In this document: piece by piece, positions 1 through 64,000 of the stretch
Layout of the letters: each line of letters opens with the position of its first letter
Position numbering within the stretch: position 1 is the stretch's first letter
Source: Artocarpus heterophyllus
Lineage: Eukaryota > Streptophyta > Magnoliopsida > Rosales > Moraceae
Length of the DNA stretch: 64,000 nucleotides
Assembly: GCA_025403435.1 (NCBI GenBank)
Contig: CM046341.1
Location: forward strand, 14,744,447-14,808,446
Reading direction: 5' to 3'
Translations under genes and position numbers: made by a program
The notes under the pieces: model-generated
What the model was told of the DNA's origin: nothing
The model's input: only the letters and a program-made list of their open reading frames with translations
Databases searched by the model: none

Positions 1-84
1 TTGCTTTAATAAAGTAAATATACCAAAATGTAAAATTATAACTTATAAAAATATCTCATCATTTAAAAGCTATTCACTCCCAAA

Positions 85-260
85 GTTCGGCAGGCCAAAC
101 ATGGTCGGCAGGCCAGAATTCGTCAACCGACAGGCCGGTAGAGGCTCTGCAAATTTGGGCTTAAAAACTTTCAAAGTTCGACAGATCGAAGATGTGATTG
201 ACAAACCAAACATTCTTACATCGGCATGCCGACCAATGATGTTCGGTAGGCCGACAGAGC
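85..260. repeat. Cluster of TCGGC-NN-GCCGA palindromic motifs (copy A, 3' end)
   Basis: At least six intact or one-to-two-mismatch versions of a 12-bp inverted repeat (tcggcaggccga, tcggcatgccga, tcggtaggccga) lie about 20-40 bp apart. Copy B has the matching cluster at 9060..9225. Confidence 0.8.
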
Positions 261-834
261 AAAAAACCTTTAGAAAACTTAATTTGTAAAACAAATTCAA
301 CTTTCAAAATGCGGAAGATCAATTTCTTAAAATGATAGAATAAAATATTAAATCATAGTTCTTGTATTCTTAAAACTTAACAAATAAATATGTCCAAAAT
401 GTAAAACTTGATTTAAATCATATAAACTTTCTTCTTGGCATTCTTCCAATTACAATTCATCGTACTTTGCTCACACGCCATTCAATATCCTCCGCCTAGT
501 CCATGACTTTTTTACCCTTATCTGTAACATGACATAAACTTGAATAAGCTAAAGCTTAGTAAGTACATATAATTCTCACAATTTAAAAACATTTCATAAA
601 CATCATCATCATCATCATATGTTAATAGTGCATTAAGCATATTTTCATAGAAACATATCTTTTATTACTTGACCATATTCAAATTTATTCCATTTTATCT
701 TAAGGGCCCAAGTGTTGCACCATAATCATCATTGTAGGCGCACCGTCATGAGAGGAGAAGGGTAGCTAGTCCTAAACCAAACATGACAATATAACATATC
801 ATATCATAACTTTGGTGTGCAACATTATTAGGTG

Positions 835-838
<4 letters not shown>

Positions 839-881
<43 letters not shown>
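839..881. repeat. (AT)n microsatellite
   Basis: About 21 uninterrupted AT dinucleotides inside LTR copy A. Copy B has only a short interrupted (AT)n at the matching place (about 8476-8486), so this tract expanded in copy A. Confidence 0.95.
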
Positions 882-882
<1 letters not shown>

Positions 883-2414
883 CTTCTATGCTTTGAAACT
901 TGCCATGATCAAACATGCATAACTTTAAATCATGAAAATCTTTCATAAGAAACCCTTTAAAGAAAATCACCATAAAATCATCATGAATATTATTGTGAAC
1001 ATAATATCAAACCTTATAAAACGTATCATGTTGCAGGTGATAATGTACTTACCTTAAAAGCTAGCTTACTTAACTTTATAAGAATTGGTGACGACGTCGC
1101 GGTCTCGATGTGCTCGATCCTTTGCTTGTTCATGCCATTTATTCATTTAAAGATACAAAAATAAAATTAATACTTATTATAATAATATAACATCCATTCA
1201 TATTACATCACATATACATTCATCTCATACAAACATAATTCATAACATGCATCTATAACTATAATCATAAAAAACAACTCATACATTTCAAACATGAAAT
1301 TTGCCAGCAATAATAACAAGGTAGTGAGTAATCTTTTGAAAACATTTTCTAACAATTAAAACACATATATTTTAATTCTAAAGTTCATACTAACATCTTA
1401 TTATCATGCATTTCAATATCATAGAATTATTTCATCATTAATAAAATCATTTAAACATATAGAATATCACATAAAACAAAAGTCCAATAATAATACTGTT
1501 AAAATAGTTTCTTGACCTAATCTCAATAAAAATTACATAACACATAATTTACTCATCAAATCATTACCAAACTTTGCAATCCATAACATAACATATACAT
1601 CAACATTCTTGCCAAATTTCATGAAAAGCAAAAAACATTTACCCCTTGAACAAAAATTACATTTTCATGCATCATAGTCAAACAACAATATTTTACTGTG
1701 AGTGGTAGAGGATAGAAAACTCATAACTTATCATAGAAATATCAAAATAACGTGAAATTTGGAGAAACATCACATAACACATACATGAATAACATATTAA
1801 AATTCAGAGCAAACAGAATTTTGTAGAGGAAGACATGGCAGTCGAATTAAGGAAAAGAAATACATTTCTGAAAACACCAAAAGAAATTCTTACCTTAAAC
1901 AAATTTCTTCACAAAACTTCTTCAATTCAACCAACGAAATTATCAATTTTTTTTTCTTTCAATTATTTGCAGAGAATTTTTGAGAGAAGGAAGGAATAGA
2001 AATCATGGAGAAGAGATGAATAAGAGAAACGTCTCAGAATGAATGAGAGAGAGAAGACGTGAGAGGAAGAGAGAGATAGAGAAAAAGAACGTTAAAAAAA
2101 ATTTAACGTAATGAGCATAACGTAAAAAGGAGAGTCAAAACTCTTCATTAAGTTAGAAATTTTTTGACTAAGGTTGATACTAATTGCATGGAGAATGGAG
2201 AGCAAAGAGGGAAAGTCAAACAAATCATCTCATCTTACCATATTTTGCCTTCTAAAAATAGGAAATCATATCAATCAATACCAATCAAAGAAAAGTCAAT
2301 GATTTTATTTCCTTAAATGAAGAAATTAATCCATAAATATGTCAATTAATCACAATAAACCACCCATTTAACTTAATCATCTCAACTATAAATTTGGAGA
2401 GATTTCTGCTGACT

Positions 2415-2565
2415 GCTCGTCAGCTGTCATCGGCCTACCGACTGTACAGTTTGGCCTACCGATTCCATGAAGTTTGGCCTGCCGATGGTTTCCATCGGCT
2501 TGCCGATCCTTAATAGGCTATTCGGCCTGCCGAACTTAAAAGTCTGGCCTGTCGAACTGTCCTTA
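2415..2565. repeat. Cluster of TCGGC-NN-GCCGA motifs (copy A, 5' end)
   Basis: Seven versions of the motif occur in 150 bp (for example tcggcctaccga, tcggcttgccga, tcggcctgccga), beginning about 230 bp inside the LTR 5' end. The matching site in copy B, at 6770..6815, has only two. Confidence 0.85.
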
Positions 2566-2791
2566 AAATGTAATATATCATAGCATTCATAAATAAACAT
2601 ACATTGTAACTAACATGAACACTTGAGCATATCGATTCTATGCGATCGTCACCTGTCATAACACTTAGAATAAATAGTTAATAACATTAAGATCATAAAT
2701 CATAACATATAACAAAAATTATTAATAAAATTTACTTAACGTTGTTACAAACTTAACATGATCTGTTACATCAAAATTGATGGGTGTTATA

Positions 2792-3379
2792 GTGAGGCTG
2801 GTACCATCTTGCTCCTCTCCTCATGCTGAGTCCATAGACACCAAGATCACGCCGATTGGTGGTCGGACGACGAAGAATTCATGTCAGGAAGAAATGGGTT
2901 TCTCCGCCACTTTGGGTGGCACGTGTGGCCTCCTTCGGTGGCGTTGTGGGCGGCACGGCACATCGTTGGACTTAGCTCGACGAGAGCTCTCCAATGGTGT
3001 GGAGGTGTCGAAAACGGAGGCCAAAATCTTGGACTGATTTTTGAGGAGAGAGAGAGAATGTAGAGAGAGAAAGAGCTGATTTTTTTGAGATTTTCTCTTT
3101 TTTTTTTCTTTTTGCACTTTTATAATAAAATTGTGGTCTACACAGTCCAATTTTGTACTGCATGACCTTAAACAGTCTAATTCCTATACTGCTTTACTTT
3201 TACAGTGTAATTTTCATGCTGCATAACTTTATCAGTGTACTTCTTTACACTGTATTATTCTAATACTGTATAATTTTCTATGTTATTAGACAATATTTTT
3301 CTTTAAACTATATTTTTTATCTTAATATAATCCTTAACTTAATGCATTTTTAATATACATAAAATGCTTGGGTGTTACA
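2792..3379 (-). mobile_element. LTR fragment of a different long-LTR family, cut by copy A
   Basis: On the minus strand the sequence starts at 3379 with TGTAACACCC, a typical gypsy LTR start. It continues through a motif cluster (3120..3290), a GA/CT-rich tract and a GC-richer segment before ending abruptly at copy A. The segment 2777-3063 is open in two frames, but the predicted peptides match nothing I recognise. I take them as LTR sequence. Confidence 0.55.
3120..3290. repeat. Degenerate ACAGT / ACTGT motif array
   Basis: About ten copies of acagt(c/g)(c/t)aatt or its complement (tactgta, tactgc) alternate every 15-30 bp, giving many small potential hairpins. A similar cluster lies in the LTR at 16573..19958 (16925..17115). 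Confidence 0.7.
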
Positions 3380-4439
3380 GAAGGCCCTTGCACTTGAGAT
3401 GCACGTGGTATGCAGGTAACAATTTAAGTCATAAAACAAGCTCTTTTCTCCCCCAACAGGAAGAGAGATCCAAGATTTAGAAAAAACCTCATGAGCTTTA
3501 AATTTGGATTGATCATGTCAATTTCAGTCTTAAACTCAAACAATTTAGGACTTATTACCTACATGTCATGCGTATTCTATGTATAGAAATTATTAAAAAT
3601 TTAACATTTAAGAGACAGAAGGACAGTTGGTGTTGCTATTTTTAGTGTCAAGGTCTAAAGTGGGATAGCACTAATTTTTTAGGGGTCAAAAATGAAAAAA
3701 AAAAATATTTTGATAGATGAGAGAGAGAGAGAAACAAAGAATTAAGAGTGTTAGGCTTTGTCTATATAAGTGGTAGTACGACACTCTTGTTTGAACTAAA
3801 ATTTTGGGTATGGATAAACATATTTTCTAAAAGGGTTACATAAATGTAATTTTCTCTTTACATAATACAAATAGGTTGTATACACTGTACTATTGTTGGT
3901 ATTGATGAGTTATGCAGTTATAAAGAAGATTATACATAGATATAGAATGACTTATATAAAGAAAATCTCAAGGAGTGCTAGATTTTTATATTTTATAGAC
4001 GACTTTGGAGGTGAGTGGGGCCCAAGCGACTGATGGGCCATGGTGTGCGCGTCACTTGCTTGGGGACGGTGTGAAGTTCTCTCCCCACTTGCACCTCTTC
4101 TGAGTTAGAGTTAATCATAACTGCTGAAGTTCAATATAATTATTTCTCAACCCAAACGAGCGGTGAAATAATTACAAGTTCCATATTGTGTGGGGAATAT
4201 AATTATAGTTTCTTTATATGATATCGTTGAAGTTTTCTGTCTATTAGAATTAAAAAATATGTGAAGGCAGGGGTAGCTTCCCCTTTGGGCATGCTTCGCT
4301 CTACGGGTGTCAATTCGGCCGTAAAAATCAAGCCCATCCCGGTTTAGTTAATGAAAAGGGAGGTCCAAGAATTAGATTGAAGACCATATGGACCTAAGGC
4401 CAAGTCGGACCTGTATTTTTATAAGAGGATTTTAGTAAG
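3380..4439. other. No gene recognised
   Basis: AT-rich sequence with a short GA run near 3720 and a GC-richer patch at 3995-4090. No long ORF, TIR or LTR terminus was recognised. Confidence 0.5.
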
Positions 4440-4830
4440 TTGTTTTGTATATAGGTTTAAAACCGTTTAAAACAGTTTAAATCATAAAGACGGTTTAAAC
4501 TAGCATTTGATGGAATAATAACTAAGACCCGTTCAAACAATGAAGAGGGTTTTAAACTAGCAAAAACCCTCATAATCTAAATTTTGCCTCCCTCAAGTTT
4601 ACATGGTTTAAACCATTCTTCATTGTAAAAACTATTATCATTTTCCTTTCATAAACTATAGTTTTTCAAACATCAGTTTTCATTTTAAACTTAATATGAT
4701 ATTTTATTCTCGTTTTAAACTTTTACGTTCTAAACGCCAGTTCAAAACCACTATCTAAACCATATGGTTTAAAACACACAGTTTAAATCATAAAATTCTG
4801 AATCACACCATTCTAAACTCGCGCACTAAA
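4440..4830. repeat. GTTTAAAC-rich fold-back sequence
   Basis: Many copies of gtttaaac or gttttaaac occur on both strands. A clear inverted pair is 4539-4558 (caatgaagagggttttaaac) against 4607-4626, with about 17 of 20 positions complementary. Further palindromes such as aaccatatggttt follow. It may be a small fold-back transposon, but I could not find clean ends or a target duplication. Confidence 0.45.
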
Positions 4831-6176
4831 CAAACCCTAAAAGTCTTTTGTAAAAAATATATAACCACACTAGCCCTACCTAACTTTGGAGTAAATTACG
4901 TGGTATATCACTTTTTTGCTATAACTATTATCTTCTATCCTTTTTTTTCTTTTTTCTTTTTTCTTTTTTTATTCATATCATTTCCCCTGGCTAAAAAAGC
5001 CACCCCTCAGAAGACACGTTTTCTCCCTTAACCCAAAATACATGTTATTAGTTATGTCTTTCTATTATTTAGAAGTGATATATTTCAGACTTTCTTATAG
5101 AAGCAGCAAAATTGAAAAACAATACCATAGAAGTGTTATTTTTCAAATTGAACCCTAATTTAGTTCTATTTTGGGCCCAAGTTTTTGGTCTGATCCGAGG
5201 GCTTTTAGACCGAGCAAGGCCCAAAGAGATGGGCACTCGAGCTGACATATTTGGTTCGGCTTAAATTAACGCATCTAATCCTTCCGTCTGATTAGTAATC
5301 ACCGGAGCACTTTTATTTTTTATGGGATTGGATTCTATTAATGGAGTATGTTAGATCTTTGACTGTCAGGCACTCCTGACTGCATGAGTGAGTACTTGGA
5401 GTCCTTCAAACACAAAAATTAATTATGCAACCAGGAATTGGGTTTCTTTAACTTGCATTCTTACTGTGACAATCTAAGCACTATAACAAAAAGTGGATTT
5501 TATGAGAAAAGAGTGCTGATTTTTTTCTTAAAATTTCATTATGAGATCTTTAAACTGATGTTAATAATTTCTAAATATTGTAATGCAGAATTTACGACAA
5601 AGGTAAGAAAAATGTTGTAAAATTTTATTTTATTGATTAAGATAATAGTATCAATGAAATAATATATGGCATATGATCACGATATCATTGTTTTTTAAGA
5701 TAATTTTCATTAAATGGCATTCAAAAATATAATTTTGTTAATGTTCACCGCATTTCAAATGAAAGGGATGATTAAAAAATAATTCTCAGTTTTAAATAAG
5801 TCTTATTTGGTCCCATTTTAAGCCCGATGAAAGAGTCCTTGTTAATTGTTGTATACTACTTTCGAAATCAAATTATTCATCTGCACTATTTTGAATTGAA
5901 AATTCGGCTTAAAAAGTTATACGTTTCACAAAAATGGTGTGTTTGAAGTTCAACTCTCTAGAAGAGATATTTCTCTAATCCACTTTAAAATCTCTCCTAT
6001 GGTCTTAATTTGGTCCAAAACAAGAATATGCTCTCTTCTCTAATTCACTTTAAAAGCTCTCCTATGGTCTTAATTTGGTCCAAAACATGCATATGCCTTT
6101 GTGAAATTGGTAGCATAGAATAAAGATTGAAGTCATTTGACTCTTCTTATAAACTAATGATAATAATGAAGATAAC
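4831..6176. other. No gene recognised; AT-rich spacer
   Basis: Pyrimidine-rich tracts occur near 4930-4970. A short direct duplication lies at 5973..6093. Small open frames are not supported by any recognisable protein. Confidence 0.5.
5973..6093. repeat. Tandem duplication, 65-bp period
   Basis: The block starting ctctaatccactttaaaa at 5973 is repeated from 6038 with a handful of substitutions, both copies running through ggtcttaatttggtccaaaa. Confidence 0.85.
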
Positions 6177-6535
6177 TGTTATAAACTTGTTCAATAAGGA
6201 CTTGTTAGAAACTTATCAAAAAGGCGGGTTGTCCACCAATAAACTTTGTGAAAATAAGTATCTTAGGTAAATAGTAATAATTGATGATGTAAGCAATGAT
6301 ATCATATGTAGATAGTACCAATCAAAAGTGCTGCAAATTTTCCTATAAATACCCTCTCTCTCACTTATTCATAACACACATCCCTTTTATAATAAACAAA
6401 AGATTCTCTTTCTACTTTCTCTCCCTACAAATTCTCTCTAAAATTCTTTTAGCTTCATAATTTTAGTCTTATATTTTTTAGTTTTCATAACACGTTATCC
6501 GTACGAATGCTCTAATTCTTATGCAACTTTCCACA
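6177..6535 (+). mobile_element. Copia-type LTR with adjacent primer-site-like sequence
   Basis: The segment runs from tgttataaac to ttcataaca at 6492 and contains a TATA-like tataaata at about 6346 and a long pyrimidine-rich leader. It is followed by cgttatccgtacga, resembling the 'cgttatcagcacga' sequence downstream of many plant copia LTRs. The LTR at 6541 inserted just downstream. A similar but more decayed leader occurs at about 10090-10192, before the copia gag. Confidence 0.5.
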
Positions 6536-6769
6536 TGTAGTGTAACACCCGCCTATTTTATGTAACAGATTATGTTATATTAGAGATGACGTTAAGAAAT
6601 TCTAATGATTTATGATATAATGCTACTAACCATTTTATTCTAAGTGTTATGACAGGTGATGATCATGTGGAATTGATGTGCTCAAGTATTCATGTTATTT
6701 ATATTGTATGTTTTAATATGATTCATTAATGATTTAAATGCTATAATGTATTCTAGTATGTAAGGACAG

Positions 6770-6815
6770 TTCAGCAGGCCGAATTGTCCCTCAAGCATCG
6801 GCAGGCCGATGATAG
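6770..6815. repeat. Two TCGGC-NN-GCCGA motifs (copy B, 5' cluster)
   Basis: ttcagcaggccgaa and atcggcaggccgat lie about 30 bp apart, 230 bp inside the LTR, at the position matching 2415..2565 in copy A. Confidence 0.8.
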
Positions 6816-9059
6816 CTGACGAGCAACTAGCAAAAGTCTCTCCAAATTTATGACTGAGATAATTATGATGATTGGATAGTTTAATGTGATTGATTGGCAT
6901 ATTTTAGGATTAATTTCCTCATTTAAGGAAATAAAATAATTGACTTTTGATTGATTGGAATTGTTTTAAATGGTTTCCTATTTTTAGAGGGCAAAATATG
7001 GTAAGTGCAGCTAATTAATTTGACTTTCCCCTAATCTTGTCCTTTCTCCATGCCAATTAGCCAACTTTTAATCAGAAAATTCTGATAATAATGGAAAAGA
7101 CAAGCATCCTCATGTACGTTACTCTCATTTTCCCTCTTGACGATAATTTTGTTCTCTCTGTCTCTTTATTTTTTCTTAGACGTTTCCTCTCTCTCTTACT
7201 CTCTCTTCTCTTCATGTTTTCTTCTTTGTCTCCATCTCAAATTTCCTAGCTAATTATTTGTAAGAAATATTGAAATTTCTTTGGTTGAATTCGAAGGAGT
7301 TTGAGAAGAAATTTGTTTAAGGTAAGAACTCTTTTTTGGTATTTCTGAAATGCATTTCTCCTCCTTAATCCGACTATCATAACTTTGTCTAGGAATTTTA
7401 TTTTGCTCTGAAATTTTAGTATGATGTCCATATATGTGTTATGTAATGTCCTTCCAAGTTTCACATTATTTTGATATTTCTACATTAAGATATGAATTTT
7501 CTTTTCTCTGCCCCTCACAGTGAAATGTTGCTATTTGATTATGTTGCACAAAATGTGGCTTTTAGTTCAAGGGGCAATTGTGCTTTGATTTTTACGAAAT
7601 TTACCAAATGTGTTTATGTATATGTTAAGTTATGGACTGGAAAGTTTGGTGATGATTCGATGAATATTTTATGTGATATGGAATTTTCATTAAGAATAGG
7701 TTATGAGACTGCTTTGTCAGTAAATTGTTGGACTCCTTGCTTTGTGATGTTTTTGTGTGACTAAATAATTTTATTTGGCGACAAGAATTTATGTGGTACT
7801 GTAACTATATGTTAAGAAGTTGTCATTTGAATTTTAGGGTTATAATAATTTTATTTTAATTATTGGAATATGATGATTGCATATAACTCACTGCTAGAAT
7901 TGTTTATGGTTGTTTTGTCTCTGAATTCAAACATACGTTTTGGATTATATGGAATTTATTTAAAGATGATTTTTGGATATGTTATAGTTTTATGTGTCTT
8001 TTATATGTGTTAGTTTTTATGGATTTTCTACAGTTTTAATAATGTGTTAAACGAGCCCGTTTATTGTGTTGCTCACTGTTTTGTGTTGATTGGTAGATTT
8101 TTATGTCATGAAATTATGACTTGTTTTAAATGTTAAATGAAATATGTTATAATTTATGTTTCAAGAGATGAATATATGTGAGATGATATATGGTAATGCA
8201 TGTTATGTTGTGGTGATTAATTCATTGAAAATATAAGTTAATTGTCATTTTTTTTAATGAATGTATGACATGAACACAATATGAAGTGAGCACATCGAAA
8301 TCGCAGCGTCGTCACCTACAAAATTAAGGTTAAGTAAGCTAGCTAAAAAAAAGTAAGTACATTCTCACCTGCAACATGATATGTTTTTTAAAGGTTTGAA
8401 ATTATATTCATAATGATATCTGTGATGATTTTATGATAATTTCATTTATAGATTTCTTATGAAAGTTTAAATATGTATATATATGTATCACCTAAATAAG
8501 TATTGCACACCAATATTATGATATGTTATGATGTCATGTTTGGTTTAAGATTAGCTACCCTTCTCCTCTCATGACGGCGCGTCTATGATGATGATTATGG
8601 TACAACACTTGGGCCCTTAAGATAAAATGAATTAAGTTTTAATATGGACAATGTAATGAAAGATATGTTCCTATGAAAATGTGTCTAGTGCACTATTATG
8701 ATGATGATGATATACATAAAATGTTTTAAGTTGTGAGATAATAATGTACTTACTAAGCATTAGCTTATCAAGTTTTATATCATGTTGCAAACAAGGGTAA
8801 TAAGATTATGGACTAGGCGGAGGGCGTGGAAAGGCGTGTGAGCTAAGCAAGATGAATTGTAATCGGAAGAATGCCGAGGAAGAAAGTTTGAATGATTAAA
8901 TTAAGTTTTATAATTTGAACATGTTTATTTGATAAGTTTTAAAGAATTCATGAACTATGTTTTATTATTTTATCTTATCATTTTAAGTATATGGTCTTTC
9001 GCATGTTGAAGTATTAATTCTCATTTTAAAAATTAATTTTCTAATTTTTCTTAATTGGT

Positions 9060-9225
9060 CAGCCTGCCAAACAATGATGATCGGCCTGCCGAACCTAGCA
9101 AAAGTTTAAAACCTTGTTTTTGTAGAGCCTTGAGCGGCCTGCCGGTGGATGTTTTTCAGCCTGCCGATCAAGTTTGGCCTGTCAAAGTCTCAAGTTCGGC
9201 ATGTCGAACAGTGAGAGCTGATTGT
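9060..9225. repeat. Cluster of TCGGC-NN-GCCGA motifs (copy B, 3' end)
   Basis: About six versions (tcggcctgccga, gcggcctgccgg, ttcggcatgtcgaa and others) occur in 165 bp, matching the cluster at 85..260 of copy A. Confidence 0.8.
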
Positions 9226-9574
9226 CTTAAAATGTTGTGATGTTTCTTTTGAAATTATGATTTTATTATTTGGAATGTTTAACTAATTAAAGAATGTTTA
9301 TGATCAAGAAAATTATTATTATTATTATTATGGATTAAATTATTGAATGTTGTTAAAAAAAATTCATGTATGGATCTTGGGTATCATTTCTTAATTATGT
9401 TGCCAATTAAGTTTTATGTTTTTTTTTTTCAAAACAATTAAGTTTTGTTCAAATGGTTTATCCTAAAATAAAAGCATATAAAGAATATATATAACGACAT
9501 CTGTAACGTCCGTAAGGGGGCGTTAATGTAGTAAGTAAAGTAAAGATATATCATTTAACTAAATTAGTTCTCTG

Positions 9575-9845
9575 CAATATGGATAACCATGCCTCCTACT
9601 TGTTAATTATTTGTACTTCTATTTATTTTGGAAGGCTAAGCCTCTTACTTTTTAATTTCTTTTACAAATGAAAGACTAAGCCACCTACTTATTAATTGCT
9701 TCTCTTTATGTTCAACATGGCAGGATAAGCCTTCTATCTTTTAATTGCTTCTATTTATGTTCAATATGGAAGGCTGAACTTCCTACCTAGTAATTGCTTC
9801 TATTGGTGTTGAATATAGAAGGTCAAGCCTTCTATCTATTAATAG
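9575..9845. repeat. Degenerate minisatellite, about 50-bp unit
   Basis: Five to six units share the core aagcc(t)(c/t)ctaYctattaattgcttcta followed by tatgttcaatatggaaggct. Cores occur near 9635, 9678, 9727, 9775 and 9826. It lies between LTR copy B and the decayed copia element, and may belong to the LTR or leader of that element. Confidence 0.75.
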
Positions 9846-10435
9846 TTTGTTGTTGCTGTAACATATACATATTATTACTCTGACATATATATATTTTCTA
9901 ATTCCTTGTTGTTTATCTTAAATTTTATTATAGTTGACTATTGTTTTTGTATTCGTTTATATGTTACTGTCACCATATATGGTTTTATATTTTTCTTAAA
10001 ATACCAATCAAGGGCAATACTGTCTTTATACTATTTCAACAACTATAACACTATTCCAACGATAATAAACAGCTAAATAATAGCTAGTTTTTGTTCTATA
10101 AATTGGTAAATTCTTAACTCTCACATATCATTTCTCATCCTCCTCAATATTCTATCTTTTCACTAGAAACCTATAGTTATAATTTTCATAAGATGATTAA
10201 TTCGTTCTTAATGATCAAAATTGCTCTCTTCATTGCGCTTGTTATCCTTTTTATTATCGGAGAATATTCTCCTATGGAATGTAATTTGTTATTTGTATTT
10301 ATCACATTCTTTATTTTTCCCCTTTTGTTAATTGTTATTATGTTTGACAAGTAATGTTTGAACTATTTATGTTTCAAATAACTAAAGTTGTAATTTTAAT
10401 TATTATTATTATATTTTGTTATAGTTATCACCATA
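9846..10435 (+). mobile_element. Probable LTR/leader of the following copia element
   Basis: This contains a TATA-like tataaattgg near 10098 and a CT-rich leader to about 10192 (ataattttcataaga), similar to the copia LTR end at 6177..6492. Then 240 bp of leader precede the gag reading frame. I could not fix the LTR start. Confidence 0.35.
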
Positions 10436-12890
10436 TCAAACCTTACAAAGCTTGAGTTCATTACATTGGATATCACGGGAAAGAATTATATGCATTGGAT
10501 TCTTTTGTAAAAATGCATCTTGAGTCAATAGGTTTCTCAGAGACAATCAAAGAAGGCAATATCACATCATTGCAAGATAAGGCAAAAGCGATGATTGTCC
10601 TTCACAACTCCATGATGAAGGTTTCAAATGTGAATATCTCATTGTGAAAGATCCAAGTGCATTATGAAAGGATCTTAAAGAAAGATTCGATCATCAAGAG
10701 GAATTTATACTTCCTACAACTAGTATGAATGGAACACTCCGTGATTCTAAGACTTTAAAAAAGTCAATGATTATAACTCTGCTATGTTCAAAATAGTTTC
10801 ACAATTGAAATTTTGTGAGGAGAAAGTAACTGAACAAGGAAATAATAGAAAAAACTTACTCTATATTTCGTGTATGCCACATAACCTTACAGCAACATAA
10901 TTGGTTGCTTGGTTTTAAGAAATATTCTAAACTAATTTCTTCTTTTTTGGTAGCAGAGAAAAATAATGAGCTTTTGATAAAAAATCATTAGTATTGTCCT
11001 ACAGTATCGGTAGCATTTCCACAAGCAAATACAACAAGTATTGAAAATTTGAACGAGGACACAATCACTGTCATGGTTGTGGCCATGGACGTGGACGTGG
11101 TCATCGCCATGGTCTAGGATGCGGTTAAGGCATTTTACCCCACACAAAACCATACAATCCAAAAGAAGCATCATGAAAGAGGACATGATAAAGGGAAAAA
11201 TGTTCGTAAAAATTCTTCCTGAAATCCTAAAGATTCCTCCCATAAATGCAGTACCAAAGGGTATTGGGCTCGAGTCTACTGAATGCCAGAGCATCTTTGC
11301 AAACTTTATAAGGTGTCTATGAAAGCAAAAGAGAAGAAAGCAAATTTTATCAAATATCTTAATACTATAGATGATTGAACTAATCTTGATGTTTCTGATT
11401 TTACTGATGATTTTGTTGAAGGAGTTATTAATGATAACTAGATATCTCTACTATGCTTATTATACTAAATAATGCTTTTATAAGATATGTTTTGTTTTTA
11501 AAATATTATGTAATGCCTTATGTAAAATATTATGATTGAAACTTTATTCTCATTAAATTGTTTATTTTTGTGAAGCTTGATATGGTTTATATCAGTGACG
11601 GAGCAAATTTTAAAGATAATACTAGGGATATTTGCATATCGGATATTGGTACTACACACACTATCCTTAAATATAAAAAGTACTTCTCAGATCTAAAACC
11701 GAAAAAGGCAATCGTAAATACAATATCAGATCCTGCAGACTTGATTGAAGGAACTAGTAAAGCCAATTTCATATTGCCAAATGGAACAAAGTTTTTCATA
11801 AAAGATGCTTTGTTTTCTCTAAAATCCAAAAGGAATTTGTTGAGCTTTAATGACATATATCTTCATAGATATGATACTCATCTGGGACTGAAGATAATAA
11901 AAAGTAAATGTACATTACTAATGAGATTTTTGGAAAAAGTACACATTAGAAAAACTACCAGTGCTTTCCTCGGGACTGCATTACACATATTTAAATATGA
12001 TTGAATCACATGTTGTAGTTAAGAAAGATACTCAGATATTAAACTTATGGCATGAATGATTGGGGTCATCCTGGTCATCAATGATGCAAAGAATTATTGA
12101 AAACTCACATGGACGTCCATTGAAGGGCTAGAAGTTCCTTCAAACAAATAAAACTTCATGTACATCCTATTTTCTTGGAAAGTTGATTTTTAAACCATCA
12201 CTAGTTAAAATTAATAGTGAATCACCTATGCTTCTTGAATGTATTCAAGGTAGTAGATGTAGGCCTATTCACCTACCATGTGGGCCATTTAGATATTTTA
12301 TGGTATTGATAGATGCCTCTAGAAGATGGTCATACGTTTGCTTATTATCAATTCGTAATGTGCCATTTACGAGATTCCTTGCCCAAATAATCAAGTTAAG
12401 AGCATAATTTCCTGATTATACAATCAAGAAAGTTAGACTTGATAATGCCTGTGAATTTACTTCCTAAGCTTTTAATGATTATTGTATGTTAGTTGAAATT
12501 ATTATTGAGCATCCTATTGCTCATGTACATACACAACATTGTTTCGTCGATTCATTGATTAAGTTCCTCCAGCTTATTACTAGACCATTAATAATAAGAA
12601 CAAAGCTTCCAATTTCTACATGGGGTCATGCAATCTTACATTCTATAGCATTAATTCACATCAGGCCAAGTGCTTATCATAAATACTCCCACATTACAAG
12701 TAGCATTTGGTCAAGAACCAAATATTTTCCATCTAAGGATTTTTGGTTGTGCAGTATATGTATCAATTGCTCTATCACAACACATAAAGATGGATTCCCA
12801 GAGACGACTGCGAATATATATCAGCTACAAATCCCCTTGTATCATTAGATATCTTGAGCCTTAAACTAGATAAGTTTTTATGGCACGTTT
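10436..12890 (+). pseudogene. Decayed Ty1/copia gag-protease-integrase
   Basis: Conceptual translation gives an interrupted copia polyprotein. The gag region (10436-11390) has the LEFITLDITGKNY start typical of one copia gag group, then a His/Gly/Arg-rich stretch and the remains of a zinc knuckle whose first Cys pair is degraded. The protease region (11558-12004) has DICISDIGTTHTI, where the family has DS(A/G), and PNGTKFFIKDALFS. GAG-pre-integrase and integrase core follow (12007-12860), with LIDASRRW and LDNACEFTS around the catalytic Asp residues and FGCAVYV near the end. Stops and frameshifts break every domain. Reverse transcriptase and RNase H are absent; the sequence passes into gypsy-type 3' sequence after about 12990. 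Confidence 0.85.
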
Positions 12891-12996
12891 TGTTAATTAC
12901 TTGGAGCGAAACATGTGTAAGAGAGACATGAAAGGACAAGTTAAGTTGTGATAAAACATTAAAAGAATTGGAACAGGTAGATCAGTATGTTTTAGA

Positions 12997-13080
12997 CCAT
13001 TATTATCACCTATCTTGATAGATGAATGATAAGAATCCATTATTATCACCTATCTTGATAGATGAGCCATTGTTATCACC
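12997..13080. repeat. Short direct repeats
   Basis: ccattattatcacctatctt at 12997 recurs at 13037 (40-bp period), with a partial third copy at 13067. Confidence 0.85.
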
Positions 13081-13330
13081 AATTGGTTGGATTGGTACCT
13101 GGGATAGGCCTAAAAACCCTCTTATTCAAGAGAAAAAAGGTTCAACTCCTGGGGGACGCGCTCCCCCACTGGAGGCAAATCCGCGCAAAGGCTCCTCGAG
13201 CAGCCTCTCCGGCAATACGTTTGAGGGACCCGCCAGGCTCCGGCTGAGGAGCCCAATCCCTCAACAGAGTAGAATACCCCTAGTTTATCTCAACTTTTGA
13301 GGACGAAAATGTTGTAAGGTGGGTAGATTA
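13081..13330 (+). mobile_element. Gypsy 3' internal remnant with polypurine-tract relic
   Basis: A GC-richer stretch (13130-13265) is open from 13022 to 13300, but the peptide is not recognisable. It ends with ttttgaggacgaaaatgt and then gtaaggtgggtag. This resembles the conserved 3' end of plant gypsy elements, where 'gaggacgaaatt' is followed by an aaggggggtag-type PPT. The tract here is degraded. Confidence 0.45.
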
Positions 13331-15104
13331 TGATGTTCGAAAAAATCCAAGTAATTAACAAGTATAATTAATTAAGGATTTGTCCATAATTATACCACTA
13401 AGTTCGTAAGAAGCATTAGTTTAGAGCTTATAAGCACAGGTCTTGATAAGAATTATAAGATAACAACAATATGACAAGCTTAGTCATACAATGTTCATGA
13501 AATCAGTTTAGGAATAACCACGAACTTTCAGCTAGAAAGCTTAGCGGTAACCTAAGATATTAAGTAATAAGTAAGAAAGAGTGTAGAGTTTAAGATAAAT
13601 GTTGACTTGATACAAGTCAACATATTATTATTGTATCCAAACAAGATTTCAATCCGATAATCAAGCATATGATTGGTTATAAATAAGTATTCGAGTCAAG
13701 AGTTTTCTTAGAAGACCCAAACAATTTATTTTACGTAAAGATTCATGAAATTCCATGATTCTATAATTATAGTGAATTTGTGTAATGACCAAGAAAATCC
13801 TAGAATTAAACAACATAATTTACATGTTTAAGTCACGGATTTTTCCTGGAAAATATCATGTGTGATTTTATGACTGAAGGATTTATGAAATTAAAATAAA
13901 TATTTCAAAATTCTATAAAAAAATTAAAGTTAAATTTTAACTTTTGTGATAAAAAAAATCAAATGATAATCTCACTGCAATTTAAGGTGAAAGAAATTTC
14001 AAACCATATAACTTGAGAATTTAAATTATAAGAATTTTTAAGTATAGTATGGTGTTAGTAGCATACCAAGAAACACTCTAATGCATAATAAATCCTTAAT
14101 TGCCTGCATTAGTTAAAAATTAGAATTACCTGAGTAGCATTTTTGGTAAAAATACTATCTGAGTTCAGGAATTGACACTATCAGAGACTATGTCAATATC
14201 GAGGTAGAATGTAAAAAAGGTCAAGTTTATGTTTATGCAATCTAGGAAAAACTTTATGATCAATAACAATCCAACCTTAGTAGGAGATTTAAAAATGATA
14301 TCATTACCGATAAATTCAGAAGTTCGCCTTGGACTGTGATAAGTAAAGATAGTGCTAGAATTAAATTTCCTTGGGAGCTAGCTAGTTTCCCCAACTAGTC
14401 AAAAACTTATCTGCTTTGGGAGAAAATTGGAGACAAAATCTCTAAAAGTAAAAAAGAATTCTATAAAAATGGATCTTATCTCTCAAAGGAGAACTTATTT
14501 ATAAAAGATGGAGATGACATAATTCTTCTCTATTCCCTTAAGCCATGAGTGCCAATTTTAAGCTCATATTAGGCCAAGATTTTACCTTTCTTAAGTGTCC
14601 ATGAAATCCTCTAATTATGAGTTAGAAGTTAAGTAAAAACTACCAAGTTTAAGCATATGTCTATAGTAGATTTCTTCACAACAAGGCTTCATTTTGTCCT
14701 CTTTTTCTTCCATTTTCTCCTAAGGAAAATCGGTTCTTTCCTTCGATCCTCTTTCAAAAATTTCTAAGAGACTTTGGTGGAATCCCTCAAGGAAAGATAT
14801 TTAGGGTTATACCATCCAAACCTTTCTTTTAAAAAAGTTAAGAAATAGTTCATGATCTTATTTTAGTGATGATGACATGTAATAAAGTTTTATTTATGTG
14901 TATGTTATGGTTTTTAAAATTTGTATTGAAGTAGTTCTAGTTTATGCAAGTTTGGTATAAAAAAGTTTAGATTTAAGTTGTGATTTGGAGTTTAGAAAGA
15001 TTTTCTACTTATTTTGATCTTAAAATGGACATTTTAAAGATCAATTTTTGATTCCTAGAGAACTTCTCGATGTCGAATTTGGTTGACCTATTCTTGATCG
15101 AAGG
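13331..15104 (+). mobile_element. Gypsy LTR remnants
   Basis: The sequence after the PPT relic starts tatgatgttcgaaaaaatcc. A second, similar start, tgtaatgaccaagaaaatcc, occurs at 13790, so two related LTR pieces may be joined here. No ORF is seen. The right side ends at the copia primer-binding site at 15105. Boundaries are uncertain. Confidence 0.4.
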
Positions 15105-15605
15105 GCTCTGATGCCACTTGTTAATCTTAATGAAAAGTCTTTAACAATCAATTAATTCTTAAAATCAAAATACCAAAAATAGAAATTAACAAGAACTAAA
15201 ATACAAAAGATACCAAGATTTATCGTGGTTCGATCTAATTCGGATTTACGTCTATGACAGAACAACCCCAAAAGACACCACTATGTTCCAATAAAATTAC
15301 ACACTCAAGATGGATGATCTCTCAAGTTTTCTTCTCTCTTACAAAACTGATACAACTCTTTCTCTCACAAGAATTTCTCTTAGCTCTCAACCTAGAAGAC
15401 TTTCTTCTCAATCTCTCACAACTCAACTAATTCCAATGGATACAGAATGCCCTTACTCTGATATACACATCCCTTGTATAGAGTCCTAACGACTACTTTT
15501 TTTAAACTGCCCCTAATACTCTATTACAGATGTCTTAATCTAATTGGCTTGACTATACAAGGAATTAACTCAGCATGTCTAGTTTAACAGCCACGTGTCC
15601 CAACA
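15105..15605 (-). mobile_element. Copia LTR with primer-binding site
   Basis: The LTR spans 15119-15605, with termini tgttaatctt and gtgtcccaaca in plus coordinates, so it reads TGTTGGGACACG on the minus strand. Just left of it, ggctctgatgcca (15105-15117) is the complement of TGGCATCAGAGCC, the primer-binding site for initiator Met-tRNA. It is therefore a 5' LTR of a minus-strand element whose internal region is mostly lost. 'atcgtggttcgatc' within it resembles a motif seen in several small plant LTR elements. Confidence 0.6.
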
Positions 15606-15607
15606 TA

Positions 15608-15920
15608 TACATAGTAGAGGATCTTCATCGTTTATACTGAACATAATGCGAGTGTGACTTCTTATTTGCTCATCACACACACATCAATTGTCTGAAAATG
15701 GGAACTTGCCCATCATGGTATTACATTGGTCAATCAGTCATATTGGCATATCATAGTCATAATCATCATCATCATGATCTTGATTAGAGTAACCCAATAA
15801 AGATAGATATAGGAGAGGATCCTCATCGTAAACCATTTGTATTGTAGCATAACGCAAGTGTAGCTTCTTAGCTCATCAGACACAAATCAGTTACCTCAAA
15901 ACAGGAACTTGTCTCAATAC
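15608..15920. repeat. Imperfect direct repeat of about 110 bp
   Basis: The block at about 15610-15715 (agaggatcttcatcg, then gtgtgacttctta, then gaacttgccc) recurs at about 15811-15918 (agaggatcctcatcg, then gtgtagcttctta, then gaacttgtct) with moderate divergence. About 95 bp separate the copies. Confidence 0.75.
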
Positions 15921-16429
15921 CTCTCGAGAAAATTTTATGTTGTGTTTATTTATACCACACTTAAAAAAAGTTATGTCATATTATCATTCATGTTACATGT
16001 TAAGTTGTGCCATAAATGAACATGTGTGGTATTTAAAAAAATAAATCTTAAAAGATGTCATGTATGAAAATTTTCCATGTTTCTCATGGCCATGATTTTT
16101 TTTTTTATAGATTTTTTATGTTTTTAAATCTATAAAATCTTTTTATGACTAGGGTAGTTATATTGTTCTACTTGATTTTTGTTATCGATGGGGATGAAAT
16201 TGAAAGAATTTTTTGAAATTGTAAAGGATAATTTTGTGCTTTTTATAACAAATGGACAAATTGAGAAAGGGTTAAAGCTAGAATGTATAATTACGTAATC
16301 GACCCTTAAATTCTTCTAATAAGAAACTTTTTAGTAGCAAATAAATTGTACGATGGCGTAACAAGATAAAAATAAGACAAAATTAGGCAAATGATCTATT
16401 TTTATCACCTTTTTAAATAAATAGATAAA
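15921..16429. other. No gene recognised
   Basis: AT-rich. It contains a possible long hairpin, ataccacac at about 15951 against gtgtggtat at about 16026, and a small AT palindrome near 16107-16133. Confidence 0.5.
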
Positions 16430-16924
16430 CTTTACAAAAATTAAGAAAATGGCCAAAATTTTTAAAAATTATGAAAAAGGCCTTTTTTATTTGTATATTA
16501 CTAATAAACATTAGCATATCATCGATGTATATCATTGATTAACGTTAGTACATTACTTATTAACTATAGTTTTGTAATGACTGAGGAAATGTCATCAATA
16601 AAACCTAATATTTAATTAGGTTTAATTAATAAATTTATTCTTAAAAATGTGAAATTTTGTAAAAATAGTAATTTTTTGTGAAATTACAATAAAATATGAA
16701 TGAACGGCATTGATTGCAAATTTTATGGCATATGTAATGCAATGGTGGATATTATAAAATACAAATTTTATGAGTTTGATGACTCAGAGATTTGTGCATA
16801 ATATCCATAAAATGAATTTCATGTCACAATTAATTGTTAAATTGTGATATAAACGAATGGATGATTAGAATGTAAATAGGACATAGAGGTTGTCCTAACC
16901 CTAACCGGGGGTAGAAAAGAGGCC

Positions 16925-17115
16925 AGAGCAGTATAAGAATACTGCTAAATGAAAACGCAGATACGAAAAATGTTATGATTGGCCTCCAAAAGTAAACAAA
17001 AAGTAAGTTAAATATTTTTATACAGTCTAAGGATAGAAAGTACACTGATTTGACCATGACAGTATAGGAAAAATACTGTGTGGTAAAAAATTACACAGTA
17101 TAAATTTTTAACTCC
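16925..17115. repeat. ACAGTAT / ATACTGT motif cluster
   Basis: Inverted pairs include agcagtat against atactgct (about 16926-16946), acagtat against atactgt (about 17060-17080) and acacagtata (about 17094). This parallels the cluster at 3120..3290. Confidence 0.7.
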
Positions 17116-18804
17116 ACAAAGTGGACACTTCTTGATTTTCTATTGGGCCACATGTCAACAAAAGTGGCCCAATCACCTTGTGACACCTAGTGGTATACTC
17201 ATGGGTTACCATGAGTCATCAAATGTGATAAGGATGCATTTATGGCAAGTTTATCACAATTTTTCTTTTCTTTCCTTTCCTTCCAAGCTCCGGCAGCCAT
17301 AACCAAGAGTTCTAAAAAAATTTCTCAGACCCAAAACTTTGCAAAAATACCCCCAAACAAGCTTTACAAGCAAGTACAAGGATTTCCCACAAGTTTTAAG
17401 GTAAAATCCTAAACTTTTTAATGAGTTTTCAAGGGATTTTTCATGGATAAAGGGCAAAAATTAATCCATGGTATTTTTGCATGGAAAGGAAGCCTAGGAG
17501 GGAGTTCAAAGGAACTTTGAATGTTAGAAATCCAAAAAGAGCTATTTGGGTAAGTTTTAAGTTCAAAGTTTTGAATTTTGTTTTGATTTTTATTTCTTAA
17601 AACCCATGTGAGTTCTTGAGCACATATTTGATGGAATTTCATGTATATGTGATGAATGGCAAGTTTAAGTTGTGAAACTTTGGTTTATAGTGCAAAATGA
17701 CAATTTTTGCAAAAAGCATTATTTTTGCAATTTTGATGTTAGACTTTGCAAAAGTGATGTTTGAGCATGACAATCTTTTGATGAAGGCATGAAATGGCAT
17801 CTGCAGGGGTAGAATTGCAAGTTTGAAATGGATTTTTGTAAAAATGCCATAGGGACTAAATTGAAAGAAAAAGTTTCTTCTCGACATATTTGAAAAATAG
17901 TAAAAAAAGCCCCTGTATAGTGAGATTTTGGAAAAAGTTAAAACACAAAAGTTGTAGATCTCGACGAAACTGTTAGGTCACTTTGATGGTTTGTCTAAAG
18001 ACTCAATCGTTTGTGAGTTTTTTATTTTTTAAGAATATGTTAAAAGTGAAAAAAGTGTTAAATGGTAAAAATGTCATTTTTTAAAATTATTTAAGGTATG
18101 TACCTTAAGTAAAAATGATCCTTGAGAAAAATAGGAAATTTTGATGCAAAGAAGTAAATTTTAGTCCTGGGGGTAAAATCGTCAAAATTTTCAGTTCAGG
18201 GACTAAACCGTAAAGTTTTATGAAAATGGGGCATAATTGAGAAATAAAGAGATTTGACCCACTAGGGTGTTATTTTGAAATTAGTATGTGGTTATAAGAA
18301 TAACGAAATCGAGCTCGGGTAGGTTAGTGGACCCATGAAGGGTAAAATCGTCATTTTTGTCCAAATAACCCGAACCGCTTTGAAATGTTTCCAATGGGAT
18401 AAGAAAATGACTAGAAAGGTTATCGCCCTTCGTTAGAAATGATAGGGTAAAGTTAGATAGAAATAAGAAAAAAACAGTGGTTTTTAGAGTTATACATAGT
18501 AATGCAACTCAATTTATTAACTAACGAATGTTTTGTATCGAAACATAGTGGAATTTGGTTAATGGCTTTGTAATTAGGCAACAGGATCCTAGGAGTCTAG
18601 AAGAAGGGAAATCGAGGTTAAGTTGCCTGACATTCGCATCAAGTAAGTACCTTTCCCACCTACAGTATGAAATGTAGGTTTAGAAAGAAATGTATGTATA
18701 TGTATACCTATGCGTATAATTAAGTGTAAACTTATATGTTTGCCATGATATGAATACCTAAGGATATAGTCATGTATGAATAATTGTGAACATATTAATG
18801 TATG

Positions 18805-19290
18805 CCAGTGTGTACAAGATGTTATGTACCGGTGTGTACAATAATGAAAATGAGCATGTGTACCACGATTTTGTACCTGTGTGTATAATATGTTATGTAC
18901 TTTTGTGTACAATAATGAAAATGATCATGTGTATCATGATTTCGTACCTGTGTGTACAATGATAAATACTTGAGTATGTATAAAGTTGGTATCTGTGTGT
19001 ATATTTTATGTTAAGTACATGTGAGTACATTATGCTATATAATTGTGCGTATATTAATGTATACCTGTGTGTATATTTTATGTTAAGTACTTGTGAGTAC
19101 ATTATGCTATATATACCTATGCGTATATTAATGTATACCAGTGTGTATATTTTATGTTAAGTACTTGTGAGTACATTATGTTATATACCTATGCGTATAT
19201 TAATGTGTACCAGTGTGTATATTCTATGTTAAGTACCTGTGAGTACATTATGCTGCATACCAGTGTGTATAATAATGTGTACCAGTGTCG
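18805..19290. repeat. Minisatellite with 72-74-bp units
   Basis: gtgtgtatattttatgttaa recurs at 18995, 19067, 19141 and, with one change, 19213. Each is followed by gtacYtgtgagtacattatg and a (c/t)ctatgcgtatattaatg segment. The units contain shorter gtac/gtgtac subrepeats that extend left to about 18805. Short ORFs in this area (18893-19102, 19154-19429) are by-products of the repeat. Confidence 0.85.
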
Positions 19291-20073
19291 TACAAGAGCA
19301 ATTATGTTATGTATAACATATGATCATCACTTCATGCATGGTATGATAACCATAATAAGTGAATTGGTAAACGAATCACCAAAAGTTAAGACAAGTGTCG
19401 TACCGGCTCCTAACTCAAGGGGAGTTTAAAGGATATGTTACGGTCACTGTGTTATGTAGACCTAAATGAAATTGCGCAATGGTACGAACACTTGGGCCCT
19501 AGTAAAGATGAGAAATGATGAGGATAAAGAAGTTTATAAGAAAGCATAATTGATTCATGCATTCATATGAATATCCATGTGAGATTTATGGGACTTACTG
19601 GGCGTTAGCTCATTAAGTATTTCATATTGTAGGTATTCCAACGAGAAGGTCAGAATAAGTTCAAATGGTGAGCTGGCGGAGGGGTGGATGGTGTGCAGAT
19701 TGGATATGGAGTCCGCTGCTGTAATGTTTTCCGCTACACATGTTTAAAATTATTTTGATATGAAATGTTTAAAAGAAAGATGTTATGAAAGTAAAAGTAT
19801 TAATTATGTAAATACAAGTATGTGAAAGTATTTTGGGAGTTATCAAAGTTAATGTAAGTAAATTATTTATTTCTGTTTTAAAAAAAAAATTCCTAAATTT
19901 TTGCCCTAAAGTAAGTAAGAAAGAGTTTTATCACAGCCCAAAAAGGCAGGCTGTGACAAGCTTATCACTAATAAATTGGTTTATATCGATCTACTAATGA
20001 CCTATCATCGAGAAACTAGTAAAGTAATTAGTGAATAGACCACCAACTTAATCAATAATAAACTACAAATCAA

Positions 20074-20160
20074 TACATAATTAATGTACAACAGTATATC
20101 AATGATATACTTATAAGTATCAATACATCATTGATGTATTTCAATATATCATTGATATAC
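20074..20160. repeat. Array of consecutive short palindromes
   Basis: Four palindromes follow each other: tacataattaatgta (20074-20088), gtatatcaatgatatac (20094-20110), aatacatcattgatgtatt (20122-20140) and tatatcattgatata (about 20145-20159). A small cttataag lies between the second and third. Confidence 0.85.
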
Positions 20161-20235
20161 AAAAACAACCATTTTTCTAATTTTTAAAAACTTCGGCTAT
20201 TTACCTCCAAATCTCTAAAAATAAAAACTTTGACA

Positions 20236-21500
20236 AATTTTGAAAATCTTAGCAGTACTTGGTTTAAATATAAATATAAAAATAAATACCTCATGAAATG
20301 TACACAAACTTCACAAACACATACTTAATACACACACGCACGCCCACAAACAACAGCCCAAAATCAAAATATGCAAAATATTTTAAATTTTTGTATAAAA
20401 TCCTAAAAATTTAGACTTAGAAGGAGAACTAGTCAAGAAAGAGAAGTTGTATCATTTGAACTCTATATGAAGACATATACATTCGAATATATATATATAC
20501 AATCACAAATACATAAGAATTTTAGATGACAACATAGACTTTTGAGACATTAAATGAAAAATATTCTTTCTACTGTGTTAAAATCCCTTAGAAACAAACA
20601 TTTTACATTTCCCATGGGATGGGACGTGATCATCTTCAAAAATTTTAGAAGCCATTCTCGAATCTTGACACCATGGACTAAAACATTCAAATTAAAAAAA
20701 AAAAAGAAGAGCAATTTGGAGAATAATTTGTCAAAATTAAAATTAAGGAACTAGGGTGACACAATAGCGATCACTGTGGAATAGTAGTACTAATTAATAA
20801 GACCAAAAAAGAAAAAGAAACATTGTATTTAAGATGTGTGAAAACTTTGTTAGAACTTAAAGTTGAAACTTAAAAATTGTAGTATGTTAGGGCTTAATAC
20901 TCTAACAGACTTTGATTTTTACTGTGACATGTGAGAGCTTTATACTGTAGCAGTTAGAACTTGTTAGTTCCAACTAATGTTGCCGAACAAAGCTTAATGT
21001 TCTCAAAATTGGACTTTTGAATTCCAAATTCACATCAAATTTGTACCTTTTATTGATCAACATTGCTTAGCTTGAAAAAATAATTTTCACGTCTATTTTA
21101 AGGATAAACTTATGAATTATGTAGTCCAAATGATTTTTTTTTCTTTTTACACATTTAAAATATAGGGATACAGTTCTAGTAACCTTCTCATACCAGGCAT
21201 GATAGAACAATAAACATCCTGGCTTCTTTTCACTAGCGTAGCGACAAACATCCACACAAGACAGACTTCCCCACTCGCTTTCCATGTTTTTATTTGTTTT
21301 CAAGTGAGAGTGAGCATTTTTCTGCTTTGTAAGTAAAGTTATCGGGTTCCAAATTCCCAAAAAAATCTTAAAGAGCGGAATTATTAGATCTCAGAAGTTG
21401 GACAAACTTCAGTCAAAGGATCAAGTGCTAAGTTCTAAACAACGCAAAAGATTCTAGTTTCAACATATTTCAAGGCTCAATTAGAAGATACGCATTACAA
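20236..21500. other. No gene recognised; downstream flank of the KDEL receptor gene
   Basis: AT-rich. Open frames at 20554-20754 and 21067-21360 give no recognisable protein. The segment nearest 21500 may include the 3' UTR of the minus-strand gene that follows. Confidence 0.45.
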
Positions 21501-21850
21501 CATATATATGTATCTACATATGACAAAATAAGAAAAATACAATAATTCTAGTATCTAGAATACTTTCCATACAAAAGCTTTGTTCAACTACAAGTCTTAC
21601 GAAATCAAATTCTGACAAAAATTAAACAACCTCAACAATAGTCAGCTATTGGTAAGATGGTACGAACGATCAATCTCAACTTAATGACAAATCAAAACAT
21701 TTTGTCATGAAAGAACATGGCTGCTGCAGTTCAATAAACAAGAAAACTCAATGACGACGAGAAAAGGCTGAGCATCTCGCATCATGCTGAGACATGTTCC
21801 TATTATGTTACTTGCGCCCTTAGGCAACCCAGTAAACATCAAGGATCATT

Positions 21851-24800
21851 TCAAGCCGGTAGCTCGAGCTTAACATTGTTCTTCCAACTGCATAATGTTC
21901 GAATGGTCACTTACATATACAATTATCAACATTTATTTGAATTGAGAAAGGGATTCGCACAGAAGCATCGTACCTCTGGAAGTAATAGTAGAAGAAGTCA
22001 GCATAGAGCAAAGTCTGGATAAGCCCAGCTATCCAAGCTGAAAGGACAGAAACAGGACATAATTTAGATGTTGCCTGAATCCCCACAAATGATTTTAAAT
22101 AAATATGCAGAATAGGGAACGAGAAGATAATTCATTTAAGTGTGTAAGAAGGGCGAGGATGCAGCTCGTGGACTACCAAATGCAAACAAGTACACCTGCC
22201 ATGAAAGAAAGAATCTTACTTATCCAATGGACAAAGTGCTCCTCAGTGAAGTAGCGATAAATCCAGTTTAATATGTACAATGCTCGATATGCACTGCAAT
22301 AAGCCAAGCATATAGTTAGATAAACGAACAATTTTGTAAGTATATCAACTTTGAGCCACAAGTGAATAAACAATTGGACAAATAAACAGAAATTCCTATA
22401 TTTTGTCAGAGATAAATACACAATGCTAATGCTTTTTATTAATCACAATACACTGAAAAAGTTGTAGGTATCTTCTCCGAATCAGAGGCATCAACGTACC
22501 ATACGGAAGCCAATAAGAGACTTTCCTTTAGTGATGAAATTAGGCCCTACGTGCACTCAATATGTGATCTGCCAACTACATACTACAGTGTTCTGCAGTT
22601 TCTGTCATTTTTTTAGACAATTTGAAATATAATGTTTGGATAAGGCGGGCTCTATATAATTCAGTGTTGCAGTTTTGTAAGTGTGTATCAAAGGACTGGA
22701 GCAGTATATTAAATGTTAAATATGTGAGGAAGCAAGCAATAATAGATATGTAGTTAGTCATGGCACCTGATATCTAGGGTCACATGATGTTGGGATTAGG
22801 AAAGTAGATACAAAATAAGTTTGTCAATTAAAGAGGATGAATATGTTTGCAGGAGGAGGAGGAGGGGGATGGATATCTAAAGTCATCTTAGGCTCTGCTC
22901 GTGGGGCTCAATTTGCAATTGTTGTCAATTCCTTAAAAACTCCTCTGATGGAGGTCATGAACCAATGCAACATGGTTGTTGTCCCAGCCTTGTGCTATGA
23001 TACAAATAAGGTCATAGAATTTTTTTTTCCCCCTCGTCAATATACATGGAGAATCATCAAGTTACAAAAAATACACACATGTACTTTTAAGCAACATTCA
23101 GAGTTTGGTTCTTGTCCATCTCCTAAAGTCAAATGTGACAAGTGTATAAAGGAGATTTGCAGGAATATATGTAGTGAAATACATCCAAAAAGAAAAGGTT
23201 AAATGATTTTAAAAAGCAAAAACAAAAAAAAAAAACACCTTGTAAAAATCAATGCAAGAAAAGTTGACTGCATAATTAGCCAATTTACATCTGTTCTCAA
23301 AAATGGAAAGAGAAAAGGTGATAAAAGTTATAAGGTAAACCATGATGGAAAAACTGACCGGAAAAAGGAAAAAGAGAATCTATGGAAATTAGTTACCATA
23401 TGCAATTAAATTGAAACTAGTTATTAGAGATAGGAAATACCCAAGGAGGAAGACATATTGCCCTGTCAAGTTGTCAATATTTCTTGTCCTCTGCAACAGG
23501 ACCAGCTGAGGAAGTATGGCAACTGCTTCCAAATATATGGAAAATGTCCACATTACCTACTCAATCAAATTTAGTAAACTTAAATACACAGCTAGATGGT
23601 CACAAACACGGCTAAGTACATGATCTCAAAAGAATAAAGAAAATACGGAAATAACTATAAGGAGATACTATCACGTGTTTTACTACAAAAGAAAAGGAAA
23701 ATTAGAATAGATGTACCTCTTTGAAAGTAAACTTCTCATTTATAAATATAGCAAAAATGAAGCAGGGCCACATGAGAAAGAAATGGCGAAACGTATCTTG
23801 ATCCTTATCATAAGATCTACGAACTATCCTGTGACGCCTTATGTACCACACAATAGTGAGGGAGCTCCCCAAAAATATTAACTTCATCAGGGTATTATAA
23901 ACCGAGATGAAGTTAGTGAATATATCTAAATACCGCGTCACAAAGACAATAGCATAAAGTTCCTGAGTCTTCAGAGAAATTCCTGCATCAATCATTGAAA
24001 AATTCATACTTCCTTTCAATGCACAGAAAAGATGTCCAAGACATCACTCAGAACAAACCCAACATGAAACATAATGAAAACATAATATGTACAACTTATA
24101 ACATGAAGAAATAATAAAAGTATTTAGGAAAAAACATAATATGTCCAAGTCAGTTTTGCTGCTTTCTGCTCGTTAAGCATATCGTGCATAGTTGCATACC
24201 ATATTCTTCAGCATATTTTCATGTCATCAACCATACTATACACCTGTTCTACTCCTAGTAGGCCAGTATAATTAAAATATGGAACTTAACACGCTTCTTT
24301 CGAGCTCATATAGAACCCATCATCAGGCGTCAATAGTAAAATCTTAACATCTTTTCTCCGCCAATAACTTGTTAGATAACATAAGGGGTGTGGAAATAAC
24401 ATCAGCCAGCCATTGAATCTCTTATCAAAAAAATCAATCGCATAAGTATTGACAAAGAGATACTAGCCATCTTAAGCTGTTTTCCAATTCAGAGCTCTTT
24501 ATCTCTCACTTAAATACTTGTTTCTCAACGCTCTACAAACTCTCTTAGTCCCATGAAACATCGGACTAAGTAATTATTACACTGTAAAAGAGTTAAAAAT
24601 GCACCCCCAACAACCCTCTTAGATACTGTTACAAATCTCTCATATAATTACTCGTTTAAAGAGACAGACAAACAAATTTGAAATTTGAAGCATCAATGCC
24701 TCTCCCCCTCTCTCTGAAAATATTGCAGTTAACTGTAAAGACGCTGCTAAGCAATTGGAAAAGTGGAAACAATAACTGCAGTATCTCCAATACTCTCTGC

Positions 24801-25378
24801 TGATTGTTTTAAAACATTAGTTGAATGAGAAATACAATTACAAATCTTTTGATTAAAGTGATTACAATGCCCGAGTAGCTAGCTTTTTATTTAACCATCA
24901 AAATTCACTAAAACTCATCTCACATAAAGCCATTAACTTTAACCATTATAATAATACACTTCAAATCATACCCAATCTCAGAATCAAGATGTATGAAAAT
25001 GCCATAATCTCCACAACCTAATTTTCCCTCAGTTCAAAAACCCTAAAAATGTGCCAAAAAAATAAACACAAAATTAAACCTTAAACCCGAAATTTCTCAC
25101 CTTAAATTAGTCAATTCATCGTACACAAACTACAACGATAAAAATCCACATTATTCAAACAAGTTTCCTCCTTCATTTCCCCAACCCTATTTCAACGAGC
25201 AAAAAGGAAAACCCCAAGACTCGAATAACGCGAAAACGAAAGAAAAATAAATAAATTGAAGATGAAGAAGTATGGATTTGTACAAACCAGCGCAGGATTT
25301 GATGGTGTGAATCTTGAGGAGCAAAACGAGGACGCTGGCCAAATGGGTCATGTCCCCTGCTAATCTGAATATATTCAT
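21851..25378 (-). CDS. ERD2: ER lumen protein-retaining receptor (KDEL/HDEL receptor, ERD2 family)
   Basis: This membrane receptor binds the C-terminal K/HDEL signal of escaped ER residents in the Golgi and returns them by COPI vesicles. Six exons join on the minus strand: 25288..25378, 23717..23982, 23441..23556, 22220..22293, 21974..22037 and 21851..21887. They total 648 nt, that is 215 aa plus stop, the usual ERD2 length. Every intron has GT..AG ends and phases are consistent. The start is MNIFRLAGDMTHLASVL. Exon 2 carries the ISLKTQELYAIVFVTRYLD and RRSYDKDQDTFRH blocks. Exon 3 has NIDNLTGQYVFLL, exon 4 YILNWIYRYF and exon 5 QTLLYADFFYYYF. The tail is WKNNVKLELPA. Hydrophobic segments run along the whole chain, as expected for a seven-helix protein. 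No frameshift or stop interrupts it, so it appears functional. It is the only intact host gene in the window. Confidence 0.95.
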
Positions 25379-25530
25379 TTTCTTCTTTCTTGGAAACGAA
25401 GAACGAAATGTGGAGTTGTACGAGACTGTTTGGATCAACTGAAGTAGATTTTCTCGGAAAAAGAAGGCAGCTTTCAAGATCTCCCGATTGATCCTACCGG
25501 GAAGACGAGCTCTTCTTCTTCAAGCTAAGG
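25379..25530 (-). promoter_or_regulatory. 5' UTR / proximal promoter region of the KDEL receptor gene
   Basis: The region upstream of the start codon carries a purine-rich stretch on the plus strand (CT-rich on the coding strand) typical of plant leaders. A TATA box or transcription start cannot be assigned confidently. The frame is open upstream of the ATG to 25477, but family alignment favours the ATG at 25378. Confidence 0.35.
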
Positions 25531-26791
25531 GTATTTATTATTTATTCATTTTTTTTGTTTTTTTAATAGAAGTGCAAGTCAAGTAAGTCTGTTTTTTCTT
25601 CTTCTTTTTTTTCTTATTTAAAAGGATTTTTTTTCTTTTTTTAATTACGTCATTATAATTATATATTTTTTTAGTTTTAATTTTTTTTCAATTTATCCAT
25701 CTACTTTTAAAATTTGAAAAAATCTTTTAAATTGAAAAAAATTATTTCAATTGTTTATTCTCGGAAGTATGCATGAAAAAGAAGGGAGAAAGAATGAAGG
25801 AAATATGCAAAACTACATATTATGAAAAATATTTCATAAATTTAAAGAACATAAATAAAACTAAAAATCAAATTTAAAAAATGAATGTTACATATTTTTT
25901 AAATGTTTAAAATAATTTCAAAAATAGATTTATAGTTATTACAACATATAAATAAAGTAACAATTAATTAAAATAATGAGGTATAACAACGTAACATGTT
26001 CTAATTTTTTAAGAGTAATTGGCATGTTCGTCACGAGATATTTTGAAAGAAGAGTAAAAAAAATTTTGAATTGGAGAAATGATCTCTCTTTTTTTTTTTT
26101 GCACTAAAAAACATGTTTTTTTGTGCAAAAAAATTGTTCTAATTTTTTTTCAGAAAGATAAGAAAAAGAATTATAGCAAGGAAAGGAACCTCAACAGAGT
26201 GAAAAAAAAACTGCAGCAGTTTTTATGCCCAAAAAGCTTGTTTTTTTGTGCCAAAAAACTACCAAAAAAAAAAAACAGGCCATTTGCCTAAAAAAACTTT
26301 TTCTTAAAATCATTTTTAAAAATCCCCTGTCCGTCACTGAATTTTTCAATATGTGAATATTTAGTCCTTATTTTTTAGATTTTGATGAAATAATCCCTAC
26401 ACTCACAAAAGGTATGCAATTAAATCCTTTTAAAGTAGTATATAGCTTAATTTGCACCAGGAAATTAAATCTTTTTAAGTAACCCCAACAGTATCACACA
26501 AAGAAATTTAAAAAGAAAAAGATCATTATCTTTTTGTGATTTGCACAAGGAAGATGATTAGGGAAATAATAAAAGTGAAAACGAGTTTTCATGAAATTAA
26601 TATCTTGACTTGTGAAAGTTGAACGTCAATTTTTCGGCTTTTAACAACAGATCAGACATTAAGAACCAAGTGTTGATCAATGATGATGTGATTGTAGCTC
26701 TTTAAATCTCTTTAACTGATTTGTAAGCTATTGTCTAATTGATTTATGTTGATTTTTCTCAACATTAATTGCTTTTCATAGATGGTTCTTC
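25531..26791. other. Low-complexity AT-rich spacer
   Basis: T- and A-runs predominate. At 26090-26275 the blocks ttttttgtgcaaaaaa and ttttttgtgccaaaaaa form repeated small inverted units. The open frame at 26079-26291 is a poly-Lys/Phe artefact of these runs. Confidence 0.5.
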
Positions 26792-27215
26792 TGTTGGAAT
26801 TAATCCAATATATGGACTAATATATTAAATAAATCTATATTAAAGGTATTAGATAAGGTTGCCTAATTAAAAGTAATCAATTTGGGTTTTGGGCTTTTAA
26901 TGCATCATGAAGTATAGGCCTCTTATGTGTAGAGACCAAAATATAATTACTGATTTTATAATGAGCTAAATTTGTAATTAAGGAGAACTGTTAGGGTTAA
27001 CAGTTTTATAAAGGGGTTGTGGTACGTTTTTTTTTTTTTTTTTGGTCACTCATCTATAGAAAGATTATAGAGGCATTCTTTAAAGGAGGACTTACGTACT
27101 AGACTTAGAAGATCCTCAACCTACAGTCTCAGGAATTGCAATTTAATCAATAAATTCATTCGACATGAACAATCTTAGTTGATGATGGTTTTCATCACAA
27201 TATTTTGTTTTAACA
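26792..27215 (+). repeat. 5' LTR of outer copia element
   Basis: From tgttggaattaatcc to gttttaaca, 424 bp, with a TATA-like tataaagg at about 27007. Confidence 0.9.
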
Positions 27216-27230
27216 AGTGGTATTAGAACT
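27216..27230 (+). other. Primer-binding site of outer copia element
   Basis: agtggtattagaact matches the TGGTATCAGAGCT type (initiator Met-tRNA) with two mismatches, directly after the LTR. Confidence 0.75.
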
Positions 27231-27543
27231 TCTTCATGTTAAATCATTAGGAATCAATAATTTTCTAGATGTGATTCTCATAGGAAAATTCTCAAATTTA
27301 ACAATCTATAGTTTTTTAAAATTGTTGAATTTGAGAACAATTATTTAGAGAATTTTGGTTTAATATTTTATGGAATACAGTATTCGATTTTATATATGAA
27401 TAGACGTGTATAAATATAATTATGTTAATAGTTTAACATGAATCATAAATTCATATATTATACATGTATTATATATATATATATATATTCATATATTCAG
27501 TTTTGATATATATATGTTTAGGTTTTATAATATACGGTTTTTG

Positions 27544-27583
<40 letters not shown>

Positions 27584-28839
27584 AAAATAATAAAAGAACA
27601 TCGTCGGCGGTAACCTTACCACTGTCGGTACTAGGAGTCCAGGCATGACCTCCAAGCCATGCCGAAAAGATAGAGCTACGGTTGGAGGAAGGAAAAGCGG
27701 CGGCCTTTGGCTCCACATAAGGAAAGAAAACAAATAATAATAAAGGAGGATTATAGGGCTTACGCCAACGGTTGCCCTGCCACCGCTGGCGTCAGTCTTA
27801 TCTGACGGCCACGTTGATGAGGAAAGCCACAACCTCTAGCCGCGATGAAACTAGAAGTGCAACGCCCTTGAAGAAACTTGAAAAAAAAAAAAGGGTAAGG
27901 CTGTTTAGTCGGTGGCCTAGCCCTACCACCGCTGGCATCGGCCCCTTCCAGTGGCAGCCGTTTAGGCACCAACCGGAAAGGAGCCGTGGCCACGTATAGA
28001 GGTGGTCGTTAAGCCAGTTGCACGATGTTCTCCCAAGGGGTTGAAAGACCACTAGGGTTTTTTAGGGTAGGTTTTAGGGCTTCGACCAAGATGTGGAAGT
28101 GTTTTAGACGGACCCAATTAGGCCCGTGACCAGATAAGCACCCAAGAGTTAAACCCCTAGGTGACCAGGTATTAAAAACATTTAAGCTCACATACAAGGG
28201 CCCAATTGGGCCTATGACAACCCCCTGGGTGACCCAAAAAAAAGGCTAGGTTAGGATCTCGGTTGGGTCCACCTGACCTGGTCCACCCTGACCTAGTCAA
28301 GGTTGACGAGTCAAGTTAATCAGTTAACTTTGACCAGGTCGATTTTTGACCAAATTTTTTATTTTTTATTTTTTTTTATAATTTTTATTATTTTTTGTGC
28401 AATTTTAAATTCAAATATTGGTATTTTATATATATTTTGAGATGAATTAATTAAAGCAACATGTCACCAAAACGGCCTCTCTTATGGAAATTAATTTGTT
28501 TTGGATATAAAAAGATTGTGTCTATGCAACTTATGTGAATATTGACCAGCCCAAAGGAAGGACAATATTTGATAGAATTGCATGTACATCGATAGTAATA
28601 AACACATGATGATTATTTAGTTTTACATGTAAACAATAAATCAACCTAAAGGAAAATTTATTGCTTGACATATTCTTATAGTCAGTGTTTGATTACTACA
28701 CCAAGATATCACTTACAAGTTAATATTTCTATTCAAAGACTAAATATTAATGGAGTGCCTGGTATCTTGAGATGGATTTGGATTTATTATGGCTATTTAG
28801 GATTCTTATGTGAGCTTTTTTTTTTTGTTGTTGTTTTGT
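27231..28839 (+). other. Leader of outer copia element
   Basis: Untranslated leader with (AT)n tracts at about 27472-27488 and 27546-27580. A GC-richer block follows (27600-28330) with repeated accgctggc/gccggc-like segments. Overlapping small ORFs on both strands in the GC-rich block have no recognisable product. Confidence 0.6.
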
Positions 28840-30113
28840 TCTCTGATTCAGCTACTAGTTCTGCGTCAAACATTATTGCTAACATCAATTCCATTCCTAT
28901 GCTGAATGGTAGCAACTTTATGTTAGACATGATGCCCTAAGGAGTAAATTGTTGTAATATGTTTTTGGAGATATTTTATCAATAAAGTTTATTTATTGTT
29001 CATATACCAAATGTTGTCCTTTTTACATTCATATATATTGAATGTATGATAAGTAAATAAAAATCTGAGACTATCAATCTAAACCTTTAAAATTCAGGCA
29101 TATGATGGACATATATATGAAAGACATGATTTTAAAGGTGATGGTTTAAATCATAAGATCCGCAATCGAGGGATGGGTGCTTTATTTATGCTAAAATTGT
29201 TATATTGTCTACATTTCTAATGGGAGATAGCTTGTCTTAGCCATCGGAGTTGGACTCCGCAAGTAGAAACATTGGTATATTATCATAGGTGACGATGTAT
29301 GTATTGGATCAAGACATAAAGTTGAATTGATTTGGATTAATAATTTTATGAGTGTAAATCAATTCACTTTATACAATCATATGTGTTGTATCTTAATCCT
29401 TAAAATGACTAATGGGCCCGTTATCTTGACTTATATCTTTTGATGTACCAAAAGGTGACATCCTGACTTTATGATGGTATGCATACCGGTACAGTTGAAA
29501 ACATGACTCTTAAGAGCGTGACCTGTTATTCATAGATATGGAATCCATAGCTCTTTTGTAGAGTTAATGATATTCTCTTATATACATTATCTTGTAATTA
29601 GAACACTAGAGCACTCAACTATTTGGATGCATAGGTGTAACCGAATGGTATATTGTATGTAGATAGTAAGTTTTCTAATTGTGAGATAATGAAACGTAAG
29701 ATAAAAACAATTGGGTAGGTAAGACGGAATTTATCCTTAATCCAATTATGAATATCCCTATAAGGATACGGCACATTATGATATATCATGGACTTATTTG
29801 AAGCTTTGTAATTTTATATAGTTCAAGAGTGCAACTCTAAGCTTTTAGTAGATTAGTGTTAGAGTTGATAATTATAAAATATTATATATATAGGATATGG
29901 TATTTTATAATTATCGAAGCTTGAACTATATAGGTCCATCAAGGTCCCTTTTTGCTAGCTCATTATAAATCCTATAACGATACGACATTGCTCTTCCAAT
30001 AAATTAGTAACTTATGTTAAATTATTAGATTGGCTGAAACTCGATAGAATCAGATAATTCATGTATGTTTATTGATTGAATTAATTTTCTGAATTAATTT
30101 AAGATAAACTTGT

Positions 30114-30508
30114 TGAATTATTGAGATAATATTTATTTTCTATGAGATTATCCAGATATGACTATTTTAATCAGATAACTTCTTTATTGGTTATTTGAAT
30201 TAAATTGAGGCTATATCTAAAGAATCTCGGGTGAAAAATAAAAGATTCTCAGATATCATATTATCATAAGTTTGATAGGCCGATCTACTAGTTTGGCTTA
30301 TAATATTTATTGAATTATTGAGATAATATTTATTTTCTATGAGATTATTCAGATATGACTGTTTTAATCAGATAACTTCTTTATTGGTTATTTGAATTAA
30401 ATTGAGGCTATATCTAAAGAATCTCGAGTGGAAAATAAAAGATTCTCAGAGATCATATTATCATAAGTTTGGCAGGCCGATCTACTAATTTGGCTTGCCG
30501 ATGTAGTA
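30114..30508. repeat. 197-bp tandem duplication in the solo LTR
   Basis: The unit starting tgaattattgagataatatt at 30114 recurs at 30311 with few substitutions. Each unit ends in a palindrome motif region (gataggccgatc, then ggcaggccgatc). Confidence 0.9.
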
Positions 30509-30535
30509 AGTTTGGCAGGCCGATAGATAAGTTCG
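30275..30535. repeat. TCGGC-NN-GCCGA-type motifs in the solo LTR
   Basis: Four half- or near-full motifs occur: gataggccgat, ggcaggccgat, ggcttgccgat and ggcaggccgat. They lie 120-380 bp upstream of the TATA box. Confidence 0.7.
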
Positions 30536-31257
30536 AATTGGCAATTTAAAGATAATTTGATTACGTGTTTTTGAAGTGATTTCATCAGAAGTTGATCCAA
30601 ATTCAAATTTTTGAGGTCTTATTTGATAATGATTGACCCCATGTCCGACCTCTATAAATAGGGGGTGAGTTTTCTCAGTTATTTAGATTAGTTGAAAAGT
30701 TTAGAGTTGAAAAGTTTAGCTCTAGGTCTTCTCAATTGGTTGGAATGAGAGTCACTGGGGAAAAAGTTGTACAACATATGCCCACACACACTCCGATCGT
30801 GGATAGAGAATAGCAAAGAAGACTAATTGGTTAAGGCTCTTTTGGAACGTTCTTCTCTTCACTAATTGCAAGAGCTCTTCAGCATACAAGGGTTAGTAAG
30901 ATTTGATTAATTTATGTATATAACATGTCAAATTTAGGTTTGAAAAAATATTCTAATTAAAAAAATTTTAAAATTCCTATGCGTACTCATTCTCCAACAC
31001 TTCAAATCATGGCAAGAGAACCTCCTTATAGTTCTCGGAGTCATGCATCTTGACCTTACGTTAAGGGTTCCTTCTTCAACACCTCTTATAGATAAGAGTT
31101 TCTTTGATGAAAAGAAGGACATAGAAAGGTGGAAGAAGCCAAATCGCGTGTATATGATGATCATAAAGAAGGCCATTCTAGAGGCATTCAGGAGCACTAT
31201 ATCGGGAATGATAAGGACAACCAAAGAGTTCTTCGAGGACATTGAGAAGAGATTTGC

Positions 31258-31690
31258 CAAAAATAAAAAGGCTGAAACAACTACACCTTTGGCAAGCCTT
31301 ATCTCAATGAGATATAGAGATGAGGGGAACATCAGGGAGTATATTGTGGAGATGTCTCATCTTGCTTCAAAACTAAGAGCACTTAAGCTTGACCTCTCTG
31401 AGAACTTGCTAGTGCATTTGGTTCTTATATCTTTTCTTCACATTTTAGTCAGTTCAAGGTGAGCTATAACTGTCAAAAATAAAAAGGCTGAAACAACTAC
31501 ACCTTTGGCAAGCCTTATCTCAATGAGATATAGAGATGAGGGGAACATCAAGGAGTACATTGTGGAGATGTCTCATCTTGCTTCAAAACTGAGAGCACTT
31601 AAGCTTGACCTCTCTGAGAACTTGCTAGTGTATTTGGTTCTTATATCTTTTCCTACACATTTTAGTCAGTTCAAGGTGAGCTATAACTGC
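31258..31690. repeat. 216-bp tandem duplication inside gag
   Basis: caaaaataaaaaggctgaaa at 31258 recurs at 31474. The two copies are almost identical apart from a 1-2 nt deletion in copy 1 near 31435. The period is a multiple of three. Confidence 0.9.
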
Positions 31691-31855
31691 CAAAAGGAGA
31701 CTTGGTCTCTTAATGAGCTCATCTCACACTGTGTGCAAGAAGAGGAAAAGTTGAAGGAAGACAAGACAAAAAGTGCTCACTTACCTAATACTTCCAAGGA
31801 CAAAGGGAAGAAAAGAAAGAAGGATAAGGAAGCTGCAGCTATGGCACCTTAAAAG

Positions 31856-32386
31856 AAACAACAAAAGAGACAAGATGATCCAGAAGGCATAGGTTGTTTC
31901 CTCTGTGGAGCTGCAAGACATAAGAAGAAGCATTGCACTAACTATCACACTTAGCATGCTAAGAAAGATATGCTTCTTAATTTGGTTTATTATGAGGTTA
32001 ATTTAACTTTGGTACCTAAACACACTTGGTGGATAGATTCTAGTGCAATCACTCACATCAGTGTGTCTAGGCAGGGTTGTTTGAGATGTCAAGAGCCACG
32101 TGATGGTGAAAGATATATCTATGTGGACGATAGCAAGAAGGTTGAAGTTAAAACAATAGGAAAATTTAGATTATTGTTAAAGACTAGATTTTATTTGGAT
32201 CTTAATGAGTCATTTATTGTACCGTTTCTTAGACGAAATTTGATTTCTATTTCTACTTTGGACAAATCTGGTTATTCTTGTTCATTTGGAAATGGAAAAT
32301 TTAGTTTGTTTCATGATTCAAAATTGGTTGGTTCTAATTCTTTGTCAAGTTACAATGATATTTATTTGATTGATACAATTACTTAA
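31856..32386 (+). pseudogene. Zinc knuckle and protease of outer copia element
   Basis: CFLCGAARHKKKHC fits the CX2CX4HX4C gag zinc knuckle. Downstream, WWIDSSAITHI is the aspartic protease active-site region (family WVDSGA) and FLRRNLISISTLDKSGY is the conserved C-terminal block. A stop lies between knuckle and protease; the protease frame 31970-32386 is open. Confidence 0.85.
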
Positions 32387-32439
32387 TTTAATGAATCCTT
32401 GCAGTTAAGTACACGAGGTACAAAGAGAAAATTAACCAA

Positions 32440-32936
32440 TGATAATTTAACTACGTTATGGCACAAGAGATTAGGTCATATCTCCATAAGGAGAATAGAA
32501 AGACTTGTGTTAGACAAACCTTAGATTTTATAGATTTTGATGTTTGTGTAAACTGTATAAAGGGAAACTAAACCAATAAAATGAGATTTGAAGCCAACAG
32601 GACTTTGGACGTCTTAGAACTTATACATACAGATATTTGTAAGCCATTCCTTATAGTTTCTTAGAATGGTCAATAATATTTTATAACGTTTATAGATAGA
32701 TTTTCTAGATATGGCTACATATATCTCATTCATGAAAAGTGACAATCGCTGGATGTGTTCAAAAATTATAAGGCTAAAGTTGAAAACTAATTCAACAAAA
32801 GGATTAAAAACGTCAGATCTGTTCGTGGTGGTGAATACTATGACATATATAATAGTTTAAGTGAACAACATCTAGGACCGTTAGCTAAATTCCTAGAGGA
32901 ATACGATATCATCCCATAGTATACTATGCCGAGTTC
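32440..32936 (+). pseudogene. Integrase, N-terminal part, outer copia element
   Basis: The GAG-pre-integrase block LWHKRLGHIS, a degraded zinc-binding region and the core ITFIDRFSRYGYIYL and VRSVRGGEYYD can be read with several stops. The frame ends at YTMPS, where the gypsy LTR inserted, and resumes at 49359. Confidence 0.85.
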
Positions 32937-32995
32937 TGTAACGCCCCTATATGGGGGTTAACAGTTTTTCATGAATTAAAATAAAGATCTGAAAT

Positions 32996-33264
32996 TGTAA
33001 TTTTTATGAATGATGAATAACTGTCTCTATTTCATTACTGGAATATCATACATATATACAGGAGAACAGAAACAACCTTGCCTACAAATAAGGAAGGTTA
33101 ACAACTAACGCAATCAGAAGGATAGTGAATCTGACTAATTGCAATCAATCACTCCTAATAAGATTTGTTCAAATATAACCAGAATAACTTATTTTCTAAA
33201 GAAGAGGAGGAAAATCAGGAAACTAATAAAACAAAGACAAAATAAGGTCTATCATAATTCTACA
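32996..33264 (-). repeat. 3' LTR of level-3 copia
   Basis: Plus-strand termini are tgtaatttttatg and aattctaca. Confidence 0.93.
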
Positions 33265-33284
33265 CTCTCCCTCAAGCCGGGGTG
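33265..33284 (-). other. Polypurine tract of level-3 copia
   Basis: Read on the minus strand it is ccggcttgagggagag adjoining the LTR, the copia PPT form. Confidence 0.8.
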
Positions 33285-33424
33285 AAGATGTTATTCATTC
33301 TAAGCTTGGAGCTTAATTCTTCGAAGCACTTCCTAGGCAATGCTTTAGTTAGGATGTATGCAACTTGTGAGCTTGTTGGTGTGTAGATTAACTGAATAAT
33401 CTTTTCTTCAATCTTTTCTTTGAT

Positions 33425-34961
33425 AAAGTGTCAGTCAATCTCTACATGTTTAGTCCTATCATGATGGACTGGATTTTTGGCGATGCTTGTGGCTGACTGA
33501 TTGTCACAGAAAAGTTTCAATGGTCCTTCGATCTTGACTCCAAGTTCTTCAAGTAGTTGTTTGATCCAAATGCCTTCACAAATACCGAGAGCCACAGCAT
33601 GCGCTACTTCGGGATACAATAGGCTGCTTCTTGCTCCTCCATGTTACTAGATTTCCCAAAACATAAGTACAATAACCAGATGTAGATCTTCGATCAATCA
33701 CTGATCCCGCCCGGTCTACATCACTATAGATTTCTACTCCCACAACTAGAACACTTCTTGAAATATAGCCCTTTTCCTTGTGTGAGCTTTAAATATCTCA
33801 GAATTCTGTACACAACTTCCATATGTTCCTCTCGTGGGTCATTCATGTATTGACTCGCAACACTGACAGAGAAGCTGATATCAGGACGAGTGTGTGAGAG
33901 ATATATGAGTTTGCCAACTAACCTTTAATATCGGCCCTTATCCACTGGAGGTCCCTTTTCAGCTCTCTCAAAGTTCACTATAGTCATTAGAGTTTCAGCT
34001 GGTTTACACCCCAGCATCCCACACTCTTTGAGTAGGTCCATAACATATTTCCTTTGGGATACTGATATTCCATGACTCGATCTAGCCACTTCCATTCCTA
34101 GGAAGTATCTAAGGTTCCCTAGATCTTTGATCTCAAACTCCTTGGTAAGAGTTTTCTTCAAACTAATCATTTCTTCTGTGTAATCACCAGTAACAATTAT
34201 GTCATCAACATATACTATGAGGATAGACACTTTACCTTCTGGGCACCTTTTTATGAACAGGGTGTGATCTGATTGCCCCTGAGAGTATCCGTTTAATCTT
34301 ACAACTCTTGTAAACCTATTGAACCAAGCTCTTGGGGATTGTTTAAGACCATACAAGGACCTTTTCAACTTGCAGACCTATTCCTAGTGAAGTGAGTCTC
34401 AAAACCAGGAGGAATTTTCATATACACTTCCTCTTCCAGATCTCCATTTAGAAAGGAATTTTTTACATCTAATTGATAAAGTGGCTAGTCAAGACCCTTA
34501 TTGTGTTGAGTTTTGCTACTGGTGCAAAGGTTTCTTAGTAGTCAATTCCATAAGACTGAGTGAAGCCTTTTTGCAACAAGCCTGGCCTTGTATCTATCAA
34601 CACTTCCATCCTCCTTACACTTGATTGTAAATATCCATTTGCACCCTACTGGATTCTTTCCTAGAGGTAGATTAGTGAGTTCCCAAGTTTGATTCTTTTC
34701 TAGTGCCCGAATCTCCTCAAATATAGCTGCCTTCCAAGAAGGATCTTTAAGAGCTTCCTGATTGTTAGTGGGAACCTGTAAGGCATCCAAATTCGTAACA
34801 AAGGCTTGAAACTTTGGTGAAAGATTTGAGTAAGAGATATAATTACGAATTGGATGTTGAGTGCAAGATCGCACTCCCTTCCTTAGAGCAATTGGCCAGC
34901 CCAAATCATCAGTGATACAGTCACTAGGAGGGGGTTCAGAAGTTGTGTTGCCTTCATTCAA
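33425..34961 (-). pseudogene. Reverse transcriptase and RNase H of level-3 copia
   Basis: The RT N-terminal block is at 34542-34961 (EEIRALEKNQTWELTNLP and VGCKWIFTIK). A frameshift around 34370-34540 separates it from 33925-34368, with RSLYGLKQSPRAWF and the catalytic YVDD in LIVYVDDIIVTGDY. RNase H follows (TRPDIS block near 33890, [21 protein letters not shown] at 33431-33619). Only a few stops and frameshifts interrupt the sequence. Confidence 0.9.
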
Positions 34962-35237
34962 TGAATCTGGATTGGGCTATTGGTCAGGTTCAGCAAGTGC
35001 ATGAGGTTGTACACTTTCTCTCCTGGAATGGACACTTAGTTCATTAGTCATTGGTGAGTCTGAAGATGGGACAGACACTACAAGTATGGAGCTGGGTAAA
35101 TTAGGAGTATTTTCTTGTGTGTCAGGTGCAGGAGAATTTTAGAGATCAATGAATAGTTGAGGTTTGGTATTCTCAAAGTAAGAAGGGTGAGAAGTGGGAA
35201 AACTTATTTGTGATGGTTCACTCTCCACATCCCAGGA

Positions 35238-35764
35238 CTAACATTCTTTACTGTAGTCACTCTCCCCCTGAATGATAGGATTAGGATAAAAAGGTTGATT
35301 CTCAAAAAAGGAAACATCCATAGAATTATAGTACCTTCTAGTGATTAGAGATAGCATTTGTACCCTTTTTGATTGGATGAATAGCCCAAAAAAATGCATT
35401 TGATTGCCCGAGGATCTAACTTCCCACGATTTGATGAGTGAATATGGACAAAGGCTGAACACCCAAATACTTTGAGTGGAATGGTAGACGCAAGACGAGA
35501 GGTGGGATATGTTTCTAAGAGAGCTTGAAGTGGAGTTAAAAATTTGAGAACTCAAGAGGGCATACGATTTATTAAGAATGACACTGTAAGTATGGCATCC
35601 CCCCAAAAAAATTTTAGAACATTGGCTGAAAACATAATAGATCTGGCAACTTCAAGAAGGTGCTTGTTTTTTCGTTCTGTAATACTGTTCTGTTGTGGGG
35701 TATCAACACAAGAACTTTGATGAACAATACCTTCACTCAACAAATATTCCCCCAAGATAGATTT
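35238..35764 (-). pseudogene. Integrase, C-terminal part, level-3 copia
   Basis: 35552-35755 encodes [20 protein letters not shown] and VARSIMF, the integrase region around the catalytic Glu (family TPQQNGVAERKN). A change of frame follows at about 35600. The upstream half of integrase lies at 44724 and above, beyond the inserted young element. Confidence 0.88.
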
Positions 35765-35769
35765 AAAAT

Positions 35770-38129
35770 TGTAACGCCCCTATATGGGGGTTAACAGTTT
35801 TTAATGAGATAAAATAAAAATAAATAATAAAAGTAAAACCTTAAAGATTAAAATTTGCCCGGGACTTAAATGAAAACTCTCAACTCAAAAATAAAAATAT
35901 AAACGACAAATAAACCACAGTTTTAATGTAGCACCTTAAATTTAATAATATAAACTGTTGTCATCATCATTTTAACCCTCAACACATTGTAATACAGTCA
36001 CAGAAAGTAACAATTGATGCTTACATTATCATGAAGAACATTCTTTACAATTGAGCAGTCCCAATGTAATATAGTTACATCGCTTCCTCAACTATATTTC
36101 TCGTAGCCACCTCACACTTAGTGAGTCCTGAAAAGATATAAATATAAGGGAATGAGCGACACTATGCTCAGTAGAGAAAGCCATTACTCACCTTTAGGTT
36201 TTTATCATTACCACATTAAAATCTGCATGGTTAGTAAGTTACATCATATTCCAGATTATGAGGTTTATTATGATCACATCTTATGGATACCGTAGTTAAT
36301 CATTACCAAGTGTCATAATTACACATTTATACAAATATTACCAATCATCATTGTTCCTAGGTATCCATGTTAAATTGAGTATCACTCAACTCATCGAAAC
36401 CCAAATGGGCGCACTTGATCACCCTATAAACATTCCAAGGGTGTTCCGGTGAGGGGACATCAAGCCCCGAGTCCTCACCAAATCGATTCCTGTACAGTGT
36501 GTTCTGGGACTTTCAACCCAAGGAAGCGTCATCGCCTTCCCCCTATTTTACCTTTTAGGGTATTCATGCCCAAGGACGTAACCGTCGCCCTCTTCATGTC
36601 TCACAATTTCTCTATATTGAATCATTATCAATAGAGTTAGTTTTCCTAACCATGCTTCTCAATTTATAATATGTGTCAATTCATTATGTTCCTCGCCGTA
36701 CAATACAAGACGAGTCCATGTCATAGTTTCATATGTGATAATCATATAATATCAGTTCAACATAGATATATATATATTGCGGCAAAACAATCAATTTTAA
36801 TTCTATAAAAACCTCACAAAAGATGAGTAATAGAATCCCTACCTTTCAAGCTTATCAACAATCTTTTAATCCTGGAATCAGTTAACGTTAGCTCCATACT
36901 CCCTTGATCCTAAGGCGTGCATAAGGACAATTAAAACTAAAGCACAACATACAACTACATTCATAAATAAATCATGTGTAAACCTATCTTACTAGTATGC
37001 CATTAAAGCTTTTATATAAATCTCTTTTGAATACCACAGTAAACAATTTTTGTCTTAACACAATATAAAATGTGAACAAGTAATCTATATGTTTTAGTCC
37101 CTAATAAGATTCATCAATCACTTAGGATAATATTGGAAAGGTTGCAAGACATTAAAGAATTAGGTGGTGAGCAAAGATGGGTTCTTGGTTCAGGTTAGCA
37201 GCTGGTATACCATAACAAACTGGCAGATTTACTAGTTTCCAATACAAAAATTGAATAATTCTTAGAAAATAAAATACAACTCCGATTTAGGTTTATGATA
37301 GCTCGTTAGAAAGCCTAGGATGCTACTTTTCAAATATGCAAACCAATTCATAAAATTCATTTTAATTTAATCTTAGAATTTCAAGAAATAACCACTGCCC
37401 ATAGGGGTATTACAAAGTTTAACAATATAAATTTTTTGTCTAGGGCATATACACTTAGACTTCATACATATGCTCCAAAATAGCAACAAACATATACTTA
37501 GGTTTAAGAACGCAAATTTGAATAATCCTTTAGTATAAAAGAAAATTTATAAATGAAAGACTAAATTTGTTCATAAGATTCTAACCTCGGATTATGGTTA
37601 GTTGGAAGCTTGAAATGGCTTCAAAACAGGTTCCTTTAGTTCGGTATGACTGAAATTCTTGCTCAAATGGAGGTGATGGTGGCTGATTTTTATGGCTGCC
37701 TTGAAGAAGTTCTCTAAGTATTTTGCTTCAGCAAAGAAATGAGAAGAAGAGTGTGGGAACCGTGGAAGAGAAAGGAAGAAAAGATGAAGTCTTTGAAGAG
37801 AAGTGATAAAAACAATTATAGAGGAGACATGTTGAAGCATGTCACGGAGGAAATAAAGAAAATGAGGGTCAAGAGTAGTTGGAAAAGATATCCTTATGTC
37901 TCATCTAAAGACTTTAACACATATAATGCCAATATGACATTTTTGAGATTTATTAGAAGTTCTAAGGCTTTTTAGTAATCATACTAAATAAATATAGGAG
38001 AATTTTAGAAAATTTAAAAATAGATAAAAATAAATATTATAAAATAAATTTAAATGAAGCAATTTTTTTTATACATTAAAAATTAATTTAATTACCTCAA
38101 TACCCGTTAGGAGAATAACGGGTGTCACA
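35770..38129 (-). repeat. 3' LTR of young element
   Basis: 2360 bp. In plus coordinates it runs from tgtaacgcccc to ggtgtcaca. Small ORFs at 36449-36634, 37598-37840 and 37739-37975 recur identically in the other LTR and look non-coding. Confidence 0.97.
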
Positions 38130-38147
38130 GCTCTACCCCCCTTAAAG
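38130..38147 (-). other. Polypurine tract of young element
   Basis: The minus strand reads ctttaaggggggtagagc directly before the 3' LTR, preceded by cgaaattt, a layout typical of plant gypsy elements. Confidence 0.9.
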
Positions 38148-38798
38148 AAATTTCGTCCTCGAAATTTCAATTCTAGCAATACTAGTAAAAATTATGATTC
38201 CACTATGATTCCAATTCTGAGTCTAAACCGTTAATGTTGTTTGTCCTCCAAATTTAAGTTATCGTATTTCCACTTATTTACTTGCATAATAAATCTTACT
38301 CCTAAATCCCTCAATAAGAGTATTTCTGACAAGTTTCAACTTATAACACCGTATAATAGTCTAAGAATCTAATCAGGCATACATATTGACCATATCATGA
38401 TTCCAGTCCTTCATTGTCCATGGACTGTGATTTACAATCACATTTAAAGAGATTGCCAGAGAAATTTTATATACTTCATCTTTAGGTTCCTTTCCCTTTT
38501 TAAGTAAGGAAAAGTCAAATATATTTGATTTCATACCTCAACTAATAAACTAAAACATAATCATAAAACATATATCACAAACACTTATATTCAAAACCAT
38601 ACATTAAACTTATTCATAGAGATATTAAACGGAATCTCAGAGTTGCAAACATACCCGACATATTTTTCATTAAACAGCTATCCTCATGACACAAACATTC
38701 AATCCAAATAATATACTCATATTTCATATGGAATATCCCCATAACTGACTCTGGTACTTCCACATAATATTAACAGAATATTACACATTACAAACATG

Positions 38799-38950
38799 AT
38801 ACGGATACGTTTCGAGAGTACAAGGCACTCCGTATACCAGCTATCCATATCATGCATGCTTAGAGGATACAAAAACATCGATAAACAAAAGATCGGACCT
38901 TAAGAAGGATGCGTTTCGAGAGCATCAAGTACTCCGTATCCAGCCATCCC
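38799..38950. repeat. Duplicated hairpin-forming block downstream of the LOG-like ORF
   Basis: Copy 1 (38801-38846, ggatacgtttcgagag and ctccgtatacc) and copy 2 (38906-38949, ggatgcgtttcgagag and ctccgtatcc) lie about 105 bp apart. Each pairs internally: atacgga with tccgtat in copy 1, ggatgcg with cgtatcc (one wobble) in copy 2. They sit in the 3' untranslated part of the element transcript. Confidence 0.75.
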
Positions 38951-39084
38951 GGCATTAGGCTCAATGAATCTAAAAGATTGAACAACAACGTACCACAAGA
39001 AACACAGAATACAAGGCAAACGGTTATTCGTAACACACGAAATACGGACACACATGCCTACATGCCAAAGATAAAACAAAAAGA

Positions 39085-39735
39085 TTACAGATGGAGATTC
39101 AAATCAATTGGCCGCTCCCGGCTTTCCCTTTCCCATTCAAGCTTGGATGTTGCAGTGTCGGATTCTGGATGTATGATTTGCATTTTATCTATCAATTCCT
39201 CAGCTGTTGAAGCAGTGACAAAGATTTGTCTCTCCGATTCTGTAGTGATGTTTTCTTCCACAGCGTAATCTAGAAATTTTAAAAGACCGTCATAAAAACC
39301 CTTTACGTTCAGCAGTCCCAAAGGTTTGGAATAAAAGCCCAACAATTGCCCACAAGCAACTATAAATATTTCCTCAAGAGTACCTAGACCACCAGGTAAT
39401 GCTATAAAAGCATCAGAATTATAGATTATGTCTTTAAAATTTTTAGGGATACTCCTGACTCCTTCTCCCTTACCTATGGCTTCCTTACAAAGGTTTCCTT
39501 CAACTGGAATATGAGGCCAAATTCTTACATCAGTAGCGTCGCTAGACCTAGCTGCTAGTGTCATATTTACCATCATTTTTATACTACCACCCCCATAGAT
39601 TATGTTAATCTTCTTGTGTGCTAGGACTTGCCCTAAGTGATTTGCAGCTTCTAAATAAGCTTTATCTTTTCCAAGGCTGGAACCACAAAAGACACAGACA
39701 TTCTTTATTTTCTTCGTGGACTGGGAGGTAGACAT
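39085..39735 (-). CDS. LOG-like protein (cytokinin riboside 5'-monophosphate phosphoribohydrolase family), retrotransposon cargo
   Basis: A 216-aa intact ORF of the length of plant LOG enzymes, which release active cytokinin bases from nucleotides in the cytosol. Visible family marks are VCVFCGSSLGKDKAYLEAA (13-31), INIIYGGGS (43-51), SDAFIALPGGLGTLEE (107-122, the PGGxGTxxE signature), KPLGLLNVKGFYDGLL (137-152) and SKLEWE near the C terminus. The start chosen is the ATG at 39735; an upstream in-frame GTG extension is unlikely. Plant LOG genes normally have several introns and this has none, suggesting capture as cDNA. Oddities: the GGGSxGLMG motif reads GGGSIKMMV, and the Arg expected in the conserved MxxRKxxM region aligns with Asn99. 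Catalysis may therefore be altered or lost. It is in sense orientation within the young LTR element, about 640 bp after the Cys-rich ORF. Confidence 0.88.
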   Translation of the reverse strand: MSTSQSTKKIKNVCVFCGSSLGKDKAYLEAANHLGQVLAHKKINIIYGGGSIKMMVNMTLAARSSDATDVRIWPHIPVEGNLCKEAIGKGEGVRSIPKNFKDIIYNSDAFIALPGGLGTLEEIFIVACGQLLGFYSKPLGLLNVKGFYDGLLKFLDYAVEENITTESERQIFVTASTAEELIDKMQIIHPESDTATSKLEWERESRERPIDLNLHL

Positions 39736-40378
39736 ATTTGGTTTATAGAAGTGGTTGCTTAATGTCTGCTCCACTTAGACTTCGGGTTCTACATGAGATT
39801 TTAAAGATGAGAAATATACAAAAAGGGCTAAAGAGATAGACGAGTAGGTAATGAAAAGGTAATCCAAAGATTTAAACAAAATCTTGTGCGGATAAGAAAG
39901 TAAGATAAGGTGATTGATAGTTTACAGAAAATCTGATTCACTTTTTGAAAAAGATTAGACTCTAATTGTATAACTTTTGACAATTGAGAACAATTCGACA
40001 GAAGACCCTCTTGACACAACTGTAGACTTTTTGACAAATATACACCAAGTCTAGAAATTTAATATAAACGACAAATACTGTAGAACTTTTGAAATTTGAG
40101 ACACAAATCTTGAAATATCCGGATAAGCTTTTCAAAATTCAAACATATTACTATACCGTATGTAACGTGTCTGATAAGATAATATATTTTATTATATATA
40201 TATTTAAGAAAATCATAAATTAAATAAGATATTAACACTTACTGTATCAATCTAATAATCACAATTATTTCAAACACAAAAGCAAATATTCTGAGTAAAA
40301 GAAAAACACAAACTGTTGAACATCAGCTAAAACTGCTTCAAATAAGTAAAGACTAAATAACCTTTATAGAGCGATGAC
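39736..40378 (-). other. Spacer between the two cargo ORFs
   Basis: About 640 bp without a significant sense ORF. An open frame of 69 codons (39828-40037) has no recognisable product. An internal promoter, IRES or splice acceptor would be expected here if the second ORF is translated, but none can be called by eye. Confidence 0.4.
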
Positions 40379-40900
40379 TTATTCCCCATCCAGTTTTCTT
40401 ATGGTTTGGCAAACAGGATCTAGAAATACCATATTCCTGAGGCGTTGTCTTTCTGTATAAAATTTAGGCCAGAGTTTAAAAATAGCTCCTTGAACATATC
40501 CACTAGGGTGACCGTGAAGAGGAGGATGGATGCTATCCAAGTTCTCCTTTGAAAGTCCATCCCTACAAAACCTTATTTTATCCTCTCTATTCGTAGACAT
40601 ATAACCAGGTGAAGTACATTTACCGTTACAATTTTGTCTTCCACATTTGTTACAAGCGACCACGATGGCACGGGCTCTTCTTTTCATTGCACTACGACTG
40701 GTACCTGTTCCTGGTAAACCGACATCTTGACTAAAGTCACTCGGACGGATTTTCCCCTCTATTAACATTCTCACATCACAAGGGATACCAAAACGCATAA
40801 GAATCCACAACCGAGTAATTCTAGCCTTGTATTTCTTTCTGAGAATCTTTTGGGAGAGTGATGGGAAATACTTTCTCAGGTGTTGGTACTTTGGGTCCAT
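40379..40900 (-). CDS. Basic Cys4-finger protein, retrotransposon cargo, resembles carlavirus-type cysteine-rich nucleic-acid-binding proteins
   Basis: A 173-aa intact ORF from an ATG at 40900. The N-terminal third is basic (KKYKARITRLWILMRFG, 22-38). Residues 70-79 (SAMKRRARAI) form an Arg-rich stretch directly followed by a Cys4 finger, C83-x2-C86-x4-C91-x3-C95, then SPGYM. An arginine-rich motif running straight into a compact Cys finger and a Pro-Gly turn is the layout of the small 3'-proximal cysteine-rich proteins of carlaviruses and relatives, which bind nucleic acid and in several cases suppress RNA silencing. The resemblance is by eye and limited to about 40 residues. The N-terminal segment and C-terminal 60 residues are not recognised. 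It could instead be a diverged gag-like or host zinc-finger protein. It is the first sense ORF after a 1.4-kb leader in the young element. Confidence 0.7.
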   Translation of the reverse strand: MDPKYQHLRKYFPSLSQKILRKKYKARITRLWILMRFGIPCDVRMLIEGKIRPSDFSQDVGLPGTGTSRSAMKRRARAIVVACNKCGRQNCNGKCTSPGYMSTNREDKIRFCRDGLSKENLDSIHPPLHGHPSGYVQGAIFKLWPKFYTERQRLRNMVFLDPVCQTIRKLDGE

Positions 40901-42338
40901 GATGAGATGAAAGAAGAGTAAATAGAAATGAAAAATTAAGATAGTAAATTGCAGAATCCTAGAATTCCTTCTTCTTTTAGAGGAAAAGAAGAATTTCTAA
41001 TGAAAAAGAAGAGGATTTGCGATTTAAAGAGAAAATAACAAATTAAGAGAGAAAAAGTGAACTCGGAGAAATAAGCTCCTATGCACAGTAAACGTATTTG
41101 TAAACAATAATTAAACCACTGTATATGACACGTATAGAAACCACGTGGGAGAGACAGTGTGAATCAAACTGATTTAAGATTTAAACTAGGCCCAAATGTT
41201 CTTAGTTGAAAATGGTCAGGTTGTTTCGGGCCTTAACACATTTAGAACGAGTTAAATAACAAACATAAAATTGAAAACCAATTTGTATAAATCTTAAACC
41301 CAATTCAAAGTCCACTATAGATAAAGTTAACTATAAACAACAAATCTAATTTAACGACAACAAGGATCTTCCTGAATGATCCAGCAACTCAAATAATTTT
41401 GTTTTAATCAAAACCTTATTGAACAATACATACACCCATATGTTATTCATAATACTTAACATCTATCAATGGATTCATCATCATTACTACCAAGGGTTTA
41501 GAATGCGACTAACCTTGAAATCAATACGATTTACGTCTTTCAACGTAGACCATATCAATGAACAAAGACACTAGATGTTACTACTTAAGAACATCTACAA
41601 TCCCCACAATTCTACTTATACAATATATAATTTCCTCATATAACAAAACCTTAGGTAACCAAAAGATTCACTGATACACTTAAATACAATGTACGTAACG
41701 AAATATTCCAATTTTGAGATTCATGCATTCTAGACTTTACACAGTCTCAACAGACCAAAAGTCTAACATTTATCTCTCTCAAGATTCAATACCATGATTC
41801 CCAACTTATATCATATTCCTCAAATATATAGAACTTTTAAGAAAAGACATTGACACTTATGTGCTCCATCGAATCCACACATAATCATTACTTAGGTTTG
41901 AATCAATTACGAAAAAATTGGCATATCTATGTCAAACTTTAAAATCAATAAATCAAGCCTTATATTTCTTATTGTTTTTCACGAGACAAAAGGCTTTTCA
42001 ATCCTCGTATCTATACGAATTTCTCATCGTTTATACGAATTAGATATGCTTATAGATCCAAATATTATACGAATCTCTCATAAGCATTCTACTTATAAAC
42101 TCATTCCATATAATTATCATTCTCTTATAACTATTAATACTTTCCTTCTATATAATTATTGTACTCATATAACTATTAATATTTTCATTCTATGGCCTTT
42201 CCATGTTACATCCTTCTAGACTGCATAAATCAATGTGAAGGTTCATTTTGATGATGACAATAAAAATTCAGCTTCAAAACCATCTCAAAAATATATTTTT
42301 TTAAAGTGGTGCTACACTCCCTAGGTTAACCGAACCTA
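40901..42338 (-). other. Leader of young element
   Basis: About 1.4 kb between the PBS and the first cargo ORF, AT-rich, without recognisable gag. A plus-strand open frame at 41929-42219 is antisense and built on a repeated tata-acgaat(c)tctca pattern; I do not regard it as a gene. Confidence 0.55.
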
Positions 42339-42351
42339 GGCTCTGATACCA
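42320..42351 (-). other. Primer-binding site and adjoining hairpin of young element
   Basis: ggctctgatacca (42339-42351) is the complement of TGGTATCAGAGCC, the initiator Met-tRNA site, seven bases from the 5' LTR. It is adjoined by a perfect 8-bp hairpin, cctaggtt-aaccg-aacctagg (42320-42340). Confidence 0.9.
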
Positions 42352-42358
42352 AAAATTC

Positions 42359-44718
42359 TGTAACGCCCCTATATGGGGGTTAACAGTTTTTAATGAGATA
42401 AAATAAAAATAAATAATAAAAGTAAAACCTTAAAGATTAAAATTTGCCCGGGACTTAAATGAAAACTCTCAACTCAAAAATAAAAATATAAACGACAAAT
42501 AAACCACAGTTTTAATGTAGCACCTTAAATTTAATAATATAAACTGTTGTCATCATCATTTTAACCCTCAACACATTGTAATACAGTCACAGAAAGTAAC
42601 AATTGATGCTTACATTATCATGAAGAACATTCTTTACAATTGAGCAGTCCCAATGTAATATAGTTACATCGCTTCCTCAACTATATTTCTCGTAGCCACC
42701 TCACACTTAGTGAGTCCTGAAAAGATATAAACATAAGGGAATGAGCGACACTATGCTCAGTAGAGAAAGCCATTACTCACCTTTAGGTTTTTATCATTAC
42801 CACATTAAAATCTGCATGGTTAGTAAGTTACATCATATTCCAGATTATGAGGTTTATTATGATCACATCTTATGGATACCGTAGTTAATCATTACCAAGT
42901 GTCATAATTACACATTTATACAAATATTACCAATCATCATTGTTCCTAGGTATCCATGTTAAATTGAGTATCACTCAACTCATCGAAACCCAAATGGGCG
43001 CACTTGATCACCCTATAAACATTCCAAGGGTGTTCCGGTGAGGGGACATCAAGCCCCGAGTCCTCACCAAATCGATTCCTGTACAGTGTGTTCTGGGACT
43101 TTCAACCCAAGGAAGCGTCATCGCCTTCCCCCTATTTTACCTTTTAGGGTATTCATGCCCAAGGACGTAACCGTCGCCCTCTTCATGTCTCACAATTTCT
43201 CTATATTGAATCATTATCAATAGAGTTAGTTTTCCTAACCATGCTTCTCAATTTATAATATGTGTCAATTCATTATGTTCCTCGCCGTACAATACAAGAC
43301 GAGTCCATGTCATAGTTTCATATGTGATAATCATATAATATCAGTTCAACATAGATATATATATATTGCGGCAAAACAATCAATTTTAATTCTATAAAAA
43401 CCTCACAAAAGATGAGTAATAGAATCCCTACCTTTCAAGCTTATCAACAATCTTTTAATCCTGGAATCAGTTAACGTTAGCTCCATACTCCCTTGATCCT
43501 AAGGCGTGCATAAGGACAATTAAAACTAAAGCACAACATACAACTACATTCATAAATAAATCATGTGTAAACCTATCTTACTAGTATGCCATTAAAGCTT
43601 TTATATAAATCTCTTTTGAATACCACAGTAAACAATTTTTGTCTTAACACAATATAAAATGTGAACAAGTAATCTATATGTTTTAGTCCCTAATAAGATT
43701 CATCAATCACTTAGGATAATATTGGAAAGGTTGCAAGACATTAAAGAATTAGGTGGTGAGCAAAGATGGGTTCTTGGTTCAGGTTAGCAGCTGGTATACC
43801 ATAACAAACTGGCAGATTTACTAGTTTCCAATACAAAAATTGAATAATTCTTAGAAAATAAAATACAACTCCGATTTAGGTTTATGATAGCTCGTTAGAA
43901 AGCCTAGGATGCTACTTTTCAAATATGCAAACCAATTCATAAAATTCATTTTAATTTAATCTTAGAATTTCAAGAAATAACCACTGCCCATAGGGGTATT
44001 ACAAAGTTTAACAATATAAATTTTTTGTCTAGGGCATATACACTTAGACTTCATACATATGCTCCAAAATAGCAACAAACATATACTTAGGTTTAAGAAC
44101 GCAAATTTGAATAATCCTTTAGTATAAAAGAAAATTTATAAATGAAAGACTAAATTTGTTCATAAGATTCTAACCTCGGATTATGGTTAGTTGGAAGCTT
44201 GAAATGGCTTCAAAACAGGTTCCTTTAGTTCGGTATGACTGAAATTCTTGCTCAAATGGAGGTGATGGTGGCTGATTTTTATGGCTGCCTTGAAGAAGTT
44301 CTCTAAGTATTTTGCTTCAGCAAAGAAATGAGAAGAAGAGTGTGGGAACCGTGGAAGAGAAAGGAAGAAAAGATGAAGTCTTTGAAGAGAAGTGATAAAA
44401 ACAATTATAGAGGAGACATGTTGAAGCATGTCACGGAGGAAATAAAGAAAATGAGGGTCAAGAGTAGTTGGAAAAGATATCCTTATGTCTCATCTAAAGA
44501 CTTTAACACATATAATGCCAATATGACATTTTTGAGATTTATTAGAAGTTCTAAGGCTTTTTAGTAATCATACTAAATAAATATAGGAGAATTTTAGAAA
44601 ATTTAAAAATAGATAAAAATAAATATTATAAAATAAATTTAAATGAAGCAATTTTTTTTATACATTAAAAATTAATTTAATTACCTCAATACCCGTTAGG
44701 AGAATAACGGGTGTCACA
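42359..44718 (-). repeat. 5' LTR of young element
   Basis: 2360 bp, same length as the 3' LTR, with one difference found (c at 42732). Confidence 0.97.
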
Positions 44719-44723
44719 AAAAT

Positions 44724-45609
44724 ATTCTTTGGCATTATCTGTTCTCAAAATCTGAATTTTAGTTTGAAACTGAGTTTGGATCATAGTATTGGAGTTTTGA
44801 AAGACTTGGCTGACTTCAGGTTTTTCTTTTAAGAGAAATACCTAAGTCATTTGTGTATGATCATCTATAAATGTCACAAACCAACGAAATCCTAAAATGG
44901 TTTTTATTCGAGAGAGACCCCACACATCACTATGAACCATTGCAAAAGGACGAGAAGATTTGTACGGTTGAATTCAAAAATTACTTCGAATATGCTTTGA
45001 AAATTGACACACTTCACACTGAAACAAACTTGGATTTTTATTCTTAAATAGTAATGGAAATAGTTTTGCAAGATACAAGAAATTTGGATGACCTAAACGA
45101 AAGTGCCACATCATGGCTTCATTATTGACCAAAGGAAGAAAAACATTAGAGGATGAAATCTGAAAACCTAGACTCCTAATTTGATGAACTTGTCCACTTT
45201 GAGACTTATTGTCATTGAGTAAGTATAACCCCGAGCACTCCTTAGCCGTACCAATCGTCCTCCCCGTATCCGTATCCTTAAAATCACACAAATTATTGAA
45301 GAATTTAGTGACACAATTATGTTCCTTTGTGAGCTTACTGATGGATAATAAATTACAGTCTAGCTTGGGAACATATAACACTGAGTGAATGATCAAATCC
45401 TTGGTTAACTTCACTGTACTAACTCCATCAACCCGAGATTGTGTTCCATCAGCAATTCGAACATACCAATTTTCTTTATAGGGATTAATAGTAGAAAATA
45501 AACTTGAGTCTCCAGTCATATGGTCAGATGCTCCATAATCAACTATCCAAACAGTTGGCCTTTTTCCTTTAACATTAAGAGCATGTGTGATATTACCTTT
45601 GTGTGCCAC
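44724..45609 (-). pseudogene. Protease and integrase N-part, level-3 copia
   Basis: VWIVDYGASDHMTGD is the aspartic protease site (family WIxDSGAxxH). VLYVPKLDCNLLSISKLT is the protease C-terminal block. MWHFRLGHPNFLYL and CEVCQFSKH are the GAG-pre-integrase and zinc-binding regions. The reading frame 44974-45609 is open, and integrase continues to the insertion point at 44724 and resumes at 35764. Confidence 0.9.
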
Positions 45610-45645
45610 TAATCCAGTGGATATGATAGAGGAGGATGATTTAGT

Positions 45646-46631
45646 TTACTGTTGAACGAACAGTTTGTGGAGTAAATCCAACTGCTCCTTACTAAAGAGA
45701 GATGTCTCAGCTTTTTCAGGTTTTTCTTCAGTTGTGGCCAAGTGTCCTCTACTGTTTTTGGGAGTAGCTGACTTGGCATCATTGGGTTTACCATGTAAGT
45801 CCCAGCATCGGTCCTTTGTGTGACCTAGTTTGTGACAATGATCACATTTTGGTCTCTCCTTTTTCTGCTTTCCATTGTTGAAGAGTGGTTGTCCTCCACA
45901 GGCCACCATTGCAGATGCTTCAAAATTGTTGGTCATGCCTTGTTTTCCCATCATGATCTTCTTTTGACTTTCTTCACATTTGACTTTAGCAAATGCTTCA
46001 CGAAGACTTGGAAGAAGGCTTTTTGATAGAATCCGTCCACGAACATCATCTAAATTTTTATTCAAGCCAATTAAGAATTTGTATAGACAGGCTTCTTCAA
46101 GAATCTTCTTGTGATATATGGCATCGTCAGGGCACTTCCACTTGTATTCTCTGAACATATCTAATTGTTGCCAATAACGATAAAGAATATTGAAGTACTA
46201 AGTGACGTTGAGATCACCTTGTCGCTGATCATGAAGTACACACTCAATCTCAAACAATTCAGACTTGTTTTTGACATGCGAGTATGCCTCTTTAGCAACG
46301 TCCTAGATTTCTGCTGCCGTTTCGTATAGGAGAAAATTTTCTCCTATCTCATTTGTCATGGAGTTGATAAGCCACGACTTAACAAGATTATTCTCTGTCT
46401 TCCATGTTCGATAGGTTAAATCTTCCTTTTTTGGCTGGACTGCTTCACCAATAAGGTATTCATCTCTCCCTTTACCAGTAATGAAAATAAAACTGACTAG
46501 GACCAGGCAAGATAATTCTACCCATTAAGTTTATAACCAGTGATGACCAAGGATGAGTGATCAATAGCAGCTGGCTGATTGACAAGACCTGGGATGCTTG
46601 TTGTTGATGAGACACCCTTCTCGGCGGCCAT
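45646..46631 (-). pseudogene. Gag of level-3 copia
   Basis: Starts at the ATG at 46631 (MAAEKGVSSTTSIPGL) and runs through the NYLAWSQ block and the FLIGLNKNLDDVRGRIL segment to a zinc knuckle CDHCHKLGHTKDRC (CX2CX4HX4C) near 45840-45800. Three or four in-frame stops or shifts lie in the N-terminal half; 45646-46158 is open. Confidence 0.88.
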
Positions 46632-46812
46632 TGAAATATTTTTGCACAGACTATACGAACCTTTTTTGGACTGTACGGACTATACGGTGGTGTACAGACT
46701 GTACAAAAATTTGTACGGAATTGATGTGCAGTGAGCACGAGTGCTTGTACGGACAACAGTTCTAGGGCTAGGAGAACAAAATGCCCCAGGATTTTAATCT
46801 GAGACTAAAGAA

Positions 46813-46827
46813 ATGGCTCTGATGCCA
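46813..46827 (-). other. Primer-binding site of level-3 copia
   Basis: atggctctgatgcca is the complement of TGGCATCAGAGCCAT and directly abuts the LTR at 46828. Confidence 0.9.
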
Positions 46828-47097
46828 TGTAATTTTTATGAATGATAAATAAATGTCTCTATTTCATTACTGGAATATCATACATATATACAGGAGAACA
46901 GAAACAACCTTGCCTACAAATAAGGAAGGTTAACAACTAACGCAATCAAAAAGATAGTGAATCTGACTAATTGCAATCAATCACTCCTAATAAGATTTGG
47001 TCAAATATAACCAGAATAACTTATTTCCTAAAGAAGAGGAGGAAAATCAGGAAACTAATAAAACAAAGAGAAAAATAAGGTCTATCACAATTCTACA
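46828..47097 (-). repeat. 5' LTR of level-3 copia
   Basis: 270 bp, about 97% identical to the LTR at 32996..33264. Confidence 0.93.
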
Positions 47098-48369
47098 GAA
47101 ATAAAAGTAAAACTTCAAAAATAAAGTAGCCCGAGACTTAAATGAAAACTTTCAAATCAAAATATAAATATAAATATAAATAGCAATTAAACCACAATGT
47201 AAGGTAGCACCTTAAATTTAAATAAAACTATCATTTCAACCTTCAATACATCTTAATACAATCACAGAAAGTAACAATCGATGTTTACATTATCATGAAG
47301 AACATTCTTAACAATTGAAGCAATCCCAACGTAATATAGCTTCATAGCTTCCTCAACTATTTTCCTCGTAGCCACCTCACACTTAGTGAGTCTTGAAAAG
47401 ATGAAAATATAAGGGAATGAGCGATAACATGCTCAGTAGGGAAAACATAACTCACTTTTAGGTTTTTACCATTACTATATTGAAACCTGCATGCTTAGTT
47501 AGCTCTCAATATTAATAATCAATATTATCATGTTCAATTCTGGTGGATAAATTATGATCCTTCTTACCAAGTTTCATACGTCTATATACATACTTATTCA
47601 AGATTCAATTATGCTTATCTATATCTACCATGCAATCACTCAACTCAACGAAACCCAAGTGAGCGCGCTTGACCACCCTACAATCATTCCAAGGGTGTTC
47701 CATTGAGGGGACATCAAATCCTAGATCCTTACCAAGTTGATTCCTATACAGTGTGTTCTGGGACTTTCGACCTAATAGAGCGTCATCACCTCCCCCTATT
47801 TTACTTTTTAGGGCATTCGTGCCCAAGGACGTAACTGCTGCCCTTTTCATATCTTACCATTCCTCTATAATCATTCATTATCTATAGAGTTAATTATTCC
47901 TAACCATGCTTTTCGATTTACAACAACATATGTCAAATCAATATATTCCTCGCTATACAATACAGGATGAGGTCTCATATGTGACACTCATATAATAGCA
48001 GCTCAACATACATATATATATATATCTTGCAATAAAACAACCAATTTTAATTCCATAAAAACCTCACAAAAGATGAGAAATAGATTCCCTACCTCTTGGT
48101 GAATACCATGCCAATAACTTCCAGCTCACAATACCAGGCTTACAACGTAAGCTCTTAGTGCTTTGTCATCTTACGACGTATAAAATAATCATACTTTAAC
48201 TAAATTCTTAATCCATAATCATACCAATTTACCATTTATTCTTATTAGTGTGCCATAATCATTTATTTGAAATCCTTGGAACATTTTGTAACACAAAATG
48301 ATGAAAAATAAGTGTGTTTGGAATGTCCAATCAGCCTTCCAAACAAAACTGCTAGTTCTGGACCCTTTG

Positions 48370-48490
48370 TTGGCCTGTTGATCTTAAAGTTTGGCCTGTC
48401 GGTACTGTTCATCGGCCTACCAAACTTTCAGTTTGGCCTGTCAAACCTACCGACAGGTACGGCTTGCCAATTGAAAAGATCGGTCTACCG
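48370..48490. repeat. TCGGC-NN-GCCGA-type cluster in the level-2 LTR
   Basis: About seven diverged versions (ttggcctgttga, ttggcctgtcgg, atcggcctaccaaa, ttggcctgtcaaa, cggcttgccaa, tcggtctaccga) occur in 120 bp. The equivalent place in the young family member's LTRs lacks them. Confidence 0.75.
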
Positions 48491-49358
48491 ATAATACAAC
48501 TTCTGGAAATCAAATTCTCAAGTTTCAAAGGTTTCAAACTTTAATACTAAATCTGCCCCTTTTTAACAATTTTTAGGGTATAGAAAATGCATAAAACTAT
48601 AGATTAACACTTTTAAACATATATAAATCATTTTTTTCAACATTTTTATGCTCAACAAATAAATCTAAACTAAAGATCAAAACTTTTCAAAATTAGCTCA
48701 AAAACTAAGTTTAAACAAAGATCTATGTAAATCAAGCTTTAAGAACATTGTATAATTACCCACAAACATTCAAGGACACATTTCTCTCAATTCTCATACC
48801 AAAACATAAATTTAACTCAAGGTTTTTAGCTTAGAAAACTTTACCTCAAGCTTGAAGAAAAATAGTGATTTTGTTTGTAAAAATCCTTGATCTTGTTTTG
48901 TGATCTTGGTAGATCCACGAAAATAACTTCGGATTTCCTCTTTTAATCACTTTGAAGCTAAGTTGATGATCTTGATTTTGAAGAAATCAAAGAGAAAAGA
49001 AGAGAGAAAACAGAGAGGAAAAGAGAGAGAAAAAAAGAGTTTCGTGAGAGGAGAGAAGAAAAAAAAAAGAAAAGAAAAAGTAAAGACGTGAGAAAATAAT
49101 GGGGGTTGGCAGGTAAAAATCAAGTCTCCATCAGAGACTTTGGAGCAAATAATGCCAAATGACAGTTTTGTGATTAAATTAAAGTTCCAAGGGCCTTTTG
49201 GTCAATATACTAAATAAGTATAGAAAAATTTTAGAAACTTTAAAAATAGATAGAAATAAATCATATGAATTAGTTTTTAAATGAAACAATTTTTAATTGG
49301 CACACTAAAAATTAATATAATTTCCATTATACCCATTAGGAAAATAACAGGTGTCACA

Positions 49359-49860
49359 AGTTCGCCCACCATGAATGGTGTTGCTGAACGACGAGACAGA
49401 ATGCTTAAGGACATGGTGAGGAGTATGATCCTCATTCTACCTTACTAAAATAACTATGAGGAGAAGCACTTAATACTGTAGCATATTTTCTTAACAGGGT
49501 TCCAATTAAAGCAACTACCAAAACCCCTTATGAACTTTAGACGGGCAAGAAACCTAGTCTAAAGCATTTTCATGTTTGGGGATGTCTAGATGAGGCAAGG
49601 TCTTATAGGCCTAATAAAAAGAAATTGAACTCAAGAACGGTGAGTTGTTATTTTATTGGATACTCTAAAAGATCCAGAGGGTACAAGTTTTACGATCCCA
49701 CGACTAAGTCAATTTTTGAGATGGGAAACGCCCGGTTCTTTGAGGATGTCGAGTTTGCGGGGGATAAAAAATTAGGGGCTTTGTCTTTCAAGAGGAATAT
49801 GTTGATAGTCCTATAGTTGTTATTAACATTGATCAAGTTTCTATTCCTGACATTGTTCAA
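49359..49860 (+). pseudogene. Integrase, C-terminal part, outer copia element
   Basis: After the target duplication the frame resumes with SPTMNGVAERRDRMLKDMV (catalytic Glu region), then TPYEL and KHFHVWGC. The open stretch 49625-49816 encodes VSCYFIGYSKRSRGYKFYDP. Several stops are present. Confidence 0.88.
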
Positions 49861-49899
49861 GAAGTAGACACAAATTAAGACAATGTCGGAGAACCTCCT

Positions 49900-51535
49900 A
49901 TTTTAGAAATTGTTCCAAAAGAACAAACTCTACCACCTCAAGAACCTATGGCATTAAGGAGATCCGCTAAAGAAAGAAGAAGTACGGTGCCAGATGATTA
50001 CATTGTATTTCTCTAAGAACATAAGTTTGACATCGTTGTGGTGGAAGATGATCCAATCAACTTCCGTTAATCAATAGAAAGTTCTAGATCTCAGGAGTAG
50101 ATTGATGCCATGAATGAGCAGATAAAGTCTATGGAGGACAATGATATTTTGGATCTTGTCCCATTGCTTGAATGAGTGAAACCCCTTGGTTGCAAATGGA
50201 TATTTAAGACCAAAAGGGATTCGAAAGGCAGTGTGGAGAGGTACAAGGTTTGTCTTGTCGCTAAAAGCTTTACATAGAAAGAAGGCATCAATTATAAAGA
50301 GACTTTTTCTCCAGTTTCTTCGAAAGACTCCTTCAAGATTATAATGGCATTGGTGGCACATTTTGATCTTGAGATTTATCAAATGGATGTTAAGACTATG
50401 TTTCTCAACAACAACATTAATGAAGCAATATATATGGTGCAACTAGAAAACTTTGTGTCAGGAGATGCAAAAAAGATGGTTTGCAAGTTAAAGAAATCCA
50501 TCTATGGGCTTAAGCAGGCCTCTCATCAATGGTATTACAAATTTAATCAGGTTATTATCTCATTCAGTTTTGAGATGAATGTGGTCGATGATTGTATATA
50601 CCATAAGTTCAATGGAAGCATGTATATTTTTCTAGTTTTATATGTCGATGACATTTTGTTTGCCAGCAACGACGTAGGCTTATTGTATGAAACCAAGAGA
50701 TTTCTATCAAACAAATTTGAGATGAAGGATTAACGCCTCTTTTGTGTTGGGTATATAGATACACTAGGATTGCTCTCGGGGTATTCTTGAATTAATACTA
50801 AAGGGCTATATCAAAAAGGTTCTTAAGAGATATGACATACAGGTTTGCAAACCAGGTGATACCCTTGTGGCTAAAAGAGGCAAGTTTAGTCTCAATCAGT
50901 ACCCTAAGAATAATTTTAAGATTTAGGAAATGTAGAAGATTCTTTATGCATCAGTAGTAGGGCATCTGATGTAAGCTCAAGCTTGTACGTGTTTGGATAT
51001 TACGTACGTTACAAGGATATTGGGTAGATAATTAAGCAATCCTACAAAGGATCATTGGATAATAGCCAAATGATCTTGATGTATTTACAGAGAACAATAG
51101 ACTACATGCTCACGTATCAGAGGTCGTAACAGCTTGAGATTATTGGGTATACTAACTCCGATTATGTTGGATAACAAAATAGTATGAAATCTATATTGGA
51201 CTATGTCTACCTTCTAGTTGGAGGTGCTATCTCTTGGAAGAGTGCTAAATAGTCTCTTATAGCGTCTTCTACCATGACGGCAGAATTCATAGCGTGTTAT
51301 AAGACATCAAATCATGGAATATGGCTGTGAAATTTTTGTCACAGGGCTATGCATAGTAGACAGTATTCAAAAACCACTCAAGTTATTTTGTGACAATAAG
51401 TCGGCAGTTCTATATTCGAACAACAACAAGAGCTCGACAAAGTCAAAGCATATAGACATCAAGTTCCTGGTTGTGAAAGAAAGAGTTCAAAGTGGACAGT
51501 TATCTATAGAGCACATCGATACAAACTCATGATCA
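49900..51535 (+). pseudogene. Reverse transcriptase and RNase H of outer copia element
   Basis: The RT block at 50344-50733 includes YQMDVKTMFLNNNINEAIYM, KKSIYGLKQASHQWYYKF and the catalytic YVDD (VLYVDDILFASNDVG). RNase H follows with [15 protein letters not shown] at 51314-51532. Stops occur throughout, for example at 50733 and between 50740 and 51310. Confidence 0.9.
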
Positions 51536-52045
51536 TAGATCCACTTACTAAGGGATTGCCACCCGAAATGTTTCATGAGCACATTGCTCGTATGGGTGTC
51601 ATGTCTTATGAGGATATTCAGTTTTAGTAGGGGTTTGTAATTTTAGATGCTATTCTAATATAGACATATTTTCAATTATTTTAGTTTATGGATATTTTGA
51701 GATTATTTTCTGAAGAAGTAATTTTTTTTTTTTGTTTATTCACACTCTAATTTTGATATAGTTTGATCTCACTAAGGTTTTTTTGAGGTAGACCAATTGG
51801 AAATAGGCATGTTAAGATCACATTGCATGAAATTTCCATGCTACACATCCATGCTTGATCTTTGTCATTAGTTGTATTGGTATAAGTGATCATTGATGGG
51901 TCTAGTTACGATATATATAACGAAGATCGCTTTGGTCCTATATTGATATGGTTAATGGACAAGATTGTTGAGATGTATAAGGTTTTAATAGAAAAATTCA
52001 TGAGTTCATAGGGCATAATTCACATTTACAAAGTTTCATATATAG

Positions 52046-52059
52046 CCCAAGTGGGAGAT
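52046..52059 (+). other. Polypurine tract of outer copia element
   Basis: cccaagtgggagatt lies immediately before the 3' LTR, the standard copia form. Confidence 0.85.
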
Positions 52060-52528
52060 TGTTACAATTAATCCAATATATGGGCTAATATATTAAATAA
52101 ATCTATATTAAAGGCTATCAAATAAGGTTGCTCAATTAAAAGTAATCAATTTAGGTTTTGGGCTTTTAAAGTATCATTAAATGTAGGCCTCCTATGCGTA
52201 TAGACCAAAATATAATTACTGATTTTATAATGGGCTAAATTGATAATTAAGGATAGCTGTTAAGATTAGTAGTAATATAAAGGGGTTATAGTTTTCAAGT
52301 CAGTTCGTACATTTTTTTTCTTGTCACCCATTTACAGAAAGATTATAGAGACATTCCTTGAAAGAGGACTTACATACTAGACTTAGAAGATCCTTAACGT
52401 ACAATCTTAGGAATCACAATTTAATCAATGGATTTAGGTTAGCTTCCTGCATCTCATAATTATCTCGGTGATTTGACATGAATAATCTTGGTTGATGATG
52501 GTTTTCATTACAATATTTTGTTCTAACA
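52060..52528 (+). repeat. 3' LTR of outer copia element
   Basis: 469 bp, from tgttacaattaatcc to gttctaaca. It has about 45 bp more than the 5' LTR (around 52430-52475). Confidence 0.9.
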
Positions 52529-53153
52529 TCTTTATCTTTTATTTTCTTGATTCTTGAATATGTATATATTTTTCATCAATGAAATTTGCTTAAAACTTTA
52601 ATTGGTCCATCAAAAAAAAATAAAGCTTTAATTGAGAATAATTTAAGGTGGTATTAGGGTCCAAACATTTAGGACAATTTGAATGTGAAACCCAATTAAA
52701 ATGAATGTCTATGATGAAAAAAAAAATTCCCAATTCAAATCTGAAATTTGAATGACTTTTTACAATGCAAACTAAAAAATATATATATATCCAAATTCAA
52801 GCTCTGCTTTAAATTTGCATAATTTGAATCTCTTTGTTACTATGCAAATTTCTCACTTTTGGTGTGACGTGTCTAGAACAATTTTTTTCAACTATGCAAA
52901 CATAAATTCAGATTTTATTTTTATTCAGATTTAAACTTTAAATGCATATCCTTTCGGATTACAATTTAAGTCATATCTTTCAGCTTAAATGAAACAAGGT
53001 TCAAACAATCACAATTCAAACTCAGAATCCAAATAGACACCTTAAGATCAAGGAGGAACTTTTAGTCAATGTTATACTTCAAACAACTAAATGAAACATA
53101 GTTTTTGAATGTTTTTGAATGTCTCACTTGCAATGCTAACCCAAATAGACACC
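52529..53153. mobile_element. Possible small TIR element abutting the BAHD pseudogene
   Basis: ttaaggtgg at about 52644 and caccttaa at about 53035 (again at 53145-53157) are inverted and each includes TTAA. Weak inverted similarity continues inward (tctatttggatt / gggtccaaac). The interior is AT-rich with no ORF. The block ccaaatagacaccttaag occurs twice (53028 and 53141), so a rearrangement or nested copy may be involved. Confidence 0.35.
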
Positions 53154-53315
53154 TTAAGAAGCAAAAGCAAGCAGCTCTTTATTGCTTTCAACCAAAACCA
53201 TCTCTCCTTGCCCAAGCATTAACCAAGCTTCAATCCCATCTTCTTTTCTTGTATCCATCAATAAAACATAGTTTTTGAATGTCTCACTTGCAATGCTAAC
53301 CCAAATTGGCTTTCC
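53087..53315. repeat. Partial duplication of BAHD C-terminal sequence
   Basis: aaacatagtttttgaatg at about 53095 recurs at 53267. Both copies run through tctcacttgcaatgctaacc. The 53267 copy lies in the pseudogene (encoding VSIASETFKNYV on the minus strand); the 53095 copy lies beyond its stop codon. Confidence 0.85.
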
Positions 53316-53960
53316 CCATCTGAAACCTAATTAGTAAAATGGAAACCTACACCAACTAGTGCAGTTATAGTTGTCAATCTCATCACTCTTTATCAGCTTC
53401 CCGTACTCATCAAGTTTTCTCTAAACCTCCTCAAAGTTAACTCTCATACCATAATTTTCCACAACTTATTTGATCCCTTTCCTAAACTTGTCAACCAATT
53501 CTTATATGTCATTACTTATGTTTTCATTTTCCTCAATTTTTGCTGTAAAATAACTAACAAGATTCCCTGTAATGTTCTCCAAAATAGAAGGGACAATTCT
53601 CAGCCTCGTATTCATGTTCTGGCACCAAACTAATTTCCTTGGAAGCCTCAAATTTGATCTCGAAGCTTGCATTGCGCAGTTCCAGATCAACCTCGATACG
53701 GCTTCAACCCTAGTGAGGTTGTTCACCCTTTCACTCACTACTTTACTTTGCAAAGCTTCAATCTTTTTGGCCCCGAAAACATATCTCTTTGATCAATAGC
53801 TATTCCACCACAGTCAAAGATTGTGACTTGGACAACAAGAAGACAGCCTCCAGTGCATGATACTTTGGCTTCAGTCTCCATAGGAAGGAACTTCTTTAAG
53901 GTCTCTTAGTCAGGCTGTTGAGGACTTTTGATATCAAACAAGACACTCAGGCTTCAACAA
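53154..53960 (-). pseudogene. BAHD acyltransferase pseudogene fragment
   Basis: BAHD enzymes transfer acyl groups from CoA to plant secondary metabolites in the cytosol. The minus strand encodes VTIFDCGGIAI (family region just before HXXXD), SKVVSERVNNLTRVEAVSRL (open at 53502-53753), RIVPSILENITGNLVSYF, RWGKPIWVSIASETFKN (the DFGWGKP region, here GFRWGKP) and a C-terminal end LLAFAS with a stop at 53154-53156. The sequence jumps from GGIAI to the SKVVSER region, so the segment with the catalytic HXXXD motif is deleted. The N-terminal part is missing and stops occur at about 53470. It is clearly non-functional. It is closest in look to the vinorine synthase-like group, but the exact subfamily cannot be told. 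Confidence 0.85.
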
Positions 53961-54154
53961 ATTTTGTTCGGCCTTTGTCTTTACCACTGCTACATTTGAT
54001 GAAAAAATTGTTTCTGATTTTTCCGAACAAAGGGTAGAAATGAGTGAGAGTTTTTTATAATGTTATCTGCAGATTTTGAGATAGTTTGGATGCTATTAGG
54101 GGTTGTAGTATTGGATTCATAACCCAACGTCAGGCTTATGTGTGGATAATTATG
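53961..54154. other. No gene recognised
   Basis: AT-rich spacer between the BAHD fragment and the copia LTR. Confidence 0.4.
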
Positions 54155-55200
54155 TGTTGCGGACTGTCATATAAGGTTAAGCCTATTTAAAAGTGATTTT
54201 CTAAGGTTTAGGTAATTTGGGCTTTAATGTATCTAATAGGGTGTGGGCCTTTAATGTGTAAAGACTTAAGGGTAATTTCCATTTTCATGATAAGCTAAAA
54301 TAGAAATACTAAAAGATCACAGACAAGTTATCTATGTATAGTGGTTATGGTCCCCAGATCACATGTTATGTTACATTCTTTCTGACATCCCATCATCAAA
54401 GAGAGCAGAGAGAAAACTAAAAGGTTCTCTTAGGAAAACGTGTTGATCTGGAAAGCAAACCGCATGGCTCTAAAGAGTAACTGATCATTATGGATTTAGG
54501 TATACTTTTGCTTATTCATTTATTAATTTTTGGTGATCTAACATGAACATTCTTGGATTTTTTACGATGGTTTTTACCAAAGGTTATTTCCTAACAAGTG
54601 GCACCAAAGCAGTTACTACGTTGAATCATTGAGAAATATTTTTATCTTATTTTCATTGATGAATGAATTTTCGGCCATATAATATTTTAGAAAATACTTG
54701 TTTGTTTATGGTGTTTTCTAAAATATAATTGGATTCAAGGATTCATAAAATTTTATTCAGTTTATATATACTTTGCCTATATAAGTGAATTCTAGTTTCC
54801 AATACCTTTTGGATTATGATTTCTTCAGTTCATATAAACTTTTCGTTATGTGATTATTCATATGCTTTTGGGAAACAATTTGGTTCGTTCATTGTTGAAT
54901 TTTGGTAAGCATTTGCATAGAAATCATTTATTTTCGTTGCTAGAGTTTTCCTTCTTTCCCACGTTTGAGGCACTTAGTAATGCACTAGCGGTTTCAGTTT
55001 TTTATGTTTCAGATTTCAACCTCTTCTTGGGCTTGAACCCTTGAAGTTTTAGGTTGTAAGTTAGGCTGATAGGTTAGGATAAAGTTTAAGGTTTAGGTAC
55101 TTGGGTAGGGTTAGCCAATCTAGTTCAACCTGAACCATTTCAATTGGCCTATCGCGCTCTGATAACTCGACCCAACCGACCCAATTTGACCGACCCAAAA
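54155..55200 (+). mobile_element. Truncated copia element: 5' LTR, primer site and leader
   Basis: The LTR runs from tgttgcggactg (54155) to atttcctaaca (54596) and is followed by agtggcaccaaagc, a degraded TGGTATCAGAGC primer site. About 600 bp of leader follow (54600-55200) with an open frame at 54850-55044 that matches nothing. No gag is reached. The end is approximate. Confidence 0.6.
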
Positions 55201-55242
55201 AGAGTGCTTTTATTCAACCTGATGCAGCAAGCATCTGGCTCC

Positions 55243-55304
55243 CTCATAATGGATGAGTCCCAGCTCCACGTAGAGCCCACATGGTAGGGCTCATCCCTTA
55301 TGAG
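55243..55304. repeat. Inverted repeat
   Basis: ctcataatggatgagtcc (55243-55260) pairs with gggctcatcccttatgag (55287-55304), 15-16 of 18 positions. A smaller gagccc/gggctc pair is nested inside. Confidence 0.8.
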
Positions 55305-56012
55305 AAGACCGGGCTATTGCCCAATGAGACTAAAAAGAATTTTTCTATAGAAAATGTTATCCAACTCATTCCTATTCAAACACTACTCCTCTCAAGTTGA
55401 CATATGTTTATATGTCCTTATATTTATTTAAAAAAGAAAAAAGTGTTTTAGCCTATCAAAAGTTGACACATTAGAATGGATTAAAACCGACAAGAACAAA
55501 TAAAGGTGCATAAACTAAGCAGGATTCAATAGTCAAATGCAAACTTCATACAAACCATATTACCGATAAGCTCCTTACGTTTCAGGACCTCATAAAAGTC
55601 ACAATGTAACATTTGATGCAAGGGATGGAAAATATAATGAAAGAAAGAAATATCAAGGAAAAGAAAATAAAAAAGGAGAGATAGCTTTTCTTTCATTTTG
55701 TTTGGTGGAAGAGAAAATGAAACAAATGGAAAATGTCAAATCTAGTCTATTGTTGAATTACATCCTTGTACAAAAAAGAAGACTAGATCTGAATAAGATT
55801 AAAAATTAAGAATTTGACTTTTTTTTATTTTCTCAAATATTCTCTCCTCTTTCTTTTTACAACTAAAAGGATTATAAAATAGTAGGCTCATGGATTTATA
55901 TCTTTTTTTTTCCTTTCTTATTTAATCTCTATAAAACAACCCAAAATTCCCTTTCCCTCTTTTGACACTTGGATGTATAATCTGATGCGTGTCAAGGAAA
56001 TATGATTAGCTC
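55305..56012. other. No gene recognised
   Basis: AT-rich spacer with A- and T-runs; no LTR or TIR terminus was found in it. Confidence 0.4.
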
Positions 56013-56015
56013 TTA

Positions 56016-57492
56016 GGGGGCATTTGGTATGCAGTAATCCTGAGGTGGGAATGAGAATCTTACAGATTTCCATGTTTGGCATAAGAATTTTAAGTTTTGG
56101 ATTTCTAGAAAACTCATTCCCATAGGATTCAGATTACCCCATTTTGGGGTAATCTAAATCCCACCCAACATGATGATATTCATATTTCTAAGAATCTTAA
56201 AATTATGAAAATCTCACATTTTTTTCATGATGATGATGATAAATATATAATATAATATAATATAAGAACTATTAAATATTTATAATATTATTAAAAATTA
56301 ATATTATTATTTAATGTTAATATTATATAAAATAACAATATATTATAAAGAATTCTATTTTTATTATTATTTATATTCATATCCATATATTATATATTAT
56401 TAACCATAATATATACTATATATAATATTTTAGAATAATTACATCATTATTAAATTATTATAGTAATAATATTATTTTAAATTAATATTTTTATACAATA
56501 TAAATATAAAAATTATATCAATATAAAATAATGATTTGATAATAAGGATAATAATGACATTATCAATAATAATAAAAATATATAATATATTGCATATACA
56601 TCTAAACATAATATATATTATTATTAATTAATATTAGAATATAATATATATAAATACTATAATAATAAAATAAAAATAATTTTGTTCTATTATTATAAAT
56701 TAATATTAATATATGATATAGATGGAAGTATTATATCAATATAAAATTCTAATTTAATAATAAGGATAATAATAACATTAACTATAACAAAAATATAATA
56801 ATACAATACCAATATAAACAGTATAATATTAATATTCATAGTAATATCAATATTAAATTATATAAATACTATTATAATAATTATAAATATAAAATATAAC
56901 TAAATATGTTTAATATTTTTTATAACAATATTCTTATTTAATTTTAATATTAATATAAATAATAATATATTATTAAGAATTATATTTTTATGATTATTTA
57001 TATTCATATCAATATATTATATATATATTATATTATATATTATATACAACATCTTAATATTAATATATTGTCAAATAATAATTCTATAATTATTATAAAT
57101 TAATATTTTATATAATACAAAAGAAAGTATTATATTAATATAAAATAATAATTTTTTAATAATAATGATAATAATAAGATTAATATTCAAAATAATATTA
57201 ATGTTAAATTATATATAATACTATTTTATTATTCATATTTATATTATTATTATTTAATATTAGTACTAATATATTATATTGATACATTTAATGTTAATAC
57301 TATAAATTATTTTGTCAATTATACAAGATTTCTATGTACAACTAAATACAGTAATGTATTATTCTTAGAAATCTTATAGAAGATTTCTATGTACAAGCAA
57401 ATGTGATAATCTTGGTTCTTGAAAATCATATTCCCTATAATCATTTTCCTGAGAATATGATTCTTACTGATTACTACATACCAAATGCCCCC
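56016..57492. mobile_element. TIR element with extremely AT-rich interior, PIF/Harbinger-like ends
   Basis: The left end gggggcatttggtatgcagt (56016) and right end tactacataccaaatgcccc (to 57492) form inverted repeats of about 24 bp with one or two mismatches. A 3-bp TTA duplication lies at 56013-56015 and 57493-57495. TTA duplication suggests PIF/Harbinger or a Tourist-like MITE, although 1477 bp is long for a MITE. The interior 56230-57330 is almost pure A/T, built of ataat/attaat words, with no ORF. Confidence 0.8.
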
Positions 57493-57848
57493 TTAGATTC
57501 TTGCTTATTCTCTTTTTGCACTATGATATTTGCAATTTGCAGACCAGTTTTTATATTTGGCTTTCCATGTCAATCGGTATGTCTCTTATTGTTACAATAT
57601 AATTTGCAATGCAACTTTTTTCCAATTCCTCATAAAAGTATATCTTCCTTCCTATTTATAACAATTTTCCCCCCCAAGGAAATGCCAAGCTATTTCGCAT
57701 CAGATAAAACCTAGGTTCAAATATTTCTTAGTTTTGTGAGTAAAGAAGAAAACATACATAAATTAAAGTTTAGGTCTTCATCCTAGCATTTCAAAGTTTT
57801 AAGTCAAATTTGAGAAATAAAAGTGATAAAATCACCAAAACTTAGGTA

Positions 57849-57965
57849 CAAAAATAAAATTTATTAAAATAAAAAATACCAATGCATTTACACCTTTTTT
57901 TTTTCTTGTTTTTCAAAAATAAAATTTATTAAAATAAAAAATACCAATGCATTTAAACCTTTTTT
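57849..57965. repeat. Tandem duplication, 65-bp period
   Basis: caaaaataaaatttattaaa at 57849 recurs at 57914. Both continue through accaatgcattta and a poly-T tract. Confidence 0.9.
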
Positions 57966-58070
57966 TTCTTGTTTTTCTTATTTCTTATATTTTGAGAGTA
58001 GCAAGTCTAAAAATAGTTTCATGATCATCCATCTTTCCCATTATTTGCCGCAACCATTGTAGAACGAGTA

Positions 58071-58340
58071 TGTCACGAACTCAAACTCGGGTGATGACGT
58101 AGCGGTTTAATTAAAATAATTAAGTGAGTTTAGTAAAATAATTAAGCAAGTTTAACTAAACTTGCCAATTAATTATTTGGTAATATAAAAAAACATACTT
58201 TAGGTTATTTATAAAAATGTGATAAATTTTACACTTTTTAGAATATTACCATCTATTAAAAACTTAGTAAATAATTTTCGTGAATTACCTCTAATTTAAA
58301 TTAAGTTAAAATATAAATTCAACTAGGGCGAATCGGATTC
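58071..58340 (-). repeat. Remnant of 3' LTR of gypsy element
   Basis: It is collinear with 61296-61545 (ggtttaattaaaataattaa, aaacttagtaaataatttt and other blocks). It starts tgtcacgaac in plus coordinates, where the 5' LTR has tatcatgaac. Confidence 0.88.
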
Positions 58341-59480
58341 AAATCCCTTTGAGTGAACAAATACTTTAGACTTTTATGATCTGAGAAAATCTGAAATACT
58401 GCTCCGTACAAATAACATCTCCAAATTTTTAGTGCATGAATTACTGCTACAAGTTTCAGATCATGAGTGGGGTAGTTCTACTGGTGAGGCTTCAGCTATC
58501 GTGATCTATATGCCACAACCTATCCATGTTGCATTAATATGCATCCAAGTCCATGCCTTGACACATAAGTGTAGACTTCATAATGCTCGTCACTACTCAG
58601 TATAATCAACACTGGAGCGGTGGTCAACTGAGTCTTTAACTCCTAGAAGGCATACTCACATTCTGTATCCCATTTAAACCAGACATCTTTCTTAATCAAT
58701 CGTATCAATGGAGCCACTATCTTTGAGAAGTCTTGCATGAATTTTCTGTAATATCATGTGAGTCCTAAGAAGCTATAGATATCAGCCACATTCCTCAGTC
58801 ATTCCCATTGCACCATTGTTTCTATTTTGGAAGGATCTATTGAAACACCTGGTCGGAGATGACGTGTCCCAGAAACTTGACTTCAGTCAACCAAAACCCG
58901 CACTTTTCCTTTTTAGCATATAGCTGGTATACTCGTAGAGTTTGAAGTACAATCCTCAGGTGCTGCCATACTCCTCCCAGGTTTTAGAATAGATCAGTAT
59001 GTCATCGATGAACATAATCACAAACTAATCCAAATAAGGGCTGAAAATCTTATTCATCAAATTTATGAAAGCTATAGGGGCATTTATCAATCCAAACAAC
59101 ATCACCAAGAATTCGAAGTGTCAATTTTAGGTCTTGAAGGCCGTCTTGGGAATATCCTCTTTCTTGACTCTAAGCTGATGATATCCTAAACACAAGTCTA
59201 TCTTTGAGAAATACCCGAGAACCTCCTAGCTAATTGAATAGCTCATCAATTCTGGGTAGTGGATACTTATTCTTCACTGTGACCCAATTCAGCTATCGAC
59301 AGTCAATACACAACCTGATAGTACCACCATGTTTTTGGCAAATAGAATTGGTGCACCCTACAGTGACGTACTATTCTAGATGTACTCTTTATCTGCATGT
59401 TTCTGAAGTTACTTCTTCAGTTCCTTCATTTCTACCGGTGCTATTCGATATGGTGCTATGGCAATCAGAGCGGTCCAAGG
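58341..59480 (-). pseudogene. Reverse transcriptase / RNase H of gypsy element
   Basis: The minus-strand translation contains [18 protein letters not shown] (58975-59024; FIDD is the RT catalytic box), [20 protein letters not shown] and EVKFLGHV, then RNase H with EVYTYVSRHGLGCILMQ and [17 protein letters not shown]. At that point it stops and LTR sequence begins. Many stops and frameshifts occur. Confidence 0.85.
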
Positions 59481-60190
59481 GAGTAACTCGATACTAAACT
59501 TGATTTCTCGGTGCGATGGTAATCAGGAAAAACATCATCAAACTTGTTTACCACCAGTATGACTGTGTCCCTTCCAACTGCACTAGACTCTTCTTCTAGG
59601 TTTAAAAAAAGCACATAACAAGCTAAGTTTTTTCGTCCACCAAAATATGTTTTCATGAACCGTTCACTCATCACTCCATCATCACTGCCTTGGTAAGTGA
59701 TCGTTGTTCCCCTATCAATCACTAAGGTCACTTTTCTAAGGTGATAGTCTGCAACAACAAGATTACATCATAAGTACTCATGGGGATCACAATCAAATCA
59801 CTTCTAAAAATCTCACCCTAATCATTATTTTATAGGATTTACACACTATTCTCATATACCCGGCCCAAAGTTGAGGCAATTATCATGGGTTCACTAAATT
59901 CCTCTATTTCTAATCCCAAGGTATTTACAAATAAATTCAAATGAGAGAATGCATGGCACCAATATCAAATAAGACACGAGCTAAAGATTGTGAAATAAGA
60001 ATCATACCATCAACTACCGCATTACTGGCCTGAGCATCAGAACTTCCTGTAGTCATGGTATGGACTTGAACTAGGGCTTTTCCTTTTTCCTTTTATTAGC
60101 ATTACTGGGTCCAAGGTTTGTTGGCCAATACTGCTGTGGTGGAGGAGACTGTACACTAGCTGGATTGGGTGCTCTACACTGTAGAAGGTT
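59481..60190 (-). pseudogene. Protease / spacer region of gypsy element
   Basis: Contains the order typical of plant gypsy pol N-terminus, with a segment encoding an ILVLxNKFDDVFPD-like block (about 59560-59530), the usual lead into RT. The protease DTGA motif cannot be read clearly (the family region near 59960 reads as a degraded IGAMHS stretch). Confidence 0.5.
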
Positions 60191-61190
60191 CCTATGGAAG
60201 CTTGGTGGCTGATAACCTTGTGCTAGATAGGGCATCTACTGAAGGGTGAACTGGTGAAACTACGGCTAAGTGACTTGCTGAGGTTGAGCAAAAGACCAGG
60301 CCTAGGACTAAGATACTTGTTGAGAGTTCCTTATTAAGCAATTCCTCTTGATATATACTGGTTGCTGACAGAAATGACAATGGAAGTTATAAGGATTGCT
60401 TCGTCCGCTACCTAAAGAACTACTGCTTCCATTGTTGGCATTGCCGTACTGATTCATCATCTGAGCTTGATGGTTATTGTTGCCTCTCATGTTGTTCCTT
60501 TGGGACTCGTATGAGGTCTTTGCCTTGTTCTCATAGTAGGTGACATTGTCGCTTTCCACTGACAAAGCTGACGATACCAACTCACCATAAACCCAGATCC
60601 ACAACGTAACGAGTTGCCATCGGATAGATCCTTTAAGTCCTTCTTGAAACTTGATACACTTTTCCTATTTAAAAGCCACAGCAGATGGAGCAAATTTTGC
60701 CAGCTCGATGAACTTTGCCTTGTATTCCCTAACTGTCATGTCACCCTATTCTAGACGGTAAAATTCAATAATCTTCTGGCCTCTATATCCCTGGAGAAAA
60801 TAGCGATCGTCGAACAACCTCTTAAACCTATCCTAGTCAATGTTCTTGTTGTTTTCCACGTGCCTTGCCTGTTTCCACCAGGCATTAATACTTCCTTCCA
60901 ATTTGTAAGCTACGAACTCAACTTAGTATTCTGCTGGTACTCTAAGTGTATCCAAATGTTTCATTACCGAATTGAACCAATATTCAGCCACCTGTGGATC
61001 CCTTTTTTGGTCGAAAGTCGAGATGGTCATGTGTCGAAACTCCTTGAAATAATTGTGCTGGCAACCAACCATAGTATCCTCACGTTGTACCCTTGCTAGC
61101 ATCTATCGAAAGGCAGCAAACATAGCCCCCATCATACCTTCATCGTTTGCAAGATTCACGTCAACAACAGCTAAACAACGTCGAAGTGTC
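60191..61190 (-). pseudogene. Gag of gypsy element
   Basis: Recognisable blocks are QVAEYWFNSVMKHLDTL, LEGSINAWWKQARH, MTVREYKAKFIELAKFAP and FQEGLKDLSDGN, the plant retrotransposon gag (PF03732-type) signature order. They are followed by a Gln/Asn/Ser-rich linker and a zinc knuckle CHFCQQPVYIKRNC, in which the usual His is Tyr. Stops and frame changes are frequent. Confidence 0.8.
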
Positions 61191-61278
61191 ATTTTCTCAG
61201 TTCTAAAAATAAAATTGATTCTTAGTGGTTTTCATTGTAGTATCTACATGTGCACAATTCCCAAGGTTCAAAAACTAG

Positions 61279-61291
61279 GGCTCTGATGCCA
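61279..61291 (-). other. Primer-binding site of gypsy element
   Basis: ggctctgatgcca is the complement of TGGCATCAGAGCC, four bases from the LTR end. Confidence 0.85.
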
Positions 61292-62554
61292 AATCTATCA
61301 TGAACCCAAACACGGGTAGTAACATGATGGTTTAATTAAAATAATTAAGCAAATTTAACTAAACTTGCCAATTATTTATTTGGTAATGTAAGAAAATGTA
61401 CTTTGGGTTATTTATAAAAATGTAGCAAATTTTAAGCTTTTTAGAATATTACCATCTATTAAAAACTTAGTAAATAATTTTTGTGAATTACCTCTAATTT
61501 AAATTAAATTAAAATATAAATTCAGCGAGGGTGAATCAGGCCACACCGGACCTTACACAGTGCACACATAGTACCGACATAACAAAATAATACAAAGCAC
61601 TATCCAATAGAAAATAAATAGAGTTCTTAATATTACATGCCATAATCAAATAAATATATAAACTAAATAAAGCTCCTATAATTCACGCGTGCAGATTAGC
61701 GGCATCCTAGTCGATAGTATACTACGAACGACCTGGAGGGGAAATTTTAAAACAAATAAACTATGAGCGAAAGGTTCAATAGGACTTAAGTTTTAAAATC
61801 ATAAGTTTAAAATTGAAATATATGAATATATAAGTAATAAGAAAACAATAAATAATTACCAAGCATTCCAAACTTACCGTTCCGGTCCAGTGATTATTTG
61901 AAATCAAAGTTTACCTTTCATTTTGTGCAAGCCATCTAGTTCACCACCGTAGTGGCCCAGTTGGGTTTCGGGACCTATCCCCAAGGTCATTCTCTGTACG
62001 ACCCAATTTCTGTGTGTGGCATCATGCACTAATACCTCATTCCAAATAGGGGTTCTTAACTTGTTCGATACTCAGTGCCATAGTACTTATATCATTATTC
62101 GGGTCTTGTATTATCGGGTTATCATATTTACATTCATTATTCTCTTCATTATGATCATGTTCATTATTCAATTTTTTTTACTGGAAATAATAAATAAATA
62201 TAGACAATTATTCCTTAAAAACATTTTCAGGAAAATACAATATGGTCAAAAACTCTTTTAAAAATCATGGCTAACAAATAAGGATGGTCTAGAGTCCTAC
62301 CTTGTTATTTAGCACAATTGCACCAACATTGCAGTTACATTCCATTACACGTTGGCTCCTCAAAACCGCAAACAACTTTAGATGTGGACTAGATACATTA
62401 ATATCTAAATTTGAATATTCTACTTTAGTATGCTATTTCATGGTACCTTAGTATGCCTTTAGAGTCTAAATAATCATGACACAAAATCATAATTCTTTTT
62501 AAAACATTTCTAGATCATTGAACGATGAAAACTAGGGGCAAAACTGTCCTTTTG

Positions 62555-62680
62555 GGGAGGCTCGGTTGGCCGACTGACCATATGGGTCCAGCTTGCCGAA
62601 CTGTTAATGTTCGGCCTACCGACCATCTAAGTTTCGGCCTGTCGAAGGATGAGTTCAGCCTGCCAATCTATCGAAATCTG
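62555..62680. repeat. TCGGC-NN-GCCGA-type cluster in gypsy LTR
   Basis: About six versions (ttggccgactga, agcttgccgaac, ttcggcctaccgac, ttcggcctgtcgaa, ttcagcctgccaat) occur in 125 bp. Confidence 0.8.
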
Positions 62681-63251
62681 AAAAATTTTAGATTTCTGGT
62701 CTCGGCAATCTCGATCTCCAAAGCTCAAACCAACCTATTTTTACAAATCTCAAAGCATGGGTAATGTTTAGAAACCATAGATTAACACTCTAAAACACTT
62801 TTAAATACTTTTCTACCATTTTTCACACATTTATTCAAGTAATTCCGAACATGAACAAAGTAAATTAAAAATCCTTTAAAATCAGTTCTAGCATAGTTGA
62901 AGCGTGGATTCGTATTAGTTTAAGTTACACAAATTCAGATCATATGCGTTTAAGGTTCTGTTAACTCAAATCTTTACATGCATGCACAATACAGTTCAAA
63001 GAAACTGAAACTAAAACTGTTTCATGAAGCCATTTTTTAGATGTTTTGACACAAAATTTTGCAAGGAAAGTCAGAGGTAAGGAGTTGTATATCAAGGGTT
63101 TAATTTAGCTAAACGGTACAAACCCCAAGTTTTAACTCTTGAGCAGATTTGGGAGCTCCAACCTCCAGTTTTCAGCTGCCCCTTTCAGCTGGAAACAAAG
63201 TTGGTAGGGATGACCTTTGTGCCTCTGTTCTCTGGTTGCAGGAAATATGGG

Positions 63252-63275
63252 GGAGAGAGAGAGAGAGAGACGTGA
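63252..63275. repeat. (GA)n microsatellite
   Basis: About ten GA units within the gypsy LTR, in a GA-rich 150-bp neighbourhood. Confidence 0.9.
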
Positions 63276-63858
63276 AAGAGAGAATGAGAGTGAGAGCTGA
63301 TGAGAATTGAGAAAGACACACGGAGGGGAGAGGGAAAGAAGATAAGTCTGGGTACTCTTCTTTGGGTAGCTCAGAGAAAGAAAGGAAGAGAGAGTGAAAA
63401 AGAATAAATGGAGGGCTTATTTCTGTTGAGCTCAGGCTTCCATGTCAATTCCAAAGGTGGTTTTCAAGAAGAAAACTGTGTTCCATACACAGTTGTAGCA
63501 AACGGTTTTCAAGGCTAAGTTTTTCATGCGATAAGGTCTGAAAAGAGGGCGAATGAGACCTGTTTCGAATTTGACAATTGTTTTATACCAAAATTTATAT
63601 TGAATTTGATTTTAGGATATAAAATAAATTAAAAAGAAATTATCAAAATTTGTTCAAAAAGAGTTAACAAAATGCTAAAATTCATTTATGGTAATTTTAA
63701 CAAATTTTAAAATTTAAGATAATTAACAAAATAATTAAGGTTAAATTCAATTAAGAAAAAAAAGTCAAAGCATGACTAATTGACACTTATTTTGGAATTA
63801 GGTACACTAATTCACTAAATTACATACTAAACATTGTTTAAAAATTTTGAACGTTACA

Positions 63859-64000
63859 GACATGGCGAAGAGCAAGGGCGCTGTAATGTTCTGGTCTACA
63901 AGGCGAATTCAAACCTTCTTGAAATTATTAATGTGCACCAGTACGTATGTGATAACATCCAAAATCTAGAAGAAACAAATGAGATTGTAACGACGAATTT
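63859..64000. other. Flank to the right of the gypsy LTR, no gene recognised
   Basis: 142 bp with slightly higher GC at first (atggcgaagagcaagggcgc). It is too short to interpret and continues beyond the window. Confidence 0.4.

What the first reader, a model, noticed from the sequence alone, without database searches (positions are those of the whole stretch)
35765..44723. A very recently inserted LTR retrotransposon that carries two intact non-retroviral ORFs instead of gag-pol
Seen: identical-length LTRs (2360 bp) with one mismatch found by eye, exact TSD aaaat, intact Met-tRNA primer site, intact PPT, and two uninterrupted sense ORFs (173 and 216 aa). No gag, RT or integrase is recognisable. 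Known: non-autonomous LARD-type elements usually carry no ORFs, and gene capture by LTR elements normally gives broken fragments. Inference: this is an active cargo-bearing family mobilised by an autonomous relative, in which both ORFs have been kept open, possibly because they are useful to the element or host.
Basis: partly seen in the sequence, partly recalled or inferred. Interest (0 to 1): 0.93.

Follow-up and report, generated by a model that had tools for sequence, protein, structure and literature searches.

The report
Jumping gene carrying virus-like anti-silencing cargo
A young plant jumping gene that has lost its own copying machinery still carries two intact accessory genes, one resembling a plant-virus zinc-finger protein of a kind known to block RNA silencing and one resembling a hormone-activating enzyme whose active site has decayed, which suggests that mobile elements keep and pass on genes for handling their host.

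Summary
The cargo was not identified before. The 173-aa ORF belongs to a large plant family matching the carlavirus nucleic-acid-binding zinc-finger protein (Carla_C4/Viral_NABP), a class reported to suppress RNA silencing. The 216-aa ORF has a LONELY GUY (LOG) fold. It lies outside canonical host LOGs and has lost catalytic Arg99 and pocket residues, but keeps a C-terminal LxLxL tail, present in 88 of 96 full-length non-canonical LOG hits and 0 of 14 canonical ones.

A contaminant contig (L002) carries the NABP-like ORF directly downstream of a Ty3-type integrase without a detected chromodomain. So at least this cargo is an accessory retroelement gene, not a recent host capture. Met priming is reported absent from non-chromoviruses, so the cassette may have moved between LTR-element lineages. 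LOG-type domains in LTR elements are already in print; I found no report of NABP-like cargo in my searches. Function, dN/dS within the family and helper identity remain untested: the genome search did not complete.

The parts
44719..44723 (.). target-site duplication AAAAT (+), 5' side of the element
42359..44718 (-). 5' LTR, 2360 bp, TGTGACACC...GGGGCGTTACA
   Evidence: 1 mismatch to the 3' LTR
42340..42351 (-). primer binding site TGGTATCAGAGC (Met-tRNA type; identity recalled)
40901..42339 (-). non-coding leader; 35 ATG triplets in the 1458 bases between the 5' LTR and the first ORF
40379..40900 (-). ORF 1, 173 aa, carlavirus NABP-like zinc-finger protein (KRRAR then C-x2-C-x4-C-x3-C)
   Evidence: homologues P0001-P0004, 899 proteins at E<=10 with the profile, Pfam Viral_NABP in 83 and Carla_C4 in 78 of 88 aligned members at E<=0.01; the window protein itself only E 0.011, below the cut-off
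39736..40378 (-). 643-bp spacer between the ORFs
39085..39735 (-). ORF 2, 216 aa, LOG-fold protein lacking catalytic Arg99, with C-terminal LxLxL tail (IDLNLHL)
   Evidence: PF03641 E 8.6e-22, TIGR00730 2.4e-37, PDB 2a33 2.1e-43, model matches 2a33_A with TM-score 0.87 by target length and 0.72 by query length, residue counts
38131..38143 (-). polypurine tract AAGGGGGGTAGAG next to the 3' LTR
35770..38129 (-). 3' LTR, 2360 bp
35765..35769 (.). target-site duplication AAAAT (+), 3' side
32996..47097 (-). context: degraded Ty1/copia element into which the element inserted (LTRs 46828-47097 and 32996-33264, 96.7% identical)
47098..49358 (-). context: 5' part of an older solo LTR of the same LTR family, TSD GAACT, split by the copia element
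32937..32995 (-). context: 3' end of the same solo LTR (GGGGCGTTACA) followed by TSD GAACT

Best explanation
This is a young, non-autonomous LTR retrotransposon that keeps the cis signals (LTRs, Met-tRNA primer site, PPT) but has lost gag-pol. It retains two accessory genes belonging to protein families associated with plant LTR retroelements. Proposed mechanism: the element is transcribed from its LTR, packaged, reverse-transcribed and integrated by the proteins of an autonomous, Met-primed relative, most likely a Ty3 chromovirus (a copia helper is not excluded by the primer site). The two ORFs are probably translated from spliced or internally started RNAs, because 35 upstream ATGs precede ORF 1. 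Protein 1 is a zinc-finger nucleic-acid-binding protein that dampens host RNA silencing or alters host transcription, as its viral look-alikes do, so that the element's RNA survives. Protein 2 is a LOG-fold scaffold that no longer cleaves cytokinin nucleotides; it most likely acts through binding, possibly recruiting corepressors by its LxLxL tail. Shown: anatomy, near-identity of the LTRs, protein families, loss of active-site residues, tail conservation, and the NABP-like gene next to a Ty3-type integrase in another element. Inferred: the helper, the expression mode and both protein functions.
For: Anatomy. NABP-like family; the L002 protein matches Viral_NABP at 34.2 bits against a cut-off of 23 (Carla_C4 19.8 against 20.9). 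Linkage of that family to a Ty3-type integrase. Constraint on NABP between window and L002: 172 codons, 52% aa identity, codon positions differ 42/31/55%, NG86 dN 0.47 and dS 2.4 (saturated), LWL85 0.43 and 1.20; the YN00 estimate failed. A neutral simulation at 55% per site gave mean identity 17%, maximum 28%, and no stop-free sequence in 3000. LOG fold. Tree of 43 of the 121 LOG-type sequences held: 8 canonical host LOGs form one side of a branch at 100/100, window outside them. Active site: Arg99 and Glu122 proposed catalytic, Met96/Lys100/Glu121 at adenine, Met96/His97/Lys100/Trp129 among the prenyl-site residues in CgLOG (PMC4979012, passages; positions equated here through the alignment); window has N99, I96, P97, F100, G129 but keeps E121 and E122. 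LxLxL tail in 88 of 96 full-length non-canonical hits, 0 of 14 canonical, and in 30 of 34 of a reduced set. Viral CRPs as silencing suppressors and, for one carlavirus, a transcription factor causing hyperplasia: PMC12172455 (passages).
Against: The window NABP-like protein alone is below the Pfam cut-off (16.1 against 23 bits), and its AlphaFold model is poor (pTM 0.34). It has changed 17 of 74 positions that are at least 90% conserved in the family (other members, left out one at a time: median 3, maximum 11), and the LOG-like protein 14 of 59 (median 1, maximum 8). Both branches are long (1.17 and 1.36 against median end branches of 0.15 and 0.11), which fits relaxed constraint as well as new function or a distant host. 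No copy number, no within-family dN/dS, no expression and no helper element were seen, because the genome search did not complete (17 identical requests). Linkage of the LOG-like relatives to retroelements was not seen by me in DNA other than the window. NABP linkage rests on one contig, whose pol frame is itself interrupted by a stop at 101-103.
Confidence: 0.5

Rival explanations
1. Passenger relics: a full element carrying these accessory ORFs recently lost gag-pol by deletion, and the ORFs are open only because too little time has passed; they do nothing for this element.
For: LTRs nearly identical; enzyme residues lost in the LOG-like protein and many conserved positions changed in both proteins; no DNA-level selection test within the family.
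Against: Gag-pol left no recognisable remnant while both ORFs are intact, which is asymmetric. A 99% identical copy of the altered LOG-like protein (P0005) is recorded from 12 contigs, so the altered form multiplied. All four zinc-finger cysteines, a basic run and the LxLxL tail are kept.
Confidence: 0.3
2. Same-lineage deletion derivative: the element descends from an element of the L002 type (non-chromovirus, Athila-like by eye) and there was no transfer of the cassette between lineages.
For: L002 carries NABP directly behind a pol ORF that lacks a detected chromodomain. From memory only, LOGL4-like ORFs were reported in two Athila-like elements.
Against: [quoted passage not shown] LTR ends and the PPT context resemble chromoviruses of the Tekay type (recalled, not tested; a pattern search in viral contigs found nothing).
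Confidence: 0.25
3. Recent capture of host genes: the ORFs were copied from host LOG and host zinc-finger genes by this element.
For: LOG genes are widespread in plants and gene capture by LTR elements is known in general (both recalled).
Against: The LOG-like protein falls outside the canonical host LOG group (100/100) and shares the non-canonical tail. Apart from P0005, the listed matches are at most 49% identical. The NABP-like family has a member beside an integrase (L002).
Confidence: 0.05

Closest known systems
LTR-retrotransposon consensus sequences with a YgdH (LOG-type) domain, Citrus and Populus trichocarpa (PMC9289625, section 12 read; it cites Steinbauerova 2011, not held)
   Same: LOG-type domain carried by an LTR retrotransposon
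   Different: those consensuses were found through reverse transcriptase, so they belong to RT-bearing elements; no NABP-like partner, active-site loss or LxLxL tail is described in that section
Carlavirus and related cysteine-rich nucleic-acid-binding proteins (Pfam PF01623, PF05515)
   Same: profile match including a basic run and a cysteine finger; the L002 member scores above the Viral_NABP cut-off
   Different: mostly about 182 aa (window 173) with a conserved C-terminal part; encoded in plant DNA, at least once behind a Ty3-type integrase; the window protein is itself below the cut-off
LARD-type and other large non-autonomous LTR elements (recalled)
   Same: LTRs, PBS, PPT and TSD without gag-pol
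   Different: interior keeps two intact ORFs of conserved families
Orchid Ty3 elements with an AlkB m6A demethylase (PMC9289625, abstract and section 12)
   Same: accessory gene proposed to counter host surveillance
   Different: large, about 25-kb elements; different enzyme, with activity shown in vitro

Membership tests
LTR retrotransposon, non-autonomous | paired LTRs, TSD, PBS, PPT | tested here: met
LTR retrotransposon, non-autonomous | no gag-pol coding capacity | tested here: met
LTR retrotransposon, non-autonomous | autonomous helper with matching LTR and PBS in the same genome | not testable with these tools
   The genome search did not complete (17 requests)
LARD | interior without coding capacity (recalled) | tested here: not met
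   two intact ORFs
LOG (cytokinin riboside monophosphate phosphoribohydrolase) | LOG fold | tested here: met
LOG (cytokinin riboside monophosphate phosphoribohydrolase) | PGGxGTxxE motif | tested here: met
   PGGLGTLEE in the translation
LOG (cytokinin riboside monophosphate phosphoribohydrolase) | catalytic Arg99 and pocket residues (PMC4979012) | tested here: not met
   N99, I96, P97, F100, G129; NCBIfam equivalog 84.2 bits against a cut-off of 300
Carlavirus-type NABP (Viral_NABP/Carla_C4) | Pfam profile match above cut-off | tested here: inconclusive
   window protein 16.1 against 23 bits; relatives match: 83 and 78 of 88 at E<=0.01, L002 34.2 bits for Viral_NABP
Carlavirus-type NABP (Viral_NABP/Carla_C4) | basic run and four-cysteine finger | tested here: met
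   kept in window
Carlavirus-type NABP (Viral_NABP/Carla_C4) | silencing suppression or DNA/RNA binding | not tested
   needs an assay
Athila (non-chromovirus) | primer site other than tRNA-Met (PMC6317226) | tested here: not met
   PBS TGGTATCAGAGC
Ty3 chromovirus (Tekay-like) | chromodomain integrase or RT phylogeny | not testable with these tools
   no pol in the element; Tekay resemblance of LTR ends and PPT context is recalled only

The most novel reading that the evidence does not exclude
Plant LTR retrotransposons carry a two-gene host-manipulation cassette: a plant-virus-type zinc-finger silencing suppressor, and a LOG-derived protein with a corepressor-recruiting LxLxL tail that is losing or has lost its enzyme activity. 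The cassette passes between LTR-element lineages. In this family it has outlived gag-pol, giving a non-autonomous element that borrows replication proteins but brings its own counter-defence.
Probability: 0.3. Interest if true: 0.88.

Novelty: new variant of a known kind. Interest (0 to 1): 0.68.

Why it matters
Plant transposons are held down by RNA silencing. A widespread element-borne relative of viral silencing suppressors would offer a concrete counter-defence to test, and a link between plant RNA viruses and retroelements. A non-autonomous element that drops gag-pol yet keeps accessory genes would suggest that replication proteins can be borrowed while counter-defence must be brought along. 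A LOG relative that loses its catalytic residues but keeps an LxLxL tail would mean that an enzyme was turned into a regulator inside a transposon.

Tried and rejected
Recent capture from host LOG rejected on the tree. A hit of ORF 1 to KduD-type dehydrogenases (E 0.0006 but 19.3 bits against a cut-off of 430, E 0.034) was set aside as chance and contradicted by the NABP-like family. Searches of viral contigs with the NABP alignments gave no relative. With the LOG alignment they gave one 38% match over 75 residues (L001), not followed. A DNA pattern for the PPT neighbourhood gave nothing in viral contigs, so lineage by that route failed. LOG and NABP on one contig in relatives: three longest-contig lengths coincide (905, 734, 4511) among 98 LOG and 116 NABP rows; 22 LOG and 5 NABP rows with very long or no contig were left out. 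About 3.6 exact coincidences are expected overall and about 0.08 above 3000 nt, so the 4511 pair (P0077, P0130) is only suggestive. The NABP AlphaFold model (pTM 0.34) was too poor for a fold search. Rfam found nothing in the window. Literature: 10 searches used; searches gave no paper, and the longer lists were seen only in part (for example 15 of 33, 12 of 129,636). No listed title or abstract start reported a carlavirus-type NABP in retrotransposons. The additional-ORF review PMC7264820 and the Retand paper PMC11963269 held none of the LOG or NABP terms asked. PMC6338049 was read in parts 1 and 2 of 4 and treats mainly viral helicases in insect elements and element-borne methylases. PMC11593424 (passages) held no match for the retrotransposon terms. 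Steinbauerova et al. was not held and is recalled only.
Full report
OBSERVATION. The element is real and correctly delimited. It lies on the minus strand: TSD, 5' LTR 42359-44718, Met-type PBS 42340-42351, ORF 1 (173 aa, 40379-40900), ORF 2 (216 aa, 39085-39735), PPT 38131-38143, 3' LTR 35770-38129, TSD. One mismatch in 2360 bp; with usual plant rates of about 0.65 to 1.3e-8 per site per year (recalled) this is roughly 16,000 to 33,000 years. None of 2000 randomised interiors gave an ORF of 173 aa. No gag-pol was found: the next longest sense frame is 76 aa, and the 8 other sense segments of 54 aa or more and 2 antisense ORFs had no Pfam match at E<=0.1.

SURROUNDINGS. The insertion is nested. 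An older solo LTR of the same LTR family (start 49358, end 32937, TSD GAACT on both sides) was split by a Ty1/copia element whose LTRs are 96.7% identical, and the young element landed inside that copia element. The young and old LTRs are about 79% identical over the first 235 bases or so and about 1 kb of the 3' half, and 92% over the last 52; much of the rest is poorly alignable. So this LTR family has moved at widely separated times. The host is presumably a plant; its species was not identified.

ORF 1. A single-sequence search found 4 relatives. With an alignment of these the search found 899 proteins at E<=10, of which the best 120 are listed, and those 120 carry the precomputed Carla_C4 label. 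Named hosts in that list are Populus x canadensis, P. alba, Xanthoceras sorbifolium and Acer yangbiense; most rows are unnamed. Of 88 aligned sequences (the window and 87 of the 121 relatives held), 83 match Viral_NABP and 78 Carla_C4 at E<=0.01; the window protein does not (E 0.011). The core is a basic run followed by C-x2-C-x4-C-x3-C, kept in the window. The family also has a conserved C-terminal half. The window protein has changed 17 of 74 strongly conserved positions, and with P0001 it sits on a branch of 1.17 in a tree of 46 sequences.

THE KEY NEIGHBOUR. One scan of bacterial and archaeal contigs gave L002, a 3330-bp contig in a bacterial MAG that looks like plant contamination. It holds the end of a pol ORF with integrase zinc-binding and core domains (PF17921, PF00665) and no chromodomain at E<=0.01. 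The frame is closed upstream by a TAA at 101-103, so this copy may be defective. Its stop codon is at 1592-1594, and an intact 182-aa NABP-like ORF begins at 1799. P0143, recorded from a 10,263-bp contig, contains the same 182 residues. The window and L002 NABP-like genes share 52% of residues over 172 codons, with more change at third positions than second. In simulated neutral divergence of that size identity averaged 17% and never exceeded 28%. Synonymous sites are saturated and one of three estimators failed, so the ratio is only indicative, and it covers the whole path, not the time since gag-pol was lost.

ORF 2. Pfam, NCBIfam, PDB sequence search and a fold search all give the LOG family (model pLDDT 77). 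The protein search scored 8000 candidates and listed the best 120 of 7768; the counts here are of that list. Of the 119 listed hits other than the near-identical copy P0005, 14 have the canonical M-H-R-K pocket pattern and 105 do not. In a tree of 43 sequences (window and 42 of the 120), the 8 canonical host proteins labelled as such form one group at 100/100. The window lies outside it, on a branch of 1.36 shared with P0005 against a median end branch of 0.11. One canonical-pattern protein, P0006, was not labelled host and falls beside the host group, and the window's place within the other 34 is poorly resolved. Many of the 105 look like near-copies of a Populus group, so counts overstate independence; in the reduced alignment A4, 30 of 34 non-canonical rows (P0005 left out) have the LxLxL tail. 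Of the 105, 94 keep Arg99, 1 keeps Lys100, 103 keep Glu122 and 103 keep Trp129. The window has lost Arg99, Met96, His97, Lys100 and Trp129 and keeps Glu121 and Glu122. The tail is in 88 of 96 full-length non-canonical proteins, preceded by a basic cluster in 85 of 96, and in 0 of 14 canonical ones. LxLxL is the EAR-type corepressor motif (recalled), and a role for it here is inference.

HOW IT LIKELY WORKS. Cis signals are intact, so replication by a helper's proteins is the standard reading (inference). The primer site is of the Met type; [quoted passage not shown] L002's pol has no detected chromodomain. If L002 is a non-chromovirus, the NABP-like gene occurs in two LTR-element lineages, which implies exchange or repeated acquisition. 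Resemblance of L002 to Athila and of the window LTRs to Tekay is recalled, not tested; a copia-type helper is not excluded. With 35 ATGs between the LTR and ORF 1, the ORFs need splicing or internal starts (inference). Viral cysteine-rich proteins suppress silencing, and one (Chrysanthemum virus B p12) acts as a transcription factor inducing hyperplasia (PMC12172455, passages). The same activity in the element protein is a hypothesis.

KNOWN AND NEW. LOG-type (YgdH) domains in LTR-retrotransposon consensus sequences of two Citrus species and, with a looser filter, P. trichocarpa are in print (PMC9289625, section 12). I found no report of the carlavirus-type NABP as retroelement cargo in my searches (open-licence library only, listings seen in part). 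The non-autonomous element with both genes, the active-site loss and the tail did not turn up in what I could search. I rate it a new variant of a known kind.

LIMITS. The genome search did not complete, so copy number, helper, DNA-level selection within the family and host identity are open. Linkage of the non-canonical LOG relatives to retroelements rests on the cited paper and this window. NABP linkage to a Ty3-type integrase rests on one contig.

Noticed in passing
32937-49358: Three-level nesting: old solo LTR of the same family (TSD GAACT), copia element inside it, the young element inside the copia.
   Followed up: partly
221-2789 and 6543-9092: Large inverted duplication, 69-82% identical in pieces, at the left end of the window.
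   Followed up: no
23705-24043 (-): Exon-like ORF matching ER lumen protein retaining receptor (PF00810, E 3.9e-28), a probable host gene.
   Followed up: no
31463-32386 and 50278-50733 (+): Copia gag, Pol_BBD and RVT_2 fragments on the plus strand flanking the nest, possibly one older copia element split by the solo LTR.
   Followed up: no
L002:1640-1665: Pyrimidine-rich stretch ending in a 3' splice-site-like CTGCAG between the pol stop and the NABP-like ORF, suggesting expression from a spliced RNA (by eye).
   Followed up: no
LOG relatives P0007-P0124: Conserved basic plus LxLxL C-terminus in a multi-copy non-canonical LOG group (named members include several Populus proteins, Reevesia and Diplodiscus); possibly a general class of retroelement LOG-EAR proteins.
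   Followed up: partly
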